Shown in pieces: positions 1-64,000 of a stretch of 64,000 nucleotides of DNA (positions are counted from its first letter, which is position 1; the number at the start of each line of letters is the position of its first letter). The notes beneath the pieces are model-generated. The model made no database searches, had not been told where the DNA came from, and saw nothing but the letters and a program-made list of their open reading frames with translations. Made by a program: the position numbers and the translations under genes. The DNA is from Pseudomonas paeninsulae (GTDB taxonomy: Bacteria; Pseudomonadota; Gammaproteobacteria; Pseudomonadales; Pseudomonadaceae): assembly GCF_035621475.1 (NCBI RefSeq), contig NZ_CP141799.1, positions 4,700,501 through 4,764,500 of the forward strand, written 5' to 3'.

Positions 1-133
1 CCAGCTCGTACCAGGTACCCTGATAACGCTGCAGATCGACCTTGTCGGCGGTTTTCGGTGGCACCACTCCGGTACCCGAGTTGGCGCAACCCGCCAGCAC
101 TGCAACGGCTAATAACCCCGCGAGTACGCGCAT
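1..133 (-). CDS. blc: Outer-membrane lipoprotein lipocalin (Blc-like), partial
   Basis: Only the first 44 codons are in the window; the rest lies beyond position 1. The protein starts with a short hydrophobic signal and a lipobox (LAGC, Cys at about residue 16), so it should be lipidated and sent to the outer membrane. The stretch around residues 33-44 (VDLQRYQGTWYEL) is the N-terminal signature of bacterial lipocalins of the Blc family, which bind lipids or fatty acids. It is the last gene of a minus-strand run, ten bases after the stop of the small lipoprotein gene upstream, so the two are probably co-transcribed. Identity rests on the motif only. Confidence 0.8.
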   Translation of the reverse strand, partial: MRVLAGLLAVAVLAGCANSGTGVVPPKTADKVDLQRYQGTWYEL

Positions 134-143
134 GCTCGACTCC

Positions 144-398
144 TTAGTTCAGACCCTTGCCCGAGAACATCACCACCTTGTCGCCGGCGTACTGCACGCT
201 GATAAGGCTTTTCTCGTCGCCCCAGGTGCAACTGGTGATGCCCAAGGCGCCTGCGCACTCGCTGGGCGCGCCGAGCAATTGCTCGACCTCCGGCTTGCTC
301 ATCCCGGACTTGAGTTGGGAATAATTATCCTGATTGACCTTGCTGCAAGCAGCCAGCAGCACACAACCCGACAGCACGACGAAATAGCGCAACGACAT
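144..398 (-). CDS. Small lipoprotein, DUF3862/SmpA-like fold
   Basis: An 84-residue precursor. The start at 398 (MSLRYFVVLSGC) is chosen over an ATG 14 codons upstream because it has a GGAG ribosome site and gives a proper signal peptide ending in a lipobox (LLAAC). The mature part has the pattern YSQLKSGMSKPEVEQLLGAPSEC, typical of the small BamE/SmpA-OmlA-like lipoproteins (DUF3862): a helix pair followed by a short sheet (CTWGDEKSLISVQY). It contains two further Cys residues that could form a disulfide. Role unknown. It lies directly upstream of the lipocalin, so a shared envelope function is possible but not shown. Confidence 0.75.
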   Translation of the reverse strand: MSLRYFVVLSGCVLLAACSKVNQDNYSQLKSGMSKPEVEQLLGAPSECAGALGITSCTWGDEKSLISVQYAGDKVVMFSGKGLN

Positions 399-469
399 GG
401 CGCAGGCTCCAGAAAGAAAAAAGGGAGGAAAGTTTGCCACAGCGCCGCAGCAGCTGCCTGAGTTTGACG

Positions 470-1072
470 TCAGAAACGCGAGCCAGGTTCCTGCAGGAAA
501 GCCAACTCTTCCGGGCTCGAGGGCCGAGCAAGTACGGCATTGCGATGGGGAAAGCGGGCAAACCGGGCGATCACCCGCTGATGACGCTCGGCGTAATCCA
601 GGTAATCGGCGAACAATGCGCGCTCGCCAAGCGGCGCTATGGACAACAGTTGAGTGAAACGGCGCACCGCCTCGTCCTGCAGCAGCAGGTCTTCGGCGTG
701 TTCCAGGACCAGGTAGACGAACACCCGCTGAATCGGCGCCAGCCCCTCTTCTTTCTCCCCGTCCAGCCCTTCGAGCACCAGTTGCAGGGCCCTGGCAGCG
801 CCGGCGAAGGCCTGCGGGCTATCGCGAAAGATCATCCGCGGCAACTGGTCGTGTAGCAGGATCAGTGCCAGCCAGCCGTGTGGCGACTCCGCCCAGTCGC
901 GCAACTCGCCGGCCAACGCCTGCCCCACCAGCTCGCCGAAGCGCTCACGCGCCTCGGCGTCCTGACCATTCTGCTTGCCGAACCACAGTGCGGAACGCGC
1001 CGCCGCCACCTCGGCGGCCGTTGTGCCGGTCCCAAACCACCAGTCGAGCAACGGCTGCCAAGGTTTATGCAT
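470..1072 (-). CDS. DUF924 family protein
   Basis: A 200-residue soluble, mainly helical protein. It begins PLLDWWFGTG and carries WFGKQ and LILLHDQLPRMIFR, hallmarks of DUF924 (an alpha-solenoid/TPR-like fold of unknown biochemical role). Length is normal for the family. It starts three bases after the fbp stop, with an AGGAG ribosome site inside the end of fbp, so it is the second gene of an fbp operon. No signal peptide or membrane segment. Family assignment is firm; function is not known. Confidence 0.85.
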   Translation of the reverse strand: MHKPWQPLLDWWFGTGTTAAEVAAARSALWFGKQNGQDAEARERFGELVGQALAGELRDWAESPHGWLALILLHDQLPRMIFRDSPQAFAGAARALQLVLEGLDGEKEEGLAPIQRVFVYLVLEHAEDLLLQDEAVRRFTQLLSIAPLGERALFADYLDYAERHQRVIARFARFPHRNAVLARPSSPEELAFLQEPGSRF

Positions 1073-1075
1073 CGA

Positions 1076-2083
1076 TCACTCCTGGTGGTAGGCGGTCACG
1101 CGCTCGACTTCTTCCTTGGAGCCAAGGAACACTGGCACGCGCTGGTGCAGGGAAGTCGGCTGGATATCGAGAATACGCTGGGTACCATTGGTCGCAGCGC
1201 CACCCGCTTGCTCGATGATGAAGGACATCGGGTTGGCTTCGTACATCAGGCGCAACTTGCCGGGCATCGAAGGATCGCGATCATCGCGCGGGTACATAAA
1301 CACGCCACCGCGGGTGAGGATGCGGTGCACGTCGGCAACCATGGAAGCGATCCAGCGCATGTTGTAGTTCTTTTCCAGCGGCCCGCTTGCGCCGGCCAGC
1401 AACTCGCTCACATAACGCTGCACCGGCGCTTCCCAGTGACGCTGGTTGGATATGTTGACGGCGAATTCCTGGGTGGTTTCCGGCACCTTGATGTCATCGT
1501 GGGTCAGCACGAAGCTGCCCAGTTCACGATCCAGGGTGAAGCCTTTGACGCCGTTGCCCAGGGTCAGCAGCAGCATGGTCTGCGGGCCATAGATCGCATA
1601 ACCGGCGGCGACTTGCTCGGTGCCTGGCTGGAGAAAGGCTTCCTCGCCAAGGTCGCCGGTGTCGCCGTTGCGCTCGGGGCAACGCAGGACCGAGAAGATG
1701 GTGCCTACCGACACGTTGACATCGATGTTGGACGAGCCGTCCAGCGGGTCGAACACCAACAGGTAAGCGCCCTTCGGATAGCGCCCGGGAATCTGGTAGG
1801 CCTTGTCCATTTCTTCCGACGCCATGCCGGCCAGGTGACCGCCCCACTCGTTGGCCTCGAGGAGGATTTCGTTGGACATTACATCAAGCTTCTTCTGCAC
1901 TTCGCCCTGCACGTTCTCGGTGCCCATGCTGCCGAGCACGTCATCCAGGGCGCCCTTGGATACCGCATGGCTGATCGCCTTGCAGGCCCGCGCTACCACT
2001 TCGATAAGGAAGCGCAGATCGGCGGGAGTGTTATGGCTGCGGGTCTGCTCGATCAGATAGCGACTCAGGGTGATGCGGGACAT
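1076..2083 (-). CDS. fbp: Class 1 fructose-1,6-bisphosphatase
   Basis: 335 residues, the usual length for class 1 FBPase. The enzyme hydrolyses fructose-1,6-bisphosphate to fructose-6-phosphate in gluconeogenesis, which is essential for growth of pseudomonads on organic acids. The metal/phosphate signature is visible ([16 protein letters not shown], around residues 108-122), as is the substrate-binding Tyr/Lys region near the C-terminus ([20 protein letters not shown]). The N-terminus [15 protein letters not shown] matches other Pseudomonas proteins, so the start is secure. Cytoplasmic. Probably transcribed with the DUF924 gene that follows. Confidence 0.96.
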
Positions 2084-2188
2084 GGATGGCTCCGGGAAGG
2101 AAAGAAATCGTGCGCAGTTTAACCCTTTACGGGCGGTAGCGCCTCCAACCCAGAATGGGTGGAGCGCATACTCGGCATTCGGAACGGC

Positions 2189-2698
2189 TTAAGCCTGCAT
2201 GCATACCTGCACGCGGTTACGTCCCGCCCGTTTTGCCTCCTATAGTGCGACCTCTGTCGCATGCAGGAGTTCATCCAGCGCGCGGCCTTGCTCGGGCCAC
2301 AGCGCCAGGCCAGCCAACAAGGTTACCGCTCGTTCACCGCTGCGCGTAGGCAGCGGGCTGGCGGCCAGGCCCCGACAAATCGACTCCAGGCGCTTGCACG
2401 CCTCCCGCACATCGACACCCGGCAGGATCAGCAAGAATTCCTCACCACCGATCCGAAACAGCGCAGCCGAGGCGCGCCGACTATCCAGCCAGTGCTGCGC
2501 CACGCCCTTGAGCACGTCGTCACCGGCCAGATGGCCGTATTGGTCGTTGAGCTGTTTGAAATGATCGAGGTCGATCAAGCCCAGCCCGAACCCACACACC
2601 CCATGGACGCACCGACGGAGCATGCGCCAGGCGAGCTCGCGTCCCGGACCGTCAGCCTCAGGCCAACAAACAAAACCGACCAGCCGGCAGATGTTGGT
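2189..2698 (-). pseudogene. Broken diguanylate cyclase (GGDEF) gene
   Basis: The minus strand keeps most of a GGDEF domain: LGLIDLDHFKQLNDQYGHLAGDD (substrate/metal half) and the active site GGEEF. The frame is open from an in-frame TGA at 2699-2701. Near the N-terminal end the expected DPLTGLxNRR motif has decayed to DGPGRELAWRML. At 2240-2242 a TAG stops translation after EVAL, exactly where the family has Tyr. In the same frame the lost tail EAKRAGRNRVQV follows until TAA at 2189-2191. The gene is therefore 5'-truncated and carries a nonsense mutation. Any product would lack the final helix and every sensor domain, so cyclic-di-GMP synthesis is unlikely. Confidence 0.8.
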
Positions 2699-2760
2699 TC
2701 ACAAATCCGCCAACGCCGTTATCATCGCCCGCTGCCCAGCCAACACGCGCCTATAGCCCC

Positions 2761-3162
2761 ATGAAGAACAACCTGATCGCCGCCGCCGAAATCGACCGCC
2801 TGGATACCTGGGCCAAATACACCCCCGACATGTGCCACAGCTGCAATTCCAGCTGCTGCACGCTGCCGGTCGAGGTGCGCATTGGCGATCTGATCCGCAT
2901 CGGTGTGGTCGACGACTTCGAGCGCGGCGACCCGCCGAAGAATATCGCCAAACGCCTGCAGAAGGAGGGCATCGTCGAGCGGTTCAACCAGAAGTCGGGG
3001 ATCTTCACCCTGATCCGCATGAGCAACAACGACTGCCTGTACCTGGATCGCAAGACCCGCCTGTGCACCATCTACGACAAGCGCCCGGACACCTGCCGCA
3101 ACCATCCCAAGATCGGTCCACGCCCCGGTTTCTGCGCGTACATCCCGAAAGCGCTGAGCTGA
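2761..3162 (+). CDS. YkgJ-type cysteine-cluster protein
   Basis: 133 residues. The pattern CHSCNSSCC near residue 25 together with later Cys residues (CLYLDRKTRLCTIYDKRPDTCRNHP and a Cys near the end) is the CxxCxxxCC signature of the YkgJ/UPF0153 family, thought to coordinate zinc or an Fe-S cluster. It is cytoplasmic, and no enzymatic activity is established for the family. The gene stands alone on the plus strand between the broken GGDEF gene and a convergent DUF3999 gene, and ends at a clear hairpin terminator. Confidence 0.85.
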   Translation: MKNNLIAAAEIDRLDTWAKYTPDMCHSCNSSCCTLPVEVRIGDLIRIGVVDDFERGDPPKNIAKRLQKEGIVERFNQKSGIFTLIRMSNNDCLYLDRKTRLCTIYDKRPDTCRNHPKIGPRPGFCAYIPKALS

Positions 3163-3176
3163 AGTACCATCCCGCA

Positions 3177-3213
3177 AAAGCCGCCACCAGCCAGGCTGAC
3201 GGCGGCTTTGTTG
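3177..3213 (+). terminator. Intrinsic terminator after the YkgJ-type gene
   Basis: Inverted repeat AAAGCCGCC ... GGCGGCTTT followed by a T-containing run, 15 bases after the stop at 3162. It lies between two convergent genes and probably stops transcription in both directions. Confidence 0.75.
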
Positions 3214-3215
3214 CG

Positions 3216-4580
3216 TCAGGGCGCGGCAGGCCTGGCCCGCAGCAGGCTCAAGGCCATCAGCACCAGCAGGCCTACCCCGGCGAGCAACACCGCCCATAGG
3301 CCCAGGCGCTTCCAGTCCCAGCCTGACGTCTGCCCGGCGTCTGCCGCCTCGAGCAATGGCGCCTCGGCCGCAGTCGCAACGCCCAGAGCAGCCAGACGCT
3401 TCTCGTCGTAACCGGGAATCAGGGTACTCAGCGGCAGACTCGCCGCGGCGCCAGCTGCTTTGCCGATGGCCAGCACATAGGGCGGCGTACCTCGGGCGAG
3501 GAATACCACCTGGGTCGCGCGGATAGCCACGCGGATGGTCGGCGCGGCACTGCCCAGGCCGCCACCGCGCTCATCCACCTGCAGGCGCAGTTGCTGCACC
3601 GGCGCGCCATACAGTTGCAGCTCGTTGTGCAGCACCTCCTGGCCATCCTGCGGTAGGCGGTAGAGCAGGCCGCGCGCCAGCGGCTGCCACTGCACCTTGC
3701 CCTCACGCCGTCCCGTGACGCTCACCGGCGCCAGGCTGTTGGCCTCGGCCAGTTCGACCCGCACGCGCTGCAACGGCAAGGCCAGCGGCAGCTCCCACTG
3801 GTACTCTCCGGCCTTGGCGCTGCTCGGCGACAAGTCCGCCGACCAGGTCAGAGGCGCCGCCAGCCTGTCGCTGCTGGCACTCAGCAGCCGCGCTGACAAC
3901 AGCTGCGGAGCCTGCCGAGGACTACTCCAGAGCAGGCGCAAGTAGCGCGCGGACTGGCCCGGCAGACTCACTTCACGCTGATCGATGCGCTCATCGGCAA
4001 ATGACAGACGAGCAATCTGCCCATCGCCCCAGGCGCGCCAGTGCTGCAGGTCATCGCTGGCCTCGATGCTGAAGCGCTGAAAGCCCTCGTGTTCGACGCT
4101 CCAATCGAGAATCAACTGCTGCAGCGGCGCCTCGATGCCGCTGGCGTCGAGCAACCAACCGCGCAACACCTGTTGCTCGGCACGCGACGCATCGTCGGCC
4201 AGCACCTCGATCAGGGTGCCGCTGGTGCTGCGCTGCACGCGCACGCTAGGGCTCTGCTCGGCATTCAGCGGGCCACGCAGGGGGAACCACTTCACCGCCG
4301 CGTCCTGCTGCGGCTCGCGCTGCCGGGCACTGCCCAGGGTCAGGGCATAGGCCTGAGTCTCGCCTGCGCCGTTGAATACCCGCAGGTCGCGCAGGTCGGC
4401 GTGACGCGCGGCCATATGCACAGCCATTGGCAGCTCCAGGCGATACCAGGGGCCTTCGCCACTCAGGTCCAGCGGCAGCTGAACACCATAGTCACTGGCG
4501 CGGTCCTGCCCCACTGCCAGAGGTGCGACCAAGGCCAGCAACGCCAGCAGCAATCCACGCACACCGGTAAACCCACTCAT
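3216..4580 (-). CDS. DUF3999 domain protein (exported, membrane-anchored)
   Basis: 454 residues. An N-terminal signal peptide (residues about 1-24, ending PLAVGQ) precedes a large beta-rich periplasmic region, and one C-terminal membrane segment (around 430-450, LGLWAVLLAGVGLLVLMALSLL) anchors it in the inner membrane. Repeated motifs such as YLRLLWSS and LRVFNGAGETQAYAL fit DUF3999. Its ATG overlaps the stop of the DUF2339 gene (ATGA), so the pair is translationally coupled. The constant pairing of these two families suggests a joint envelope role; the function is unknown. Confidence 0.85.
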   Translation of the reverse strand: MSGFTGVRGLLLALLALVAPLAVGQDRASDYGVQLPLDLSGEGPWYRLELPMAVHMAARHADLRDLRVFNGAGETQAYALTLGSARQREPQQDAAVKWFPLRGPLNAEQSPSVRVQRSTSGTLIEVLADDASRAEQQVLRGWLLDASGIEAPLQQLILDWSVEHEGFQRFSIEASDDLQHWRAWGDGQIARLSFADERIDQREVSLPGQSARYLRLLWSSPRQAPQLLSARLLSASSDRLAAPLTWSADLSPSSAKAGEYQWELPLALPLQRVRVELAEANSLAPVSVTGRREGKVQWQPLARGLLYRLPQDGQEVLHNELQLYGAPVQQLRLQVDERGGGLGSAAPTIRVAIRATQVVFLARGTPPYVLAIGKAAGAAASLPLSTLIPGYDEKRLAALGVATAAEAPLLEAADAGQTSGWDWKRLGLWAVLLAGVGLLVLMALSLLRARPAAP

Positions 4581-7500
4581 GCTTGCACCTGCTCCGTTTC
4601 AGGCACCGCCTGCCGGGGCGGCAGCGGCGCAAAATAGCCGACGATCAACAGCAACACACCCACACCGATAAACGAAACGATGCGCTCCAGACCGCCCTGA
4701 TTGCCCAACTCGACGAAGAACAGCTTGGCCACCACTACGCCAATCAACGCCGCGCCGACCAGCCACAACTCGCGCCGGGCGCGCAGGTGGCCGACGATCA
4801 TCAGCGGCAGGGCGATCAGGGTCCAGACAATCGACAGCCCCGCCTGCACCAGCATCGACTCGAGCAACCCATGCAACTGATAAGGCACCCCGCCCCAATG
4901 GTGGGATGCACGCAGCACCGCCGCCGTCAGCAGGGCAAACAGCGAAACGCCGGCCAGCAACTGGGGCAATTGGCCGCGCGCTACCGTCGCCAGACCAAGT
5001 TGCGCCAAGACGCTGCGCAGCCACTGGAACAGCGCGAACAGGCTAATCAGCAGCCCCAGCTCCAGCGGATTGAGCACTGGCAGGTAAGGCAGCGGATCGG
5101 CGGCGCCATCGCTGGCGATATTGGCCAGCCAGAACCAGCCCAGCATCAGCAGCGCCAACGGCGTCGCCGCCAGCAGGCGGTACTCGCGCGAATACGCCGC
5201 TACCGGCCACGGCCACTGGCGTGGCGCCGCCATCAGCAGCAGATACAGGCTTGGCAACAGCGCCCAACCCAGCCAGCGCCAGGCGTTGTAGTGCTCCGCC
5301 AGCAGATAGAGCAGGTAGCGCAGCTCAAGGGCCAAGACCCCGAGCAGCAGCCAGCAGCCCAGCACATGCACGGCGCTCAGCGCGCCGGCCGGCAGCAGAC
5401 CGCTCAGGCGCCGCAGCACCAGCAGATGCACGGCGAACAGTGCGCCCCAGCCAAGCCAACCGAAGTCCGCCAGCGGGTGATACTCGAGGCGCCAGGCAGA
5501 CAGCAGGATCAGCGCAGCGACCGGCACCAACAGCGTGCACAGCAACGCCATGGCCCGCCACTGCGCCCGCACGGCACCCCACTGCCACAACGCCACGCTC
5601 GAGGCCGCGCCCAGCAGCAATAGCGACGCCTGCAACGCGGGCGCGGCGAAACGGACGATTTCGCTGACCAGCGCCAGCGCCCACCAGCCGCCACCCCAGA
5701 CCAGCATCAGCTGCGACAAGCGCTGTAGGCTGCGGGCAGACAGCGTAGCGGCCTGCTCACGGCGCGCCACCTGCTGTAGCCGCCAGGCGCCAATCAGGGC
5801 GGCGATAGCCAGTACCGCCGGAGTCCAGAAGCCAGCGTGGGCCAGCGGCCGCAGACCGTCGCTATCGAGCTGACCCAACAGCAGCGGACTGGAGAGCAGG
5901 AAGGACAGACCGCCGAACACCTGCAGCAATAGGCCGAAGACAAAACTGGCGCGCTGCTGCAGCTGCAGGCTGAGCCAGACGACCAGCAAACCGCTGCCGC
6001 CCCACACCGCGCTGGCGCTCTGCCAGGGCAGCACGAACAGCACCGCCAGGTTGATAAATACCAGCCCGATCAGCAAGACCAGCGACAGCCCGCGCATCAG
6101 CTTCTTATCGTTGCTGATCTGCTGGTCACGCGCCGCCAGCAACATGCCGCCGATCAGCGCCAGGCCGATCAGCGAGGCCGTCAGCAAGCCGCGCCAACCG
6201 GCGCCAAACGCGCCACTGCCGATGCCCGAGGCAGCATCCAGTTGCAGTAGGAACAGCGCCCCGCCGAGCAACTGCACGGCAAAGGCGCTGAACAAGAAGG
6301 CGCGCGACTGCAGGCGCAGACCGATGAATAAGGTGGCCAGGCCGGCCAAGGCCCAGCTGATCGCCGTGGCCTCGGCGTTGAAACACAGCGGCGCGAGCAG
6401 GTAGAGAAAAGCCAAGCCGGCGCAGGCCAATAGCGGCAAGCCTCGCCGCTCCCAGGCCGAGGCCTGGCCGTCAGCCGCCTGACGCAGCCGGTAGAAGCTG
6501 AACAGCAGCGCCGCGCCGAGCATTAGCGCACCCAGCGCCGGGCCAGCCAACAGGCTATCCAACCCCGGCCGCAGCTCGCCGAGAAAGGCCAGCGCCGCGC
6601 CCGCTTGCAACAGCAGGGCGAAGGCGCGGGCCAGGCTGCGGCCCTGACGCAATCCCAGCCAGAAGATACCCGCGCCCTCCACCGCCCAGGCAGCCGACGT
6701 CCAGCGCGCATCCAGGCCCAGGGGAATCGCCAGGGTGCCGAACACCACCCCCAGCGTCAGACAGGTTTCCACCAACAGCAGGGCGCGGCCTTCCGTGCGC
6801 CTGGCCAGCAGCAACGCCAGGCCCATGTAGAACAACCCCAGCGCCAGCGCACTGAAGGCGGCGGCGAACTCGAGATGCTGCACCAGCGCGAATTGCAGGC
6901 CGAAGCCCACCAGCGGCGGCCCAAACAGCACAGTCGCGTCGACATAATCGCCCTGGCGCGCCGACCAGCTCAGCAAGGCCTCGCGCTCCTGCGGCGCCGC
7001 CCCGGCCTCGGTCAGCTTGCGCCTGGCGAACAACAGGCCGATGGCCACGTACATCAGGAAGAACAGCAGCAGGAACGGCTCGATGCTCCCCAGCAACGCC
7101 GGGGTGTAGGCACGCACCCCCCAGGCGAAACCGATGCCGAAGGTGCCGACAAAGCCGATCAGGTTGAGCAGGCGCCAGGTCTTGAACCAGGCGATGGCCA
7201 GGATGGCGCTGTTGAGCAGGACGAAATAGCTGAACAGCGCGACATGGTTGCCGCTGCCGGTCGAGGTCAGGATGGGCGCGGCAAAGCCGCCGAGCGCGGC
7301 AGCGGTCGCCAGCCCCAGGGCATTCTGCGTCACCGCGAGAATCGCCGAGCAGAGGGTCACGATCAGCAGCAGGGCGAACGCCTGCGCCGGCTCGAGCAGC
7401 GGATGCAGGCGCATGGCGGCGAAGATCGTCAGGTACAGCACGGCAATGCCCGCGCCTTGCAGCATCAGGCCATAGCTCGGGTTGCGCAGGCGCAACCACC

Positions 7501-8143
7501 AGCCCAGGCCGAGCAAGGCGATGGCGCTGGCCGCAACCCCGGCGTAACGCACCTGCACCGGTACCACCATGCCTTCGGTGGCGTAGCGCAACAGGAAGGC
7601 CAGGCCGAGGAACAGCAACAGCACGCCGATGCGCAGCACGGTATTGCCACCGAACAGCCAGGCCTGGGCCAGAGCGATGGCGCGCTCGACCGGCGAAGGT
7701 TCGCGCGGCTTGACCGGCTTGCGTGGGGTGGGCGCGCCACGCGGTTGCTCCGCCGCCTGCGTCCAGGCCTCGGCACTGCCCGCCGCAGACTGGAGCTCGG
7801 CTTGCGCGAGAATTTCCGGCGGCAGCTCCCAGCTCAGCTCGGGCTCGGGGGCAGCGGGCGCCATCTCGGCCGCTGGTGCCGTGACCGGCAATAACTCATC
7901 CGCTGCCGAACGCGGCGCCTCGACCTTGAGCAGCCGCTCATGGATGGCCTGGGTACCCTGCTCGAAGCGCTCGGCGAAGCTTTTCAGCTGCTTCGCCAAC
8001 TCGGCGTGCTGAGCTTGCAGCCCTCTGAGCGTGAGCGCCTGAGCAATACCCAGGCCGACCAAGCCACCCAACACCGCGCCAGTGGGCGACTCCGCAACCA
8101 ACGCCCCCAGCACCAGCCCAACCAGCATGAAGATCCATTGCAT
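4577..8143 (-). CDS. DUF2339 polytopic membrane protein
   Basis: 1188 residues from the start chosen at 8143 (MQWIFMLVGLVLGALVAE), which has a GGGAAG ribosome site; an upstream extension of 43 codons has no signal-like character. The N-terminus is a membrane helix. A short coiled segment (about residues 45-80) and a Pro/Ala/Glu-rich linker follow, then roughly two dozen or more hydrophobic helices to the end. This is the DUF2339 layout. Function unknown. It is translationally coupled to the DUF3999 gene downstream. Very high Leu/Ala content makes every other reading frame here look open; those are shadows. Confidence 0.85.
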   Translation of the reverse strand: MQWIFMLVGLVLGALVAESPTGAVLGGLVGLGIAQALTLRGLQAQHAELAKQLKSFAERFEQGTQAIHERLLKVEAPRSAADELLPVTAPAAEMAPAAPEPELSWELPPEILAQAELQSAAGSAEAWTQAAEQPRGAPTPRKPVKPREPSPVERAIALAQAWLFGGNTVLRIGVLLLFLGLAFLLRYATEGMVVPVQVRYAGVAASAIALLGLGWWLRLRNPSYGLMLQGAGIAVLYLTIFAAMRLHPLLEPAQAFALLLIVTLCSAILAVTQNALGLATAAALGGFAAPILTSTGSGNHVALFSYFVLLNSAILAIAWFKTWRLLNLIGFVGTFGIGFAWGVRAYTPALLGSIEPFLLLFFLMYVAIGLLFARRKLTEAGAAPQEREALLSWSARQGDYVDATVLFGPPLVGFGLQFALVQHLEFAAAFSALALGLFYMGLALLLARRTEGRALLLVETCLTLGVVFGTLAIPLGLDARWTSAAWAVEGAGIFWLGLRQGRSLARAFALLLQAGAALAFLGELRPGLDSLLAGPALGALMLGAALLFSFYRLRQAADGQASAWERRGLPLLACAGLAFLYLLAPLCFNAEATAISWALAGLATLFIGLRLQSRAFLFSAFAVQLLGGALFLLQLDAASGIGSGAFGAGWRGLLTASLIGLALIGGMLLAARDQQISNDKKLMRGLSLVLLIGLVFINLAVLFVLPWQSASAVWGGSGLLVVWLSLQLQQRASFVFGLLLQVFGGLSFLLSSPLLLGQLDSDGLRPLAHAGFWTPAVLAIAALIGAWRLQQVARREQAATLSARSLQRLSQLMLVWGGGWWALALVSEIVRFAAPALQASLLLLGAASSVALWQWGAVRAQWRAMALLCTLLVPVAALILLSAWRLEYHPLADFGWLGWGALFAVHLLVLRRLSGLLPAGALSAVHVLGCWLLLGVLALELRYLLYLLAEHYNAWRWLGWALLPSLYLLLMAAPRQWPWPVAAYSREYRLLAATPLALLMLGWFWLANIASDGAADPLPYLPVLNPLELGLLISLFALFQWLRSVLAQLGLATVARGQLPQLLAGVSLFALLTAAVLRASHHWGGVPYQLHGLLESMLVQAGLSIVWTLIALPLMIVGHLRARRELWLVGAALIGVVVAKLFFVELGNQGGLERIVSFIGVGVLLLIVGYFAPLPPRQAVPETEQVQA

Positions 8144-8333
8144 GTACTGACTTCCCAAATCGATGGTGCTCAACCTGTGTTGCGCCAAGTCGCAGCTGTG
8201 CCTGCACGTAAAGCCGCGTGCACGAGTATATCGGTCGACCCTGCTCACCCAATACAGACGAATGCTGGCCACTTCACAGACGCCGTGAATTCAGCAGCGG
8301 CGTCTTTCCTATGAAAAAAACTCACCGACACAA

Positions 8334-8370
8334 AAAAGCCCCCGCCAACTCACGTTGGCGGGGGCTTGCT
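8334..8370 (-). terminator. Strong hairpin terminator after typA
   Basis: A 13-bp perfect stem (AGCCCCCGCCAAC / GTTGGCGGGGGCT) with a 4-base loop. On the minus strand it sits 20 bases past the typA stop and is followed by TTTTTT (the A run at 8330-8335 on the plus strand). Confidence 0.85.
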
Positions 8371-8389
8371 CACTTATGCAACCGGGTTA

Positions 8390-10204
8390 TCAGCCCTTCT
8401 TGGCAGCGCGGGTACGCTCGCTTTCGCCCAGAATTTTCTTGCGCAGGCGGATCGACTTCGGCGTCACTTCGCACAGCTCATCGTCCTGGATGAATTCCAG
8501 AGCCTGTTCCAGCGTGAACTTCACCGGTGGAACCAGGGCAATGGTTTCGTCCTTGCCGGAAGCACGCATGTTGTCGAGCTTCTTGCCTTTGGTCGGGTTC
8601 ACGCCCATGTCGTTGTCGCGGCTGTTGAGGCCGACGATTTGACCTTCGAAGATGTCCTGGCCGTGCTCGACGAACAACTTGCCGCGCGCCTGCAGGGTTT
8701 CCAGCGAGTAGGTCAGCGCCTTGCCGGTGGCAACCGATACCAGTACGCCGTTCTGACGGCCGGACATATCGCCGGACTTCATCACGTCGTAACGGTCGAA
8801 GATGCTGGTCATGATGCCGGCACCGGAGGTCAGGGTCAGGAACTCGTTACGGAAACCGATCAGACCACGGGCCGGAATGTTGTACTCAAGGCGCACACGG
8901 CCCTTGCCATCCGGAACCATGTTGGTCAGGTCGCCTTTGCGCAGACCCATCTGCTCCATCAGCGCGCCCTGGGATACTTCCGGCAGGTCGATGGTGACGT
9001 TCTCAAAGGGTTCGTGCTTGACGCCATTGACCAGCTTGATGATCACTTCCGGACGACCAACACCCATCTCGAAGCCTTCGCGACGCATGGTTTCGATCAG
9101 TACCGAGAGGTGCAGCTCGCCACGGCCGGAGACCTTGAACTTGTCGGCAGTGTCGCCCTCTTCGACGCGCAGGGCCACGTTGTACAGCAGCTCCTTTTCC
9201 AGACGCTCCTTGATGTTGCGGCTGGTGACGAACTTGCCTTCCTTACCGCAGAACGGCGAGTCGTTGACCTGGAAGGTCATGGCAACGGTCGGCTCGTCCA
9301 CGGACAGCGGGACCATGGCTTCGACGTTCTGCGGATCGCACAGGGTGTCGGAGATGAACAGCTGATCGAAGCCGCTGATGCACACGATGTCGCCAGCGGC
9401 GGCTTCTTCCACGTCGACGCGGTGCAGACCGTGGTGACCCATCAGCTTGAGGATACGACCGTTACGGCGCTTGCCGTGAGCGTCGATCGCCACCACCTGA
9501 GTGTTCGGCTTGACGCGGCCACGGGCGATACGGCCAACGCCGATAATGCCGAGGAAGCTGTTGTAGTCCAGTGCGGAGATCTGCATCTGGAACGGACCGT
9601 CGCGGTCGACTTTCGGCGCCGGCACGTGGTCAACGATGGCCTGGTACAACGGCACCAGGTCTTCCGCCATGTCGGTGTGTTCCAGACCGGCAACACCGTT
9701 GATCGCCGAAGCGTACACGATGGGGAAGTCCAGCTGCTCTTCGGTCGCGCCGAGGTTGTCGAACAGGTCGAAAATTTGCTCGACAACCCAATCCGGACGC
9801 GCGCCCGGACGGTCGACCTTGTTCACCACCACGATCGGACGCAGGCCAGCCTGGAAGGCTTTCTGGGTCACGAAGCGGGTTTGCGGCATCGGGCCGTCTT
9901 GGGCGTCGACGACCAGCAGCACCGAGTCAACCATCGACATCACGCGCTCGACTTCACCGCCGAAGTCAGCGTGGCCGGGGGTGTCGACGATGTTGATGTG
10001 GTGGCCATTCCAGTTGATGGCAGTGTTTTTCGCCAGAATGGTAATGCCGCGCTCTTTTTCCTGGTCGTTGCTGTCCATCAGGCGCTCGGTGTCGAGCTCG
10101 TTGCGCTCGAGGGTACCGGATTGGCGCAGAAGGGCATCAACCAAGGTGGTTTTGCCGTGGTCGACGTGAGCGATGATGGCGATGTTGCGTAGTTTTTCGA
10201 TCAC
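8390..10204 (-). CDS. typA: Ribosome-associated GTPase TypA/BipA
   Basis: A translational GTPase of the EF-G/LepA class that binds the ribosome and aids assembly and stress or cold adaptation. G-motifs are clear: AHVDHGKT (G1), GITI (G2), [14 protein letters not shown] (G3) and [12 protein letters not shown] (G4). Domain II and EF-G-like domains III and V follow. I place the start at the GTG codon at 10204 ([23 protein letters not shown]), which matches the family's usual N-terminus and gives 604 residues. The ATG 12 codons upstream has no ribosome site and would add an atypical leader. It ends at a strong terminator. Confidence 0.95.
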
Positions 10205-10331
10205 TTGTGTATCTCGATCAGAGGATTCGGTTTGCCGCATATTCTACGCGGCGGATATTAACTAAATACGAATTCGGCCAGACGGTGCAAAAGCGCAGCG
10301 GCTTTTACCCCGTCTGCAGGTCGGGAGGGCG

Positions 10332-10351
10332 ATGGCGGATGCTTCCGCCAT
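10332..10351. repeat. Small inverted repeat between typA and thiI
   Basis: ATGGCGGA / TCCGCCAT with a 4-base loop, just downstream of the thiI stop on its strand. No T-run follows, so a terminator role is doubtful. A second weak stem (AAAAGC...GCTTTT) lies at about 10287-10305. Confidence 0.35.
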
Positions 10352-10365
10352 TCAACCCGGGCGTC

Positions 10366-11820
10366 TTATGCCGGACGATAAACGCGCACATTGGCATACC
10401 CCTCGCTAAGCAGGTGGTGGGCATGCAAACGGCTCATGATGCCTTTGTCGCAATACAGCAGGTATTGGCGACTGGCATCCAGCTCTTTGAAGCGGCTGTT
10501 CAAGGCATAAAACGGCAGCGTTTGCACTTCGATACCGGGCAGCTCGAGAGGCTGCTCTTCGGCGCTATCTGGATGACGGATGTCAATGATGACATGGCTG
10601 GCCAGGGCTTCGTTGACTTCCTCGACCTTGATGTCCTTGCCCAGCTCGTCGATTACCTTGTCGATCGGCAGCAATGTCGCACGCTCAAGGGCACGCTCAA
10701 GAATGGCCATATCGAACTGGCGTTCTTCATATTCGATACGATCTTTCTTCGCCCGGGTGGTCGGGTTCACCGAGATCACGCCGCAATACTCTGGCATGTG
10801 CTTGGCAAACTCGGCGGTGCCGATGGCGGTGGCGGTGTCGATGATGTCCTGCTTGTGGCTGGCGATCAGCGGGCGCAGCACCAGCATGTCGGTGGCAGCG
10901 TCGATCACCGAGAGGTTGGGCAGGGTCTGGCTGGAGACCTGGGAAATCGCCTCCCCGGTAACCAGGGCATTGATCTGCAGCTTCTCGGCCATGTGCGTGG
11001 AGGCGCGCAGCATCATGCGCTTGAGGATCACACCCATCTGGCTGTTGTCGACCTTGCCGAGAATCTCGCCGAGCACTTCCTCGAAGGGTACGCTGATAAA
11101 CAGTACGCGCTGGGAACGGCCGAACTTCTGCCACAGGTAATGCGCCACTTCCATCACGCCCAACTCGTGCGCGCGGCCACCCAGGTTGAAGAAGCAGAAA
11201 TGGGTGACCAGGCCACGGCGCATCATCTGATAGGCGGCGACCGTGGAATCGAAACCACCGGACATCAGCACCAGGGTCTGCTCCAGCGAGCCCAGCGGAT
11301 AACCACCCAGGCCCTGGTGCTGGTTGTGAATGACGAATAGGCGCTGGTCGCGAATCTCCATGCGCACTTCGACTTCGGGCTGCTTCAGGTCGATCCCGGC
11401 GGCGCCGCACTGCTGGCGCAATTGGCTGCCGACATAGCGCTCGATGTCCATCGAACTGAACGCATGCTTGCCGGCACGCTTGCAGCGCACGGCGAAGACC
11501 TTACCCGGCAAGCGGTCGCCGAAGTGCTGCTTGCATTTATCCAGCACGTCGTCGAAGTCACCCAGCGGGTATTCGTCGACCTGGAGAAAATGGGCGATAC
11601 CCGGCGTGCAGCTGAGCCGCTCGATCATCGCCTGCAGGGTTTTCGCCTCGCTGATCGCCGTCTCGACTTCCAGGTTGTCCCACACACCACTGACCAGCAG
11701 CTGCGGATCGAGATCGCGCAGCACCGAACGAATGTTTTTCGCCAATTGCCGGATAAAGTGCTTACGCACCGGCCGGCTTTTGATGGTGATTTCTGGAAAG
11801 ACTTTAACGATCAGTTTCAT
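10366..11820 (-). CDS. thiI: tRNA 4-thiouridine synthase / thiazole sulfur-transfer protein ThiI
   Basis: 484 residues from the ATG at 11820 ([20 protein letters not shown]), the conserved start. It transfers persulfide sulfur from IscS to U8 of tRNA and, in many bacteria, to ThiS for thiamine thiazole. An N-terminal ferredoxin-like/THUMP region is followed by the PP-loop ATPase ([17 protein letters not shown], near residue 185). A C-terminal rhodanese domain carries the persulfide Cys in [12 protein letters not shown]. The extra rhodanese domain is the gamma-proteobacterial form. It is transcribed alone on the minus strand and divergent from glnA. Confidence 0.95.
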
Positions 11821-11916
11821 TAAAACAGCACATGCCAAGACGACTAAAAATCAGGGGCGCGGATTATAGCGGAAATTGTGCAAGCTTTGACCAAAAATAC
11901 CACCACCCCGATCGAC

Positions 11917-11963
11917 TGCACCTTAACGGTGCATTAATTACCCAGCAGAACCATTTTGGTGCA
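11917..11963 (+). promoter_or_regulatory. Two NtrC operators upstream of glnA
   Basis: Site 1, TGCACCTTAACGGTGCA (11917-11933), is a perfect match to the NtrC palindrome TGCACC-N5-GGTGCA. Site 2, AGAACCATTTTGGTGCA (11947-11963), keeps the right half. The centres are 30 bp apart, about three helical turns, so two dimers would sit on the same face. They lie 73-119 bp upstream of the sigma-54 promoter, the normal enhancer arrangement. Confidence 0.85.
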
Positions 11964-12035
11964 TTGGATTTCGCCCCACGTATTCGCAGGCCTCGTCACG
12001 CTTGAGTTTCAGCCGCTTAACCCATCCTTGTGCAC

Positions 12036-12051
12036 TGGCATGCAATTTGCT
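12036..12051 (+). promoter_or_regulatory. Sigma-54 promoter of glnA
   Basis: TGGCATGCAATTTGCT has the invariant GG and GC exactly 10 bases apart (-24/-12) and matches TGGCACG-N4-TTGCT closely. Predicted transcription start is near 12062, leaving a leader of about 87 nt with a GGAGG ribosome site before glnA. Confidence 0.88.
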
Positions 12052-12148
12052 CTCTTGTGAGGCAGGCTATCCTGGCGGACTATCGCGCCCGGCCGCACCC
12101 TATTATTGAGGGCTCACCATTCCGAGCCTTATCCACCTGGAGGACAGC

Positions 12149-13555
12149 ATGTCGAAGTCGATTCAACTGATCAAAGAGCACGACGTGAAGTGGGTTGACC
12201 TGCGCTTCACCGATACCAAGGGCAAGCAGCACCACATCACCATGCCCGCGCGCGACGCACTGGATGATGAATTTTTCGAAATCGGCAAGATGTTCGACGG
12301 CTCGTCCATTCATGGCTGGAAAGGCATCGAAGCCTCCGACATGATCCTGATGCCAGTCGACGACACCGCCGTACTTGACCCGTTCACCGAAGAGCCGACC
12401 CTGATTCTGGTCTGCAATATCGTCGAGCCGAGCACCATGCAAGGCTACGATCGCGACCCACGCTCGATCGCCGCCCGCGCCGAGGAATACCTGAAGACCA
12501 CCGGCATCGGCGACACCGTATTCGTCGGCCCCGAGCCTGAGTTCTTCATCTTCGACGAAGTGAAGTTCAAGTCCGACATCTCCGGCTCGATGTTCAAGAT
12601 CTACTCCGAGCAAGGCTCCTGGATGTCCGACCAGGACGTCGAAGGCGGCAACAAGGGCCACCGCCCAGGCGTCAAAGGCGGCTACTTCCCGGTTCCGCCA
12701 TTCGACCACGACCACGAAATCCGTACTGCCATGTGTAATGCCATGGAAGAAATGGGCCTGGTCATCGAAGTTCACCACCACGAAGTGGCGACTGCCGGCC
12801 AGAACGAAATCGGCGTGCAGTTCAACACCCTGGTGAAAAAGGCTGACGAAGTTCAGACCCTGAAATACTGCGTGCACAACGTGGCCGATGCCTACGGCAA
12901 GACCGCTACCTTTATGCCGAAGCCGCTCTACGGTGACAACGGTTCAGGCATGCACGTGCACCTGTCGATCAGTAAAGACGGCAAGAACACCTTCGCTGGC
13001 GAAGGCTATGCCGGCCTGTCCGACACTGCCCTGTACTTCATCGGCGGCATCATCAAGCACGGTAAGGCCCTGAACGGCTTCACTAACCCGTCGACCAACT
13101 CCTACAAGCGTTTGGTCCCAGGCTTCGAAGCGCCAGTGATGCTGGCCTACTCGGCACGCAACCGCTCCGCCTCGATCCGTATCCCGTACGTTTCCAGCCC
13201 GAAAGCCCGCCGTATCGAAGCACGTTTCCCGGATCCGGCTGCCAACCCATACCTGGCTTTCGCCGCCCTGCTGATGGCTGGCCTGGACGGCATCCAGAAC
13301 AAGATTCACCCGGGCGATGCTGCCGACAAGAACCTGTATGACCTGCCGCCGGAAGAAGGCAAGTTGATCCCGCAAGTCTGCGGCAGCCTGAAAGAAGCCC
13401 TGGAAGAGCTGGACAAGGGTCGCGCGTTCCTGACCAAAGGCGGCGTGTTCTCCGACGACTTCATCGACGCTTACATCGAGTTGAAGAGCGAAGAAGAAAT
13501 CAAAGTTCGCACCTTCGTACACCCGCTGGAATACGACCTGTACTACAGCGTCTAA
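12149..13555 (+). CDS. glnA: Type I glutamine synthetase
   Basis: 468 residues, standard for GSI-beta. Forms glutamine from glutamate, ammonia and ATP as a dodecamer and is the entry point of nitrogen assimilation. Visible signatures are [18 protein letters not shown] (N-terminal beta-grasp), [14 protein letters not shown] (metal-binding Glu), the [13 protein letters not shown]-binding motif, and [10 protein letters not shown] with the adenylylated Tyr that marks GlnE-regulated enzymes. GGAGG lies seven bases before the ATG. It is driven by the NtrC/sigma-54 promoter described here and ends at its own terminator, so it is monocistronic although ntrBC follow 1.8 kb later. Confidence 0.98.
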
Positions 13556-13570
13556 ACCGGCAAGCAAGAC

Positions 13571-13600
13571 AAGAGGCCACCTTCGGGTGGCCTTTTTTGT
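13571..13600 (+). terminator. Terminator of glnA
   Basis: GAGGCCACC-TTC-GGGTGGCC stem followed by TTTTTT, 15 bases after the glnA stop. Confidence 0.88.
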
Positions 13601-13727
13601 GCCTGCTCAGCGAGCGATTACGCTTAACAGTCAATTTGTTGCGCCAGCCCTAATTGCCACACCCGCACCCTTGCCAGCGCGACCTGCCAGTGCAAGTCTT
13701 AGCAGTACATCCATCGGGAGAATGGCC

Positions 13728-14285
13728 ATGCGCCGGATACTCACCTGCCTACTGCTGATACTGGCTCTGCCGGCCAGCGCGCAGATCTACAAATACACCG
13801 ACGCCAACGGTAATACGGTGTTCACCAACCAGCCCCCGGACGGCCAGAACGCCGAAACCGTTGAGCTGCCCGCGACTAACACCGTGGAAGCCCAGCCGCT
13901 CACCACGCCACCGAGCACACCCGCCGGAGTGGTCTCACCGGCAAGCTACGCGGTACTCGAACTGACCGGCCTCCCCAGCGACGAAGCCATGCGCGCCAAC
14001 AACGGCACCTTCAGTGTCGGCGTGCAACTGGAGCCGCGCCTGGCCGCGACCCACCGCCTGCGCCTGCTGCTGGATGGCCAGCCTTACGGCCAACCAAGCA
14101 ACGTACCGCGCCTGCAGCTGAGCAATGTAGAGCGCGGCGAACACAGCCTGGCAGTTGAAATACTCAATGGCGAACAGTCGATTCAACAGAGCGCCAGCGT
14201 CACTTTCACCGTGCAGCGCGTCAATACCAGCAGTCCAGCACTGCGCCCACCACCACCGCCCCCCACACCCAAACCGGCCAGCTGA
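13728..14285 (+). CDS. DUF4124 periplasmic protein, copy 1
   Basis: 185 residues. The ATG at 13728 is chosen because GGGAG lies seven bases upstream and the protein then begins with a clean signal peptide (MRRILTCLLLILALPASAQ). The mature N-terminus IYKYTDANGNTVFTNQPPDG is the DUF4124 motif, a small beta domain common in exported proteobacterial proteins. A beta-rich region with an Ig-like look (HRLRLLLDGQPYG ... GEHSLAVEIL) follows, ending in a Pro-rich tail. Function unknown. It is three bases upstream of a clear paralog, so this is a tandem duplication between glnA and ntrBC. Confidence 0.82.
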   Translation: MRRILTCLLLILALPASAQIYKYTDANGNTVFTNQPPDGQNAETVELPATNTVEAQPLTTPPSTPAGVVSPASYAVLELTGLPSDEAMRANNGTFSVGVQLEPRLAATHRLRLLLDGQPYGQPSNVPRLQLSNVERGEHSLAVEILNGEQSIQQSASVTFTVQRVNTSSPALRPPPPPPTPKPAS

Positions 14286-14288
14286 ACC

Positions 14289-14903
14289 ATGCGCAACCTA
14301 CTGCTGTACTTACTCCTGCTGAGCCTACCGGCTGCCGCTCAGGTCTATACCTACATCGACGCGGAGGGCAATCGCGTCTTCACCGACCAGCCCAGGCAGA
14401 GTAACGCCGAACGCATCGAGCTGACGCCCAGCAACAACATGCCCAGCTTGCCGGCTGCCGCGCCGCCAGCACCCGTCGCCACTACCGCACGGCAGCCCAC
14501 CTACCAGGTGCTGCGTATCTTGTTCCCGGAACCAGACACCACTATCCGCGACAGCGCCGGTAATCTGATCGTCACCGCCAGCAGCGAGCCGGCCCTGCAG
14601 AGTGGGCACAGCTTTCGCCTGCTGCTGGATGGCCAAGCGACAGGCGAAACTGGCCGCAGCCCGGTTTTCCCGCTGGAAAATATCGACCGCGGCACCCACC
14701 AACTGGCTGTCGAGATCGTTGACGCCCAGGGCCGCACGCTGGAACGCACGCCGAGCCAACCGCTGCATATGCTGCGCATATCGCTGGCCCAGAAGCGCAT
14801 GGTCCGACCCTGCAAAAAAACCGACTACGGCGTGCGCCCGGAATGCCCACTGAAGGACAAGCCGCCGGAGAAGCGCGACATTCCCTTCATCCCCTTTATC
14901 TAA
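14289..14903 (+). CDS. DUF4124 periplasmic protein, copy 2
   Basis: 204 residues, paralogous to the gene before it. Signal peptide MRNLLLYLLLLSLPAAAQ, the DUF4124 motif VYTYIDAEGNRVFTDQP, then the same Ig-like half (HSFRLLLDGQATGE ... GTHQLAVEIVD). The C-terminal tail is Lys/Pro-rich and has two Cys residues (RPCKKTDYGVRPECPL) that are absent from copy 1. It is probably co-transcribed with copy 1. The NtrC operator of glnL begins only 14 bases after its stop, so the nitrogen promoter is packed tightly behind this gene. Confidence 0.82.
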   Translation: MRNLLLYLLLLSLPAAAQVYTYIDAEGNRVFTDQPRQSNAERIELTPSNNMPSLPAAAPPAPVATTARQPTYQVLRILFPEPDTTIRDSAGNLIVTASSEPALQSGHSFRLLLDGQATGETGRSPVFPLENIDRGTHQLAVEIVDAQGRTLERTPSQPLHMLRISLAQKRMVRPCKKTDYGVRPECPLKDKPPEKRDIPFIPFI

Positions 14904-14916
14904 GCCAGATAACCAC

Positions 14917-14933
14917 CGCACCATTGTGGTGCA
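14917..14933 (+). promoter_or_regulatory. NtrC operator upstream of glnL
   Basis: CGCACCATTGTGGTGCA: the core GCACCA-TTG-TGGTGC is a perfect inverted repeat, one base off the full NtrC consensus. A half site GCACCA follows at 14941-14946, about two helical turns on. The pair lies roughly 120 bp upstream of a sigma-54 promoter, as at glnA. Confidence 0.82.
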
Positions 14934-15051
14934 ATAAGCCGCACCACTTTCTATACTCTCCCCATTCTGGTTCGCCCACATGCCCTGTGCCTGCGCCGAA
15001 ATACGGCCAGCGCCGCCGATTCCTCTGATTCCCTGCATTTTTCCGGGGCTT

Positions 15052-15067
15052 TGGTTTGCTTCTTGCA
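15052..15067 (+). promoter_or_regulatory. Sigma-54 promoter of glnL-glnG
   Basis: TGGTTTGCTTCTTGCA has GG and GC with exactly 10 bases between them and the TTGC of the -12 box. The predicted start is near 15078. With the NtrC operator at 14917 this gives positive autoregulation of ntrBC independent of glnA. Confidence 0.75.
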
Positions 15068-15077
15068 TTTTCCTGCT

Positions 15078-15409
15078 GCATTGCCGCAAGCCTTAGGGTC
15101 TGCTGACATTTAGTCACGGCCGCGACGCCGGCCCGTTTGGCGCAGAACTAGGCGCGAGGAGTGAAGTTTGCTTATTCCCAATGAGCGTCGAGAAACGCAG
15201 GGCCATGCCAAACGGCCACCCGCCCTTTGGCTTGCGCACCAAATTGTGCCCGTCGGCGCTGCCCGGCTTGGCAAGGGAACAGCCATTGCCGGCGTCCCGC
15301 GCAATCCACAGAGATGCGGTGTAGCCCGCAAGCCCGCCGGAAACGGCCTTGCCTGGCACCATTTGGCAGCGCAACGCGGCTCGCAGCGAAACATCAGCAG
15401 ACCCTCTAT
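15078..15409 (+). other. Long untranslated leader before glnL
   Basis: About 330 bases between the predicted sigma-54 start and the glnL ATG. No protein with family features is seen in any frame. The frame continuous with glnL is open upstream but gives a Cys/Arg-rich sequence unlike NtrB proteins. The leader is GC-rich and contains several complementary short segments, so it may fold. No known riboswitch class was recognised. Confidence 0.4.
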
Positions 15410-16495
15410 ATGACTATCAATGACGCATTGCACCGCCTGCTGCTGGACAACCTGACCACCGCCACCCTGCTGCTCAACGCCGACCTGCGCCTTGAGTACA
15501 TGAACCCGGCGGCGGAAATGCTCCTGGCCGTCAGCGGCCAGCGCAGCCACGGACAATTCATCAGCGAGCTGTTCACCGAGTCGGCCGAGGCCCTGAGCGC
15601 GCTGCGCCAGGCCGTCGAACAGGCGCATCCGTTCAACAAGCGCGAGGCGGTGCTGACTGCCGTCACCGGCCAGACCCTCACCGTCGATTACTCGGTCACG
15701 CCGATCTTCAATCGCGGCGAGACCCTGCTGCTGCTGGAAGTGCATCCGCGCGACCGCCTGCTGCGCATCACCAAGGAAGAGGCGCAACTGTCCAAGCAGG
15801 AGACCACCAAGCTGCTGGTGCGCGGCCTCGCCCACGAGATCAAGAACCCGCTCGGCGGCATTCGCGGCGCCGCCCAGTTGCTCGCCCGCGAGCTGCCCAA
15901 CGAAGAACTCAAGGACTACACCAACGTCATCATCGAAGAAGCCGATCGCCTGAGAAACCTGGTCGATCGCATGCTTGGCTCGAACAAACTGCCGTCGCTG
16001 GCGATGACCAACGTGCATGAAGTGCTGGAACGGGTCGCCAGCCTGGTCGAGGCAGAGAGCCAGGGCAGCATCATTCTGGTGCGTGATTACGACCCGAGCA
16101 TTCCCGACGTGCTGATCGATCGCGAACAGATGATCCAGGCCGTGCTCAATATCGTGCGCAACGCCATGCAGGCCATCGGCGGGCAGAACGAAATGCGCCT
16201 GGGCCGCATCACCCTGCGCACCCGCACCCTGCGCCAATTCACTATCGGCCATATCCGCCACCGCCTGGTGGCCCGCCTGGAAATCATCGACAACGGCCCC
16301 GGCATCCCGGCCGAATTGCAGGACACCATCTTCTATCCCATGGTCAGCGGACGTGCCGACGGCACCGGGCTGGGCCTGGCGATAACCCAGAACATCATTA
16401 GTCAGCATCAGGGTCTGATCGAGTGCGAGAGCCATCCTGGTCATACCCTGTTCTCGATCTTCCTGCCGCTTGAACAAGGAGTAACTCCGTCATGA
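15410..16495 (+). CDS. glnL: Nitrogen regulation sensor kinase NtrB (NRII)
   Basis: 361 residues. An N-terminal PAS domain (ATLLLNADLRLEYMNPAAEMLL) is followed by the dimerisation/phospho-acceptor H-box GLAHEIKNPLGGIRGAA (His near residue 140) and the catalytic ATP domain (N box VLNIVRNAMQA, G boxes DNGPGIP and GTGLGLAI). No membrane segments, so it is cytosolic. NtrB phosphorylates or dephosphorylates NtrC according to PII status. The ATG at 15410 gives the family N-terminus MTINDALHRLLLDNL. The last codons overlap glnG by four bases (ATGA), coupling the two. Confidence 0.96.
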   Translation: MTINDALHRLLLDNLTTATLLLNADLRLEYMNPAAEMLLAVSGQRSHGQFISELFTESAEALSALRQAVEQAHPFNKREAVLTAVTGQTLTVDYSVTPIFNRGETLLLLEVHPRDRLLRITKEEAQLSKQETTKLLVRGLAHEIKNPLGGIRGAAQLLARELPNEELKDYTNVIIEEADRLRNLVDRMLGSNKLPSLAMTNVHEVLERVASLVEAESQGSIILVRDYDPSIPDVLIDREQMIQAVLNIVRNAMQAIGGQNEMRLGRITLRTRTLRQFTIGHIRHRLVARLEIIDNGPGIPAELQDTIFYPMVSGRADGTGLGLAITQNIISQHQGLIECESHPGHTLFSIFLPLEQGVTPS

Positions 16496-17928
16496 GTCGC
16501 AGTGAAACCGTATGGATCGTCGACGACGACCGTTCCATCCGCTGGGTGCTGGAAAAAGCCCTGCAACAGGCAGGCATGACCACCCAAAGCTTCGACAGCG
16601 CCGACGGTGTCCTCAGCCACCTCAGCCGGCAACAACCGGATGTGATCGTCTCGGACATCCGCATGCCTGGCTCCAGCGGCCTGGAACTGCTGGCGCGGAT
16701 CCGCGAACTCTACCCACGCCTACCGGTCATCATCATGACCGCCCATTCCGACCTGGAGAGCGCAGTGGCGTCCTACCAGGGCGGCGCATTCGAGTACCTG
16801 CCCAAGCCGTTCGACGTCGATGAAGCGGTCTCCCTGGTCCAGCGCGCCTATCAGCATGCGCAGGAGCAACAAGGCCTGCAGGTGCCTGTCGAGCAGCCGC
16901 GCACCCCGGAAATCATTGGCGAAGCGCCGGCCATGCAGGAGGTGTTTCGCGCCATCGGCCGGCTCTCCCATTCCAATATCACGGTCTTGATCAACGGCGA
17001 ATCCGGCACCGGCAAGGAGCTGGTCGCCCACGCCCTGCACCGGCACAGCCCGCGGGCCGCCTCGCCCTTTATCGCGCTGAATATGGCGGCGATCCCGAAA
17101 GACCTGATGGAGTCCGAGCTGTTCGGCCACGAGAAAGGTGCCTTCACTGGGGCGGCCAACCTGCGCCGCGGCCGTTTCGAACAAGCCGACGGCGGCGCCC
17201 TGTTCCTCGACGAAATCGGCGACATGCCGGCCGACACCCAGACCCGCCTGTTGCGCGTGCTGGCCGACGGCGAGTTCTACCGGGTCGGCGGCCACACGCC
17301 GGTCAAGGTCGATGTACGGATCATCGCCGCCACCCACCAGAACCTGGAAATCCTGGTGCAGGAAGGCAAGTTCCGCGAAGACCTGTTCCACCGCCTCAAT
17401 GTGATCCGCATCCACATCCCGCGGCTGTCCGACCGTCGCGAAGACATCCCGACCCTGGCCCGGCACTTCCTCGCCCGCGCCGCCCTGGAGCTGGCCGTCG
17501 AACCCAAACTGCTGAAGAGCGAGACCGAGGACTATCTGCAGCACCTACCCTGGCCGGGCAACGTGCGCCAGCTGGAAAACACCTGCCGCTGGATCACCGT
17601 AATGGCCTCCGGCCGCGAGGTGCATGTCAGCGACCTGCCCCCGGAACTGCTCAGCCAGCCGCAGGACAGCGCGCCGGTGAGCAATTGGGAACAGGCCCTG
17701 CGCCAATGGGCCGACCAGGCTCTGGCCCGCGGCCAGTCGGACCTGCTCGACAGCGCAGTGCCGGCCTTCGAGCGGATCATGATCGAAACCGCGCTCAAGC
17801 ACACCGCCGGCCGCCGCCGTGACGCCGCCCTGTTGCTGGGCTGGGGCCGCAACACCCTGACCCGCAAGATCAAGGAACTGGGCATGAAGGTCGACGGCAG
17901 CGATGACGACGACAGCGACGACGCCTAA
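16492..17928 (+). CDS. glnG: Nitrogen response regulator NtrC (NRI), sigma-54 activator
   Basis: 478 residues. Receiver domain with the acidic pocket DDDRS and phospho-acceptor Asp in DVIVSDIRMPG (near residue 54). AAA+ domain with Walker A GESGTGKE, the sigma-54 contact loop GAFTGA and Walker B DEIGDMP. A Fis-type HTH lies at the C-terminus (AALLLGWGRNTLTRKIKELG), followed by an Asp-rich tail. Activates sigma-54 promoters when nitrogen is limiting; its operators are seen here before glnA and glnL, with possible half sites before the small RNA. Translationally coupled to glnL and closed by a terminator. Confidence 0.97.
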   Translation: MSRSETVWIVDDDRSIRWVLEKALQQAGMTTQSFDSADGVLSHLSRQQPDVIVSDIRMPGSSGLELLARIRELYPRLPVIIMTAHSDLESAVASYQGGAFEYLPKPFDVDEAVSLVQRAYQHAQEQQGLQVPVEQPRTPEIIGEAPAMQEVFRAIGRLSHSNITVLINGESGTGKELVAHALHRHSPRAASPFIALNMAAIPKDLMESELFGHEKGAFTGAANLRRGRFEQADGGALFLDEIGDMPADTQTRLLRVLADGEFYRVGGHTPVKVDVRIIAATHQNLEILVQEGKFREDLFHRLNVIRIHIPRLSDRREDIPTLARHFLARAALELAVEPKLLKSETEDYLQHLPWPGNVRQLENTCRWITVMASGREVHVSDLPPELLSQPQDSAPVSNWEQALRQWADQALARGQSDLLDSAVPAFERIMIETALKHTAGRRRDAALLLGWGRNTLTRKIKELGMKVDGSDDDDSDDA

Positions 17929-17945
17929 GCGCGAACCGAGTACAG

Positions 17946-17972
17946 AAAAACGGGCCGCTGGCCCGTTTTTTT
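17946..17972 (+). terminator. Terminator of ntrBC
   Basis: AAAAACGGGCC-GCTG... stem ACGGGCC/GGCCCGT followed by seven T, 17 bases past the glnG stop. Confidence 0.85.
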
Positions 17973-17986
17973 GCGGCAAGTGCAGA

Positions 17987-18057
17987 GCGTAGCCGGATTA
18001 CGCTGGCGCTCATCCGCAAGGGTGTTTCCGGGTTGCGCCGGGCTTATCCAGGTACGC
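17987..18057. repeat. Degenerate REP-like palindrome
   Basis: GCGTAGCCGGATTACGC at the left and, inverted, GCGTACCTGGATAAGCCCGG at the right form an imperfect inverted repeat over about 70 bases. The wording resembles the extragenic palindromes common in Pseudomonas chromosomes. It lies between the ntrC terminator and the small-RNA promoter. Confidence 0.55.
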
Positions 18058-18209
18058 AGTTGTAGACAGGGCCTCTCATAAGCCGATGCATACAGTTGCG
18101 CGATGCTTACAGGGCAGCCCTCGAGGCAGGCTGGCAAGGCGCCATGTTTTGGCCACTAGCCGCAGCAACGACCAATTGCAGCCGTCTTTTCGACCCATGC
18201 CCTGAATCG

Positions 18210-18233
18210 GCACCAGGATGCACCGCAATGCAC
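18210..18233 (+). promoter_or_regulatory. Cluster of NtrC half sites upstream of the sRNA promoter
   Basis: GCACCA (18210), TGCACC (18219) and TGCAC (18229) occur at 9-10 base spacing, about 100-120 bp upstream of the sigma-54 promoter at 18331. None makes a full 17-bp palindrome, so this is a weak prediction based on position and half-site content. Confidence 0.4.
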
Positions 18234-18330
18234 AGGCAAGGAACATTTTCGCTCGCTGGCACCGCGCCCCGACTCCCCGCGACACCGCCGCACCCAGCAA
18301 AAACGGGGCGTTGCGCCGCCGTAACAAAAC

Positions 18331-18346
18331 TGGCACACAGTCTGCA
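18331..18346 (+). promoter_or_regulatory. Sigma-54 promoter for a small RNA downstream of ntrC
   Basis: TGGCACACAGTCTGCA has GG-N10-GC spacing and a consensus TGGCAC -24 box. Predicted start near 18357. No open reading frame follows before a short hairpin with a T-rich tail about 55 bases later. Confidence 0.75.
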
Positions 18347-18356
18347 TATGCTTAAG

Positions 18357-18412
18357 CAATCCCAGTTTCGGGGACCTTGGTACAGGCAGGCCGGGGATTC
18401 CCCGCTTTTATT
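18357..18412 (+). ncRNA. nrsZ: Candidate NrsZ-type nitrogen-regulated small RNA (one module)
   Basis: A predicted transcript of about 56 nt starts 12 bases after the sigma-54 -12 box and ends at a hairpin (CGGGG-ATT-CCCCG) followed by CTTTTATT. The location, immediately beyond ntrC and before the conserved gene preceding trmL, is that of NrsZ in P. aeruginosa. That RNA is known to depend on NtrC and RpoN, to be processed into three similar modules, and to act through its first module of about 60 nt. Here only one module seems to be present. Assignment is by position, promoter type and size; I could not align the RNA itself. The 3' end overlaps the end of the convergent gene by a few bases. 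Confidence 0.5.
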
Positions 18413-18848
18413 CGTACGCCAGGCTGACCGTTAGCCGCCACCGCCCGTCCAGCTCCTCAGCGCGCCACTCGCCGCGCAGCGGACGGGCCGCCACCACTCG
18501 CAGCAGCAACTCCCGCCCCTCGCGCCGCACCCGCCAATTGACCAGCTTGCCCTGCAGGTGCAACTGCCCCTGCTGCTCGCGCCCCAGGCTTTCGACGCGC
18601 AGAAAAAATGCCCCGTCGATGTGACTGGCACGCACCTTCGGCTCGACGTTGAACCACAGCTGCAGCCCCTGCTCCGTCACCTCGACACTCGCCAGCCACA
18701 GTGGCTCGGGTTGAAACATACGACCGATCATCAGTCCGATCAGAAAACCGAACAACGCCAGGGAGCCGATCACCTGCAGCCAAGGGCGCGGCCGCGAGCC
18801 CGAATCAGGAGTAGAATGCCGACCGTCTTCAGGCTTGGAGCCGCGCAT
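18408..18848 (-). CDS. Conserved hypothetical membrane-anchored protein
   Basis: 146 residues. A charged, Pro/Ser-rich N-terminus of about 22 residues precedes one membrane helix (VIGSLALFGFLIGLMIGRMF). An extracytoplasmic domain of about 100 residues follows, with alternating hydrophobic beta pattern (GLQLWFNVEPKVRASHIDGAFFLRVESL). No family is recognised, but a gene at this place is conserved between ntrC and trmL in Pseudomonas. Its ATG and that of trmL overlap head-to-head within the tetramer CATG (18846-18849), so its ribosome site (AGAGGA) lies inside the first codons of trmL. No function proposed. Confidence 0.65.
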   Translation of the reverse strand: MRGSKPEDGRHSTPDSGSRPRPWLQVIGSLALFGFLIGLMIGRMFQPEPLWLASVEVTEQGLQLWFNVEPKVRASHIDGAFFLRVESLGREQQGQLHLQGKLVNWRVRREGRELLLRVVAARPLRGEWRAEELDGRWRLTVSLAYE

Positions 18849-19308
18849 GTTTCACGTGATCCTCTTTCAACCGGAAATTCCACCGAATACCGGCAACATT
18901 ATCAGGCTCTGTGCCAACAGCGGCTGCCACCTGCACCTGATCGAGCCACTGGGCTTCGAACTGGATGACAAACGCCTGCGCCGCGCCGGGCTCGACTACC
19001 ACGAGTACGCCACCCTGCAGCGTCATGCGGATCTCCCCAGCTGCCTGGAAAGCCTCGGCCAGCCGCGCGTCTTCGCCTTCACCACCAAAGGCTCTCAGCC
19101 CTATCATCAGGTGCGCTACAAGCCCGGCGACGCCTTTCTATTCGGCCCGGAGAGCCGCGGCCTGCCCCAGGACATACGCGACGCGTTGCCCGCCGCACAA
19201 TGCCTGCGCCTGCCGATGCGCGAAGGCTGCCGCAGCCTGAATCTGTCCAATACCGTGGCAGTGGCCGTCTACGAGGCCTGGCGCCAGCAGGACTTCGCCA
19301 CGCCCTGA
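18847..19308 (+). CDS. trmL: tRNA (cytidine/uridine-34-2'-O)-methyltransferase TrmL
   Basis: 153 residues, a SPOUT-class SAM-dependent methyltransferase that 2'-O-methylates the wobble base of tRNA-Leu isoacceptors. The sequence starts MFHVILFQPEIPPNTGNIIRLC, the family signature. The trefoil-knot SAM site is formed by FLFGPESRGLP and LRLPMREGCRSLNLSNTVAVAVYEA. Start at 18847 is preceded by GGAG at seven bases. It ends at a bidirectional hairpin shared with convergent secB. Confidence 0.95.
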   Translation: MFHVILFQPEIPPNTGNIIRLCANSGCHLHLIEPLGFELDDKRLRRAGLDYHEYATLQRHADLPSCLESLGQPRVFAFTTKGSQPYHQVRYKPGDAFLFGPESRGLPQDIRDALPAAQCLRLPMREGCRSLNLSNTVAVAVYEAWRQQDFATP

Positions 19309-19362
19309 CAGGCCTCCCGCCCGGGTGGCTTCAGCCCACCTTGTGCCAGCACATTTGCAGTA

Positions 19363-19391
19363 CAAAAAAGCGCCCCGAAGGGCGCTTTTTA
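19363..19391. terminator. Bidirectional terminator between trmL and secB
   Basis: AAAAAGCGCCC-CGAA-GGGCGCTTTTT: an 11-bp perfect stem with A and T runs on both sides, suitable for stopping both convergent transcripts. Confidence 0.88.
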
Positions 19392-19405
19392 TCTGCGGCA
19401 ACGGC

Positions 19406-19894
19406 TCAATTGGCCGGAGCAGCCTCGCCAGCCTGCTGCTGAATGCGCTGCAGCTCTTGGGCGTAGAGGGCGTCGAAGTTCACCGGCGCCAGCATCAGTG
19501 CCGGGAAGGAGCCGCGCACCACCAGACTGTCGAGGGTTTCGCGCGCATACGGGAACAAGATGTTCGGGCAGAACGCGCCCAGGGTGTGGCTCATGGCGGC
19601 GGCGTCCAAACCCTTGACCAAGAAGATCCCGGCTTGCTGGACTTCGGCGATGAAGGCAGTTTCTTCGCCATTTTTCACGGTGACCGAGAGGGTCAGCACC
19701 ACTTCGTGGAAGTCGCCTTCGAGCGGCTTCTGCCGGGTATTCAGGTCCAGTGCAACGCTCGGGCTCCATTCCTGACGGAAGATCTCCGGGCTCTTCGGCG
19801 CCTCGAAGGACAGGTCGCGGACATAGATGCGTTGCAGGGAAAACTGCGGATTCTGTTCGCCTTGGGCGGCGCCGTTGCTAGCTTGTTCAGTCAT
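19406..19894 (-). CDS. secB: Protein-export chaperone SecB
   Basis: 162 residues. Keeps preproteins unfolded and delivers them to SecA. Family features are [19 protein letters not shown] near the N-terminus, the [21 protein letters not shown] strand pair and [34 protein letters not shown] near the C-terminus. Cytoplasmic, acts as a tetramer. First gene after the terminator on the minus strand side, downstream of grxC and the rhodanese gene, with which it probably forms an operon. Confidence 0.96.
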
Positions 19895-19938
19895 GGCAAT
19901 GCCTTCTTGTCGTGGGTACTGAGTAGATGAGGGGAGTA

Positions 19939-20193
19939 CTAAGCCTCGAGCAGCGCATCCAACGTGCCAGCGCGCTCCAAGTCATACAGATCGTCGCAGC
20001 CACCAACATGGCTGCTGCCGATCCAGATCTGCGGCACCGAGGTCTGCCGCGCCTTGCGGGTCATCTCCGCACGCACCTCAGGCTTGCCGTCGACCTTGAT
20101 TTCATCGAAGTCCACGCCCTTGCGGGCCAGTAACTGCTTGGCACGCATGCAGTAGGGGCACCAATCGCTGGAATAAATGACGACGGCAGACAT
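19939..20193 (-). CDS. grxC: Glutaredoxin 3
   Basis: 84 residues. Dithiol glutaredoxin with the active site CPYC ([19 protein letters not shown]), the cis-Pro region TSVPQIWIG and the GSH-binding GGCDDL motif. Reduces protein disulfides with glutathione in the cytoplasm. One base separates it from the rhodanese gene upstream, and it precedes secB in the same direction. Confidence 0.95.
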
Positions 20194-20194
20194 A

Positions 20195-20608
20195 TCACTT
20201 CACCAATGGCAGGTTATCGCCACGCCAGCTGGCAATCCCGCCAGACAGCTTGGCGGCATTGAAACCGGCTTTTTTCAGGTCACGACTGACCGTCCCGGCA
20301 TGCTGGCCCATGGCATCGACCACGATCAGGGTCTTGCCTTTGTGCTTTTCCAGTTCGCCGATGCGGCTGGTGATTTTTTCATAGGGGACGTGCAAGGCGC
20401 CGACGATATGGCCGGCAGAGAAATCCTTCTGCCCACGCACATCCAGCACCATGCCCTGCTCGCTGTTGATCAAGGCGGTCAGCTCGCGGCTGCTCAGGCT
20501 TTGCCCGCCTTTACGCAGCTCCGTGAAGATCAGCAGCGCCAGCAGGACAACGAACAATCCGCCCAGTACATAGTGGGTAGAGGCAAATTCAATCAGATTG
20601 GCAAGCAT
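20195..20608 (-). CDS. Membrane-anchored rhodanese-like protein lacking the catalytic Cys
   Basis: 137 residues from the ATG at 20608 (MLANLIEFASTHYVLGGLF). One N-terminal membrane helix (about residues 10-30) is followed by a single rhodanese domain (VLDVRGQKDFSAGHIVGALHVPYEKI ... FNAAKLSGGIASWRGDNLPLV). The active-site loop, normally starting with Cys, reads VVDAMGQHAGTVS and has no Cys, so sulfur transfer is unlikely. Such inactive domains are thought to act in binding or sensing. It heads the rhodanese-grxC-secB operon and is divergent from gpmI. Confidence 0.85.
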   Translation of the reverse strand: MLANLIEFASTHYVLGGLFVVLLALLIFTELRKGGQSLSSRELTALINSEQGMVLDVRGQKDFSAGHIVGALHVPYEKITSRIGELEKHKGKTLIVVDAMGQHAGTVSRDLKKAGFNAAKLSGGIASWRGDNLPLVK

Positions 20609-20748
20609 GAGGTGGTTCCGGGACGGTAAAATCCCGGCAGTATACACAGCCCCACAGGTCGGCCACACCCCGCCCGGCGGTGACGGGCCTGATAGCAGGC
20701 CTTAAAATGCCTGGCCTTTTTGTCCCTTATGCACAGCGAGCCAGATTA

Positions 20749-22284
20749 ATGAGCGCCACGCCCAAACCTTTGGTCCTGATCATTCTCGATGGCTTCGGTC
20801 ACAGTGACAGCACCGAATACAACGCCATCCATGCCGCCAACACGCCGGTCTACGACCACTTACGCGCCACCCAGCCGCACAGCCTGATCTCAGGTTCAGG
20901 CATGGACGTCGGCCTGCCGGACGGCCAGATGGGCAATTCCGAGGTCGGCCACATGAACCTCGGCGCCGGTCGCGTGGTGTACCAGGACTTCACCCGGGTG
21001 ACCAAGTCCATTCGCGATGGTGAATTCTTCAACAATCCGGCGATCACCCGCGCGGTGGATCAGGCGGTGGGCACCGGCAAGGCCGTGCACATCCTCGGCC
21101 TGCTGTCCGACGGTGGCGTGCACAGCCACCAGGATCACCTGGTCGCCATGGCCGAACTGGCCGCCCAGCGCGGCGCCGAGAAAATTTACCTGCACGCCTT
21201 CCTCGATGGCCGCGATACGCCGCCGAGAAGCGCCCAGGCCTCCATCGAACTGCTCGACACCGCCTTCGCCAAGCTCGGCAAGGGCCGCATCGCCAGCCTG
21301 GTCGGCCGCTATTTTGCCATGGACCGCGATAACCGCTGGGACCGCGTCGAGCAGGCCTACAACCTGATCGTCAACGGCCAGGGCCAGTTCAATGCCGCTA
21401 GCGCAGCTGAAGGTTTGCAGGCTGCCTATGCCCGCGGCGAAAACGACGAATTCGTCAAGGCCACCACCCTCGGCGAGCCGGTCAAGATCGAAGACGGCGA
21501 CGCCGTGGTGTTCATGAACTTCCGCGCCGACCGCGCCCGCGAACTGACCCGCGCCTTCGTCGAGCCCGATTTCCAGGACTTCCCGCGCGCCCGACGGCCG
21601 CAACTGGCCGACTTCGTCATGCTGACCCAGTACGCCGCGAACATTCCGGCGCCCAGCGCTTTCGCGCCAGCCAGCCTGAGCAATGTGCTCGGCGAATACC
21701 TGGCGAAGAACGGCAAGACTCAGCTGCGTATCGCCGAGACCGAGAAATACGCCCACGTCACCTTCTTCTTCTCCGGCGGCCGCGAGGAGCCGTTCGAGGG
21801 TGAGGAGCGCATCCTGATCCCGTCGCCGCAGGTCGCCACCTACGACCTGCAGCCCGAGATGAACGCGCCGCAAGTCACCGACCGGATCGTCGAGGCGATC
21901 GAGCAACAGCGTTATGACGTGATCATCGTCAACTACGCCAACGGCGACATGGTTGGTCATACCGGCGTGTTCGACGCCGCGGTCAAGGCCGTGGAATGCC
22001 TGGACAGCTGCGTCGGCCGCATCGTCGCGGCGCTGGGCAAGGTCGATGGCGAAGCCCTGATCACCGCCGACCACGGCAACGTCGAACAAATGGAGGATGC
22101 CTGCACGGGCCAGGCGCACACCGCCCACACCTGCGAGCCGGTACCCTTCATCTATGTCGGCAAGCGCCAACTGCGCATGCGCGAAGACGGTGTGCTGGCC
22201 GACGTGGCGCCGACCATGCTGACCCTGATGGACCTGCCCATCCCCCAGGAAATGACCGGCACCAGCATCATTCAACTGAACTGA
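20749..22284 (+). CDS. gpmI: 2,3-bisphosphoglycerate-independent phosphoglycerate mutase
   Basis: 511 residues from the ATG at 20749 ([19 protein letters not shown]). Interconverts 3- and 2-phosphoglycerate using two Mn ions. Alkaline-phosphatase superfamily features are the N-terminal metal Asp in ILDGFG, the phosphorylated Ser in [26 protein letters not shown] and the C-terminal [13 protein letters not shown]. Length is normal. An earlier in-frame ATG is rejected because it precedes the usual N-terminus and has no ribosome site. Confidence 0.97.
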
Positions 22285-22375
22285 AGATACGGGTGGGCTG
22301 AAGCGGATCGCCGCCCGGCCCACTCTATCCAAACGGCAAAGCACCCCACGCAACGCCTCCTACCAGCCAGCGCAT

Positions 22376-22398
22376 CTTGCAGCTTGCAGCTTGCAGCT
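22376..22398. repeat. Short tandem repeat (7-bp unit, three copies)
   Basis: CTTGCAG occurs three times in a row followed by CT, in the spacer between gpmI and the EnvC-like gene. A degenerate GGTGGGCTGAAGCGG element lies just before it at about 22291. Confidence 0.6.
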
Positions 22399-22448
22399 AG
22401 ATTTTTAGGCATACTAGGCCCGTCTCCCGCCCAGGTGTCGCCAGTACC

Positions 22449-23708
22449 ATGCTCCGCTTCCTTGCCCTGATTTTTCTCACCTGCCTGCTGACTCCGGCCT
22501 TTGCCGGCGAGAAAGCCGACGCCCAGAAACAGCTGGAAGCCGCCCGCAGCGACGTGGCCGAGCTGAAAAAGCTGCTGGAGAAGGTGCAGCAGGACAAATC
22601 CGGCGTGCAGAAAGGCCTGCAGAAGACCGAAACCGAAATGGGCGAGCTGGAAAAGCAGGTCAAGGAGCTGCAAAAAAGCCTGGAAGATGGCGAGGTGGAA
22701 ATCCAGCGCCTCAATCAGGAGAAAAAAAAACTCCATGACGCGCGCCTCGAGCAGCAACGACTGATCGGCATCCAGGCCCGCGCCGCCTACCAGAGCGGTC
22801 GTCAGGAATACCTGAAGCTGCTGCTAAATCAGCAGAATCCGGAAAAATTCTCACGCACCTTGACCTATTACGACTATCTCAGCGAAGCGCGCATGGAGCA
22901 GTTGGCCACGTTCAACGAAACCTTGCGCCAGCTGGCCAACGTCGAGCAGGACATCGTCAACCAGCAGAACCAGTTGCTCGAAGACAAAGGGGCTCTGGAC
23001 GCGCGCGGCGAGCAACTCGTCCAGGCGCGCAAGGAGCGCCAACTGGCCCTGGCCAAGCTGAACCAGGAATATTCCGCCAGCGACCACAAGCTCAAGGCCC
23101 GCCAGCAAGAGCAGGCGCAACTGGCCCAGATACTGAAAACCATCGAAGCGACCCTGGCCCGCCAGGCGCGTGAAGCCGAACAGGCGCGGCAGCGGGCCTT
23201 GATCGCCGCGCGCGAGCAACAGCGCAGCAGCGCTGCAGCCACCAACCGCCCCAACAGCCCCAACAGCGGCCCACTGGTCAGTTCCGGCAGTACTTATGGC
23301 GGGCCGTTCGCCAAGGCCCGCGGCAAGTTGCCCTGGCCGGTCGATGGCCGCTTGGTCGCAGGTTACGGAACCCCACGCGGTACTGACACTCGGACTAAAT
23401 GGGATGGCGTACTGATCGGCGCCAAGGCTGGCAGCCAGGTACGCGCCGTACATGGCGGCCGCGTAGTATTCGCCGACTGGTTGCGCGGTGCCGGGCTTCT
23501 GGTCATTCTCGACCATGGCAATGGCTACCTGAGCCTGTACGGACACAACCAAAGCCTGCTCAAGGACGCCGGCGACGTAGTCAACGCCGGCGAGCCCATC
23601 GCCACAGTCGGCACCAGCGGCGGGCAAGACACTCCCGCGCTGTATTTCGCGATTCGCCAGCAGGGCCGCCCCAGCGACCCTGCACAATGGTGCCGCACGC
23701 AAGGATAA
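22449..23708 (+). CDS. envC: EnvC-like murein hydrolase activator (degenerate LytM/M23)
   Basis: 419 residues. Signal peptide (ending PAFAG), then a long coiled coil (about residues 22-255, rich in Glu/Lys/Gln), a Ser/Asn linker, and a C-terminal LytM fold (about 295-419). The zinc ligands of active M23 peptidases are missing: the HxGxD position reads TKWDGVLIG and the HxH position reads PALYFAIRQQG. This is the pattern of EnvC, which activates periplasmic amidases for daughter-cell separation rather than cutting murein itself. Located 34 bases upstream of ctpA, probably in one operon. Confidence 0.88.
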   Translation: MLRFLALIFLTCLLTPAFAGEKADAQKQLEAARSDVAELKKLLEKVQQDKSGVQKGLQKTETEMGELEKQVKELQKSLEDGEVEIQRLNQEKKKLHDARLEQQRLIGIQARAAYQSGRQEYLKLLLNQQNPEKFSRTLTYYDYLSEARMEQLATFNETLRQLANVEQDIVNQQNQLLEDKGALDARGEQLVQARKERQLALAKLNQEYSASDHKLKARQQEQAQLAQILKTIEATLARQAREAEQARQRALIAAREQQRSSAAATNRPNSPNSGPLVSSGSTYGGPFAKARGKLPWPVDGRLVAGYGTPRGTDTRTKWDGVLIGAKAGSQVRAVHGGRVVFADWLRGAGLLVILDHGNGYLSLYGHNQSLLKDAGDVVNAGEPIATVGTSGGQDTPALYFAIRQQGRPSDPAQWCRTQG

Positions 23709-23742
23709 GCGCTGCGCTCATCTCTCTAGGAGTTAGTTCGAC

Positions 23743-25050
23743 ATGCCGCATCTGTCTCGCCTCACCTCTCTGGCCCTGGCTATCGCATTGCTCGGCAGCC
23801 CTCACCTGCTGCAGGCCGCAGAAACGCCGCCAGCGGCGGCCATCGCGAACGACAAGGCGCCGCTGCCGCTGGACGAGCTGCGCACCTTCGCCGAGGTAAT
23901 GGATCGCATCAAGTCGGCTTATGTCGAACCGGTCAGCGACAAGACCCTGCTGGAAAATGCGATCAAGGGCATGCTCAGCAACCTCGACCCGCATTCCGCC
24001 TACCTCGACCCCGAAGCCTTCCGTGAGCTGCAGGAAAGCACCAGCGGCGAGTTCGGCGGCCTGGGCATCGAAGTCGGCATGGAAGACGGTTTCGTCAAGG
24101 TGGTCTCGCCGATCGACGACACCCCTGCCTCGAAAGCCGGGATCCAGCCGGGCGACCTGATCGTCAAGATCGACGGCCAGCCGACCAAGGGCCTGTCGAT
24201 GCTCGAAGCCGTGGACAAGATGCGCGGCGCAGCCGGCAGCAAGATCCTCCTGACCCTGGTACGCGAGGGCGGCAAGCCCTTCGACGTGGAACTGACCCGC
24301 GCGGTGATCAAGGTCCGTAGCGTCAAGAGCCAGTTGCTCGACGATGGCTACGGCTACCTGCGCATCACCCAGTTTCAGGTCAACTCCGGCGAAGAGGTCG
24401 GCAAGGCGCTGAACAAGCTGCGCAAGGACAACGGCAAGAAGCTGCGCGGCCTGGTGCTGGATCTGCGCAACAACCCTGGCGGCGTACTCCAGGCCGCGGT
24501 CGAAGTAACCGACCACTTCCTCAAGAAAGGCCTGATCGTCTACACCGAAGGGCGCATCGCCAACTCCGAATTGCGCTTCTCCGCCGACCCGGCAGATGCC
24601 AGCGAAGGCGTGCCCCTGGTGGTGCTGATCAATGGCGGCAGCGCTTCGGCCTCGGAGATCGTCGCCGGCGCCCTGCAAGATCACAAGCGCGGCGTACTGA
24701 TGGGCACCGACAGCTTCGGCAAAGGCTCGGTGCAGACGGTGCTGCCGCTGAACAACGACAGCGCCCTGAAACTCACCACGGCGCTGTACTACACGCCAAA
24801 CGGCCGCTCGATCCAGGCCCAGGGCATAGTGCCGGACATCGAAGTGGCGCGCGCCAAGCTGACTCGCGAACAGGATGACGCCAATATCAAGGAAGCTGAC
24901 CTGCTGGGTCACCTGGGTAACGGCAACGGCGGCGTGGATAAACCCAGCCAGGGCAAAACCAGCAAAGCGGCACGCCCACAGGATGACGACTACCAACTGA
25001 GCCAGGCGCTCAACCTGCTCAAAGGCCTGAGCGTCACCCGCGGCGATTGA
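23743..25050 (+). CDS. ctpA: Carboxyl-terminal processing protease CtpA (S41)
   Basis: 435 residues. Signal peptide (ending LLQAAE), an N-terminal helical region, a PDZ domain (GGLGIEVGMEDGFVKVVSPIDDTPASKAGIQPGDLIVKIDG) and the S41 catalytic core with Ser in GGSASASEIVAGALQDH and Lys in GTDSFGKGSVQ. Periplasmic. In pseudomonads CtpA degrades cell-wall hydrolases with a lipoprotein partner, which fits the EnvC-like gene upstream. A Gly/Lys/Ser-rich tail precedes the stop. Closed by a strong terminator. Confidence 0.94.
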   Translation: MPHLSRLTSLALAIALLGSPHLLQAAETPPAAAIANDKAPLPLDELRTFAEVMDRIKSAYVEPVSDKTLLENAIKGMLSNLDPHSAYLDPEAFRELQESTSGEFGGLGIEVGMEDGFVKVVSPIDDTPASKAGIQPGDLIVKIDGQPTKGLSMLEAVDKMRGAAGSKILLTLVREGGKPFDVELTRAVIKVRSVKSQLLDDGYGYLRITQFQVNSGEEVGKALNKLRKDNGKKLRGLVLDLRNNPGGVLQAAVEVTDHFLKKGLIVYTEGRIANSELRFSADPADASEGVPLVVLINGGSASASEIVAGALQDHKRGVLMGTDSFGKGSVQTVLPLNNDSALKLTTALYYTPNGRSIQAQGIVPDIEVARAKLTREQDDANIKEADLLGHLGNGNGGVDKPSQGKTSKAARPQDDDYQLSQALNLLKGLSVTRGD

Positions 25051-25073
25051 ACCGCTGACGCAGGGCAGGTACG

Positions 25074-25104
25074 AAAAAGCCCGGACACGATGCCGGGCTT
25101 TTTC
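25074..25104 (+). terminator. Terminator of the envC-ctpA operon
   Basis: AAAAAGCCCGG ... CCGGGCTTTTT stem with a 7-base loop, 24 bases past the ctpA stop. Confidence 0.88.
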
Positions 25105-25150
25105 TTGGCTCTGAACTAGTGAGCCGTTGCAAGGCGCTGCTGTTGAGTGG

Positions 25151-25194
25151 GCTTCAGCCCAGCACCGCTAGACTGGGACTTGCTGGGCTGAAGC
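25151..25194. repeat. Extragenic palindrome with GCTTCAGCCCAGCA arms
   Basis: A 14-bp perfect inverted repeat (25151-25164 and 25181-25194) around a 16-base loop. The core GGGCTGAAGC recurs in the spacers at about 19319 (GGTGGCTTCAGCCCACC) and 22292, so this is a dispersed REP-like family in this genome. Confidence 0.65.
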
Positions 25195-25270
25195 GGCTCG
25201 CTGCCCGCCCCAGCTTTACCCTCAACCCATAATGCTACAGAGCCTTGTTCTTGCCTGCCTGGATTAACCG

Positions 25271-26026
25271 CTACAGGTAGCTGTTGGTCATGTCCTCGAC
25301 AAAGCCTTCGCTGCGCAGCTCATCCAACGCCTTCTGCAACCGCTGCACCACCTCGTCGGGGGTATCCTTGTTCAGTGCCAGATACAACTCGGCCTCATTG
25401 AAGCGCAGCACAGTGGTCAGGCCGCTGACGCCTTCCTGCTTGGCCAGGTAGCGACCAACCGGGTCGGTGGTGGCCCACAGATCAATCTGCCCCTTGATCA
25501 GCTTTTGCACATTCTGCTGGTCGCGTAGCGCGTTGATCGGCTCCAGCCCCTGGCTTTCCAGATGCTGACTGACCGCATCGTTCTTGTAGGCGCCGACCTT
25601 GTACTGCCCAGCCTCCTTCAAGCTGGCCACGCTGAGGTTGTTGCCTGGCGCGGCAAGCAGCACCCAGCCAGTGTTGGCAAGCGGCCCCACCCACTTGAAC
25701 AGCGGCTGGCGCTCCGGGGTAAAGGTGGTGGAGAACAGCCCGTAGCTGGGTTTGTCCAAGGTCAGCCGGTACAGCCGATCCCAGGGAAAACGCAGGCTCA
25801 GGCTGTAGTCGATCTTGGCGCGCTTGAACATGGCCCGGACGATCTCGGCACTGATACCGTCGATACTGTCGTCACGGGCAAAGTTCTTGTCGTCGACCGA
25901 CATATTGAACGGTGGGAAATTCTCGGTCAGCAGCACCACCTTGTAGCCATAGGGCAACTCGGCATGGGCCGCGCAGGCGCTGAAAAGAAGGCCGAACAAC
26001 AAACTGCTTTTGATGATCTTCAACAT
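25271..26026 (-). CDS. Periplasmic amino-acid-type binding protein, paralog 1
   Basis: 251 residues. Signal peptide MLKIIKSSLLFGLLFSACAAHAE, then an SBP_bac_3-type fold (VVLLTENFPPFNMSVDDKNF ... LALNKDTPDEVVQRLQKALDELRSEG). The Cys in the signal is followed by AAHAE, so a soluble periplasmic protein is more likely than a lipoprotein. First-half motifs (GISAEIVRAMFKRAKIDYSLSLRFPWDRLY) are shared with two neighbours. No ABC ATPase or permease is adjacent. Such stand-alone proteins may serve a distant transporter or bind signals. Ligand unknown. Confidence 0.82.
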   Translation of the reverse strand: MLKIIKSSLLFGLLFSACAAHAELPYGYKVVLLTENFPPFNMSVDDKNFARDDSIDGISAEIVRAMFKRAKIDYSLSLRFPWDRLYRLTLDKPSYGLFSTTFTPERQPLFKWVGPLANTGWVLLAAPGNNLSVASLKEAGQYKVGAYKNDAVSQHLESQGLEPINALRDQQNVQKLIKGQIDLWATTDPVGRYLAKQEGVSGLTTVLRFNEAELYLALNKDTPDEVVQRLQKALDELRSEGFVEDMTNSYL

Positions 26027-26105
26027 TAATTAGTCTTCCCGCTCGCAGGTATTGTGATTATGGCTAGCGGCAGCTCGGCTCGTGGCCAACCTGCTGAGTC
26101 CTGTT

Positions 26106-26861
26106 TTACAGATAGCTGCTGAGGATGTCATCGACGAATCCTTCGCTGCGCATTTTGTCCAGTTCAGCCTGCAGCTTCTGTACCACCTCGTCGGGCACAG
26201 CCTTGTTCAGCGCCAGGTACAACTCGGCGCTGTCGAAACGCAGGATGGTCTTCAGCCCGGAAACACCTTCTTGCTTGGCCAGGTAACGTCCGGCAGGATC
26301 GCCGGTGGCCCACAGGTCGATCTGCCCGGCCATCAGCTTCTTGGCGTTTTGCTGGTCACGCAACGCGGTGATCGGCTCCAGGCCCTTTTCCAGCAGATGC
26401 TCGGCAATCGCGTCGCCCTTGTAGGCCCCGACCTTGTATTGCTTGGCCTGCTCCAGGCTGGTCAGGCTGATGGAGCTGTCGCTTCTACCGAGCAGCACCC
26501 AGTCATCCGGGCCAATCGGCCCGACCCACTTGAACAGGGCTTCACGCTCGGGCAGACGCGCGGTGACGAACACGCCGTAACCCGGCTTATCCAGCGCCAG
26601 TTTGTAGATGCGATCCCAGGGGAAGCGCAGGGTCATGCTGTAGCTGACCTCGGCACGCTTGAACATCTCGCGCACGATATCCACGGCGATACCGTCAAGG
26701 TTGTCTTCCCGAGCGAAGTTCTTGCCGTTGATTGCCATGTTGTAGGGCGGGAAGTTCTCCGTCAGCAGCACCATGCGATAACTCGAATCGACTTCCGCAC
26801 GGGCCACGTTGGCCATCAGCAATAAGGCACCGGCACAGGCCAGACATAGACGTTTAAACAT
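26106..26861 (-). CDS. Periplasmic amino-acid-type binding protein, paralog 2
   Basis: 251 residues from the ATG at 26861 (MFKRLCLACAGALLLMANVARAE), which has GGGAC as ribosome site; an ATG four codons earlier lacks one. It is very close in sequence to paralog 1 (YRMVLLTENFPPYNMAINGKNFARED, SYSMTLRFPWDRIYKLALDKPGYG, WATGDPAGRYLAKQEGVSGLKTILRFDSAELYLALNK). A tandem duplicate, separated from paralog 1 by about 80 bases. Function as for that protein; the ligand cannot be read from sequence. Confidence 0.82.
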   Translation of the reverse strand: MFKRLCLACAGALLLMANVARAEVDSSYRMVLLTENFPPYNMAINGKNFAREDNLDGIAVDIVREMFKRAEVSYSMTLRFPWDRIYKLALDKPGYGVFVTARLPEREALFKWVGPIGPDDWVLLGRSDSSISLTSLEQAKQYKVGAYKGDAIAEHLLEKGLEPITALRDQQNAKKLMAGQIDLWATGDPAGRYLAKQEGVSGLKTILRFDSAELYLALNKAVPDEVVQKLQAELDKMRSEGFVDDILSSYL

Positions 26862-26975
26862 GGATAGTCCCATTGTTATAAGTATGCAGACGGCTCAGCA
26901 TACCCAGCCCGGCTGCCGCCGCCCAGCCTTGACTGGAAAATCGCGAAAGGCTGCAAACAGTCGCATTGGCAGTAA

Positions 26976-27710
26976 TCAGTAGCGCTCGATAATCGTGCGC
27001 AGCTGACCTTCGGCACGCAGCGCCTCCAGCGCAACTTGCAGCTGCTGCACCAGGGCGTCGGGCGTGTCCTTATTCAGCGCCAGATACAATTCTGCGGTAT
27101 TGAAGCGCTGCACCACCTTCAACGCGTCCAGGCCTTCCTGCTTGGCCAGGTAACGCCCACTCGGGTCGGCGGTCACCCAGAGATCGATCTGCCCCTTGGC
27201 CAGTTTCTCCACGTTCTTGTTGTCACGCAGAGTCGTTTGCACCGTCAGACCACGATCGATCAGGTACTGGCTGATCGCATCGCCCTTATAGCCACCGATA
27301 CGGTATTTCGCGGCCCCCTGCAGGTTATCCAGCTGAATCGGACTGTCGGCCCGCGCCATCAACACCCAGTCATTAGTGGCGATCGGCCCAACCCACTTGA
27401 AGAGTTTTTCCCGCGCAGGGGTTCGGGCTGTGGAGAACAGGCCATAGCCGGGTTCCTTGAGCGCCTGCTGATAAACCCGCGCCCAGGGAAAGCGCAGAAT
27501 CTGCTGGCACTCGACCCGAGCACGCTCGCACACCGCGCGCAGGGTGTCGGAGCTAATGCCAGTGATGCCGTCGTTCTTGGCGAAATTACGTCCGCTGATG
27601 GACTGATTGAAGGGCGCCAGGTTTTCTGTGAGCAGCACCAGCGTTTGAGCGTGCGCAAAACTGGCTTGGCAAAGCAGCAGGAGAACAGCGAATAGCCGTA
27701 CAACAGGCAT
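26976..27710 (-). CDS. Periplasmic amino-acid-type binding protein, paralog 3
   Basis: 244 residues from the ATG at 27710 (MPVVRLFAVLLLLCQASFAHAQ), preceded by GGAG at five bases. Same architecture as paralogs 1 and 2 (TLVLLTENLAPFNQSISGRNFAKNDG, ILRFPWARVYQQALKEPGYGLFSTART, WVTADPSGRYLAKQEGLDALKVVQRFNTAELYLALNK) but more diverged. It has an additional Cys pair in the first lobe (VCERARVECQQ). Upstream-most of the three; all face the same way and are probably transcribed separately or as a loose operon with spacers of 80-115 bases. Confidence 0.82.
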   Translation of the reverse strand: MPVVRLFAVLLLLCQASFAHAQTLVLLTENLAPFNQSISGRNFAKNDGITGISSDTLRAVCERARVECQQILRFPWARVYQQALKEPGYGLFSTARTPAREKLFKWVGPIATNDWVLMARADSPIQLDNLQGAAKYRIGGYKGDAISQYLIDRGLTVQTTLRDNKNVEKLAKGQIDLWVTADPSGRYLAKQEGLDALKVVQRFNTAELYLALNKDTPDALVQQLQVALEALRAEGQLRTIIERY

Positions 27711-27847
27711 AGAGACTCCATGTCGGGAATAAGAGTATGCAAGGGGGAGCACACGAGCTGAGCGAGTCAGCAGGCCAGAACGGCCGATACGCGGATGCTG
27801 CTAGTTTAGCCGGGCGAATCAACCGGGTCTGTCGACTCGCCCGCAGA

Positions 27848-27873
27848 GCGACTGCTCAAGCATGAGCAGTCGC
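27848..27873 (-). repeat. Hairpin downstream of the his operon
   Basis: An 11-bp perfect stem GCGACTGCTCA / TGAGCAGTCGC with a 4-base loop, seven bases past the hisF stop. There is no T-run, so it may protect the 3' end or act as a weak terminator. Confidence 0.6.
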
Positions 27874-27879
27874 GGCAAA

Positions 27880-28650
27880 TCAGCGGACCACGATGCCGCG
27901 ACTGGCCAGATAGGCCTTGGCCTCGGGTACGGTGTATTCGCCGAAGTGGAAGATGCTCGCGGCCAGCACCGCATCGGCCTTGCCTTCGAGGATGCCGGCG
28001 GCCAGGTGTTCCAGATTACCGACGCCGCCGGAGGCGATCACCGGAATGCCGACCATCTCGCTGATGGCACGGGTGACGCCGAGGTCGTAGCCGCGCTTCA
28101 CCCCATCCTGATCCATGCTGGTGAGGAGGATTTCACCGGCGCCGAGGTCTTCCATTTTCTTCGCCCAGAGCACGGCATCCAGGCCGGTCGGCTTGCGCCC
28201 ACCGTGGGTGAAAATTTCCCAGCGCGGGGGCTCGCCCGGCAACGAAACGCACTTGGCGTCGATGGCGACGACGATGCACTGCGAACCAAAGCGCGCAGCA
28301 GCCTCGCCGACAAACTCCGGGGTGAATACCGCCGCGGTGTTGATCGAGACCTTGTCCGCGCCGGCATTCAGCAGGTTGCGGATGTCCTGCACGGTGCGTA
28401 CGCCGCCGCCCACAGTCAGCGGAATGAAGACCTGGCTGGCCATGCGTTCCACCGTATGCAGGGTGGTGTCGCGGCCATCGACGCTGGCAGTGATGTCGAG
28501 GAAGGTAATCTCGTCGGCGCCCTGCTCGTCGTAGCGGCGGGCGATTTCCACCGGATCGCCGGCATCGCGGATGTTCTCGAACTGGACGCCCTTGACCACG
28601 CGGCCGTTGTCCACGTCGAGGCAGGGGATGATGCGTTTAGCCAGTGCCAT
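27880..28650 (-). CDS. hisF: Imidazole glycerol phosphate synthase, cyclase subunit HisF
   Basis: 256 residues, a (beta/alpha)8 barrel that combines PRFAR with ammonia from HisH to give imidazole glycerol phosphate and AICAR. Catalytic Asp in [16 protein letters not shown] and in VVAIDAK are present, as are the phosphate-binding [10 protein letters not shown] and [11 protein letters not shown]. Last gene of the minus-strand histidine cluster, downstream of hisA with a 75-base repeat-containing spacer. Confidence 0.97.
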
Positions 28651-28661
28651 ACGGTGCTCCC

Positions 28662-28722
28662 GTAGGGTGGGTGCAACCCACCGATAAAGATTGCGTCAGT
28701 TGCGGCGGGTTTCACCCGCCCT
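28662..28722. repeat. Repeat hairpin between hisA and hisF
   Basis: GTAGGGTGGGT ... ACCCGCCCTAC forms an imperfect long inverted repeat containing a smaller inner one (GGGTGGGTGCAACCCACC). This GTAGGGTGGGT type is a common dispersed element in Pseudomonas; here it fills the spacer inside an operon. Confidence 0.65.
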
Positions 28723-28725
28723 ACA

Positions 28726-29463
28726 TTAGCCGCCGTAGCTGTCGCAGACGGCCTGCGCTTCGGCCACGTCCAGGGTGCCTTCGTAGATCGCCCGGCCGGT
28801 GATGGCGCCGATAATGCCAGGGGTACGGGCGTCAAGCAGGGTCTGGATATCACCGAGGTTGTGAATGCCGCCGGAGGCGATCACCGGGATTCGCGTGGCG
28901 TTGGCCAGGGCCACGGTAAAGGGCACGTTGCAGCCCTGCATCATGCCGTCCTTGGCGATGTCGGTATAAACGATCGCCGCGACGCCATCGGCTTCGAAGC
29001 GCTTGGCCAGGTCGATCACCTGAACGGTGCTGATTTCAGCCCAGCCGTCGGTGGCGACGAAACCGTCTTTTGCATCCAGACCGACGATGACCTTGCCCGG
29101 GAAAGCGCGGCAGGCGTCAGCAACGAAGGCCGGATCTTTCACAGCCTTGGTGCCGATGATCACGTAGCTCACCCCGGCCTTGATGTAATGCTCGATGGTT
29201 TCCAGCGAACGAATGCCGCCACCGATCTGGATCGGCAGGTGCGGGTAGCGCTTGGCGATGGCGGTGACCACCTCGCCATTGACCGGCTGGCCTTCAAAGG
29301 CGCCATTCAGATCGACCAGATGCAGACGGCGGCAGCCACCCTCAACCCACTTAGCCGCCATGCTCACCGGGTCGTCGGAGAACACCGTGGAATCTTCCAT
29401 GCGGCCCTGGCGCAGGCGCACGCAGGCGCCGTCTTTCAGATCGATAGCGGGAATAATCAGCAT
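28726..29463 (-). CDS. hisA: ProFAR isomerase HisA
   Basis: 245 residues from the ATG at 29463 ([20 protein letters not shown]). A (beta/alpha)8-barrel isomerase in the fourth step of histidine synthesis. Catalytic Asp residues lie in AIDLKDG and in [14 protein letters not shown]; phosphate sites are [10 protein letters not shown] and [11 protein letters not shown] longer upstream reading frame exists but its added 81 residues are Arg/Ser-rich shadow sequence of the DUF2164 gene. Confidence 0.97.
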
Positions 29464-29500
29464 CGGTTGAACCTGTTCAAGTCGTTGGATTCGGTGAGGA

Positions 29501-29761
29501 TCAGCTCTTCTCGAGCGCCCATAGGTCGCTTTCGATGCTCTCGAACCTGTCCTTGAGGACGGTCTGCACATCGAAAATCGCCCGGTCGTAATAGTGCGGA
29601 GCAATTTCGCGGGTAAACAGCTCGAGGATTTCCGCAGCCTCGAACGAACCCAGCGGCAGCTCGAAACGCGTCTCCATAAAGCGCTTGATGACGCTGGTCG
29701 CCTCACGCTCCTGTTCCGGCGTCAGGGTCAGGATCGGCGGCTTGCTCTTGGCCTTGCTCAT
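29501..29761 (-). CDS. DUF2164 family small protein
   Basis: 86 residues. Features of DUF2164: a basic N-terminus ([40 protein letters not shown]) and the [30 protein letters not shown] ending. Cytoplasmic, helical, function unknown. It sits inside the histidine operon immediately after hisH, with the next codon following the previous stop, and before hisA. The placement is conserved in pseudomonads. Confidence 0.88.
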
Positions 29762-30400
29762 CTACCAGCGCCCATCCCAGGCGGCAAAGTTCTGCAGCAA
29801 CTGCAGGCCGTGGGTATGGCTCTTCTCCGGATGGAACTGCACGGCGAAGCGCGAGCCCTCGGCCAGCGCCGCGGCGAAATCCTTGCCGTAATGGCCGCGG
29901 CCAACCACTTGCTGCGGCTTGCCAGCCTCGATGTAGTAGCTGTGCACGAAGTAGAAGCGCGCCAGATCCGGGATGTCGTGCCACAGCGGGTGATTGACCG
30001 CCTGCGCCACTTCGTTCCAGCCCATGTGCGGCACTTTCAGCTTTTCGCCGTCCTCGACCATATTCTTGCCGAAGAAGCGCACCTGACCGGGGAACAGGCC
30101 GATGCAATCGACGCCATCGTTCTCTTCGCTGTGCTCAAGCAAGGCCTGCATGCCGACGCAGATGCCGAGAAACGGCCGGTCCTGACTTACTTCACGCACC
30201 AGTGTGTCGAAGCCCAGGCGCTTGATCTCGGCCATGCAATCACGAATCGCCCCGACACCGGGAAACACCACGCGGTCGGCCTCGCGAATCACCTGGGCAT
30301 CACTGGTCACCAGCACTCGGCCGGCGCCGACATGCTCCAGCGCCTTGGCCACCGAGTGCAGATTGCCCATGCCGTAGTCGATCACTGCAACCGTTTGCAT
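29762..30400 (-). CDS. hisH: Imidazole glycerol phosphate synthase, glutaminase subunit HisH
   Basis: 212 residues. Class I glutamine amidotransferase: nucleophile Cys in [16 protein letters not shown] and the His/Glu pair in [12 protein letters not shown]. Supplies ammonia to HisF. The start is the ATG at 30400 ([17 protein letters not shown]), which overlaps the hisB stop as TGATG; a TTG three codons earlier is unlikely. Confidence 0.96.
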
Positions 30401-30993
30401 CAGAGGCAACCCTTGGTCGACGGCATCTGCCCGGCCATCCGCGGGTCCAACTCGACGGCCATGCGCAGGGCGCGGCCGAAGGCCTTGAACACGGTCTCGA
30501 TCTGGTGGTGGGTGTTAGTGCCGCGCAGGTTGTCGATGTGCAGGCTGATCAGGGCATGGTTGACGAAGCCCTGGAAGAACTCCTGGAACAGATCGACATC
30601 GAAGCCGCCGACCACCGCCCGAGTGAACGGCACGTGCATCTGCAGCCCCGGGCGGCCGGAGAAGTCGATCACCACGCGCGACAGCGCCTCATCCAGCGGC
30701 ACATAGGAATGGCCATAACGGGTCATGCCCTTCTTGTCGCCAATCGCCTTGGTAAAGGCCTGGCCGAGGGTGATGCCGACGTCTTCGACGGTGTGGTGGT
30801 CGTCGATATGCAGGTCGCCCTTGCACTGGATATCCAGGTCGATCAGGCCGTGACGGGCAATCTGATCGAGCATGTGCTCGAGAAACGGCACGCCAATAGC
30901 AAACTTGGCCTTGCCAGTACCATCCAGGTTGATCGAGACCTTGATCTGGGTCTCCAGGGTGTTGCGCTCGACGGATGCCGTACGTTCGGCCAT
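30400..30993 (-). CDS. hisB: Imidazoleglycerol-phosphate dehydratase (monofunctional HisB)
   Basis: 197 residues from the ATG at 30993 ([19 protein letters not shown]), preceded by GTGGAG. This is the usual pseudomonad length, without the phosphatase domain of E. coli HisB. Mn-binding motifs [18 protein letters not shown] and [15 protein letters not shown] are present. First gene of the hisB-hisH-DUF2164-hisA-hisF cluster. Confidence 0.96.
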
Positions 30994-31225
30994 CACCAGC
31001 TCCACAAAATCGTTGTGCGAAAGGGCCGTCATTATAGGCGGCCCTGGGCCTGGGCGGCTACCGGCGGCGGTCGGCAAGCAAGGCTATCGGCATAATTGAC
31101 GCCGTTTTATGCTGCGCCGCCGTCAACGAGGTGCACGCCTGACGGGTAGGCGATCCCCCCGTTGTCCATACGCCGCGCTGTCGCACCACAAACTGGAGGC
31201 AAGCGTGTCCACCAGCTTGCAGGCA

Positions 31226-31297
31226 CCTGTAGGAGCGGGGGGGGGACGCCTAGTTCCATGCCCGCGAAACGCATCGCGGCCATGGGCTGCTCCTGCA
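31226..31297. repeat. REP-type palindrome with a 9-G tract
   Basis: CCTGTAGGAGCGG at the left and GCTGCTCCTGCAG at the right are inverted copies of the CTGTAGGAGCG sequence that starts many Pseudomonas REP elements. An inner CCCGCGA...TCGCGG stem is also present. The left arm carries nine consecutive G (31237-31245). It lies in a 550-base spacer (30994-31548) where I see no gene. Confidence 0.65.
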
Positions 31298-31548
31298 GAA
31301 AACGTAATAACCCATAAAACCAATAACATACGTGTTGCTTGATAAAAGCCAGCTTGCTGCGGTCCGGCGTCCCGGCGACCAGCAGCCGCGCCGCATGGGG
31401 CCGGCAGCCACCGTCCCAAGCCAGCGCCGATAGCGCAAGCGTCATGACACGCCTAGCCACCGCGCAGATCTTGCTATGCTCGACAACTTGACGCCGATTC
31501 GCGCGAAGAGCGGCAGCCACCCCAGCCAAACCCCGGCAACGCACCCCC

Positions 31549-32649
31549 ATGGACAGTATCGACACCCTGATTATCGGCGCCGGCACCCTCGGCCTGGCCT
31601 GCGCCGCACGCCTGGCCCGAGCGCCGCAGAGCTGCCTGATCGTCGAGGCGGAACAGCTGATCGGCAGCCACACCTCCAGCCGCAATTCCGAAGTAATCCA
31701 CGCTGGCATCTACTACGCCCCCGGCTCGCTGAAAGCCCAGCTATGCCTGGAAGGCCGCGAGCGCCTGTATGCCTGGTGCGCCCAGCACCGGGTAGCGCAC
31801 CGCCGCATCGGCACGCTGCTGGTGGCGGTCAGCGCGACCGAACGCAGCAAGATCGACGCACTGGCCGCCAATGCCCAGGCCTGCGGCGTGCATGACCTGG
31901 AATATATCGAGCAAGCCCGGCTCGCCGAACTGGAACCCGCCGTGCGCGGCGTTGCAGCGCTACTGTCGCCGAGCAGCGGAATCGTCGACAGCCATGCCTA
32001 CCTGCAATCGCTGCTAGCCGCCGCCGAGAAGCAGGGCGCACAACTGATCCTGCAGACCCGCGTCGACCAGCTCGAACCCGGCCCTGACGGCTGGATCGTC
32101 ACGGGCCGCAGCGCCGGCGAAGCCTTCCAGCTCAAGGCGCAGCGGGTGATCAATGCCGGCGGCCTGTTCGCCCAGCAACTGGCGGCCAATACCCAGGGCT
32201 TGCAAGGCATACCGGCCCTGCACCTGTGTCGCGGCCGCTACTTCGGCTACAGCGCCCGCGCGCCCTTCCAGCACCTGATCTATCCGCTGCCGGAAACCAA
32301 CACCTCGGGGCTGGGCATCCACGCCACTCTCGATCTCGGCGGCCAGGTGCGCTTCGGCCCGGACACCGAGTACCTCGAGCATATCGATTACCAAGTCGAC
32401 GAACAGCTGCGCGAGCCGTTTGCCAACGCGATCCGCCGCTACTACCCGGGCCTCGACAGCACGCGCCTGGTGCCAGGCTACAGTGGCATCCGGCCGAAAC
32501 TGGCCGGCCCCGGGGAACCGGCCGCCGACTTCCTTATCCAAACCGCAAGCGATCACGGCCTACCGGGGCTGATCAATCTGTTCGGTATCGAGTCGCCAGG
32601 GCTGACCGCCAGCCTGGCGATTGCCGAACGCGTGGCCCGCGAGCTGTAA
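31549..32649 (+). CDS. FAD-dependent oxidoreductase, L-2-hydroxyglutarate oxidase-like
   Basis: 366 residues of the DAO superfamily. The N-terminal FAD-binding fold reads LIIGAGTLGLACAARLA, and SSRNSEVIHAGIYYAPGSLKAQLC is the signature of LhgO/L-2-hydroxyglutarate dehydrogenases, which oxidise L-2-hydroxyglutarate to 2-oxoglutarate. The C-terminal FAD contact is PGYSGIRPKLAGPGEPAADFLIQ ... GLINLFGIESPGLTASLAIAE. Monocistronic in appearance. The substrate is inferred from the family, and other 2-hydroxyacids are possible. Confidence 0.82.
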   Translation: MDSIDTLIIGAGTLGLACAARLARAPQSCLIVEAEQLIGSHTSSRNSEVIHAGIYYAPGSLKAQLCLEGRERLYAWCAQHRVAHRRIGTLLVAVSATERSKIDALAANAQACGVHDLEYIEQARLAELEPAVRGVAALLSPSSGIVDSHAYLQSLLAAAEKQGAQLILQTRVDQLEPGPDGWIVTGRSAGEAFQLKAQRVINAGGLFAQQLAANTQGLQGIPALHLCRGRYFGYSARAPFQHLIYPLPETNTSGLGIHATLDLGGQVRFGPDTEYLEHIDYQVDEQLREPFANAIRRYYPGLDSTRLVPGYSGIRPKLAGPGEPAADFLIQTASDHGLPGLINLFGIESPGLTASLAIAERVAREL

Positions 32650-32757
32650 CAGCCGCTTGCAAAATCAGTGCATTAGCCGGACTTTCGCCGGCCTATTGCA
32701 GCGGTCGGCGCTATACTCGCCGACTCAATTCAAGTTCACCGAAACAAGGAATCGTCC

Positions 32758-34989
32758 ATGAAAGCGCTCGGCAAAATCCTGGGTCTGTTTTTTCTCGGGC
32801 TGTTGCTGATCCTGGTGGCGCTGGGCTTTGCCCTGACCCATCTGTTCGATCCCAACGACTACAAAGACGAAATTCGCCAGCTGGCCCGCGACAAGGCCAA
32901 CCTGGAGCTGACCCTCAATGGCGACATCGGCTGGAGCCTGTTCCCCTGGCTCGGTCTCGAACTGACCGACGCCACCCTGGCCAGCGCCACCACCCCCGAC
33001 CAGCCTTTTGCCGACCTGCGCCTGCTCGGCCTGTCGGTACGCGTGCTGCCGCTGTTGCGCCGCGAAGTACAGATGAGCGACATCCGCGTCGACGGCCTCA
33101 ACCTGAACCTGCAGCGCGACGAAAAAGGTCGCGGCAACTGGGAAGATGTCGGCCGCCCGCCCCAACCGGCCGTGGCCACCAGCACGCCGACCGGCGAGGC
33201 ACCCGCGCCATCCGCCGACAGTGCGCCAGCCAGCACCAGCGAAAGCGCCCAACCGATCAAGCTGGATATCGACAGCCTGATCGTCAACAGCGCACGCATC
33301 GATTACCACGACGCGCAGAAAGGCCAGCAATTCAGCGCCGAAAGCATTCAACTGACCACCGGGGCGATCCGCGAAGGAACCGCCATCCCGGTCAAACTCA
33401 GCGCTTTCTTCGGCACCAACCAACCGGTCATGCGGGCGCGCACTGAACTGCAAGGCGAGCTGCGCTTCGACCGGGCGCTCAAGCGCTACCAACTGGAAGA
33501 CGCCAAGATCTCCGGCGAAGCCTCCGGCGAGCCCTTCGACGGGCAAACCCTGACCTACTCCCTGCAAGGCCAGCTGCTGGTCGATCTGGCCGCCCAGGTT
33601 GCCGAATGGAACGGCCTGAAACTCTCGGCCAACCAGTTGCGCGCCCTCGGCGAAGTGAAAATTCGCGACCTGGATACCCAGCCAAAACTGACCGGCGGCC
33701 TGTCCATCGCGCCGGTAAACCTGCGCGAATTTCTCGCCACCATCGGCCAAACACTGCCGCCGTTGAACGATGACAAGGCCCTGAGCCAATTCGAACTGGT
33801 CACCCGCCTCAACGGCAGCCCGACCAGCCTGACTATGCAAGAGCTGAAACTGAAGCTCGATGACAGCAGCTTCAACGGCCAGATCGGCATCGCCGATTTC
33901 GCCAAGCAAGCCCTGCGCGTGCAATTGAAAGGCGACAGCCTGGATCTCGACCGCTACCTGCCGAAGCCAACCAAGGACAGCCAGGATGCCGGCGCCGCGC
34001 GCCAAGCCGAGGTCAAGGAAAGCGTCGCCAGCGCCGGCCAGAGCGGTAGCACGCCGCTGCCCAAGGCACCAACCCAGCACGCCTGGAGCGCCGCAACTGT
34101 GCTGCCGATCGAGCGCCTGCGCAGCCTCGACCTGCAACTGGCGCTGAGCCTCGACCAGCTGACTTACCAAAAGCAAGCCTTCAGCGCCGTCAACCTCAAG
34201 GCCAAGAGCAAGACCGGCCTGCTGACCCTGGAAGAGATGCGCGGCAAACTTGGCAGTGGCAATTTCGACGCCAAGGCGACGGTCGATGTACGCCCCGCCA
34301 CCCCCCTGCTGAGCCTGCAAAAAAACCTGCTCCGAATCAGCGTAGAGCCCTTCCTCAAGAGCGAACAGCAGCCCTCGCCGGTCAAAGGCCTGCTCGACCT
34401 GCAGGCCAACCTGAGCGCCAGCGGCAACAGCTTGAAAGCCTGGATCGACGGCCTCAATGGCACGGCCAGCTTCGCCCTCAACGACGGCATTCTGGTCGGC
34501 GCCGACCTCGAACAACAACTCTGCCGCGGTATTGCCGCACTCAATCGCAAGGCACTGAGTAGCGAGCCGCGCAACAAGGACACGCCCTTCGACACGCTGC
34601 AAGGCAACCTGACCTTCCTCAATGGCGTAGCCCATAACCCTGATCTGAAAATCCAGGTTCCAGGCCTCGCGGTCAGCGGCAATGGCGACCTGGACCTGCG
34701 CGTACTCGGCCTCGACTACCGCGTCGGCATCACCCCCAGCGGAGACCAGCGCGAAATGCCCGATCCGGCCTGCCAGATCAACGAGCGCTATGTCGGCATC
34801 GCCTGGCCAGTACGCTGCCGTGGCCCACTGGAAATGGGCGGCAAGACCTGCCGCCTGGACCAGGACGGCATGGGCAAGGTCGCCGCCAAGCTGGCCGGCG
34901 ACAAGATCAACCAGAAGCTCGAAGAAAAGCTCGGTGACAAGGTCAGCCCCGAACTGAAAGACGCGCTCAAGGGTTTGTTCAACCGATGA
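32758..34989 (+). CDS. asmA: AsmA family protein
   Basis: 743 residues. One N-terminal membrane helix ([20 protein letters not shown]) with a long periplasmic region of repeated beta strands; AsmA-type motifs are [14 protein letters not shown] near the start and [43 protein letters not shown] near residues 545-590. Members form lipid-bridging beta grooves between inner and outer membrane. A Pro/Ser/Ala-rich insert (about 135-165) is low-complexity. It overlaps mutY by four bases (ATGA), an arrangement typical of pseudomonads. Confidence 0.9.
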
Positions 34990-36065
34990 GTCCCGAGCAG
35001 TTCTCCATGGCGGTCCTCGACTGGTACGACCGCCACGGACGCAAGGATCTGCCCTGGCAGCAGGGCATCAATCCTTACCGCGTATGGGTCTCGGAAATCA
35101 TGCTGCAGCAGACCCAGGTCAGTACCGTGCTCGGCTACTTCGACCGCTTCATGGCCGCCTTGCCGACCGTGCAGGACCTGGCCGAAGCAGCGGAAGACGA
35201 AGTACTGCACCTGTGGACCGGCCTGGGCTACTACACCCGCGCGCGCAACCTGCAAAAGACCGCACAGATCGTCATGCGTGAGCACGGCGGCGCATTCCCC
35301 CCCGACACCGAACAACTGACCGAACTCCCCGGCATCGGCCGCTCCACCGCTGGCGCCATCGCCAGCCTGAGCATGGGCCTGCGCGCGCCGATTCTCGACG
35401 GCAACGTCAAGCGGGTGCTGGCGCGCTACGTGGCCCAGGAGGGCTACCCGGGCGAGCCGAAAGTGGCCAAACAACTGTGGGCGGTGGCCGAACGCTTCAC
35501 CCCGCAGGCACGGGTCAACCACTACACCCAGGCGATGATGGACCTCGGCGCCACCCTCTGCACCCGCAGCAAACCCAGCTGCCTGCTCTGCCCGCTGCAA
35601 AGTGGCTGCCAGGCCCACCTGCTCGGCCTGGAGACTCGCTACCCGATCGCCAAACCGCGCAAGGCGCTGCCACAGAGGCGCACCCTGATGCCGATCCTGA
35701 CCAGCCGGGCTGGCGAGGTCCTGCTCTACCGCCGCCCCTCCAGCGGCCTCTGGGGCGGCTTGTGGAGTCTGCCGGAGCTGGACGACCTGCCCAGCCTCGA
35801 CCTGCTCGCCAACCGTCACGCCCTGCAACTGGGCGAGCGCCGCGAACTGGCCGGCCTGAGCCACACCTTCAGCCACTTCCAACTGGCCATCGAACCCTGG
35901 CTGATCCGCGTCGAAGCCGCGCCATCGGCCGTGGCCGAGGCCGACTGGCTCTGGTATAACCTCGCCACACCGCCGCGCCTGGGCCTTGCCGCCCCGGTAA
36001 AAAAACTGCTGAAGCGCGCGGCCGACGCACTCGCGACCGAACAGAACACTGGAGAGCAGCCATGA
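34986..36065 (+). CDS. mutY: Adenine DNA glycosylase MutY
   Basis: 359 residues. Removes A mispaired with 8-oxoguanine. Shows [14 protein letters not shown], helix-hairpin-helix [12 protein letters not shown], catalytic Asp in [13 protein letters not shown], and the [4Fe-4S] ligands spaced C-X6-C-X2-C-X5-C in [17 protein letters not shown]. The C-terminal MutT-like domain follows ([20 protein letters not shown]). It overlaps asmA upstream and yggX downstream, each by four bases. Confidence 0.97.
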
Positions 36066-36334
36066 CCCGCACCGTAATGTGCCGCAAGCACAAACAAGAA
36101 CTGCCTGGCCTCGACCGCCCACCTTATCCGGGCGCCAAAGGCGAAGACATCTACACCAACGTCTCCAAGCAAGCCTGGGACGAATGGCAGAAGCACCAGA
36201 CCCTGCTGATCAACGAACGCCGCCTGAACATGATGAACGCTGAGGACCGCAAATTCCTCCAGGCCGAGATGGACAAGTTCCTCTCCGGCGAGGACTACGC
36301 CCAGGCCGAAGGCTACGTGCCACCCAGCGAGTAA
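36062..36334 (+). CDS. yggX: Fe(II)-trafficking / oxidative-damage protection protein YggX
   Basis: 90 residues, the family length. [24 protein letters not shown] carries the conserved Cys near residue 7; the ending [19 protein letters not shown] is typical. Protects Fe-S clusters from oxidative damage. The four-base overlap with mutY fits coupled expression of a DNA-oxidation repair enzyme that itself carries an Fe-S cluster. Confidence 0.95.
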
Positions 36335-36528
36335 ACCGCCCAGCCTCGCTCGCGAGGAAAGCGTAGAAACGCAGGGTGAGTTGAGCGCAGCGCCACCCAT
36401 CAACAATCGATGGGCTACGCCACTGCTCGGCTAACCCCTCTACGGACTGGCTGCAACCCCGTCGCCTCCAAAAAATCCCCACTTGAACCTAAGCGCCCGT
36501 AATAACTAAATATTTTTCAAACTCACGC

Positions 36529-36557
36529 TTGACACCTACCCTTCAAATCCGTCTAAT
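36529..36557 (+). promoter_or_regulatory. Sigma-70 promoter of tRNA-Phe
   Basis: TTGACA (36529-36534), a 17-base spacer, TCTAAT (36552-36557). The tRNA begins 13 bases after the -10 box. The run AGCGCCCC between the -10 box and the tRNA looks like a GC-rich discriminator of a stringently controlled promoter. Confidence 0.8.
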
Positions 36558-36569
36558 AGCGCCCCGTTG

Positions 36570-36645
36570 GCCCAGGTAGCTCAGTCGGTAGAGCAGGGGA
36601 TTGAAAATCCCCGTGTCGGCGGTTCGATTCCGTCCCTGGGCACCA
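36570..36645 (+). tRNA. tRNA-Phe (GAA)
   Basis: 76 bases including encoded CCA. Acceptor stem GCCCAGG/CCTGGGC, D-loop GCTCAGTCGGTAGAGC, anticodon loop TTGAAAA with GAA at 36603-36605, T-loop GGTTCGATTCC. No integrase follows, so this tRNA has not been used as an island site here. Confidence 0.97.
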
Positions 36646-36654
36646 TAAATACCG

Positions 36655-36680
36655 AAAAAGGCTCACAGCGATGTGGGCCT
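36655..36680 (+). terminator. Terminator after tRNA-Phe
   Basis: AAAAAGGCTCACA-GCGA-TGTGGGCCTTTTTT stem and T run, nine bases after the tRNA. Confidence 0.82.
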
Positions 36681-37009
36681 TTTTTCTATCTGCAGAAAGA
36701 GCTGGCGACCTCGCTCGCCGTACGCCATGGCCACCAGCGACGTCCGCTGCCATGCATGACCTGACTCTCTACAGCTCCGATGACGGCAAGCTCGCGCTAC
36801 CCCTGCGCGTCAGCGAGGCCTCGATGTGCGCTAAGCGCAATATTGCGCCTGCGCGACAGGCAACAACGGCCAGGCGACACCCGCGACACGCCAGGCCATG
36901 CACGCACACCAAACGGCTTGGCGACTGGCGAAACGCTATGCTAGCTTGACGCCTCGCCAGGAAGGCAACGCTATAGCCGGAGCGCATCCGAATAAGAAGA
37001 GGACACCCC

Positions 37010-37783
37010 ATGGCCGAGGCCACGCCCGCGCTGGAAATCCGCAATCTGCACAAACGCTATGGCGACCTCGAGGTGCTCAAAGGCATCTCCCTCACCGCCC
37101 ACGATGGCGACGTGATCTCGATTCTCGGCTCATCCGGCTCCGGCAAATCGACCTTCCTGCGCTGCATCAATCTGCTGGAAAACCCCAACCAGGGTCAGAT
37201 CATCGTCGCCGGCGAGGAGCTCAAGCTCAAACCCGGCAAGCAGGGCGAATTGGTCGCCGCCGATGGCAAGCAGATCAACCGCCTGCGCAGCGAATTGGGC
37301 TTCGTCTTCCAGAATTTCAATCTGTGGCCGCACATGAGCGTGCTCGACAACATCATCGAGGCGCCGCGCCGGGTGCTCGGCCTGAGCAAGGCCGAGGCCA
37401 TCGAGCGGGCCGAGGCGCTGCTGGCCAAGGTCGGCATCTCCGACAAGCGCCATGTTTATCCCAATCAGCTCTCTGGCGGCCAGCAACAGCGTGCGGCGAT
37501 TGCCCGCACCCTAGCCATGCAGCCGAAAGTGATCCTGTTCGATGAGCCGACGTCGGCCCTCGACCCGGAGATGGTCCAAGAAGTGCTTAATGTGATCCGC
37601 GCGCTCGCCGATGAAGGTCGCACCATGCTCCTGGTCACCCACGAGATGGGCTTCGCCCGCCAGGTCTCCAGTGAAGTGGTGTTCCTGCATCAGGGCCTGG
37701 TGGAAGAACAAGGCTCACCCGAGCAAGTGTTCGACAACCCGGCTTCGGCGCGCTGCAAACAATTCATGTCCAGCAATGACTAA
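37010..37783 (+). CDS. Polar/basic amino-acid ABC transporter ATPase (HisP/GlnQ type)
   Basis: 257 residues. Walker A LGSSGSGKSTFLRCINLLE, Q-loop FVFQNFNLWPHM, signature LSGGQQQRAAIARTL, Walker B VILFDEPTSALDPE and H-loop LLVTHEMGFA. The LKLKPGKQGELVAADGKQINRLRSELG insertion is typical of HisP-like proteins that energise histidine/arginine/ornithine uptake. First gene of an operon with a binding protein and two permeases. AGAGGAC ribosome site before the ATG. Confidence 0.93.
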   Translation: MAEATPALEIRNLHKRYGDLEVLKGISLTAHDGDVISILGSSGSGKSTFLRCINLLENPNQGQIIVAGEELKLKPGKQGELVAADGKQINRLRSELGFVFQNFNLWPHMSVLDNIIEAPRRVLGLSKAEAIERAEALLAKVGISDKRHVYPNQLSGGQQQRAAIARTLAMQPKVILFDEPTSALDPEMVQEVLNVIRALADEGRTMLLVTHEMGFARQVSSEVVFLHQGLVEEQGSPEQVFDNPASARCKQFMSSND

Positions 37784-37801
37784 ACACGGAGCAACTCTCG
37801 C

Positions 37802-38554
37802 ATGCTGAATTACAAGAAAATCCTGTTGGCCGCGGCAGCCACCCTGGCGTTCGGTACCGGCGCCGTCGCTGCCGAAAAGCTCAAGATGGGCACCGAAGGG
37901 GCCTATCCACCCTTCAATCTGATCGACGCCAGCGGCCAGGTTGGTGGTTTCGACGTGGACATCGGCCAGGCCCTCTGCGCCAAGATGCAAGCTGAGTGCG
38001 AAGTGGTCACCTCCGACTGGGACGGCATCATCCCGGCCCTCAATGCCAAGAAGTTCGACTTCCTGGTGGCTTCGATGTCGATCACCGATGAGCGCAAAGT
38101 GGCAGTCGACTTCACCGAGCCCTACTACACCAACAAACTGCAATTCATCGCACCGAAAGACAGTGACTTCAAATCCGACAAGGCCAGCCTCAAAGGCAAG
38201 GTGATCGGTGCTCAGCGCGCCACCATCGCTGGCACCTGGCTGGAAGACAACCTGGACGGCGTCGTCGACATCAAGCTCTACGACACCCAGGAAAACGCCT
38301 ACCTCGACCTGTCCTCGGGTCGTCTCGACGGCGTACTGGCCGACACCTTCGTCAACTGGGAATGGCTGAAGAGCGATGCAGGCAAAAGCTTCGAATTCAA
38401 GGGCGAGCCGGTATTCGACAACGACAAGATCGGGATTGCCGTGCGCAAGGGCGACCCACTGCGCGAGAAGCTGAACACTGCGCTGCAGGCCATCATCGAA
38501 GACGGCACCTACAAGACCATCAACGATAAATATTTCCCGTTCAGCATCTACTGA
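37802..38554 (+). CDS. Periplasmic amino-acid-binding protein of the ABC transporter
   Basis: 250 residues. Signal peptide MLNYKKILLAAAATLAFGTGAVAAE, then a classic SBP_bac_3 fold: LKMGTEGAYPPFNLIDASGQVGGFDVDIGQALC, DWDGIIPALNAKKFDFLVASMSIT(D)ER and VDFTEPYYTNKLQF. The two Cys (ALCAKMQAEC) match the disulfide of HisJ/LAO-type proteins. Likely ligand is arginine, ornithine, lysine or histidine; specificity cannot be fixed from sequence. Confidence 0.93.
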   Translation: MLNYKKILLAAAATLAFGTGAVAAEKLKMGTEGAYPPFNLIDASGQVGGFDVDIGQALCAKMQAECEVVTSDWDGIIPALNAKKFDFLVASMSITDERKVAVDFTEPYYTNKLQFIAPKDSDFKSDKASLKGKVIGAQRATIAGTWLEDNLDGVVDIKLYDTQENAYLDLSSGRLDGVLADTFVNWEWLKSDAGKSFEFKGEPVFDNDKIGIAVRKGDPLREKLNTALQAIIEDGTYKTINDKYFPFSIY

Positions 38555-38563
38555 GCAGCCTGC

Positions 38564-38591
38564 CCTGCGTCGCCCTCACGGGCGATGCAGG
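38564..38591 (+). repeat. Intercistronic hairpin after the binding-protein gene
   Basis: CCTGCGTCGCCC-TCAC-GGGCGATGCAGG, a 12-base imperfect stem ten bases past the stop, with no T-run. In ABC operons such hairpins stabilise the binding-protein message so that it is made in excess over the permeases. Confidence 0.65.
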
Positions 38592-38604
38592 CTTCTGACC
38601 CCCC

Positions 38605-39300
38605 ATGAATTTAGACCTCTACGGATTCGGCCCGGCTCTGGCCGCCGGCACCCTGATGACCATCAAGCTGGCACTCTGTGCGCTGAGCTTGGGTCTGGTG
38701 CTCGGCCTGCTCGGCGCCCTGGCCAAGACTTCGCCGTACAAGCCGCTGCAGTGGCTTGGCGGCACCTATTCGACCATCGTGCGCGGCATACCCGAACTGC
38801 TTTGGGTCCTGCTGATCTACTTCGGCACCGTGCAGTTGATGCGCAACCTGGCCGACCTGCTGGGCATCGACAGCCTCGAACTGAGCGCCTTCGCCGCTGG
38901 CACCATCGCCCTGGGCATCTGTTTTGGTGCCTATGCCACCGAAGTATTTCGTGGCGCGATCCTCGCTATCCCTAAGGGCCATCGCGAAGCCGGTCAGGCC
39001 CTGGGCCTGTCCGTACCGCGGATCTTCTGGCGCCTGATCCTGCCGCAGATGTGGCGCATCGCCCTGCCCGGCCTGGGCAACCTGTTCATGATCCTGATGA
39101 AGGACACCGCCCTGGTGTCGGTAATCGGCCTGGAAGAAATCATGCGCCGCTCGCAGATCGCCGTAACCTCCAGCAAAGAACCCTTCACCTTCTTCCTGGT
39201 GGCGGCCTTTATCTACCTGGGCCTCACCGTGCTCGCCATGATCGGCCTGCATGTCCTTGAACAGCGTGCCGGCCGTGGTTTTGTCAGGAGCACCTCATGA
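38605..39300 (+). CDS. Amino-acid ABC transporter permease (HisQ type)
   Basis: 231 residues with about five membrane helices. The EAA loop that contacts the ATPase reads GHREAGQALGLSVPRIFWRLILPQ. N-terminal GTLMTIKLALCALSLGLVLGLLGAL and RGIPELLWVLLIYFG are typical of HisQ/ArtQ. Its stop overlaps the start of the next permease (ATGA), so the heterodimer partners are made together. Confidence 0.93.
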   Translation: MNLDLYGFGPALAAGTLMTIKLALCALSLGLVLGLLGALAKTSPYKPLQWLGGTYSTIVRGIPELLWVLLIYFGTVQLMRNLADLLGIDSLELSAFAAGTIALGICFGAYATEVFRGAILAIPKGHREAGQALGLSVPRIFWRLILPQMWRIALPGLGNLFMILMKDTALVSVIGLEEIMRRSQIAVTSSKEPFTFFLVAAFIYLGLTVLAMIGLHVLEQRAGRGFVRSTS

Positions 39301-39986
39301 ACTGGGAAGTCATCATCAAGTGGTTGCCGCGCCTGGCCGAAGGCGCCGTACTGACCCTGGAGCTGGTCGCCATCGCGGTAGTCGCCGGCCTGATCCTGGC
39401 GATACCCATGGGCATCGCCCGCGCCTCCAAGCATTGGTTCGTCCGCGCCGTACCCTACGGCTACATCTTCTTCTTCCGCGGCACACCGCTGCTGGTGCAA
39501 TTATTTCTGGTCTATTACGGCCTGGCCCAGTTCGACGCCGTGCGCGAAGGGCCGCTCTGGTTCTACCTGCGCGACGCCTACTGGTGCGCCATCCTGACCA
39601 TGACCCTGCATACCGCCGCCTATATCGCCGAGATCCTGCGCGGCGCGATTCAGGCCGTACCGCCGGGCGAAGTGGAAGCGGCGCGAGCCCTGGGCATGGC
39701 CCGCTGGCAGACCATGCTCTATATCGTCCTGCCGCGCGCCGCGCGCATCGGCCTGCCGGCCTACAGCAACGAAGTGATCCTGATGCTCAAGGCCAGCTCC
39801 CTGGCCAGCACCGTCACCCTGCTGGAGCTGACCGGCATGGCGCGCACCATCATCGCCCGCACCTACCTGCCGGTGGAGATCTTCTTCGCCGCCGGGATGT
39901 TCTACCTGCTGATCGCCTTCATCCTGGTCCGCGGCTTCAAGCTGCTGGAACAGTGGCTAAGGGTCGACGCCTGCCAGGGCCGCTGA
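39297..39986 (+). CDS. Amino-acid ABC transporter permease (HisM type)
   Basis: 229 residues, five membrane helices. EAA loop GEVEAARALGMARWQTMLYIVLPRA and motifs FFRGTPLLVQLFLVYYGL and YSNEVILMLKASSLASTVTLLELTG are characteristic of HisM/ArtM. Pairs with the HisQ-type permease in the inner membrane. Confidence 0.93.
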   Translation: MNWEVIIKWLPRLAEGAVLTLELVAIAVVAGLILAIPMGIARASKHWFVRAVPYGYIFFFRGTPLLVQLFLVYYGLAQFDAVREGPLWFYLRDAYWCAILTMTLHTAAYIAEILRGAIQAVPPGEVEAARALGMARWQTMLYIVLPRAARIGLPAYSNEVILMLKASSLASTVTLLELTGMARTIIARTYLPVEIFFAAGMFYLLIAFILVRGFKLLEQWLRVDACQGR

Positions 39987-40031
39987 CGCGCCGGGGCGTT
40001 CACTGCCCCATCCAGGCTTGACGACACGACC

Positions 40032-41246
40032 ATGAACGACTCCCCCCTCAGCGGCGACAGCCTGCTCCAGCGCTTCCAGGCGCTGGATGCATTTCTGCTG
40101 CAGCACCAAGCGCTATGGCAACCGCGGCCATTCACCCACCAGCAACTGCCGTGGGAAAACCAGCATCCAGAACTCGCCCACTGGCTCAGATCGCGCAGCC
40201 TGGAACAGGCCGAGGCCAACCACAATCAGCCACACCTGCTGGATGCACCCGCGCCCTTTGTCGAACTCGCTGCGCAAGCGCGCACCCTGGGCCAGATCGG
40301 CGCATTCGCGCCACAACCATTGCCGCCACTGCCGGCCCGCTTCTCGGTCGACGTCCCGGGCCGCAAATGGCAACAGATCCAGGCCTTCGCCGGCTGCCTG
40401 CAATTTCACCAACCGGCACGACACTGGCTCGACTGGTGCGCCGGCAAAGGCCATCTCGGGCGCATGCTGGCGCATGACGGGCGCCCACTGACCTGCCTGG
40501 AGCACAACCCCGAACTGGTACACAGCGGCCAACTGCTCAGCCAGCGCCTGCACCTCAACGCCCGGCATCTGCAGCAGGATGTACTCGGTGCCGATGCCGG
40601 CGCCCAGCTCCGCAGCGAACACACCCCAGTCGCCCTACACGCCTGCGGCGACCTGCATGTACGCCTGATGCAACTCGCCAGCGCGACCGACTGCCAGCAG
40701 CTGGCCATAGCGCCGTGCTGCTACAACCGCATCACCACCCCCAATTACCAGGCGCTCTCCTCAACGGCCCAGGCATCGGCCTTGCGACTCTCGCTGGATG
40801 ATCTGGCCCTACCCCTTAGCGAGACCGTCACCGCCGGCGCTCGCGTACGCCGCCAGCGCGATCGCTCCATGGCCTGGCGCCTGGCGTTCGACGTGCTGCA
40901 GCGCGAACTGCGCGGCATCGACCAGTACCTGCCCACACCTTCGTTGCCGACGACCTGGCTGGCTAAAGATTTCGCCGACTACTGCACAGACCTCGCCGCC
41001 CTGAAACAACTGCCCGCACCAGACCCTTCAAGAAACTGGCAACAACTGCAGAGCCAAGGCTGGCAACGACTGGCCCAGGTGCGCAACCTGGAACTGCTGC
41101 GCGGCTTATTCCGCCGCCCACTGGAACTCTGGCTGCTACTCGACCGTGCGCTCTACCTGCAAGATCAGGGCTTCAGCGTGCGCCTCGGCAGCTTCTGCCC
41201 ACGCCAGCTCACCCCGCGCAACCTGCTGCTGCTCGCTGAACGCTGA
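40032..41246 (+). CDS. SAM-dependent methyltransferase, Trm13/GSTCD-like
   Basis: 404 residues. The central motif I reads HWLDWCAGKGHLGRMLA with CLEHNPELV as the acidic strand. VALHACGDLHVRLMQLA and IAPCCYNRI follow, the latter two typical of the Trm13/GSTCD methyltransferase group, some of whose members act on RNA. The N-terminal 130 residues and the C-terminal 150 residues are not recognised. Start ATG at 40032; 45 bases after the permease operon, so possibly read from it. Substrate unknown. Confidence 0.8.
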   Translation: MNDSPLSGDSLLQRFQALDAFLLQHQALWQPRPFTHQQLPWENQHPELAHWLRSRSLEQAEANHNQPHLLDAPAPFVELAAQARTLGQIGAFAPQPLPPLPARFSVDVPGRKWQQIQAFAGCLQFHQPARHWLDWCAGKGHLGRMLAHDGRPLTCLEHNPELVHSGQLLSQRLHLNARHLQQDVLGADAGAQLRSEHTPVALHACGDLHVRLMQLASATDCQQLAIAPCCYNRITTPNYQALSSTAQASALRLSLDDLALPLSETVTAGARVRRQRDRSMAWRLAFDVLQRELRGIDQYLPTPSLPTTWLAKDFADYCTDLAALKQLPAPDPSRNWQQLQSQGWQRLAQVRNLELLRGLFRRPLELWLLLDRALYLQDQGFSVRLGSFCPRQLTPRNLLLLAER

Positions 41247-41267
41247 ACGCCGCTGCGTTCACCCAAG

Positions 41268-41290
41268 TTGTCCACATTATCTGTGGATAA
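41268..41290. promoter_or_regulatory. Facing pair of DnaA-box-like sequences
   Basis: TTGTCCACA, five bases, TGTGGATAA. The right one is a perfect DnaA box on the minus strand, the left one has a single mismatch. They are 20 bases after the methyltransferase stop. An isolated pair is more likely regulatory or titrating than an origin. Confidence 0.45.
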
Positions 41291-41299
41291 CTGTGTTGA

Positions 41300-41830
41300 T
41301 AGTTTCTGAGCAACCCCACCTAACGCCTCTACCATCGGCTCTCGCGGCGCCTGCTCGTTTTTTGAACAACAAATAAAAATCAATTAAAACATACACTTAT
41401 AAAAATCAGAGAAATACCTCGCAAAACGCATGTGTACTCTCGCCAAACAACGTCAGCTTGTGCATAAGGATTTCGCAGCTAATCGCCAGAACCGCATTAA
41501 ACGACCTGATTAGCCACACTCATCAGCCCGGAACGCCCCTTCCATAGCGGCGCGCCGCTGTTGCAGGAGAGCCGCTCAGGCGCGCAATTCTAGGTCGCAG
41601 AATGGCCTGCTTTCACCGCGGCGATGCGTACCCCATATGAATCTGAAAAATGCCGCAATCCCATCCCCTGGATGCACTAAGCAGAAAAATCCGGGAAGCA
41701 TTTCCGAGCACGCAGTCCGCGCCCAAGACATACCCGAGAGCGCCGCCCACGCCTTGCCGACTTCAGACCGAGTGAGGCTTGAAAATAATCAGAATAAACA
41801 ATGCGCAGACGTCTTTACTCGGCCAGATGA
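41300..41830. other. Non-coding, AT-richer spacer before tRNA-Thr
   Basis: About 530 bases with no convincing gene. A 67-codon frame at 41637-41840 has no ribosome site, no recognisable features and runs into the tRNA promoter, so I do not call it. Composition drops from that of the core around 41.35 kb, marking the edge of the accessory region. Confidence 0.5.
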
Positions 41831-41835
41831 ATGGA

Positions 41836-41841
41836 TATAAT
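41836..41841 (+). promoter_or_regulatory. -10 box of the tRNA-Thr promoter
   Basis: A perfect TATAAT followed by a GC-rich discriminator (GGCGCCCC) 14 bases before the tRNA. The -35 region (around CTTTAC, 41813-41818) is weak. Confidence 0.65.
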
Positions 41842-41855
41842 GGCGCCCCTGAAAT

Positions 41856-41931
<76 letters not shown>

Positions 41932-41944
41932 TCTAAGCGTTTCA

Positions 41945-42024
41945 TGCAGTGCCAAGCAGTGTCATGAAAACTCCAGAAAGCCCGCCCAGTGCGGGCTTTT
42001 TGCTTTATGCAGTGCCACTCAGTC
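41945..42024. repeat. Direct repeats flanking the tRNA-Thr terminator (possible integrase arm sites)
   Basis: ATGCAGTGCCAAGCAGT (41945) and ATGCAGTGCCACTCAGT (42008) are near-identical direct repeats 63 bases apart. The first is also part of an inverted repeat TTTCATG...CATGAAA (41941-41970). Repeats of this kind beside a tRNA and an integrase are often recombinase arm-type sites. Confidence 0.45.
41977..42003 (+). terminator. Terminator after tRNA-Thr
   Basis: AAAGCCCGC-CCAGT-GCGGGCTTT followed by TT, about 45 bases after the tRNA. Confidence 0.82.
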
Positions 42025-42099
42025 CCACCCAAGCGCTTGCTATTTGAGTGCCCAAATAAGTACCTTTGAGTTGTTCAAAGAATCTTGGGTACTCAGCCT

Positions 42100-43103
42100 A
42101 TGCCATTAACTGCCCTGCAAGTTAAGAACGCTGCCCTTCGCGACAAGGATTACGGCCTTGCTGATGGTAGCGGTCTATTCCTATGGATTCGCGCCGAAGG
42201 CGGTAAATCGTGGCGCTTTCGCTTTCGCCTAGATGGCAAACAGTCCCACATTTCTTTGGGCACCCTCGACCGAGTGACACTTGCACAAGCCCGACAACTG
42301 GCGGCCGAGGCTCGCCAGCTTGTAGCCCAAGGCAAGCACCCAGGGCAGGAACGCCAAGCTAAGCGAGTGCAAGAAGCGATAGCTCGAGCGAACACCTTCA
42401 AGGAACTTGAACTGGAGTGGCATCAGCACAAGACTCCTCGATGGTCCGAGGGCTATGCCAGCGACGTTATGGAAGCTTTCGAGAGGGATATTTTCCCGCA
42501 AATGGGAAACCTTCCCCTCGCGGATATCAAACCACTGCAATGGCTCTCCACCTTTCGCCGGATAGAGTCGCGTGGAGCCTTAGAAATCTTACGCAAGGCT
42601 CGTCAACGCTGCCAAGAGGTCTACCGGTATGCAATTGCTACCGGTCGTGCCGAATACAACCCCATCGCTGATATCGGCAGTACGTATTCCCAGGGCGCAG
42701 GCCAGGAACCACGCAGACGCAACCGTCACTTAATCGCGCTATGCGCCGTTTTTACGACAGCTACGTAAAGGATCAGGCGCGCATGGACGAAGAAGGGCTT
42801 CTGCGCGTGGCAGATGGCTACCCGCGACCGACCGTGCATGACTTGCGCCGCTCGGCGACCACGCACATGTCCAGTCGTGGCTTGGGTAAGGATGTGCGCA
42901 GCCGAATCCTGAATCACAAGGACCTGTCGGTGGACGCGATCTACGACCGCTACTCCTATTTCGATGAGAAGGCCGAGGCTCTTTCTGAGTTGCATACTTT
43001 CTTGCGAGGTCTGTTGCAGAAAGAGTTCGGCGACGTTGACTGGGTAGAGTTCTACGGGCGGCGCATGGAGGCTATCGCGGTTGAAGATATCCATGATAGC
43101 TAA
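42100..43103 (+). pseudogene. Decayed, chimeric tyrosine-recombinase (integrase) gene
   Basis: The first part (42100-about 42690) encodes the N-terminal SAM-like and core-binding domains of a P4-type integrase (MPLTALQVKNAALRDKDYGLADGSGLFLWI ... RARQRCQEVYRYAIATGRAEYNPIADI). It then loses homology and stops at 42768. In another frame (open from about 42690 to 43103) the C-terminal catalytic half of an integrase follows: PTVHDLRRSATTHMSSRG (His and second Arg) and ILNHKDLSVDAIYDRYSYF (His and nucleophile Tyr). The middle segment with the first catalytic Arg is missing. It is therefore a deletion plus frameshift, possibly joining two different integrases. Not functional as read. Confidence 0.85.
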
Positions 43104-43154
43104 GGCTCATAAATGAGCTTTTATTGATTATTTATAGGTTTAATGGTCTATATT

Positions 43155-43172
43155 TGATCCATTGATAGATCA
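43155..43172. promoter_or_regulatory. Palindrome upstream of hipB, candidate operator
   Basis: TGATC-N8-GATCA in an AT-rich stretch 32 bases before the hipB start. Position and symmetry fit a HipB autorepression site; the sequence is not the E. coli TATCC box. Confidence 0.4.
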
Positions 43173-43203
43173 GTTTTTAGGCGCAACCAGCAAGGCGAAT
43201 TCG

Positions 43204-43500
43204 ATGGCGCTCACCCATGCACTGTTCTCACCTAGCGAATTGCAGCAGCGGATCGGCGAGAGCGCCCGCGCTCTGCGTTTGGCGCAGAATCTCTCGCGCA
43301 AGACGCTGGCCGAACGGGCCGGTGTATCAGAATCGACCATCAAGCGTTTTGAAACGACCGGCCAGATAAACCTGGATGCGCTGGTGCTATTGGCATCGTC
43401 CCTCGGCGTGGCGCAGCAGTTGTCTGGGTTGTTTACGCAGGCGCAGCCCGTCTCGCTGGATGAACTCAAGCAGAGCGGACGAGTCCGGGGGCGCAAATGA
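43204..43500 (+). CDS. hipB: HipB-like antitoxin, XRE-family DNA-binding protein
   Basis: 98 residues from the ATG at 43204 (MALTHALFSPSELQQRIGE). One XRE helix-turn-helix: ARALRLAQNLSRKTLAERAGVSESTIKRFETTGQINLDALVLLASSLG. The C-terminal tail (LDELKQSGRVRGRK) is basic. It overlaps hipA by four bases (ATGA), the classic antitoxin-toxin order, so it should both bind HipA and repress the operon. Confidence 0.85.
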   Translation: MALTHALFSPSELQQRIGESARALRLAQNLSRKTLAERAGVSESTIKRFETTGQINLDALVLLASSLGVAQQLSGLFTQAQPVSLDELKQSGRVRGRK

Positions 43501-44738
43501 AGAACGTGACCTCGGTCGAGGTACTGCTCGCGGGCACCCGGGTCGGTGAGTTGGTGTCAGTGCCTCGGCGCGGAACCTTTTTTGCCTACGACGAGCAGTG
43601 GCTGGCGACAGGGTTCAACCTCTCTCCGTTGAACATGGAGTTCAAGTCCTCCCCGCAGGCGGCACCTGATCCTCATCTGTTCGGCGGGTTGATGGGCGTG
43701 TTCGCTGACTCCTTGCCGGATGGCTGGGGCATGTTGCTGATGGATCGGTTCTTTCTGCGCGAGCGTGGCATTGATCGACGCGCCATTACGGCACTGGATC
43801 GGCTGGCTTACATGGGCGACCGCGCCATGGGTGCCTTGGAATATCGGCCTGTTTTGGAAAAATCCGAGACCGATTCATCACTGGATCTTGAGCGCTTGTA
43901 CCAGGCTGCGCTTGAGGTCTACGAGGGTGACACAGAAACGACGTTGGATGCCTTGCGGTTGGCGGGCGGCTCGCCTGCGGGGGCGCGACCTAAGGTGGTC
44001 GTGGCGTTGTCACAGGACAAGCAGCGTTGTGCGTCGTCATTCAAAACGTTGGTCGAGGGCTACGAGCATTGGTTGGTAAAATTTCGTGCGCCAGATGAAC
44101 ACCGTGACACAGGTGCCATTGAGGATGCCTACGCGCAAATGGCCCGGCGTGCCGGGATCGAAATGGCGGAGCCTGCCCTTTTAAATGTGCAGACTGAGAA
44201 CGGGGTAGAGCGCTTCTTCGCCGCGAGGCGTTTTGATCGTGACGGGGAGCGCAAGATCCACATGCTGACGGCATGCGGCATCCTTTACGCCGATTACCGA
44301 GCCCCCTCGTTGGATTACGGCGACCTGCTGCGCGCCACCTGGGCCATCACTGGGCATGCTGGCGAGGTCGAGAAAATGGCGCGTTTAATGGTCTTCAATG
44401 CGCTCGCGCACAACCACGATGACCATTCAAAAAACTTCGCGTACCTGTTTGATCAAGGGCGTTGGGTGCTGTCTCCGGCGTATGACCTGACCTTTGCGCG
44501 AGTGCGTGGCATGGCTGATGAGCACACGACAGCCTTTGCCGGAGCAGGACTGCCCACACGCAAGGCGTTGCGTAAGGTCTGTGAGGCCTTCAGCTTTTTA
44601 AAAGTGGATCAGTACATCGAGCAGACGCTGGATGCGCTGTCAGGTTGGCGCGGGTTATGTCGTGAACTTGATATTGCTGGGCAGCAAGAAGTTGAGATTC
44701 AGGCTGCGTTGGAGCAAGTCCGAAGTCGGCTTGGGTAA
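43497..44738 (+). CDS. hipA: HipA-like serine/threonine kinase toxin
   Basis: 413 residues. N-terminal subdomain (VLLAGTRVGELVSVPRRGTFFAYDEQWLATGFNLSPLNM) and the kinase fold: GGSPAGARPKVVVAL (Gly-rich/ATP loop), WLVKFRAPDEHRDTGAIEDAYAQMARRAGIEM, catalytic HNHDDHSKNFAYLFDQGRWVLSPAYDLTFA with the Asp/Asn of the active site. HipA kinases phosphorylate aminoacyl-tRNA synthetases and halt growth. All key residues are present, so the toxin looks intact. It lies on the tRNA-Thr island beside a dead integrase. Confidence 0.88.
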   Translation: MKNVTSVEVLLAGTRVGELVSVPRRGTFFAYDEQWLATGFNLSPLNMEFKSSPQAAPDPHLFGGLMGVFADSLPDGWGMLLMDRFFLRERGIDRRAITALDRLAYMGDRAMGALEYRPVLEKSETDSSLDLERLYQAALEVYEGDTETTLDALRLAGGSPAGARPKVVVALSQDKQRCASSFKTLVEGYEHWLVKFRAPDEHRDTGAIEDAYAQMARRAGIEMAEPALLNVQTENGVERFFAARRFDRDGERKIHMLTACGILYADYRAPSLDYGDLLRATWAITGHAGEVEKMARLMVFNALAHNHDDHSKNFAYLFDQGRWVLSPAYDLTFARVRGMADEHTTAFAGAGLPTRKALRKVCEAFSFLKVDQYIEQTLDALSGWRGLCRELDIAGQQEVEIQAALEQVRSRLG

Positions 44739-44780
44739 TCGATAGGCTGGCTCGCGTACAGGTATACCAAGGAGGATCTA

Positions 44781-44876
44781 ATGCTTCGTCGCCCCATTCA
44801 CGATGAGGTCATGGGCTTGCCGCTCACAAAGGCATTTTCCGGGCGAGCATTGAATGATGGCGCCCCCTTCGCTTGA
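44781..44876 (+). CDS. Possible 31-residue small protein after hipA
   Basis: ATG at 44781 is preceded by AAGGAGG with ideal spacing, the best Shine-Dalgarno in the neighbourhood. The frame runs for 31 codons (MLRRPIHDEVMGLPLTKAF...) to TGA at 44874-44876. No family recognised. It begins 42 bases past hipA and could be a real small protein, or the first codons of a gene truncated by island decay. Confidence 0.35.
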   Translation: MLRRPIHDEVMGLPLTKAFSGRALNDGAPFA

Positions 44877-45222
44877 GGACTGGACGGCCAGACTTTTCAC
44901 CCGCCCTTCCTAGGCGAGCTGGATGTTAGCTTTTTCTTAGCTTTGCTTAGGCCCGCGGTCGCCTCGCGCACGTGCGCGGCGCGGAATGTTCCGGAAATAC
45001 TGTCTTTCGGAGTGTTAGTGGCGTCCTGATCCACAAATGATTACTAGCTGTTGGCGCTCCATTTTGGCTCATCAAAGCTCAAGCTGAAGTACCACATCAA
45101 CCATTTCACTCCTGAATTCATAGACGGAGATGTTCAGATAGCGCAAAATTCGTCATTTTCGCGAAGGGTGTCACATTCGTGGCGTCAAAAACGCGGATTT
45201 TTACTCTGCTTTTGATTAATAA
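44877..45222. other. Debris region without a recognisable gene
   Basis: Nothing coding is supported. A 14-bp perfect palindrome CGCGCACGTGCGCG lies at 44965-44978 in an otherwise ordinary spacer. Composition varies sharply, as expected for joined remnants. Confidence 0.5.
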
Positions 45223-45558
45223 GCTCTTGCGCTGCAGCATGCCAATCCATTCGAGCGAAAGCTGGCAGCGAATCTACACGCCGGCCTGACGCTTGAGCTC
45301 GATCGCCAATCGCTTTCGCGCGTACTGGGCAGCGCGGCCTTACTGCTGGATAGAACGGTAACCGTTGACCTTCTGCTGAGCGCAGAAGGGGTCAGGATGA
45401 AGGCTGCAGAGGTCTCGGATGCGCTGCTGCCGATGTGGGCCGATTGCAGTGGCAACCTGGGGTATGCCCTCGGCTGGTTTACCAGCATGGCGAATATGAG
45501 CTGCGGATTTCGGTCTGCGCTCATGCTTTTTTCTGGATACACCGCCGAAAGGCTGTAG
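45223..45558 (+). pseudogene. Open frame of unknown origin, lacks a start (gene remnant)
   Basis: A 111-codon frame opens after TAA at 45220-45222 and ends at TAG 45556-45558. It reads ALQHANPFERKLAANLHAGL ... SRVLGSAALLLDRTVTVDLLLSAEGV ... DALLPMWADCSGNLGYALGW, with protein-like composition and a helical pattern. There is no ATG/GTG with a ribosome site near its beginning. It looks like the 3' part of a lost accessory or phage gene. I do not recognise the family. Confidence 0.4.
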
Positions 45559-45824
45559 GCGTTTCAGGCAGGCTCTGAAGCTGCTGGCAGCTGAACCTAG
45601 GCGCTGTAAGCTTCGGGACATTGGTATGCCAAAAACAGCACAGCACCAGTAAATACAGACACTTATAGGTATGCCCACTCCTTGCTTGAGCGGCTAAAGC
45701 TGGCCGCAGCTAGGTTGGGCGAAAATATAATGGTAAAGTGCCATGCCCGCGATATCGCCGATTAAATCTCTTGACAATACTCTATTATTCAGCTTCTTAC
45801 TTATACTCATAGGAAAGGGATTTT
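45559..45824. other. Spacer and upstream region of the polysaccharide locus
   Basis: No gene seen. TTGACA (45771-45776) and TATACT (45802-45807) are present but 25 bases apart, too far for a normal sigma-70 promoter, so the promoter of the cluster is not settled. No JUMPstart/ops element is recognised. The ribosome site AGGAAAGGGA lies at 45811-45820. Confidence 0.4.
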
Positions 45825-46808
45825 GTGCTTAGTTGCCTTGATTCTCATCTTGGTTCCGTCTGTGCCAAGTTGAGCGATTGCAGTACTGAAAAAGTCGCAA
45901 TACTGATGTGTACTTACAACGGGGCGTCGTTTCTAGCCGAGCAGTTGGAGTCATTCCAACGGCAAACCCATCGTAACTGGACGCTCTATGTCTCAGACGA
46001 TGGCTCCCAGGACCAGACCTTGCACCTTCTGCAGGTATCAAGCATTCAGTGGGGGGGGGGGGGGCGCCTCCAGATCGTTGAGGGGCCTCGGCGAGGCTTC
46101 GTTGCCAACTTCCTCTCATTGACCTGTCGGACACATATAAAAGCAGACTTTTATGCGTGGTCCGATCAGGACGATATCTGGAAGGAGGACAAGCTTCAGA
46201 AGGCATTAGTCTGGCTAAAGACTATTCCCGGTCACATTCCGGCGCTTTACTGTAGTCGAACCGAGCTGATGTGTGAGTCAGGCATGCTCCTTGGGTATTC
46301 ACCAAAGTTCAGTCTTGCGCCGCATTTCTCCAATGCACTGGTTCAAAATATTGGTGGCGGTAACACCATGGTGTTTAACCAGGCTGCGCGTGAGCTCCTG
46401 CAAGAGGCGGGCGATAACTTGGCTGTCCCTTCTCACGATTGGTGGGCGTACCAGCTTATTTCCGGCGCTGGGGGGAAGGTCCATTACGATCCAGTCCCCA
46501 CGGTGCTATACCGCCAGCACGACGAAAATCTGGTCGGCAATAACTCCTGTTGGATCGCACGATTCAAGCGTTTACGCATGGTTTTTCAAGGGCACTTTTA
46601 CGAGTGGAATACTCAGAACATCCACGCGCTTGAAACAATGCGCCATCGCTTGAGCCAAGAGCATCAAGCGAAACTCACCCAATTCAAGGCTGCGCGCAGG
46701 CAAAAATTCATTCTAAGAATTTTAGGCTTCCAGCGGGCTGGTTTATACCGGCAGACCTTGTTTGGAAATCTGGGGTTGATCCTCGCGACTTTACTGAAAA
46801 AGATCTAA
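45825..46808 (+). CDS. Family 2 glycosyltransferase with in-frame poly-G tract
   Basis: 327 residues. GTG start at 45825 with a good ribosome site just before it. GT-A fold features: [32 protein letters not shown] (nucleotide-sugar/metal), [17 protein letters not shown] (second Asp motif) and [13 protein letters not shown] with SHDWWAYQL further on. It resembles rhamnosyltransferases of the GT2 family. Fourteen G at 46051-46064 encode W-G-G-G-G-R and keep the frame open, so the gene is ON as sequenced; a change of one or two G would truncate the protein after about 80 residues. First gene of the rml cluster. Confidence 0.88.
46051..46064. repeat. Poly-G tract (14 G) inside a glycosyltransferase gene
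   Basis: Fourteen consecutive G within coding sequence, between the first Asp motif and the GFVANFL motif of the protein. Homopolymers of this length slip during replication and are a known basis of phase variation in surface-antigen genes. Confidence 0.9.
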
Positions 46809-46812
46809 ATCA

Positions 46813-47883
46813 ATGACCATCTTAGTAACCGGCGGTGCGGGCTTTATCGGGGCGAATTTTGTACTGGATTGGCTGGCGCAGTCGGACGAGCCAGTGATCA
46901 ACCTGGACAAACTGACCTATGCAGGCAACCTTGATAACCTCCGCAGTTTGGCGGGTGATGCGCGGCATGTTTTCGTGCATGGTGATATCGACGACAGCGC
47001 CTTGGTGGCGCGCCTGCTGGCTGAACATCAGCCTCGTGCCATTCTGAATTTTGCCGCCGAGTCTCATGTTGATCGCTCCATCCATGGGCCGGAAGACTTT
47101 ATCGAGACCAATATCGTTGGCACCTTCCGCCTACTGGAGGCGGTACGCGCCTATTGGAAGAGCCTTGCGTCTGACGCGCAGCAGGCGTTTCGCTTTCTGC
47201 ACGTGTCGACCGATGAGGTCTATGGCTCGCTAGGCAAAGATGAGCCGGCGTTCAGTGAACACCATCAGTACGAGCCCAACAGCCCCTATTCGGCGAGCAA
47301 GGCCGCCAGTGATCATCTGGTGCGCGCCTATCATCACACTTACGGCCTGCCGGTGCTGACCACCAATTGCTCGAACAACTACGGCCCCTATCACTTCCCG
47401 GAAAAGCTCATCCCGCTGATGATCGTCAACGCCTTGTCAGGCAAGGCCTTGCCAGTGTACGGCGATGGCCAGCAGATTCGTGACTGGCTGTACGTGAAAG
47501 ACCACTGTAGTGCCATTCGCCGCGTGCTTGAAGCCGGTAGTGTGGGTGAGGTCTATAACGTCGGTGGCTGGAACGAGAAGCCCAATCTGGACATCGTTCA
47601 CACCGTCTGCGCTTTACTGGATGAGTTGCGTCCGCGTGCCGACGGTCAGCCTTATCAGCAGCAGATTACCTACGTGACGGATCGCCCTGGTCATGACCGT
47701 CGTTATGCCATTGATGCCCGCAAACTCGAGCGCGAGTTGGGCTGGAAGCCGGCGGAAACCTTCGAAACCGGTATCCGCAAAACGGTGCAGTGGTATCTGG
47801 ATAACCAGGATTGGGTCAGCAATATCCAGTCTGGCGCTTACCGTGAGTGGGTTGAGAAAAACTACGCCGGGCGCACGGCATGA
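46813..47883 (+). CDS. rmlB: dTDP-glucose 4,6-dehydratase
   Basis: 356 residues, extended SDR. NAD site [17 protein letters not shown], the [11 protein letters not shown] motif, STDEVYG and catalytic Tyr/Lys in [15 protein letters not shown]. Makes dTDP-4-keto-6-deoxyglucose, the second step to dTDP-L-rhamnose. It starts five bases after the glycosyltransferase and overlaps rmlD by four bases. Confidence 0.97.
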
Positions 47884-48776
47884 AAATTCTCTTGTTCGGT
47901 AAAAACGGCCAAGTGGGGTGGGAGTTGCAACGCAGCCTGGCCCCTCTGGGTGAGTTGCTCGCGCTGGACTCCAAAAGCTCGGATCACTGTGGCGACCTGA
48001 ATGACCTAGCGGGGCTGGCTGCCACCGTACAGCGCTTTGCGCCTGACGTTATTGTCAATGCTGCAGCTTATACCGCTGTAGACAAAGCCGAAGCCGAGCA
48101 ACAGCCCGCGCGCAGAATCAATGCCGAGGCGCTAGCGGTGCTGGCCCAGGAGGCGCGGTGCTTGAATGCCTTGTTGGTGCATTACTCCACCGATTATGTG
48201 TTCGCCGGGCATGGCGATACTCCCTGGCAAGAAACCGATCCGGTAGCGCCGTTGAATGTCTACGGTTCCAGTAAGCTGGAAGGCGAACAGGCGATTCAGG
48301 CTTCTGGCTGTTCGCACCTGATCTTTCGCACCAGCTGGGTATATGCCGCGCGGGGCAATAATTTTGCTAAGACCATGCTGCGCCTGGCCCAAGAGCGCGA
48401 CAGTTTGAATGTGATCGACGATCAGTTCGGTGCGCCAACCGGAGCTGAATTGCTGGCCGATGTTACCGCCCATGCCATTCAGGCTGTTCAGCAGCAGCCC
48501 GCGCTGGGCGGGCTCTACCACCTTGCGGCAGCGGGCGAAACCACCTGGTTTCGCTACGCCCAGTTTGTGCTTGAGCAGGCCGATGCGGCGGGTATACACC
48601 TAAGGGTCACCCCGGCAACGCTCGGTGCGGTAGCCACAGAGGCTTACCCTACGCCGGCCAAACGACCAAGCAACTCCCGAATCAATACCCAAAAACTGCA
48701 AAAGGCCTTTGCCCTGAACTTGCCTGAATGGCAAGCCGGTGTGGCACGGATGCTCACAGAAACACTAGAGAAATAA
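47880..48776 (+). CDS. rmlD: dTDP-4-dehydrorhamnose reductase
   Basis: 298 residues. N-terminal [17 protein letters not shown] (NADPH site), [53 protein letters not shown] with catalytic Tyr/Lys and [19 protein letters not shown]. Final reduction to dTDP-L-rhamnose. Overlaps rmlB (ATGA) and is two bases from rmlA. Confidence 0.96.
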
Positions 48777-48778
48777 GC

Positions 48779-49663
48779 ATGCTCAAACGTAAAGGAATCA
48801 TCCTGGCCGGCGGCTCAGGTACTCGTCTGCATCCAGCAACACTGGCCATCTCCAAGCAGTTGCTGCCGGTTTACGACAAACCGATGATCTATTATCCGTT
48901 GACCACCCTCATGTTGGCAGGCATCCGCGACATTCTGATCATCTCCACGCCGCAAGACACTCCGCGTTTCGAACAGCTGTTGGGAGATGGTGGCAATTGG
49001 GGGCTGAACATTTCCTATGCCGTGCAGGCCTCTCCAGATGGCCTGGCGCAAGCCTTCATCATCGGTGAAGATTTCATCGGTAACGATCTGTCGGCCTTGG
49101 TACTCGGTGACAACATTTATCATGGTCATCATTTTAATGAGCTGCTGCAAAGCGCCATGACGCGGCAAGAGGGGGCCAGCGTCTTTGCCTATCACGTCAA
49201 TGATCCCGAGCGTTATGGAGTGGTTGAGTTCGACGGCCAAGGCAAAGCCATTAGCCTGGAAGAAAAACCTCTACAGCCAAAGTCGAACTATGCAGTAACC
49301 GGCCTTTATTTCTACGATCAGCAAGTGGTCGAAATTGCCAAAAGCATCGAGCCGTCGCCTCGTGGCGAGCTGGAAATTACTGATCTGAACCGTGTTTATT
49401 TGGAGCAAGGCAATCTATCGGTAGAAATCATGGGCCGTGGCTACGCCTGGCTCGATACCGGTACCCACGACTCACTGCTCGAAGCCAGTCATTTCATCGC
49501 CACGCTTGAGCACCGCCAGGGCCTTAAAGTCGCTTGCCCTGAAGAGGTCGCCTTTCGGCAAAAATGGATCAGCGCCGAGCAGCTTGAAAAACTTGCAACA
49601 CCACTCTTGAAAAATGGCTACGGCCAATACCTTAAACGCCTCCTGCAAGAGACGATTTACTAA
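48779..49663 (+). CDS. rmlA: Glucose-1-phosphate thymidylyltransferase
   Basis: 294 residues from the ATG at 48779 ([36 protein letters not shown]), the nucleotidyltransferase signature. Also [11 protein letters not shown] and [32 protein letters not shown]. First committed step to dTDP-rhamnose, feedback-inhibited by the product in the family. Its stop overlaps the rmlC start (TAATG). Confidence 0.97.
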
Positions 49664-50205
49664 TGAAAGCCACACCGTTAGCTATTTCTGACGTCGTGCT
49701 ATTTGAGCCCAAGGTGTTTGGCGACGAACGTGGATTTTTCTTTGAGAGCTTCAATCATCTCCAATTTGAGGAAGTTATTGGCCGCACTGTGCAATTCGTA
49801 CAGGACAATCATTCACGTTCAGCCAAAGGCGTGCTGCGTGGTCTGCATTACCAGATCCAGCAACCCCAGGGGAAACTGGTGCGCGTAGTGCAAGGCGAAG
49901 TTTTCGACGTAGCGGTGGATGTTCGCAAAAAATCGCCGACCTTTGGCCAGTGGGTTGGGGCGTATCTGAGTGCCGAAAATAAGCACCAGCTCTGGGTGCC
50001 TGAAGGGTTTGCACATGGTTTTGTCGTGCTCTCGGAGTCAGCCGAGTTTCTGTACAAAACCACGGATTACTACGCACCCACCCATGAGCGCTGCATCAGC
50101 TGGAATGATCCGCAAATCGGCATTCAGTGGCCCTATGAAGGTACGCCGGCATTGTCGACCAAAGACAGCGAAGGCAAGCTCCTTGCCGATGCAGACGTGT
50201 TCTAA
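49663..50205 (+). CDS. rmlC: dTDP-4-dehydrorhamnose 3,5-epimerase
   Basis: 180 residues, cupin fold. DERGFFFESFNHLQF, VQDNHSRSAKGVLRGLHYQ (active-site His) and WVPEGFAHGFVVLSESAEFLYKTTDYY. Completes RmlBDAC, so the cell can make dTDP-L-rhamnose from this locus alone. Confidence 0.97.
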   Translation: MKATPLAISDVVLFEPKVFGDERGFFFESFNHLQFEEVIGRTVQFVQDNHSRSAKGVLRGLHYQIQQPQGKLVRVVQGEVFDVAVDVRKKSPTFGQWVGAYLSAENKHQLWVPEGFAHGFVVLSESAEFLYKTTDYYAPTHERCISWNDPQIGIQWPYEGTPALSTKDSEGKLLADADVF

Positions 50206-50287
50206 GCGTCCACACCTTAACAATGACATGATATCTACGCAGGGCCTGGCGCCCTGCGTTCAGTGACAATCCGGCAGACCATCCACT

Positions 50288-51745
50288 ATGTCTCAAACAG
50301 AAACGCTTGCCCCGGCAGAGGCTTTTGCATTGGCGATGACGCCTATGCGAGAAGGCCGCTGGGCTGATGCCGCAGCCCTATGGCGGGTCTTCAGGGAGCA
50401 ATATAAAGGACATCTCGCCCCCTGGTTACAGGGTGCTACCAGTTATATGCGTCAGGGGCACTACACCCAGGCCGACGAACTGCTGGCCCATGCGCGAATA
50501 AACTTTGCACAACATGCCGGCAGCTGGCTGCTCAGCGCAGAGTCAGCGCGACTGCAGGGCAGCCTCGCTCTCGAAGAGCGCTACCTGGCTCAAGGTCGGG
50601 AAGCGCTGGGCAATCACTGGGAGTTGTTCAGCCATTCGGCAGCGCTTGAATTGCGCCTAGGGCGTATTCAGCAAGCCGAGGCGTTCAATGGCACAGCCCG
50701 TGAACTGACCGCAGAGCGCATTGAACCCTGGGTTCAATTTGCTGAAATAGCGGAAAAGCAAGGCAACTGGGAGCAAGCCAAACAACGCTGGCAAGCAGTG
50801 ATCGACCTGCGGCCTGACTTTACCCGCGGCTATAGCCAAATCGCTAATGCCTTTAAACAACTGGGCAGCCCGGCGGACGCTCGGCGTTATCGTCTGGCCG
50901 CGCAATACGGGCCAGATCTGCTGCAGCTACCTGTGGTCGTGGCACAAACGGATACAGACCCAAAAAAAGATAAAAGCCGCCTTAAGCATTTTCTGCAGTT
51001 GGTGAATACCAAAGCCATTCTTAATTTGAAGTCTGAGTCGGCACGCACCCACCTGAACTATGCCTGGGTCATTATTGAACCCTTGCTGCATCTGATTATT
51101 TACTACGTTCTGTTTGGCCGGTTGTTAAATACCGGTGTGGAAAACTACGGCCTTTTCCTGCTCAGTGGGCTGGTGCCCTGGATGTGGTTCAACAAGGCGG
51201 TAGCGACCAGTGCCACCAGCATTATCGGCGGACAAGGTTTGATGGTGAACAGCAACGTCAGGCCAGAGTTCTTCCCTTTGGTAAGCATCGTTCAGTCCAC
51301 ATACAAGCAACTGCCCGCACTGCTGCTGTTGCTATTGCTCGGATTGGTAACTGACGAAAAGAGCATGAGCTGGAGTTTGCTGTATTTGCCATTGATCATT
51401 GCCGTCCAGTTTTTGCTGACCGTAACCCTTGGCATGCTGCTGGCGGCGATCCTTCCTTTTGCCCGTGATCTAGCCAACCTGATTGGCACTGGCATGACCC
51501 TGCTGATGTTTATGTCCGGGGTGATCTACAACTACCAGGCCTTGCCCGGCACCATTGGCCAATGGCTGCAATACAACCCATTGACCCAGCTGATAGCCGC
51601 GTATCGCGATGTCATCCTGCAGGGCAGCACCCCCGATTTTCTCGGCCTGGGATATGTGGCTGTTTTTGCTGCGGGGGTTGGCCTGTTGAATGGGCTCATC
51701 TACAGCAAGCATCGGCGCAATTTTGTACGCAGAGGCATGGCCTGA
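50288..51745 (+). CDS. TPR domain fused to an ABC-2 polysaccharide-export permease (Wzm-like)
   Basis: 485 residues in two parts. Residues 1 to about 225 are helical repeats with TPR spacing (MREGRWADAAALWRVF, MRQGHYTQADELLAHA, EKQGNWEQAKQRWQAVIDLRPDFTRGYSQIANAF). Residues about 235-485 are a Wzm-type ABC-2 permease with six membrane helices (LNYAWVIIEPLLHLIIYYVLFGRLLNTG, GLVPWMWFNKAVATSATSIIGGQGLM, FMSGVIYNYQALPGTIGQWLQYNPLTQLIAAYRDVIL). Wzm proteins are normally about 260 residues with no TPR part. It exports lipid-linked O-polysaccharide with the ATPase encoded next; the genes overlap (TGATG). Confidence 0.88.
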   Translation: MSQTETLAPAEAFALAMTPMREGRWADAAALWRVFREQYKGHLAPWLQGATSYMRQGHYTQADELLAHARINFAQHAGSWLLSAESARLQGSLALEERYLAQGREALGNHWELFSHSAALELRLGRIQQAEAFNGTARELTAERIEPWVQFAEIAEKQGNWEQAKQRWQAVIDLRPDFTRGYSQIANAFKQLGSPADARRYRLAAQYGPDLLQLPVVVAQTDTDPKKDKSRLKHFLQLVNTKAILNLKSESARTHLNYAWVIIEPLLHLIIYYVLFGRLLNTGVENYGLFLLSGLVPWMWFNKAVATSATSIIGGQGLMVNSNVRPEFFPLVSIVQSTYKQLPALLLLLLLGLVTDEKSMSWSLLYLPLIIAVQFLLTVTLGMLLAAILPFARDLANLIGTGMTLLMFMSGVIYNYQALPGTIGQWLQYNPLTQLIAAYRDVILQGSTPDFLGLGYVAVFAAGVGLLNGLIYSKHRRNFVRRGMA

Positions 51746-52443
51746 TGTCCAGAGTGGTCTTGTCGCTAAGCGACGTAGGTGTACGCTTTAAAATGACCGG
51801 CGCGGCAAGCAAGACCGGGGTTTTTGAACCGCTGAAAAACATCAATCTTGACATCTATGCCGGAGAAACCCTCGGCGTTCTCGGTGCTAATGGCGCCGGG
51901 AAGTCCACTTTACTGAGAATAATTTCCGGCGCCTTGAAGCCCGACTCCGGTCGGGTGATCAATCACGGGGCATCCGTGTCGCTACTCGCATTGCAGGCCG
52001 GGTTTGATAGCAATTTGACCGGCCGCGACAATGCCATCTTCGGCGGCATGTTACTGGGGCATCCTAGAAAGCAGGTCCTACAGCGGCTGGAGCAGGTCAA
52101 GGAGTATTCAGAGCTTGGTGACTTCTTCGATGAACCTGTGCGCAACTACTCAACCGGCATGGCGGCCCGGCTAGGGTTTGCCATCAGCACGGTGATCAGC
52201 CCGGATATATTGCTGGTGGATGAAGTATTAAGTGTGGGCGATGCGCACTTTAAGAAAAAAGCCGAACGCACCATGATGGAAAAAATAGCCTCGGGGCAAA
52301 CCGTTGTCCTGGTTTCTCATTCGCGCGGCCAGATCGCTAACCTATGTGATCGATGTGTGATATTGAATCAGGGCGATTTGATTCAAGGCGCCACGATGGA
52401 CGACACGCTGACGCAGTATGACCAGATCATGATGAATAAATAA
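51745..52443 (+). CDS. Polysaccharide-export ABC ATPase (Wzt-like, short form)
   Basis: 232 residues. Walker A LGANGAGKSTLLRIISG, QAGFDSNLTGRDNAIFGGMLLG (Q-loop region of Wzt/KpsT proteins), signature VRNYSTGMAARLGFAISTV and Walker B PDILLVDEVLSVGDAHFKKKAER. The C-terminal carbohydrate-binding domain that lets some Wzt proteins read a terminal chain modification is absent, so export should not depend on an end cap seen by this protein. Translationally coupled to the TPR-Wzm gene. Confidence 0.92.
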   Translation: MSRVVLSLSDVGVRFKMTGAASKTGVFEPLKNINLDIYAGETLGVLGANGAGKSTLLRIISGALKPDSGRVINHGASVSLLALQAGFDSNLTGRDNAIFGGMLLGHPRKQVLQRLEQVKEYSELGDFFDEPVRNYSTGMAARLGFAISTVISPDILLVDEVLSVGDAHFKKKAERTMMEKIASGQTVVLVSHSRGQIANLCDRCVILNQGDLIQGATMDDTLTQYDQIMMNK

Positions 52444-52455
52444 TAGGAGAAAATT

Positions 52456-52926
52456 ATGTTACATAAAAAAACCACGGTAGTTCTGGCATCGGCTTTCGTA
52501 TTTGTAGTGCTGGGTGGCTGTGATGATACGAGCAGCAGCAAGCCGAGTGAGCTTCTAAAAGTACAAAGCACGAAGTGCGCTCTAGATGTTATTAATGGTG
52601 ATGGTGGCATGGTTGCATATGCCGATGGCGGTACCGTAAGTTTTGCCGGCTGGGCAGTGGACAGCAATACCAATACCACTCCTCCACTGTTGGATTTGAT
52701 TCTAACCGGTGCGAATGGAAAGTCTTTTGTCTTCGAAGGCGCCGCTCGGTATGATCGCCCAGGCGTGGTCAAGGCTTTTAAGCAGGATGAGTTTTTGAAG
52801 TCTGGGTTTTCGCTAAAGGCTGATGTTTCAGCCCTGGAAAAAGCCACTTACAGTATTAGCCTGCAAATGCCTACCGCTAATAATTTGATAACGTGCAAAA
52901 CAAAGAAAGTTATTGTATTGAAATAG
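52456..52926 (+). CDS. Small lipoprotein with a GWA-type beta domain
   Basis: 156 residues. Signal peptide with lipobox VVLGGC, Ser-rich linker, then one beta domain containing VSFAGWAVDSNTNTTPPLLDLIL and RYDRPGVVKAFKQDEFLKSGFSLKADVS. This pattern (GWA-D ... R-DV) also appears in accessory domains of polysaccharide enzymes, including the sulfotransferase-like protein 1.5 kb downstream. Twelve bases after the ATPase gene and more AT-rich than it. Envelope role inferred; no family name can be given with certainty. Confidence 0.65.
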   Translation: MLHKKTTVVLASAFVFVVLGGCDDTSSSKPSELLKVQSTKCALDVINGDGGMVAYADGGTVSFAGWAVDSNTNTTPPLLDLILTGANGKSFVFEGAARYDRPGVVKAFKQDEFLKSGFSLKADVSALEKATYSISLQMPTANNLITCKTKKVIVLK

Positions 52927-53047
52927 CTGGACGTTTTTAAAATCGTAGACTTTCTAAAATCAGGCTGAAATAGCAGACTCCATTACTATGGGCCTGCTAG
53001 GGGCTTTATAAAACAGCGTCAAACATAATCGCTATTTGGATTTTTAA

Positions 53048-54319
53048 ATGATTTTTTTCGACCAGTTAAAAAACAGACTGATGTACCCTGTAGCGTTGAT
53101 GTACATTTCTTGGCAGTCAAAGGTAAGCTGGCTGAAGAGTATTGGTAAAAAAGATCAAGTACGATTTTCTGAGCCCTATGCTGGGCAGAAAATCATGTTG
53201 ATGGCGCTGTATGAAAAAGGACGGATTCGTGAAGACGTCGTCGCCGCCATGGCCGCTGCCAGAGCGCTGGGTATTTATGTTATCGGTGTCAATACGCTGA
53301 AGCTTGGGACACCAGACGACTACCGCCACTGCATGGACTGCTATATAGAGCGGTACAACTTTGGCCGAGATTTCGGTAGCTATAAGTCAGGCTTTGGATA
53401 CATCTACTCAAATGGTTTAGCCGAGACCTGCCCTTGCCTTTTGATGATTAACGACAGTGTATTTTTTAGTAAAAAACACATCTCAACGTTTCTCGAAAAC
53501 ATGCTAACAGGCACTGTTGAGGTGCTTGGCAGCACCGAGAACTTCGAAATAGAACATCATTTGGGTTCATTTTGTATCGCCATAACTAATCCCGTACTCA
53601 ATAATGAAAAGCTTAAAAAGTATTGGCGGCGTTACACCTGTACTGATGTGCGCCCGGTGGTGATCAAGACCGGGGAGATGGAGCTATCTAAGACACTTAA
53701 AAAAATCGTCAGCTCCTCAGATAGCTTTCGATCGTTATATGATACGGCGCATGTTGCCGATTTACTGCAATCAAACCCTGATTTACTTGATCTGGTGGCT
53801 CAGCTGTCAAGGCGTTCTGATTCAGTCGGTTGGCCGAGGTTCTCGTTTGCAGCGGTGTCTAAGAATATAGTTGCCGGCTACTTTCACAGCTCGGCTGCAA
53901 GCTTGGGCGTTGGAGTGAATGTAGATCTTAACGATATTTCGACAGTCGCTTTGCACTACGCGAATTCGGTTAGTCAGTTTCAAACTTTTTTGCACCAAAC
54001 AATTGCTAATGTGCAGGACGTAGACTCCAGCCTGGAAGTGGTGATAAAGGATGAAGTAATTTCACACTTTCTCGATTGTTTTACTCGAGGTTCGCAAATA
54101 CACCAGAATAATGTCATTTTGCACAAGATAGGCCTGTCTATCATCAAGCTGGATGGCGTTTATCGTGGGATGTTTAACACCCGCGATGTGGAAAAAATAA
54201 CAGAAGATCTAGACGTGGATCAGCAAGAAGTATTCCGCCGCATCATGTACTCTCGGCCATTTGGTAGCGCTGTGTTGTTCGGCTGGAGGCGGGCAGCGTT
54301 TGAGCGAGGGCTTATATAG
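53048..54319 (+). CDS. RgpF-like rhamnan-synthesis glycosyltransferase
   Basis: 423 residues. The central block YNFGRDFGSYKSGFGYIYSNG ... LLMINDSVFFSKKHI ... HHLGSFCIAI is the hallmark of the rhamnan synthesis F (RgpF) family, which adds rhamnose or other sugars in polyrhamnose polymers. The N-terminal part resembles the usual family start (QKIMLMALYEKGRIREDVVAAMAAARALG). No membrane helices. AT-rich compared with rmlBDAC, so it probably came from another source. Acceptor and linkage unknown. Confidence 0.85.
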   Translation: MIFFDQLKNRLMYPVALMYISWQSKVSWLKSIGKKDQVRFSEPYAGQKIMLMALYEKGRIREDVVAAMAAARALGIYVIGVNTLKLGTPDDYRHCMDCYIERYNFGRDFGSYKSGFGYIYSNGLAETCPCLLMINDSVFFSKKHISTFLENMLTGTVEVLGSTENFEIEHHLGSFCIAITNPVLNNEKLKKYWRRYTCTDVRPVVIKTGEMELSKTLKKIVSSSDSFRSLYDTAHVADLLQSNPDLLDLVAQLSRRSDSVGWPRFSFAAVSKNIVAGYFHSSAASLGVGVNVDLNDISTVALHYANSVSQFQTFLHQTIANVQDVDSSLEVVIKDEVISHFLDCFTRGSQIHQNNVILHKIGLSIIKLDGVYRGMFNTRDVEKITEDLDVDQQEVFRRIMYSRPFGSAVLFGWRRAAFERGLI

Positions 54320-54389
54320 GCCATCTGGTGACTAATAGTTTACGGTCAAGAGTTTAGTTGTTATTTTTTCATGCTTCATGAGGTGTATT

Positions 54390-55307
54390 GTGAGTAAAGA
54401 GTTAGTGAATAAAGGTATTTCAATAATTGGCGCTCATGATGAAAGAAAAATACCCGTAGTGGTCGTAGGTGCCGCCCGTGGTGGTACCTCTATGGTGGCT
54501 GGGGCTCTAGCAAAGCTCGGGGTGTTCATGGGTGACCAAGCGAGCCCTCCTGTTTTTGAGGATGTGCGGTTGTCAGAAAAATTTGAATCTAAAGATTATA
54601 TTGAGGCTGGTAATATAGTAAGTGAATACTCCAGTAATCATGAGTGTTGGGGATGGAAGCGACCGTCTTCGATTGATTATCTGTCTGATGTGGAGCGTGT
54701 TTTTGAGCGTGTGAGATATGTTTTTATATACAAAGATGTTTTTTCTATTTCTCAGCGAAACGCGATTTCAATGCGAAGTGAAATACTTCCAGGAATGCAG
54801 CGCGCTTTAAATCAGTATGCGGGCACCTTGGTTTTTTTAAGCGAAACCAGCGCCCCAGCAATGTTATTATCTTATGATAAAGTGCTTGCGGACCCTGTTA
54901 ATTTTGTCAATTCACTAGTTGCGTTTTGTAGGCTAATCCCGTCGGCTAATCAAATAAAATCTGCTGTGGACTTTGTCAGGCCAGATCCGCAAGATTACCT
55001 TGAGGCTTCTAGGATAACTAAAGCGCAGGGTTGGGTCGATAAAATATCAAATCGTTCAATATATGGTTGGGCTCGTTATGTGCATAGCGAGGCTCCTGCT
55101 GTTGTTGAGTTTTTTTTGAATGATGTAAGTATTGGGAAGATTATTGCTGATATGCCTCGCGCAGACCTGTTGACTAAATTTAAAAAACCATGTGCATTCG
55201 TTTATGAAATTACAGATGCGCTAGACTTTAAAAGGGGTGATGTGGTGCGCGCTAGAGTCCTGCATGAGGTGAGGGACCTAAACAACTCGCCGCTGATAAT
55301 TGAGTAA
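54390..55307 (+). CDS. Sulfotransferase-like protein with C-terminal GWA domain
   Basis: 305 residues from a GTG start at 54390 with GAGGT six bases upstream; an ATG four codons earlier lacks a ribosome site. The N-terminal P-loop fold begins IPVVVVGAARGGTSMVAGALAKLGVFMG, corresponding to the PAPS 5'-phosphosulfate loop, and VFIYKDVFSISQRNAISM fits the 3'-phosphate region with its Ser. Residues about 225-300 form a GWA-type beta domain (SIYGWARYVHSEAPAVVEFFLNDVSIGKIIADMPRADL). Strongly AT-rich. Predicted to sulfate a glycan; the substrate is inferred from context only. Confidence 0.7.
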   Translation: MSKELVNKGISIIGAHDERKIPVVVVGAARGGTSMVAGALAKLGVFMGDQASPPVFEDVRLSEKFESKDYIEAGNIVSEYSSNHECWGWKRPSSIDYLSDVERVFERVRYVFIYKDVFSISQRNAISMRSEILPGMQRALNQYAGTLVFLSETSAPAMLLSYDKVLADPVNFVNSLVAFCRLIPSANQIKSAVDFVRPDPQDYLEASRITKAQGWVDKISNRSIYGWARYVHSEAPAVVEFFLNDVSIGKIIADMPRADLLTKFKKPCAFVYEITDALDFKRGDVVRARVLHEVRDLNNSPLIIE

Positions 55308-55364
55308 GTCTTGTCGGGGGGTGGGTTGCGAGAGTTCATTCAAAAATATGGCAAGGCGCGCTAC

Positions 55365-55395
55365 AGTCCCCGTTATTAAAGCACGGGGACTTTAT
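55365..55395 (+). terminator. Terminator at the end of the plus-strand polysaccharide operon
   Basis: AGTCCCCGT-N9-ACGGGGACT followed by TTAT, about 60 bases past the sulfotransferase-like gene. No gene is seen from 55308 to the IS at 55492. Confidence 0.75.
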
Positions 55396-55491
55396 CAGTC
55401 TGTGTGAGAACTCTCTGACCAAGCGCTGACAATTAATAGGTACCCAGGCTAAGTGAGAGCCGTTTGTCATTCCGGGAAGGCCAAAAAAGTT

Positions 55492-56523
55492 CCTGATTAC
55501 GCATAAACCTCAGCCAGCTTGAGGAGTCGGTAAGGCATAGGCGGTGTTCTCAGTGCGGCATAGCTGAACCGCTCTATCATGGCACCAAGGTCGAAGCGCC
55601 GGTTGAAGCGGTACTCGAACTCGGCCAGATAGCGCGGAGCATGCTTGAGATCGAACGCATGAAAAGTCCCGGTCAGGGCGTTCTTGACGTTGCCCAGCAG
55701 GGTGTTGACCCACTTGAAGGTCGGATGCTGGGCACTGGCCCGACCACTCCCTGTCACGATGGAAAAATGCTGGCACTCCCGCGCATCGAAAGCCCGGAAA
55801 CACGCAAGACCGTCGCTGAATACGGTACTTCCAGGCGCCACCGACTGTTGCGCGTAACTCCCGATCGCCTTGAGCGTGAAGGCCCGTACACGGCGTAGCT
55901 GCAGATATTGAGGGTGGCCTTCTGCGCTGGTCTGCACCGCCGCGATGAAGGGAACCTTGTTCTCCGAGCCGCGACCGCGCTTTCCCGGCCGCTCACCACC
56001 CAGATAGGCATCATCGACTTCAATGCGACCACTGAGCACCGTGTTCCGTTCGCGCTCGAACATCACCTGCATGATCTTGTGCTTGAGCTGCCAGGCCGTG
56101 TTGTAGCTCACGCCCAGTTCACGCGAGAGCTGCAAGGCCGACAAGCTGTTCTTGCGTTGAGTCAGCAGGTAGATCGCCAGGAGCCAGGTGGTCAGAGGGA
56201 GCTTGGTACTGTCAAAAATCGTCCGCGCGGTCAGCGAGGCCTGATGATGGCAGCGGTTGCACTGATACAGCCGCCGTGCCAATTGGCAGCAGGCGCCCTG
56301 ATGGCCACACTCGGGGCAGATGAAGCCGGCTGGCCAACGTAGCTTGAAGAGCGCTTCGCGACACTGCTCCTCGGTTGCGTAGTGCTTAAGGAAGTTAGTG
56401 AGCGAAAGACCGGGCTGGAATTGAACCTGATTGCGGGCCATGGGACACCTACTGCTGGTTATTCATACAGTTAACCGTAGCAGGGGATTCCAATGAAGCA
56501 ACTGAGCTTGGTACGTAATCAGG
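55492..56523 (-). mobile_element. Complete IS1595-family insertion sequence with 8-bp target duplication
   Basis: 1032 bp bounded by inverted repeats CCTGATTACG / CGTAATCAGG. The eight bases AAAAAGTT occur directly on both sides (55484-55491 and 56524-56531), the target duplication length usual for IS1595 elements. One transposase gene. The right-hand copy of the duplication ends inside the stop codon of the neighbouring gene, whose reading is unchanged. Confidence 0.93.
55497..56441 (-). CDS. IS1595-family transposase
   Basis: 314 residues. N-terminal zinc ribbon with CPECGHQGACCQLARRLYQCNRC, a helix-turn-helix (LSRELGVSYNTAWQLKHKIM) and the DDE/N catalytic core (GRIEVDDAYLGGERPGKRGRG, STVFSDGLACFRAF, HAPRYLAEFEYRFNRRFDL). 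Full length, no frameshift; the stop lies inside the left inverted repeat. AGGTGTCCC precedes the ATG. The element is probably active or only recently inserted. Confidence 0.95.
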   Translation of the reverse strand: MARNQVQFQPGLSLTNFLKHYATEEQCREALFKLRWPAGFICPECGHQGACCQLARRLYQCNRCHHQASLTARTIFDSTKLPLTTWLLAIYLLTQRKNSLSALQLSRELGVSYNTAWQLKHKIMQVMFERERNTVLSGRIEVDDAYLGGERPGKRGRGSENKVPFIAAVQTSAEGHPQYLQLRRVRAFTLKAIGSYAQQSVAPGSTVFSDGLACFRAFDARECQHFSIVTGSGRASAQHPTFKWVNTLLGNVKNALTGTFHAFDLKHAPRYLAEFEYRFNRRFDLGAMIERFSYAALRTPPMPYRLLKLAEVYA

Positions 56524-56529
56524 AAAAAG

Positions 56530-57732
56530 TTATACATCATACAGAGAAGACACATAGTTATAAGCCGTGAAACGATCTTCCTTAGCGCCAAAACTTTTAA
56601 AATGCTTAACTGGATCGGCGCCGGCTGCCAATACATCTCGATTCAGCAATAAATAATGAATCGGATCAAAGGCTTCCTTGGTGGGTTTCAGTTTGCTCGT
56701 ATGCTCTACGAGTGCTTCTTCAAATTTGCTAAGTTTATTTATTTCCTCGAGCGCCATCAGCAGTAAAGTTTCTCTTTGAGGCGTCTTCTTCGCTTTGTTT
56801 TCCTGGTATAAATTTTTGTTTTGTAAAGTACCAGCCTCGAACGGAGGCGTTGTCCTTGCTAGAGTATTCCCTATCATTGTTTTGCACGTCGCCGAGCTTA
56901 ATGTGTATTCGCTTGCGGAAAGGGTGATATTGAATGCCTGAAAAAGTCTATCTGGGTCAGGGGTTTCTCTATGGCTAAGCGTTTCTGGTTGTGCATAAAT
57001 CCAGCGGTCACTAATGCTGGTCGATAGTTTGTCGTTTTTGAAAACGCTATTGATGGCGCGCAGCAAGTCTAATTCGCTTTCGGTTAATGAGCGATTAACG
57101 ACAGAGTTATTAAATTGTTTTTCGAGCGCTACATCTTCGCCAATAATTTCTAGTAGAGTGACTAATAAATTACAGTTGTTGTAATTTATTACCTGCACAT
57201 GAGCGTATTCAGAAATTAGTCCAAAATTGGAGAATTGAGTGATTAGCCTTTCGCTAAACTTCAAAAAATAAATATCATCATACGGCGTTGACAGGCTATG
57301 ACGTTTAATTTCCTGATGGTATTTTGATTGGCAAAGTTCGGCCAGTGGGCGTGTGCAAACAATTATTCCAACTTCTTTTGTGTGTCCTAGCAGAAGCTGA
57401 ATAAGGCATTTAAATCTATCAGGTTCGGCGTCGCTAAAATGCTCGCTTGATATTAGGAGCGAAGACTTTGTCTTGTCAGACTCGTCAATTAAGCTTTTCA
57501 CTAAACGGTTAATGGCTTCCTCTGAGCATAAAGGGACTTGTTCTTTTAGTAGCTGAAAAGCAATGGCTTCGCCATTGCCTGATTGTATCCGTGTAAATTC
57601 GTTGTTTTCATTTAGTACGGGATAGGCAGTATGTGCGAGTTCCTCGTTTCGAGAAAGTACGTCTAAGCAGTTTTGCAGGTAACTAGTTCCAGTCTTATGA
57701 AGTCCGGCGTGTATAAATATCTTGTTGAACAT
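56530..57732 (-). CDS. Sulfotransferase-like P-loop protein
   Basis: 400 residues. The N-terminus KIFIHAGLHKTGTSYLQNCLD is the phosphosulfate-binding loop of bacterial sulfotransferases, and VGIIVCTRPLAELCQSKYHQEIKRH fits the 3'-phosphate site with Arg and Ser. The last 45 residues (FDPIHYLLLNRDVLAAGADPVKHFKSFGAKEDR) match a short repeat-like tail seen in many polysaccharide enzymes. AT-rich. Opposite strand to the main operon and facing cysNC/cysD in the same direction. The TAA stop is shared with the IS target duplication. Sulfate transfer to a glycan is inferred. Confidence 0.7.
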   Translation of the reverse strand: MFNKIFIHAGLHKTGTSYLQNCLDVLSRNEELAHTAYPVLNENNEFTRIQSGNGEAIAFQLLKEQVPLCSEEAINRLVKSLIDESDKTKSSLLISSEHFSDAEPDRFKCLIQLLLGHTKEVGIIVCTRPLAELCQSKYHQEIKRHSLSTPYDDIYFLKFSERLITQFSNFGLISEYAHVQVINYNNCNLLVTLLEIIGEDVALEKQFNNSVVNRSLTESELDLLRAINSVFKNDKLSTSISDRWIYAQPETLSHRETPDPDRLFQAFNITLSASEYTLSSATCKTMIGNTLARTTPPFEAGTLQNKNLYQENKAKKTPQRETLLLMALEEINKLSKFEEALVEHTSKLKPTKEAFDPIHYLLLNRDVLAAGADPVKHFKSFGAKEDRFTAYNYVSSLYDV

Positions 57733-57924
57733 ATGAGTTTTAGTCCGAAAAATTGCTCATTATAACTCCAGAGGTATTCTAATCGTCTAAGTGCGTCGTA
57801 TTGCTTCGCCGTCTGATCGAGTCGCTGTATTGTAATTTATTATTAGGCGCGGGGTTCGCCTTTAGGCTATTGAAACATCTTCTGAAAGATTTGCTTGTTG
57901 TACTGATCTCCCCACCATCGCCTA

Positions 57925-59826
57925 CTATAATATATTCTCGATCTTGTTCAGGATTTTAGTCACGGCAGTATTCGGCTCGCCGTATGCGGTATTAATCTCG
58001 AAGTCTGCTGCAACAGGTGACTCATATGAGCTGCCAACCCCAGATAGGTTCGGCAGCTGCCCAGCGCGAGCTTTTTTGTAGAGCCCTTTCACATCCCGCT
58101 GCTCACAGACTTCCAGAGATGTACTGACGTATATTTCAAGGAAGTTGTCTTCCCCTATGAGTTCTCGCGCCATTTGCCGCTCTCGCCTGAACGGTGAAAT
58201 AAATGCGGTCATCACAATTATACCGGCATCCATCATTAGCTTGGCCACTTCGGCAATGCGTCGAATATTTTCCACACGATCCGCATCGGTAAAGCCGAGG
58301 TCTTTGTTCAGGCCTTGACGCACGTTATCGCCATCCAGGATGTAGGTTCGATAGCCGCGGTTGTGCAGTTCTACTTCCAGTGCGTTGGCGATTGTTGACT
58401 TGCCAGAACCCGACAGACCTGTGAACCAGATCACTTTGCCCTTGTGGGCGTTGAGCTTTTCTCGGTCCACGCGGGTGATGGCGAGCGCCTGTTTGTGCAC
58501 GTTTTGCGCGCGGCGCAGGCTGTGGTTGATCATCCCTGCGGCAACCGTGGCATTGCTTATGCGGTCGACCAGAATGAAACTGCCGAGTGATTTTGCGTGT
58601 TGATAACTGTCAAAAGCCAAGGGTTTACTGATGGCTAAGGTGCAGATGCTGATGTCATTCAGGCTTAGTTGTGTACTGGCCTCGTGGTTAAGGTTGTTGA
58701 TGTTGATTCTGTGCTTGATGTTAGTAACCGATGCTGTTGCCCACTGTGCGGCGAGCTTGATGTCGTAACTGCGGCCGATCAGCCCGGCTTCTTCATTCAT
58801 CCACACCAGTGTTGCTTCAAACTGGTCGGTGGTTTCCAGTGGGCGCTGGCTTGAGGAGAAAATGTCGCCGCGAGATGCATCAATTTCTGTGTCGAGCCTT
58901 AGGGTGATGGCGTCGCCACATGCGGCCATTTGCTGTGGGCCGTCCATGCTAACAATCTCCGCGACTGTGGCGGTGTGCCCTGATTGGGTAACCCGAATTT
59001 CGTCGCCAACCCTCAGTTGACCTTCACTCAAGTAACCACTAAAGCCACGGAACGAGGCGTTGGGGCGGTTTACCCACTGCACATGGAACACCAAACGATC
59101 CGATTTTTGGGTGGTCACTTCGACTGTTTGCAGGTAGCCCATTAATGTCGGCCCCTTGTACCAGGGGGTATTGGCCGAGCGCTCGGTGATGTTGTCGCCC
59201 TTGAGTGCGCTCAGGGGCATAGGTGTAATGCTGGCGAAGCCGAGCGTTTGCGCGAAGTCTTCAAAAGACTGGCAGATCTGGTTGAAAATGCTGGCATCAA
59301 AACTGACTAGATCCATCTTGTTGACGGCTAACGCCACATGGCGGATGCCCATCAGCGAAACAAGGTAGGCGTGGCGCCGGGTTTGGGTCAGAACGCCTTG
59401 CCGGGCATCGACCAGGATGACAGCCATGTCTGCCGTCGAGGTGCCGGTGACCATGTTTCGCGTGTACTGTTCATGACCGGGCGTATCGGCAACGATGAAC
59501 TTGCGTTTGCTGGTCGAGAAGAAGCGATAGGCCACATCGATGGTGATGCCTTGTTCGCGCTCCGCGGACAAGCCATCGACGAGCAAGGCAAAGTCAATGT
59601 CAGGACCTTGGGTGCCATACTTTTTCGATTCGTTTTTTAGTGCTGCCAACTGGTCGTTAGTCAGTTGTTGGGCGTCCCAGAGCAGACGTCCAATCAAGGT
59701 GCTTTTTCCATCATCGACGCTGCCGCAGGTTATGAAACGCAGCAGGTCTTGATTTTTTTGCTGTTCAAGGTAGGCCTCAACCGACGAAGGCTTACTGGCG
59801 GCTGTTGTTTGTGCTTTATGTGTCAT
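57925..59826 (-). CDS. cysNC: Bifunctional sulfate adenylyltransferase GTPase subunit / APS kinase CysNC
   Basis: 633 residues. N-terminal GTPase like EF-Tu: CGSVDDGKSTLIGRLLWD, DTPGHEQYTRNMVTG and VNKMDLVSFD, followed by beta-barrel domains. C-terminal APS kinase from about residue 450: TGLSGSGKSTIANALE, DGDNVRQGLNKDLGF and GIIVMTAFISPFR. With CysD it makes APS and then PAPS, the sulfate donor of sulfotransferases. Coupled to cysD by an ATGA overlap. Lies between a sulfotransferase-like gene and TauE/SafE, which suggests a PAPS supply dedicated to the polysaccharide locus. Confidence 0.96.
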   Translation of the reverse strand: MTHKAQTTAASKPSSVEAYLEQQKNQDLLRFITCGSVDDGKSTLIGRLLWDAQQLTNDQLAALKNESKKYGTQGPDIDFALLVDGLSAEREQGITIDVAYRFFSTSKRKFIVADTPGHEQYTRNMVTGTSTADMAVILVDARQGVLTQTRRHAYLVSLMGIRHVALAVNKMDLVSFDASIFNQICQSFEDFAQTLGFASITPMPLSALKGDNITERSANTPWYKGPTLMGYLQTVEVTTQKSDRLVFHVQWVNRPNASFRGFSGYLSEGQLRVGDEIRVTQSGHTATVAEIVSMDGPQQMAACGDAITLRLDTEIDASRGDIFSSSQRPLETTDQFEATLVWMNEEAGLIGRSYDIKLAAQWATASVTNIKHRININNLNHEASTQLSLNDISICTLAISKPLAFDSYQHAKSLGSFILVDRISNATVAAGMINHSLRRAQNVHKQALAITRVDREKLNAHKGKVIWFTGLSGSGKSTIANALEVELHNRGYRTYILDGDNVRQGLNKDLGFTDADRVENIRRIAEVAKLMMDAGIIVMTAFISPFRRERQMARELIGEDNFLEIYVSTSLEVCEQRDVKGLYKKARAGQLPNLSGVGSSYESPVAADFEINTAYGEPNTAVTKILNKIENIL

Positions 59827-61268
59827 CAGAAATAGCCCTCCTGTTTTTTCTTTTCCATGCTGGCAGAGCTGTCACTGTCTATGGCGCGTCCTTGTCTCTC
59901 GGAGCTATTGGAGCTGAGCAGTTCCAGCAGGATGTCGGCCACGGTGACGGCATTCGACTCTACTGCGCCGGTCAAGGGGTAACAGCCAAGGGTGCGAAAG
60001 CGGATGTTTCTGGCTTCAATCTGCTCGCCTGGCAATAGGCTCATGCGTGCGTCATCAATCATAAGCGTCATGCCGTTACGCACTACGACAGGCCTCTCCT
60101 TGGCAAAGTACAGCGGTACCAGCGGGATGTTTTCCTGGTAGATGTATTGCCAGATATCGAGCTCTGTCCAATTGGATAGCGGAAATACGCGAATGCTATC
60201 GCCCTGGTTTTTGCGCGCGTTGTAGATATTCCACAACTCGGGTCGCTGCTGTTTCGGATTCCAGTGATGGCTCTGGGTGCGGAACGAAAAGATACGTTCC
60301 TTTGCACGCGACTTTTCTTCATCCCTGCGTGCGCCGCCGAACACGACGTCGAATTTGTATTTATCCAGCGCTTGCTTGAGCCCTTCGGTCTTGGTGATAT
60401 CGGTGTGCAGCGCCGAGCCATGATCGAAGGGGTTGATATCTTTGCTAATGGCTTCTGGGTTGATGTGTACCAACAGGTCCATGCCGCTTTCGCGTGCCAT
60501 GAGGTCGCGAAACAAATACATCTCTTTAAACTTCCAGCGCGTGTCCACATGCAGCAGTGGGAAGGGGGGCAACGAAGGGTAAAAGGCCTTGCGCGCTAGG
60601 TGCAGCATCACCGCGCTGTCTTTACCCATGGAGTAAAGCATGGCGGGGTTTTCGGCCTCAGCCACCGCCTCACGAATAATCTGCAAGCTTTCAGCTTCAA
60701 GGCGCTTGAGGTGTGGCGTGCGAACCGTTGATGCATTGACCGCGCCGCAGCGTCTTGTTTCATCTAGTACGGCCGAATAACTCAACAGCCCCAGTTCGAC
60801 ATTGGCGGGTGCGCTGACGTGCCTGCAAGCAACAACCAGTCGACCGCAGGGAAAGATTACAACGGGCTTGGCGATATGTTCTTGCAGGCGTTGCAGTGCG
60901 CTCGCGAACTGTTTCGCGTCTACATCACTGGTACCAAGCGGCAACCAGTAGCGCGCGCCCCTGGCGTCGTTGGCATGCAAAAACTCTTCTCCGCTAGAGG
61001 TGCGGTGCAGCTGAACAAAGAGCACTAATTTACGTTTTGCGCGTGCTTTTTCAATCTCCCACGCCAGGACCGATGGCGTTGGCTGACGCCCTAGCTCATC
61101 GCACAGGTGTTCCGCTGTTAGCTCGGGAGGAAGGAGTTGCAGCTCGTGCAGTCGCCGTTCGGCTGTGCGCTTGGTATCGGCTTGATTGAGTTGATTGAGA
61201 TGGAGAAATGCCAGCTGCGTATCCCACACCACGGGAGCATCCAATCCTAGAAGATCAGGGTTTAACAT
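59826..61268 (-). CDS. cysD: Sulfate adenylyltransferase small subunit CysD with long N-terminal extension
   Basis: 480 residues from the ATG at 61268 (AAGGAAGG ribosome site). Canonical CysD is about 300 residues and corresponds to residues about 186-480: [16 protein letters not shown], the PP-loop [67 protein letters not shown] and the ending [11 protein letters not shown]. The first about 185 residues are extra. They contain a helical part ([33 protein letters not shown]) and a possible alpha/beta part ([36 protein letters not shown]). I do not recognise a family for this extension. Both parts are in one uninterrupted frame. Confidence 0.93.
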
Positions 61269-61350
61269 GAACAGCCTTCCTTGTCGCAATGCGTAATTTA
61301 TTTTGATTTGCTCTGTAAAAAATTATTTTCTCAATCGAGCTTGAATATTT

Positions 61351-61380
61351 TTGACATTAAATCACAATCTGCGACATATT
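61351..61380 (+). promoter_or_regulatory. Possible sigma-70 promoter of the TauE/SafE gene
   Basis: TTGACA at 61351-61356 and CATATT at 61375-61380, 18 bases apart, in the 150-base divergent spacer between cysD and the permease gene. The -10 box is weak. Confidence 0.4.
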
Positions 61381-61418
61381 TTCCCTGGAAAGCTTCCACA
61401 TGACAACTCTGTATCAAC

Positions 61419-62195
61419 ATGATTGATGGTGCCTACACATTGGCAGGTGCCCTGACGGGGTTTGTTGTTGGCCTTACCGGCGTAGGAGGTGGGGCCCTGA
61501 TGATGCCGATTCTGTTGCTGCTGGGTGTGCCTGCGACGACGGCAATTGCCACCGACTTATGGTTTGCCGCCCTCACCAAGGCAGTGGCTGCCAGCATTCA
61601 CAATGGTTCGGCTCAAATAGATTGGGTTGTCGTTAAACGCCTGTGGTTGGGTAGTCTGCCGATGGCGCTATTGGTCGTCGTGTTGGTTAGTTTCGGTGCC
61701 AAAGTACAGAAAGTTGGCTGGTTGACCGAAGCGATAGGCGCCGTCGTTCTGATTACGGCACTGGGTATGCTGCTCGCCCCTGCGTTGAGATTGCTCGCGA
61801 GAGAGCGTCGCCTAGGTAATCCAGGTCACTTCAAGGCATTGCAGCCTGCTTTAACCGTGCTCAGCGGTTTGGTGCTTGGCCTTTGCGTGGCTTTAACATC
61901 GGTTGGTGCTGGTGCGCTGGGGAGTGTGATTCTTCTGTACTTGTATCCACTGCGGATGACACCGCATCGTCTGGTCGCAACAGACATCATGCATGCCATA
62001 CCTCTGGCATTGGTTGCCGGGCTGGGTTACCTGTTTGCCGGCATGGTTGACGGCCATATGTTATTGAGTCTGCTCGTGGGTTCAATTCCGGCTGTCGTGG
62101 TTGGAAGCCTAATGAGTAGACGGCTCAACGGCCGCTGGATACAAGTGTTGCTGGCTTTTGTTTTGCTCTCTGCTGGCATAAAAATGCTTATTTGA
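61419..62195 (+). CDS. TauE/SafE family anion permease
   Basis: 258 residues, about eight membrane helices in two homologous halves: GALTGFVVGLTGVGGGALMMPILLLLGVPATTAIATDL and LSGLVLGLCVALTSVGAGALGSVILLYLYPLRMTPHRLVATDIMHAIPLA. Members move sulfite, sulfate, sulfonates or related anions. No Shine-Dalgarno is evident before the ATG. Divergent from cysD-cysNC, so it probably supplies or removes a sulfur oxyanion for that pathway. Direction and substrate are inferred. Confidence 0.85.
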   Translation: MIDGAYTLAGALTGFVVGLTGVGGGALMMPILLLLGVPATTAIATDLWFAALTKAVAASIHNGSAQIDWVVVKRLWLGSLPMALLVVVLVSFGAKVQKVGWLTEAIGAVVLITALGMLLAPALRLLARERRLGNPGHFKALQPALTVLSGLVLGLCVALTSVGAGALGSVILLYLYPLRMTPHRLVATDIMHAIPLALVAGLGYLFAGMVDGHMLLSLLVGSIPAVVVGSLMSRRLNGRWIQVLLAFVLLSAGIKMLI

Positions 62196-62331
62196 CGGGG
62201 TGTTTAAGCTTTATGCGTACTCACTCGCCCCCTATTACTTGGTCCTCGGGGGAGAGTGCCGATCAGGCTAGGTGCTTAGTGACTGCCATTTTTCGTGAAT
62301 AATGTCAGTCGTTTGTGGTAGATTTACCTGC

Positions 62332-62352
62332 AAATAACAGCCTGTTATTTTT
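62332..62352. repeat. Palindrome AAATAACAG-C-CTGTTATTT
   Basis: A nine-base perfect inverted repeat followed by TTT, in the spacer between the permease and acyltransferase genes. Could end the permease message or serve as an operator for the next gene. Confidence 0.45.
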
Positions 62353-62408
62353 GGATTTGCTGCGCTGGGACAGCCCTTGGGCTGGCCAGGCCTCACGGTA
62401 GAGTTCTT

Positions 62409-63455
62409 ATGAATGGTGTGCAGGCGCTCCGCTTCATAGCGGCCATGATGGTTGTTATCTACCACGTGTCGTTACATTACACTGCGCGCAAAGGCGAGCT
62501 GGACGTGACTTTTTTAAAGTACTTCCTGTATTCGGGTGTTGATATATTTTTCGTGATATCCGGCCTTGTGATATGGGAGAGCACCAATAATAATACGACC
62601 GCAAAAGAGTTTTTCTTAAAAAGAACATGGAGGATCTATTCCGGATACCTTCCAGCGCTTGCCATTTGCGGTCTTTTAATTGCGATTTCGTCAAGCGACA
62701 AGGCAAAATCAGCAATAAGTGTATTACCTTCTATTCTACTTTTGCCAATACCACCTCAAGAGCGCATGCTTGATGTTTCATGGACTCTTACCTATGAGCT
62801 GATTTTCTATATAGCAATGGCAGCTTGCCTACTATTCAAGCGCAGAAGTACCGTGATCGCACTACTACTGGCAGGCGGGATTTATGGTGTTATATCTTCA
62901 TTGGCTGGCGCAAAGCAGGCGAATTTCGCTGCAGGCTACCTGACAAGTCCCCTTCTTTTTGAGTTTGCTATTGGCTGCTTTATCTCTTTTATTTTGAGTA
63001 AGTACAAAACCAAATCTCCTAAAGTGTACGTAGCGGCAGGATTTTCACTGATACTTATGGCTGGGATAGCTGCATTTAAACTCAAATATTTACCCGGCGG
63101 GAAAATTGGAGAGGCTGCAAGAGTGATTGCCTTCGGAGTACCTGCGGCTCTAATCGTTTACGGTTGTGCCTGTCTGCGCGCGCAAGGCACCATCGCTGAC
63201 TCCCTTAAAAGGCTAGGAGATGCCAGCTACGCAATCTATCTTCTGCATATGCCTGTACTTGTATTTACATGGCACGCGCTCCCCGTCGCGGCAAACGTTT
63301 GGTTTTTCTTCAAGAACCTAGAGATCGGAGCGATATTCATAGTTGTGACCACCGTACTACTGAGCCTTGCCTACTACAAATTCATAGAAAGACCACTAAT
63401 TAAAGCCCCGTTCATTTCGCATAAAAAGACCGAACCTACAGTGGTGACGCAGTAG
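62409..63455 (+). CDS. Membrane O-acyltransferase (acyltransferase 3, OafA/YrhL type)
   Basis: 348 residues, about ten membrane helices. MNGVQALRFIAAMMVVIYHVS contains the catalytic His; FFVISGLVIW, FFLKRTWRIY and LKRLGDASYAIYLLHMPVL are standard motifs of the family that O-acetylates or acylates O-antigen, exopolysaccharide or Nod factors. AT-rich relative to the permease gene. Probably decorates the product of this locus. Length normal for the domain without an SGNH extension. Confidence 0.9.
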   Translation: MNGVQALRFIAAMMVVIYHVSLHYTARKGELDVTFLKYFLYSGVDIFFVISGLVIWESTNNNTTAKEFFLKRTWRIYSGYLPALAICGLLIAISSSDKAKSAISVLPSILLLPIPPQERMLDVSWTLTYELIFYIAMAACLLFKRRSTVIALLLAGGIYGVISSLAGAKQANFAAGYLTSPLLFEFAIGCFISFILSKYKTKSPKVYVAAGFSLILMAGIAAFKLKYLPGGKIGEAARVIAFGVPAALIVYGCACLRAQGTIADSLKRLGDASYAIYLLHMPVLVFTWHALPVAANVWFFFKNLEIGAIFIVVTTVLLSLAYYKFIERPLIKAPFISHKKTEPTVVTQ

Positions 63456-63459
63456 TGCG

Positions 63460-63493
63460 ACTGGGCGCCTATAGCGATATAGGCGCTCAGTTC
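63460..63493. repeat. Long hairpin after the acyltransferase gene
   Basis: GCGCCTATA-GCGA-TATAGGCGC with flanking ACTG/CAGT complementarity, directly after the stop. No T-run, so possibly a Rho-assisted or stabilising hairpin. Confidence 0.6.
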
Positions 63494-63529
63494 AAACTGG
63501 TCAATCTCCCGCTTCGATTATCAGCGTAA

Positions 63530-63862
63530 CCGTAGATGCGGCCACTGGGGGGGGGGCAGAAACGACCGAAACACGAGGGCTGTAAGGTTATTTTGTCGAT
63601 TTCGGCGCGTCCCAGCAACTACAAAAAACACGGCAAGGAAAGTGTCATTGGCCGAGTGAAGCGCAAGATTGAATATACCAAGTCGCAGGTGCGCGCCAAA
63701 GTCGAACATCCGTTCCGAGTGCTTAAGCGCAAGCTTGGCTACACCAAGGTGCGCTTTCGTGGCTTGGCGAAATGCACGGCCCAGCAGGTCACGCTGTTTG
63801 CGTTATCGAACCTGTGGATGGTGCGGCAAAAGCTACTAACCGCAGGAGAGGTACGCCTGTAA
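63530..63862 (+). pseudogene. IS5-family transposase, 3' remnant
   Basis: Only the C-terminal end is present: KRPKHEGCKVILSISARPSNYKKHGKESVIGRVKRKIEYTKSQVRAKVEHPFRVLKRKLGYTKVRFRGLAKCTAQQVTLFALSNLWMVRQKLL, which contains the catalytic Glu region (RAKVEHPFRV) of IS5-type DDE enzymes. The first two-thirds, with both catalytic Asp residues, is gone. The break coincides with a run of ten G (63547-63556). No full IS ends are seen; downstream bases to 64000 show no gene. Confidence 0.85.
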
Positions 63863-64000
63863 TGCCGGGAATGCAACCGGCGAAACGCCTTTCAAGGGCA
63901 AATGAATGAATATGAAGGCGAAAAATGGCCATATTTCGGGTTGAGCAGCAGTTTCTTTAAAATCGAAAAAAACGGCTGAAAAAATCTGGGCTAATTTAGA
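63863..64000. other. Window end, no gene seen
   Basis: 138 bases after the IS5 remnant, turning AT-rich. May include the right end of the IS, but its inverted repeat cannot be verified without the left end. Confidence 0.4.

Follow-up and report, generated by a model that had tools for sequence, protein, structure and literature searches.

Dedicated sulfate-donor gene sets are already known from rhizobia (nodPQ) and from the sulfated capsules of Cobetia and Vibrio. The comparisons below draw on excerpts of the cited publications. In Vibrio sp. KMM 8419, whose capsule contains L-Rhap3S4Ac, second copies of cysC, cysN and cysD lie inside a polysaccharide cluster that also holds sulfotransferases, a rhamnose operon, RgpF, an ABC exporter and an acyltransferase; the authors term PAPS genes together with sulfotransferases a hallmark (PMC11641403). 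In Cobetia marina KMM 1449, whose capsule contains L-Rhap2S, a cysN/cysC fusion, cysD, a sulfate permease and a sulfotransferase are combined with an rml operon and an ABC exporter (PMC11766843).

The window, by which we mean the whole 64,000-nucleotide stretch of Pseudomonas paeninsulae DNA analysed, resembles both clusters in these genes and contains a second cysD-cysNC set within a polysaccharide cluster, the genetic one of our two criteria for a sulfated-polysaccharide cluster, the other being a sulfate ester in the polymer. Unlike the window, the excerpted Vibrio description has cysN and cysC as separate genes (PMC11641403), and the Cobetia one places cysQ in the operon and adds a wcb operon as well as kps capsule genes with Kdo priming (PMC11766843); no CysQ-type gene adjoins the window's cysD. 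The Vibrio capsule structure has been solved (PMC11641403), whereas the cluster in the window is known from its genes alone.

Rhizobial nodPQ resembles the window as a second ATP sulfurylase/APS kinase set where CysH prefers APS, and an M. loti nodPQ mutant made no sulfated polysaccharides, according to the excerpted review (PMC6192434). In contrast to the window's CysD, two Sinorhizobium plasmid CysDs (L112 and L113, which are candidate NodPs only) are short and leave no room for an extra domain. The nodPQ review cites Townsend 2006. In Xanthomonas oryzae, an ATP sulfurylase and an APS kinase encoded by raxP/raxQ likewise feed a sulfotransferase with PAPS, but the excerpt describes a peptide route with type I secretion and no glycan (PMC4216712). 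The new part of the locus described here is a long CysD, the Cobetia and Vibrio clusters being compared by their published description alone. We consider it probable that the window carries an acquired surface-polysaccharide island with its own PAPS factory, and that this PAPS sulfates an exported rhamnose glycan.

Gene content of the tRNA-Thr island

The cluster lies in an island of ~24.5 kb at a tRNA-Thr that is absent from a same-species genome, whose collinearity with the window ends at about 41932. The features are as follows.

41856-43103, + strand: tRNA-Thr, the island's left junction, and an apparently split integrase
45825-46808, + strand: family 2 glycosyltransferase (PF00535, 50 bits)
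46813-50205, + strand: rmlB, rmlD, rmlA and rmlC (dTDP-L-rhamnose)
50288-52443, + strand: ABC polysaccharide exporter, a TPR-fused permease plus an ATPase
50288-51745, + strand: its ABC-2 permease with N-terminal TPR region (PF01061, 47.7 bits)
51562-52443, + strand: its ABC ATPase (PF00005, 79.4 bits)
53048-54319, + strand: RgpF-like rhamnan-synthesis protein (PF05045, 22 bits, cut-off 25)
54378-55307, + strand: ST1, sulfotransferase-like (PF13469, 22 bits, cut-off 27)
55490-56525, - strand: IS1595-family insertion sequence (transposase NF033547, 200 bits; inverted repeats)
56530-57732, - strand: ST2, sulfotransferase-like (HxGxxKTG loop, R128/S136)
57925-59826, - strand: CysNC (NF004035, 942 bits, cut-off 715)
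59826-61268, stop included, - strand: long CysD (TIGR02039, 483 bits, cut-off 396.6)
60777-61268, - strand: N-terminal domain of the long CysD, 164 aa, conserved, without family match
61419-62195, + strand: TauE/SafE-family permease, divergent from cysD (PF01925, 130.7 bits)
62409-63455, + strand: membrane O-acyltransferase, Acyl_transf_3 (PF01757, 115.9 bits)

All the genes named in the original prediction (rmlBDAC, the exporter, the RgpF-like protein, two sulfotransferase-like proteins, cysD-cysNC, the permease and the acyltransferase) are open and lie where it had placed them, and both P-loop motifs that it quoted for the sulfotransferase-like proteins were found in the sequence. The rmlBDAC genes are the genome's second set; in L085 the other one lies beyond the window's right end. 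The prediction had passed over the tRNA-Thr island, the split integrase, the IS1595 element and the N-terminal extension of CysD. The integrase beside the tRNA-Thr is apparently split in two frames (42085-43103), the second piece being assigned by eye; the IS1595-family transposase frame (55497-56441, - strand) and its inverted repeats (55490-55513 and 56502-56525) lie between ST1 and ST2.

ST1 combines a GAARGGTSMV loop with a C-terminal region carrying a conserved GWA. Among the 120 listed of its 123 relatives, the window's own protein counted, loop residues G27, R30, G32 and S34 are present in 120/120, and so is an Arg at the position where the classical sulfotransferase 3'-phosphate loop presumably has Ser; 59 of the 120 listed homologues carry a precomputed PF13469. 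ST2 lies 192 bp downstream of cysD-cysNC on the same strand. Its residues K13-T14-G15, R128 and S136 recur in five of five aligned proteins, an Arg and Ser eight residues apart being what we take to be the classical sulfotransferase spacing. The original prediction had proposed profile searches of both proteins against sulfotransferase families, and these left both below the Pfam cut-offs: the orthologue of ST1 in Stutzerimonas urumqiensis (L044) reached 24.9 bits with PF13469, while ST2 had no Pfam match at E 0.01 and its L044 orthologue scored 13.4 bits with PF00685 (cut-off 22). The P. paeninsulae genome as a whole had no match to any of three sulfotransferase Pfams. We infer that ST1 and ST2 transfer sulfate.

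The same set of genes sits together in S. urumqiensis, with an ST1 87% identical to that of the window, an ST2 49% and an RgpF-like protein 57% identical (the latter at 30.8 bits with PF05045), and a long CysD-CysNC pair; the co-occurrence is therefore more than chance. A decaying relic, with its integrase split, an IS1595 inserted and its sulfotransferases inactive, might be expected to show an integrase in two frames, an insertion sequence between ST1 and ST2 and an unusual ST1 motif, as seen here. However, the pathway genes are all open, the cys genes retain their motifs, the insertion sequence sits between genes, and ST1 closely matches the Stutzerimonas copy, which makes a relic very unlikely.

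Two sulfate-activation routes in one genome

A genome search for a second cysD/cysN and for cysH, also proposed originally, located a canonical cysD (305 aa) with cysNC at C1:4.20 Mb and an APS-reductase-like CysH; the island cysD-cysNC are not the only sulfate-activation genes of their genome. The CysH scored 275.7 bits with the APS_reductase model (cut-off 235.3) and 131.9 bits with the PAPS_reductase model (cut-off 254.2), and among PDB entries it matched best, at 483.8 bits, to 2goy, a solved adenosine phosphosulfate reductase. It also exceeded the cut-offs of the broader models NF002537 (279.6 vs 154) and TIGR00434 (167.9 vs 165.1), one of which carries the name phosphoadenylyl-sulfate reductase. 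Judged by its sequence, this CysH would be an APS reductase, and because of this cysteine synthesis should not need PAPS.

In the island, the start of cysNC and the stop of cysD have one base in common. The cysNC product is a bifunctional CysNC by its NF004035 score and by intact DGDN, FISP and KGLYKKAR motifs, located by aligning CysNC to solved kinases, and its APS kinase part scores 226.6 bits with PF01583. The second D of DGDN is conserved in 61 of 62 CysNCs linked to a long CysD (one gap), and Q takes its place in 9/9 housekeeping CysNCs; the S of FISP is found in 60 of the 62 (two gaps), with A in 9/9 housekeeping CysNCs. At the remaining 11 of the 20 housekeeping loci, CysN comes without CysC. 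Of 49 long-CysD genomes, 25 have no APS kinase match besides the long-linked one, and 12 have in addition just a low-scoring housekeeping copy; further APS kinases occur in 11, and in one the long-linked kinase was not found. We infer that the housekeeping CysNC has lost APS kinase activity. Because its kinase domain lacks motif residues and the CysH is of APS type, the island CysNC is likely the genome's source of PAPS.

A CysH of the APS type does not occur in every genome: among 50, the APS_reductase model matched in 38 (over the cut-off in 32). The 12 genomes without a match include all seven whose only CysD is long, and these seven contained no further PF01507 protein except for a 29.7-bit match in G408. 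Four others of the 12 (G078, G426, G430 and G438) encode another PF01507 protein at 95-97 bits.

The long CysD and its neighbourhoods

The long CysD comprises 480 aa from an ATG at 61268, directly preceded by AAGGAAGG. The TIGR02039 match covers residues 194-487 of the 487-aa frame and includes SMGKDS, a form of SxGKDS, which we take to be the PP-loop motif of CysD. It departs from the canonical short form (~300 aa), to which the housekeeping copy belongs, by an N-terminal extension of ~180 aa with a conserved domain of ~165 aa. This domain had no Pfam or NCBIfam match; it has 533 relatives at E<=0.001, most of the 120 listed being about 480 aa long, and a predicted structure with a mean pLDDT of 93.3. 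An RNase H-like fold, judged by structural matches well above background, is a tentative candidate for it at most. The Pseudomonas syringae ATP sulfurylase (PDB 1zun), presumably a canonical short CysD, is 68% identical over the aligned core (209 columns), and the alignment contained no match to the N-terminal domain. Sequence comparison thus identifies the long CysD as an ATP sulfurylase small subunit with an extra N-terminal domain. Long CysDs are rare in Pseudomonas (12/398 genomes), are nearly always accompanied by a CysNC with intact kinase motifs, and are separated in the tree from 20 housekeeping CysDs by one branch (support 100/99); some alphaproteobacterial plasmid CysDs are their neighbours.

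In 43 genomes searched with all three sulfotransferase Pfams, 24 distinct matches lay within 25 kb of a long CysD, in 19 genomes, and 24 genomes had none at this distance; around 39 other CysD copies (housekeeping-type), two matches were found, in 2 of 36 genomes. Two long copies in G433 share two matches, so that 26 pairs correspond to 24 matches. Among the copies treated as short are three with frames of 467-479 aa that lack an N-terminal-domain locus and a fourth of 385 aa; three genus entries duplicating genomes of named loci (identical coordinates) were counted once. Nine of the 43 had no match to the three Pfams: in G000 (the window's own genome), G422, G426 and G429, sulfotransferase-like frames below cut-off or recognised by motif lie near the long CysD, and in G408, G437, G438, G444 and G445 no such frame was seen there. 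The count excludes genomes searched with PF13469 only (G434, with two matches on a short contig, and G399, G424, G427, G431 and G432, with none) and those searched with the other two Pfams only, namely G381, which lacks a long CysD, and G078, G165, G197, G259, G277 and G374, each with a sulfotransferase match within 14 kb of the long CysD.

The neighbourhoods of long and canonical CysD were compared in 17 isolates, the window and its genome's canonical locus standing outside the count; L012 and L033 were dropped with their canonical partners since the first ORF call had lost CysD. Near the long CysD (103 ORFs, 17 loci) we counted GT2 9, epimerase 7, TauE 7, Inositol_P 5 (CysQ-type by our reading) and Sulfotransfer_3 3, with sugar-dehydratase families overlapping on the same proteins. 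In the same genomes, the list for the 117 ORFs near the canonical CysD is headed by sulfite reductase (9) and the CysH domain (9), with TauE at 3, whereas neither CysH nor sulfite reductase is among the 25 commonest of 132 families near the long CysD (25 of 94 families were listed for the canonical one). A TauE/SafE permease of the same cluster was found for 14 of 61 long-CysD loci, the window counted; it is a possible sulfate/sulfite transporter.

The dedicated PAPS supply put forward in the original prediction is well supported by the second cysD/cysNC, the APS-type CysH and the degenerate housekeeping kinase, and is further backed by the sulfotransferase enrichment near long CysD and the contrasting neighbourhoods. 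A spare assimilation set for cysteine, in the island by chance, could still top up assimilation, as CysD/CysN yield APS regardless of its later use. This is highly improbable, as the genome already has a housekeeping set and a predicted APS reductase, long-linked copies retain their APS-kinase motifs, in seven genomes the long module is present although no clear CysH was found, and CysH and sulfite reductase keep company with the canonical CysD instead. A real and dedicated PAPS module might alternatively serve sulfotransferases acting on a peptide, a lipid or a small molecule. RaxP/RaxQ are described as PAPS suppliers to RaxST for a secreted peptide (excerpt of PMC4216712), and the glycan acceptor in the window is itself presumed. 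We judge such an acceptor unlikely, however: the sulfotransferase-like genes lie within a glycan cluster here, long CysD lies near glycan genes in other genomes too, and the excerpts on two similar clusters report solved sulfated rhamnose capsules.

A proposed sulfation pathway and its significance

Gene content and these solved precedents (PMC11766843, PMC11641403, in excerpt) make the other part of the prediction, a sulfated surface glycan, plausible, with an O-antigen, a capsule or an exopolysaccharide as the candidate acceptor. Since enzymes for activated sulfate adjoin sulfotransferase-like and sugar-polymer genes, the surface sugar coat is probably sulfated. In the pathway that we propose for the acquired island, which would have arrived horizontally, the long CysD and the N-terminal part of CysNC would convert sulfate and ATP to APS, and the intact C-terminal part of CysNC would phosphorylate APS to PAPS. 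Such a PAPS factory would be needed because the host route makes and uses APS and the APS kinase part of the host CysNC is degenerate. A rhamnose-containing glycan would be assembled by the GT2 and RgpF-like proteins, ST2 and probably also ST1 would sulfate it from PAPS in the cytoplasm, and the ABC exporter would move the sulfated glycan out; the TauE-type permease may move sulfate, and the acyltransferase may add O-acyl groups.

More speculatively, the long CysD may be a PAPS-committed ATP sulfurylase whose N-terminal domain docks the kinase domain or a sulfotransferase, so that APS is channelled into PAPS and kept away from the APS reductase, which would turn it into sulfite, an idea that we regard as possible but doubtful. 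The extra domain poses a biochemical question, how APS is kept for sulfation despite a competing APS reductase; if channelling were true, two pathways would share one cytoplasmic intermediate in a new manner that has spread laterally. The described sulfated bacterial surface-sugar clusters that we found are marine or rhizobial. A long CysD with an intact CysNC is a marker that points to candidates here and in other beta- and gammaproteobacteria, many of them in genomes that appear to assimilate sulfur via APS, and it allows candidate producers of sulfated glycans to be listed.

A second sulfate-activation system on a variable island

The gene content of the cluster is as originally listed; the window spans C1:4700501–4764500. 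Past tRNA-Thr (41856–41931), the G+C content falls from about 60–68% to about 45–57%. Sequence identity to G381, a genome of the same species, is 95% as far as window position 41932 and 94–96% again from position 2959 of the region right of the window (C1:4766959), within the other rmlB. Between these flanks lie about 24.5 kb in our 5.35 Mb genome versus about 100 kb of other DNA in G381. Collinear flanks enclosing different DNA indicate that the whole cluster, with the second rml set, is an island at a variable site. Its features include:

Apparently split integrase
43497–44738, HipA-type gene (PF07804, PF13657), adjoining the split integrase
IS1595 element
54378–55307, sulfotransferase-like protein ST1
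56530–57732, minus strand, sulfotransferase-like protein ST2

The ABC-2 permease of the exporter (50288–51745) has a seemingly unusual N-terminal TPR-like region of ~200 residues in the same frame. By eye, a GWA-type segment occurs both in 52456–52926 and in the C-terminal third of ST1; it is possibly a small domain shared among polysaccharide loci.

The original prediction proposed looking for a second cysD/cysN and for cysH, and all are present in the genome. PF01507 matches three proteins: a single CysH and two CysDs, the canonical one (305 aa) and that of the island. PF01583 scores 226.6 bits on the island CysNC and 170.4 bits on its housekeeping counterpart, with one further, marginal match at 24.4 bits. 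CysH scores above the APS_reductase cut-off and far under that for PAPS_reductase; of two broader models that it also passes, one bears the name phosphoadenylyl-sulfate reductase. Its best PDB match, nearly full length, is 2goy (483.8 bits), an adenosine phosphosulfate reductase of solved structure, followed by a PAPS reductase at 98 bits. Judging from these scores, cysteine synthesis here most likely requires APS and not PAPS.

Degenerate housekeeping kinases

In the APS-kinase domain of our housekeeping CysNC, DGQN replaces DGDN and FVAP replaces FISP, while the solved kinases compared have D and S. Among 20 control loci, all 9 housekeeping CysNC share both replacements and also have Q for K in KGLYKKA; the other 11 loci have CysN alone. 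The CysNC at long-CysD loci (those encoding a CysD, 480 aa in the window, with an extra N-terminal domain) retain all three residues wherever the letters are present (n = 62 of 67 loci; the contig ends too early in five).

Degenerate housekeeping CysNC, own genome: L005 1429–3378 (C1:4.20 Mb)
Degenerate housekeeping CysNC, further loci: L091, L092, L097, L099–L101, L106, L107, L110

We infer that these changes would abolish kinase activity. Their presence in 9/9 examined suggests that these Pseudomonas-type genomes make PAPS only if an accessory kinase is present. Counting one genome per species, as throughout, the kinase linked to long CysD is the sole APS kinase found in 25/49 long-CysD genomes; a low-scoring housekeeping copy is the only other kinase in 12, further kinases occur in 11, and none was found in one.

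The company and distribution of long CysD

Another CysD is also encoded in 42 of the 49 genomes. Contigs of many bins end close to the genes, and thresholded Pfam searches overlook sequences that have diverged as far as ST1 and ST2; read accordingly, 19/43 genomes have a sulfotransferase match no more than 25 kb from long CysD (24 distinct matches of 66 in those genomes), and 2/36 have one equally close to another CysD copy. One of these two copies (G421:C49) itself adjoins a high-scoring APS kinase. The three sulfotransferase Pfams have no match genome-wide in 9/43 long-CysD genomes, ours included. By kinase type, a sulfotransferase lies within 25 kb of 27/50 long-linked, 10/15 other and 0/18 housekeeping matches. 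Glycosyltransferases, nucleotide-sugar dehydratases/epimerases, TauE and Inositol_P are the commonest Pfams around long CysD (103 ORFs); around canonical CysD in the same 17 genomes (117 ORFs), sulfite reductase and the CysH domain lead with nine ORFs each, and so occur in about half of these loci at most. Because a simple caller was used, these ORFs may include spurious ones.

Long CysD is the only CysD in seven genomes, six of them metagenome bins that may be incomplete and one an isolate, Zwartia hollandica. An APS_reductase search gave no match in any of the seven, and PF01507 found nothing beyond long CysD except one 29.7-bit match (G408); the seven appear to be natural examples of a module that occurs without assimilation. 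Across 50 genomes, APS_reductase matches 38 (32 over cut-off), making APS-type CysH common, not universal; four of the other 12 have another PF01507 protein.

The first ~165 residues of long CysD match no Pfam or NCBIfam model. This region is common to 533 proteins, and the best 120 of these all also carry the CysD domain; shorter matches appear to be fragments. Invariant residues (56 aligned rows) include R34, E37, R38, D57, R76, N100, D101, R103 and W108. The isolated domain has a confident predicted fold (pLDDT 93.3), for which structure comparison gave no convincing relative of known structure. Long CysD is rare (12/398 Pseudomonas genomes), and scanning one genome for each of 84,980 species with two patterns gave at least 60 loci, mostly Beta- and Gammaproteobacteria going by titles. 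CysNC is present in 58/61 loci including the window and in most cases follows cysD directly; 15/61 have a cluster of the Inositol_P family (CysQ-type) and 14/61 a TauE cluster. From this distribution, we propose that the extra domain may channel APS. Three loci (L029, L060, L082) have a ~460–475-aa protein between long cysD and cysNC, FAD/NAD(P)-binding-like by eye, and one metagenome bin (L051) carries long CysD twice, with about 6 kb between the copies.

Sulfotransferase-like proteins and a probable dedicated PAPS supply

Neither ST1 nor ST2 exceeds a Pfam cut-off. The KTG loop of ST2 is kept in 5/5 aligned proteins, as is an Arg-Ser pair with a spacing of eight residues, and the 5′ loop of ST1 is kept in 120/120 rows. 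ST1 has a conserved Arg at the position where Ser would be expected from the classical motif. Homologues of both adjoin long cysD-cysNC in Stutzerimonas urumqiensis, with identities of 67%/73% for cysD-cysNC, 87% for ST1 and 49% for ST2, and with ST2 reversed relative to the window. From these sequences, sulfotransferase and PAPS module would have joined more than once or exchanged partners. G381 is without long CysD; instead, a free-standing CysC-like frame lies about 7 kb from a Sulfotransfer_1 match, and three Sulfotransfer_2 matches have another CysC-like stretch, a broken one, close by (the two regions are C1:4009942–4018234 and C1:1806320–1820920). Strains may swap different sulfation cassettes.

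In a quick tree, long CysD cores neighbour short plasmid-borne alphaproteobacterial CysDs, two of which lie near an annotated sulfotransferase (Sinorhizobium, L112; Azospirillum, L116) and one near cysQ (Sphingobium, L115). The island cysD-cysNC pair is best read as a dedicated PAPS supply. A sulfated rhamnose glycan as acceptor would fit the genes and the solved capsules of Vibrio (Rhap3S4Ac; PMC11641403) and Cobetia (Rhap2S; PMC11766843), for which the authors report the same kind of gene set. Dedicated PAPS supply has older examples in nodPQ (PMC6192434) and raxPQ (PMC4216712); with these and the tree neighbours, the module is a variation on a known principle, in which the long CysD form is new.
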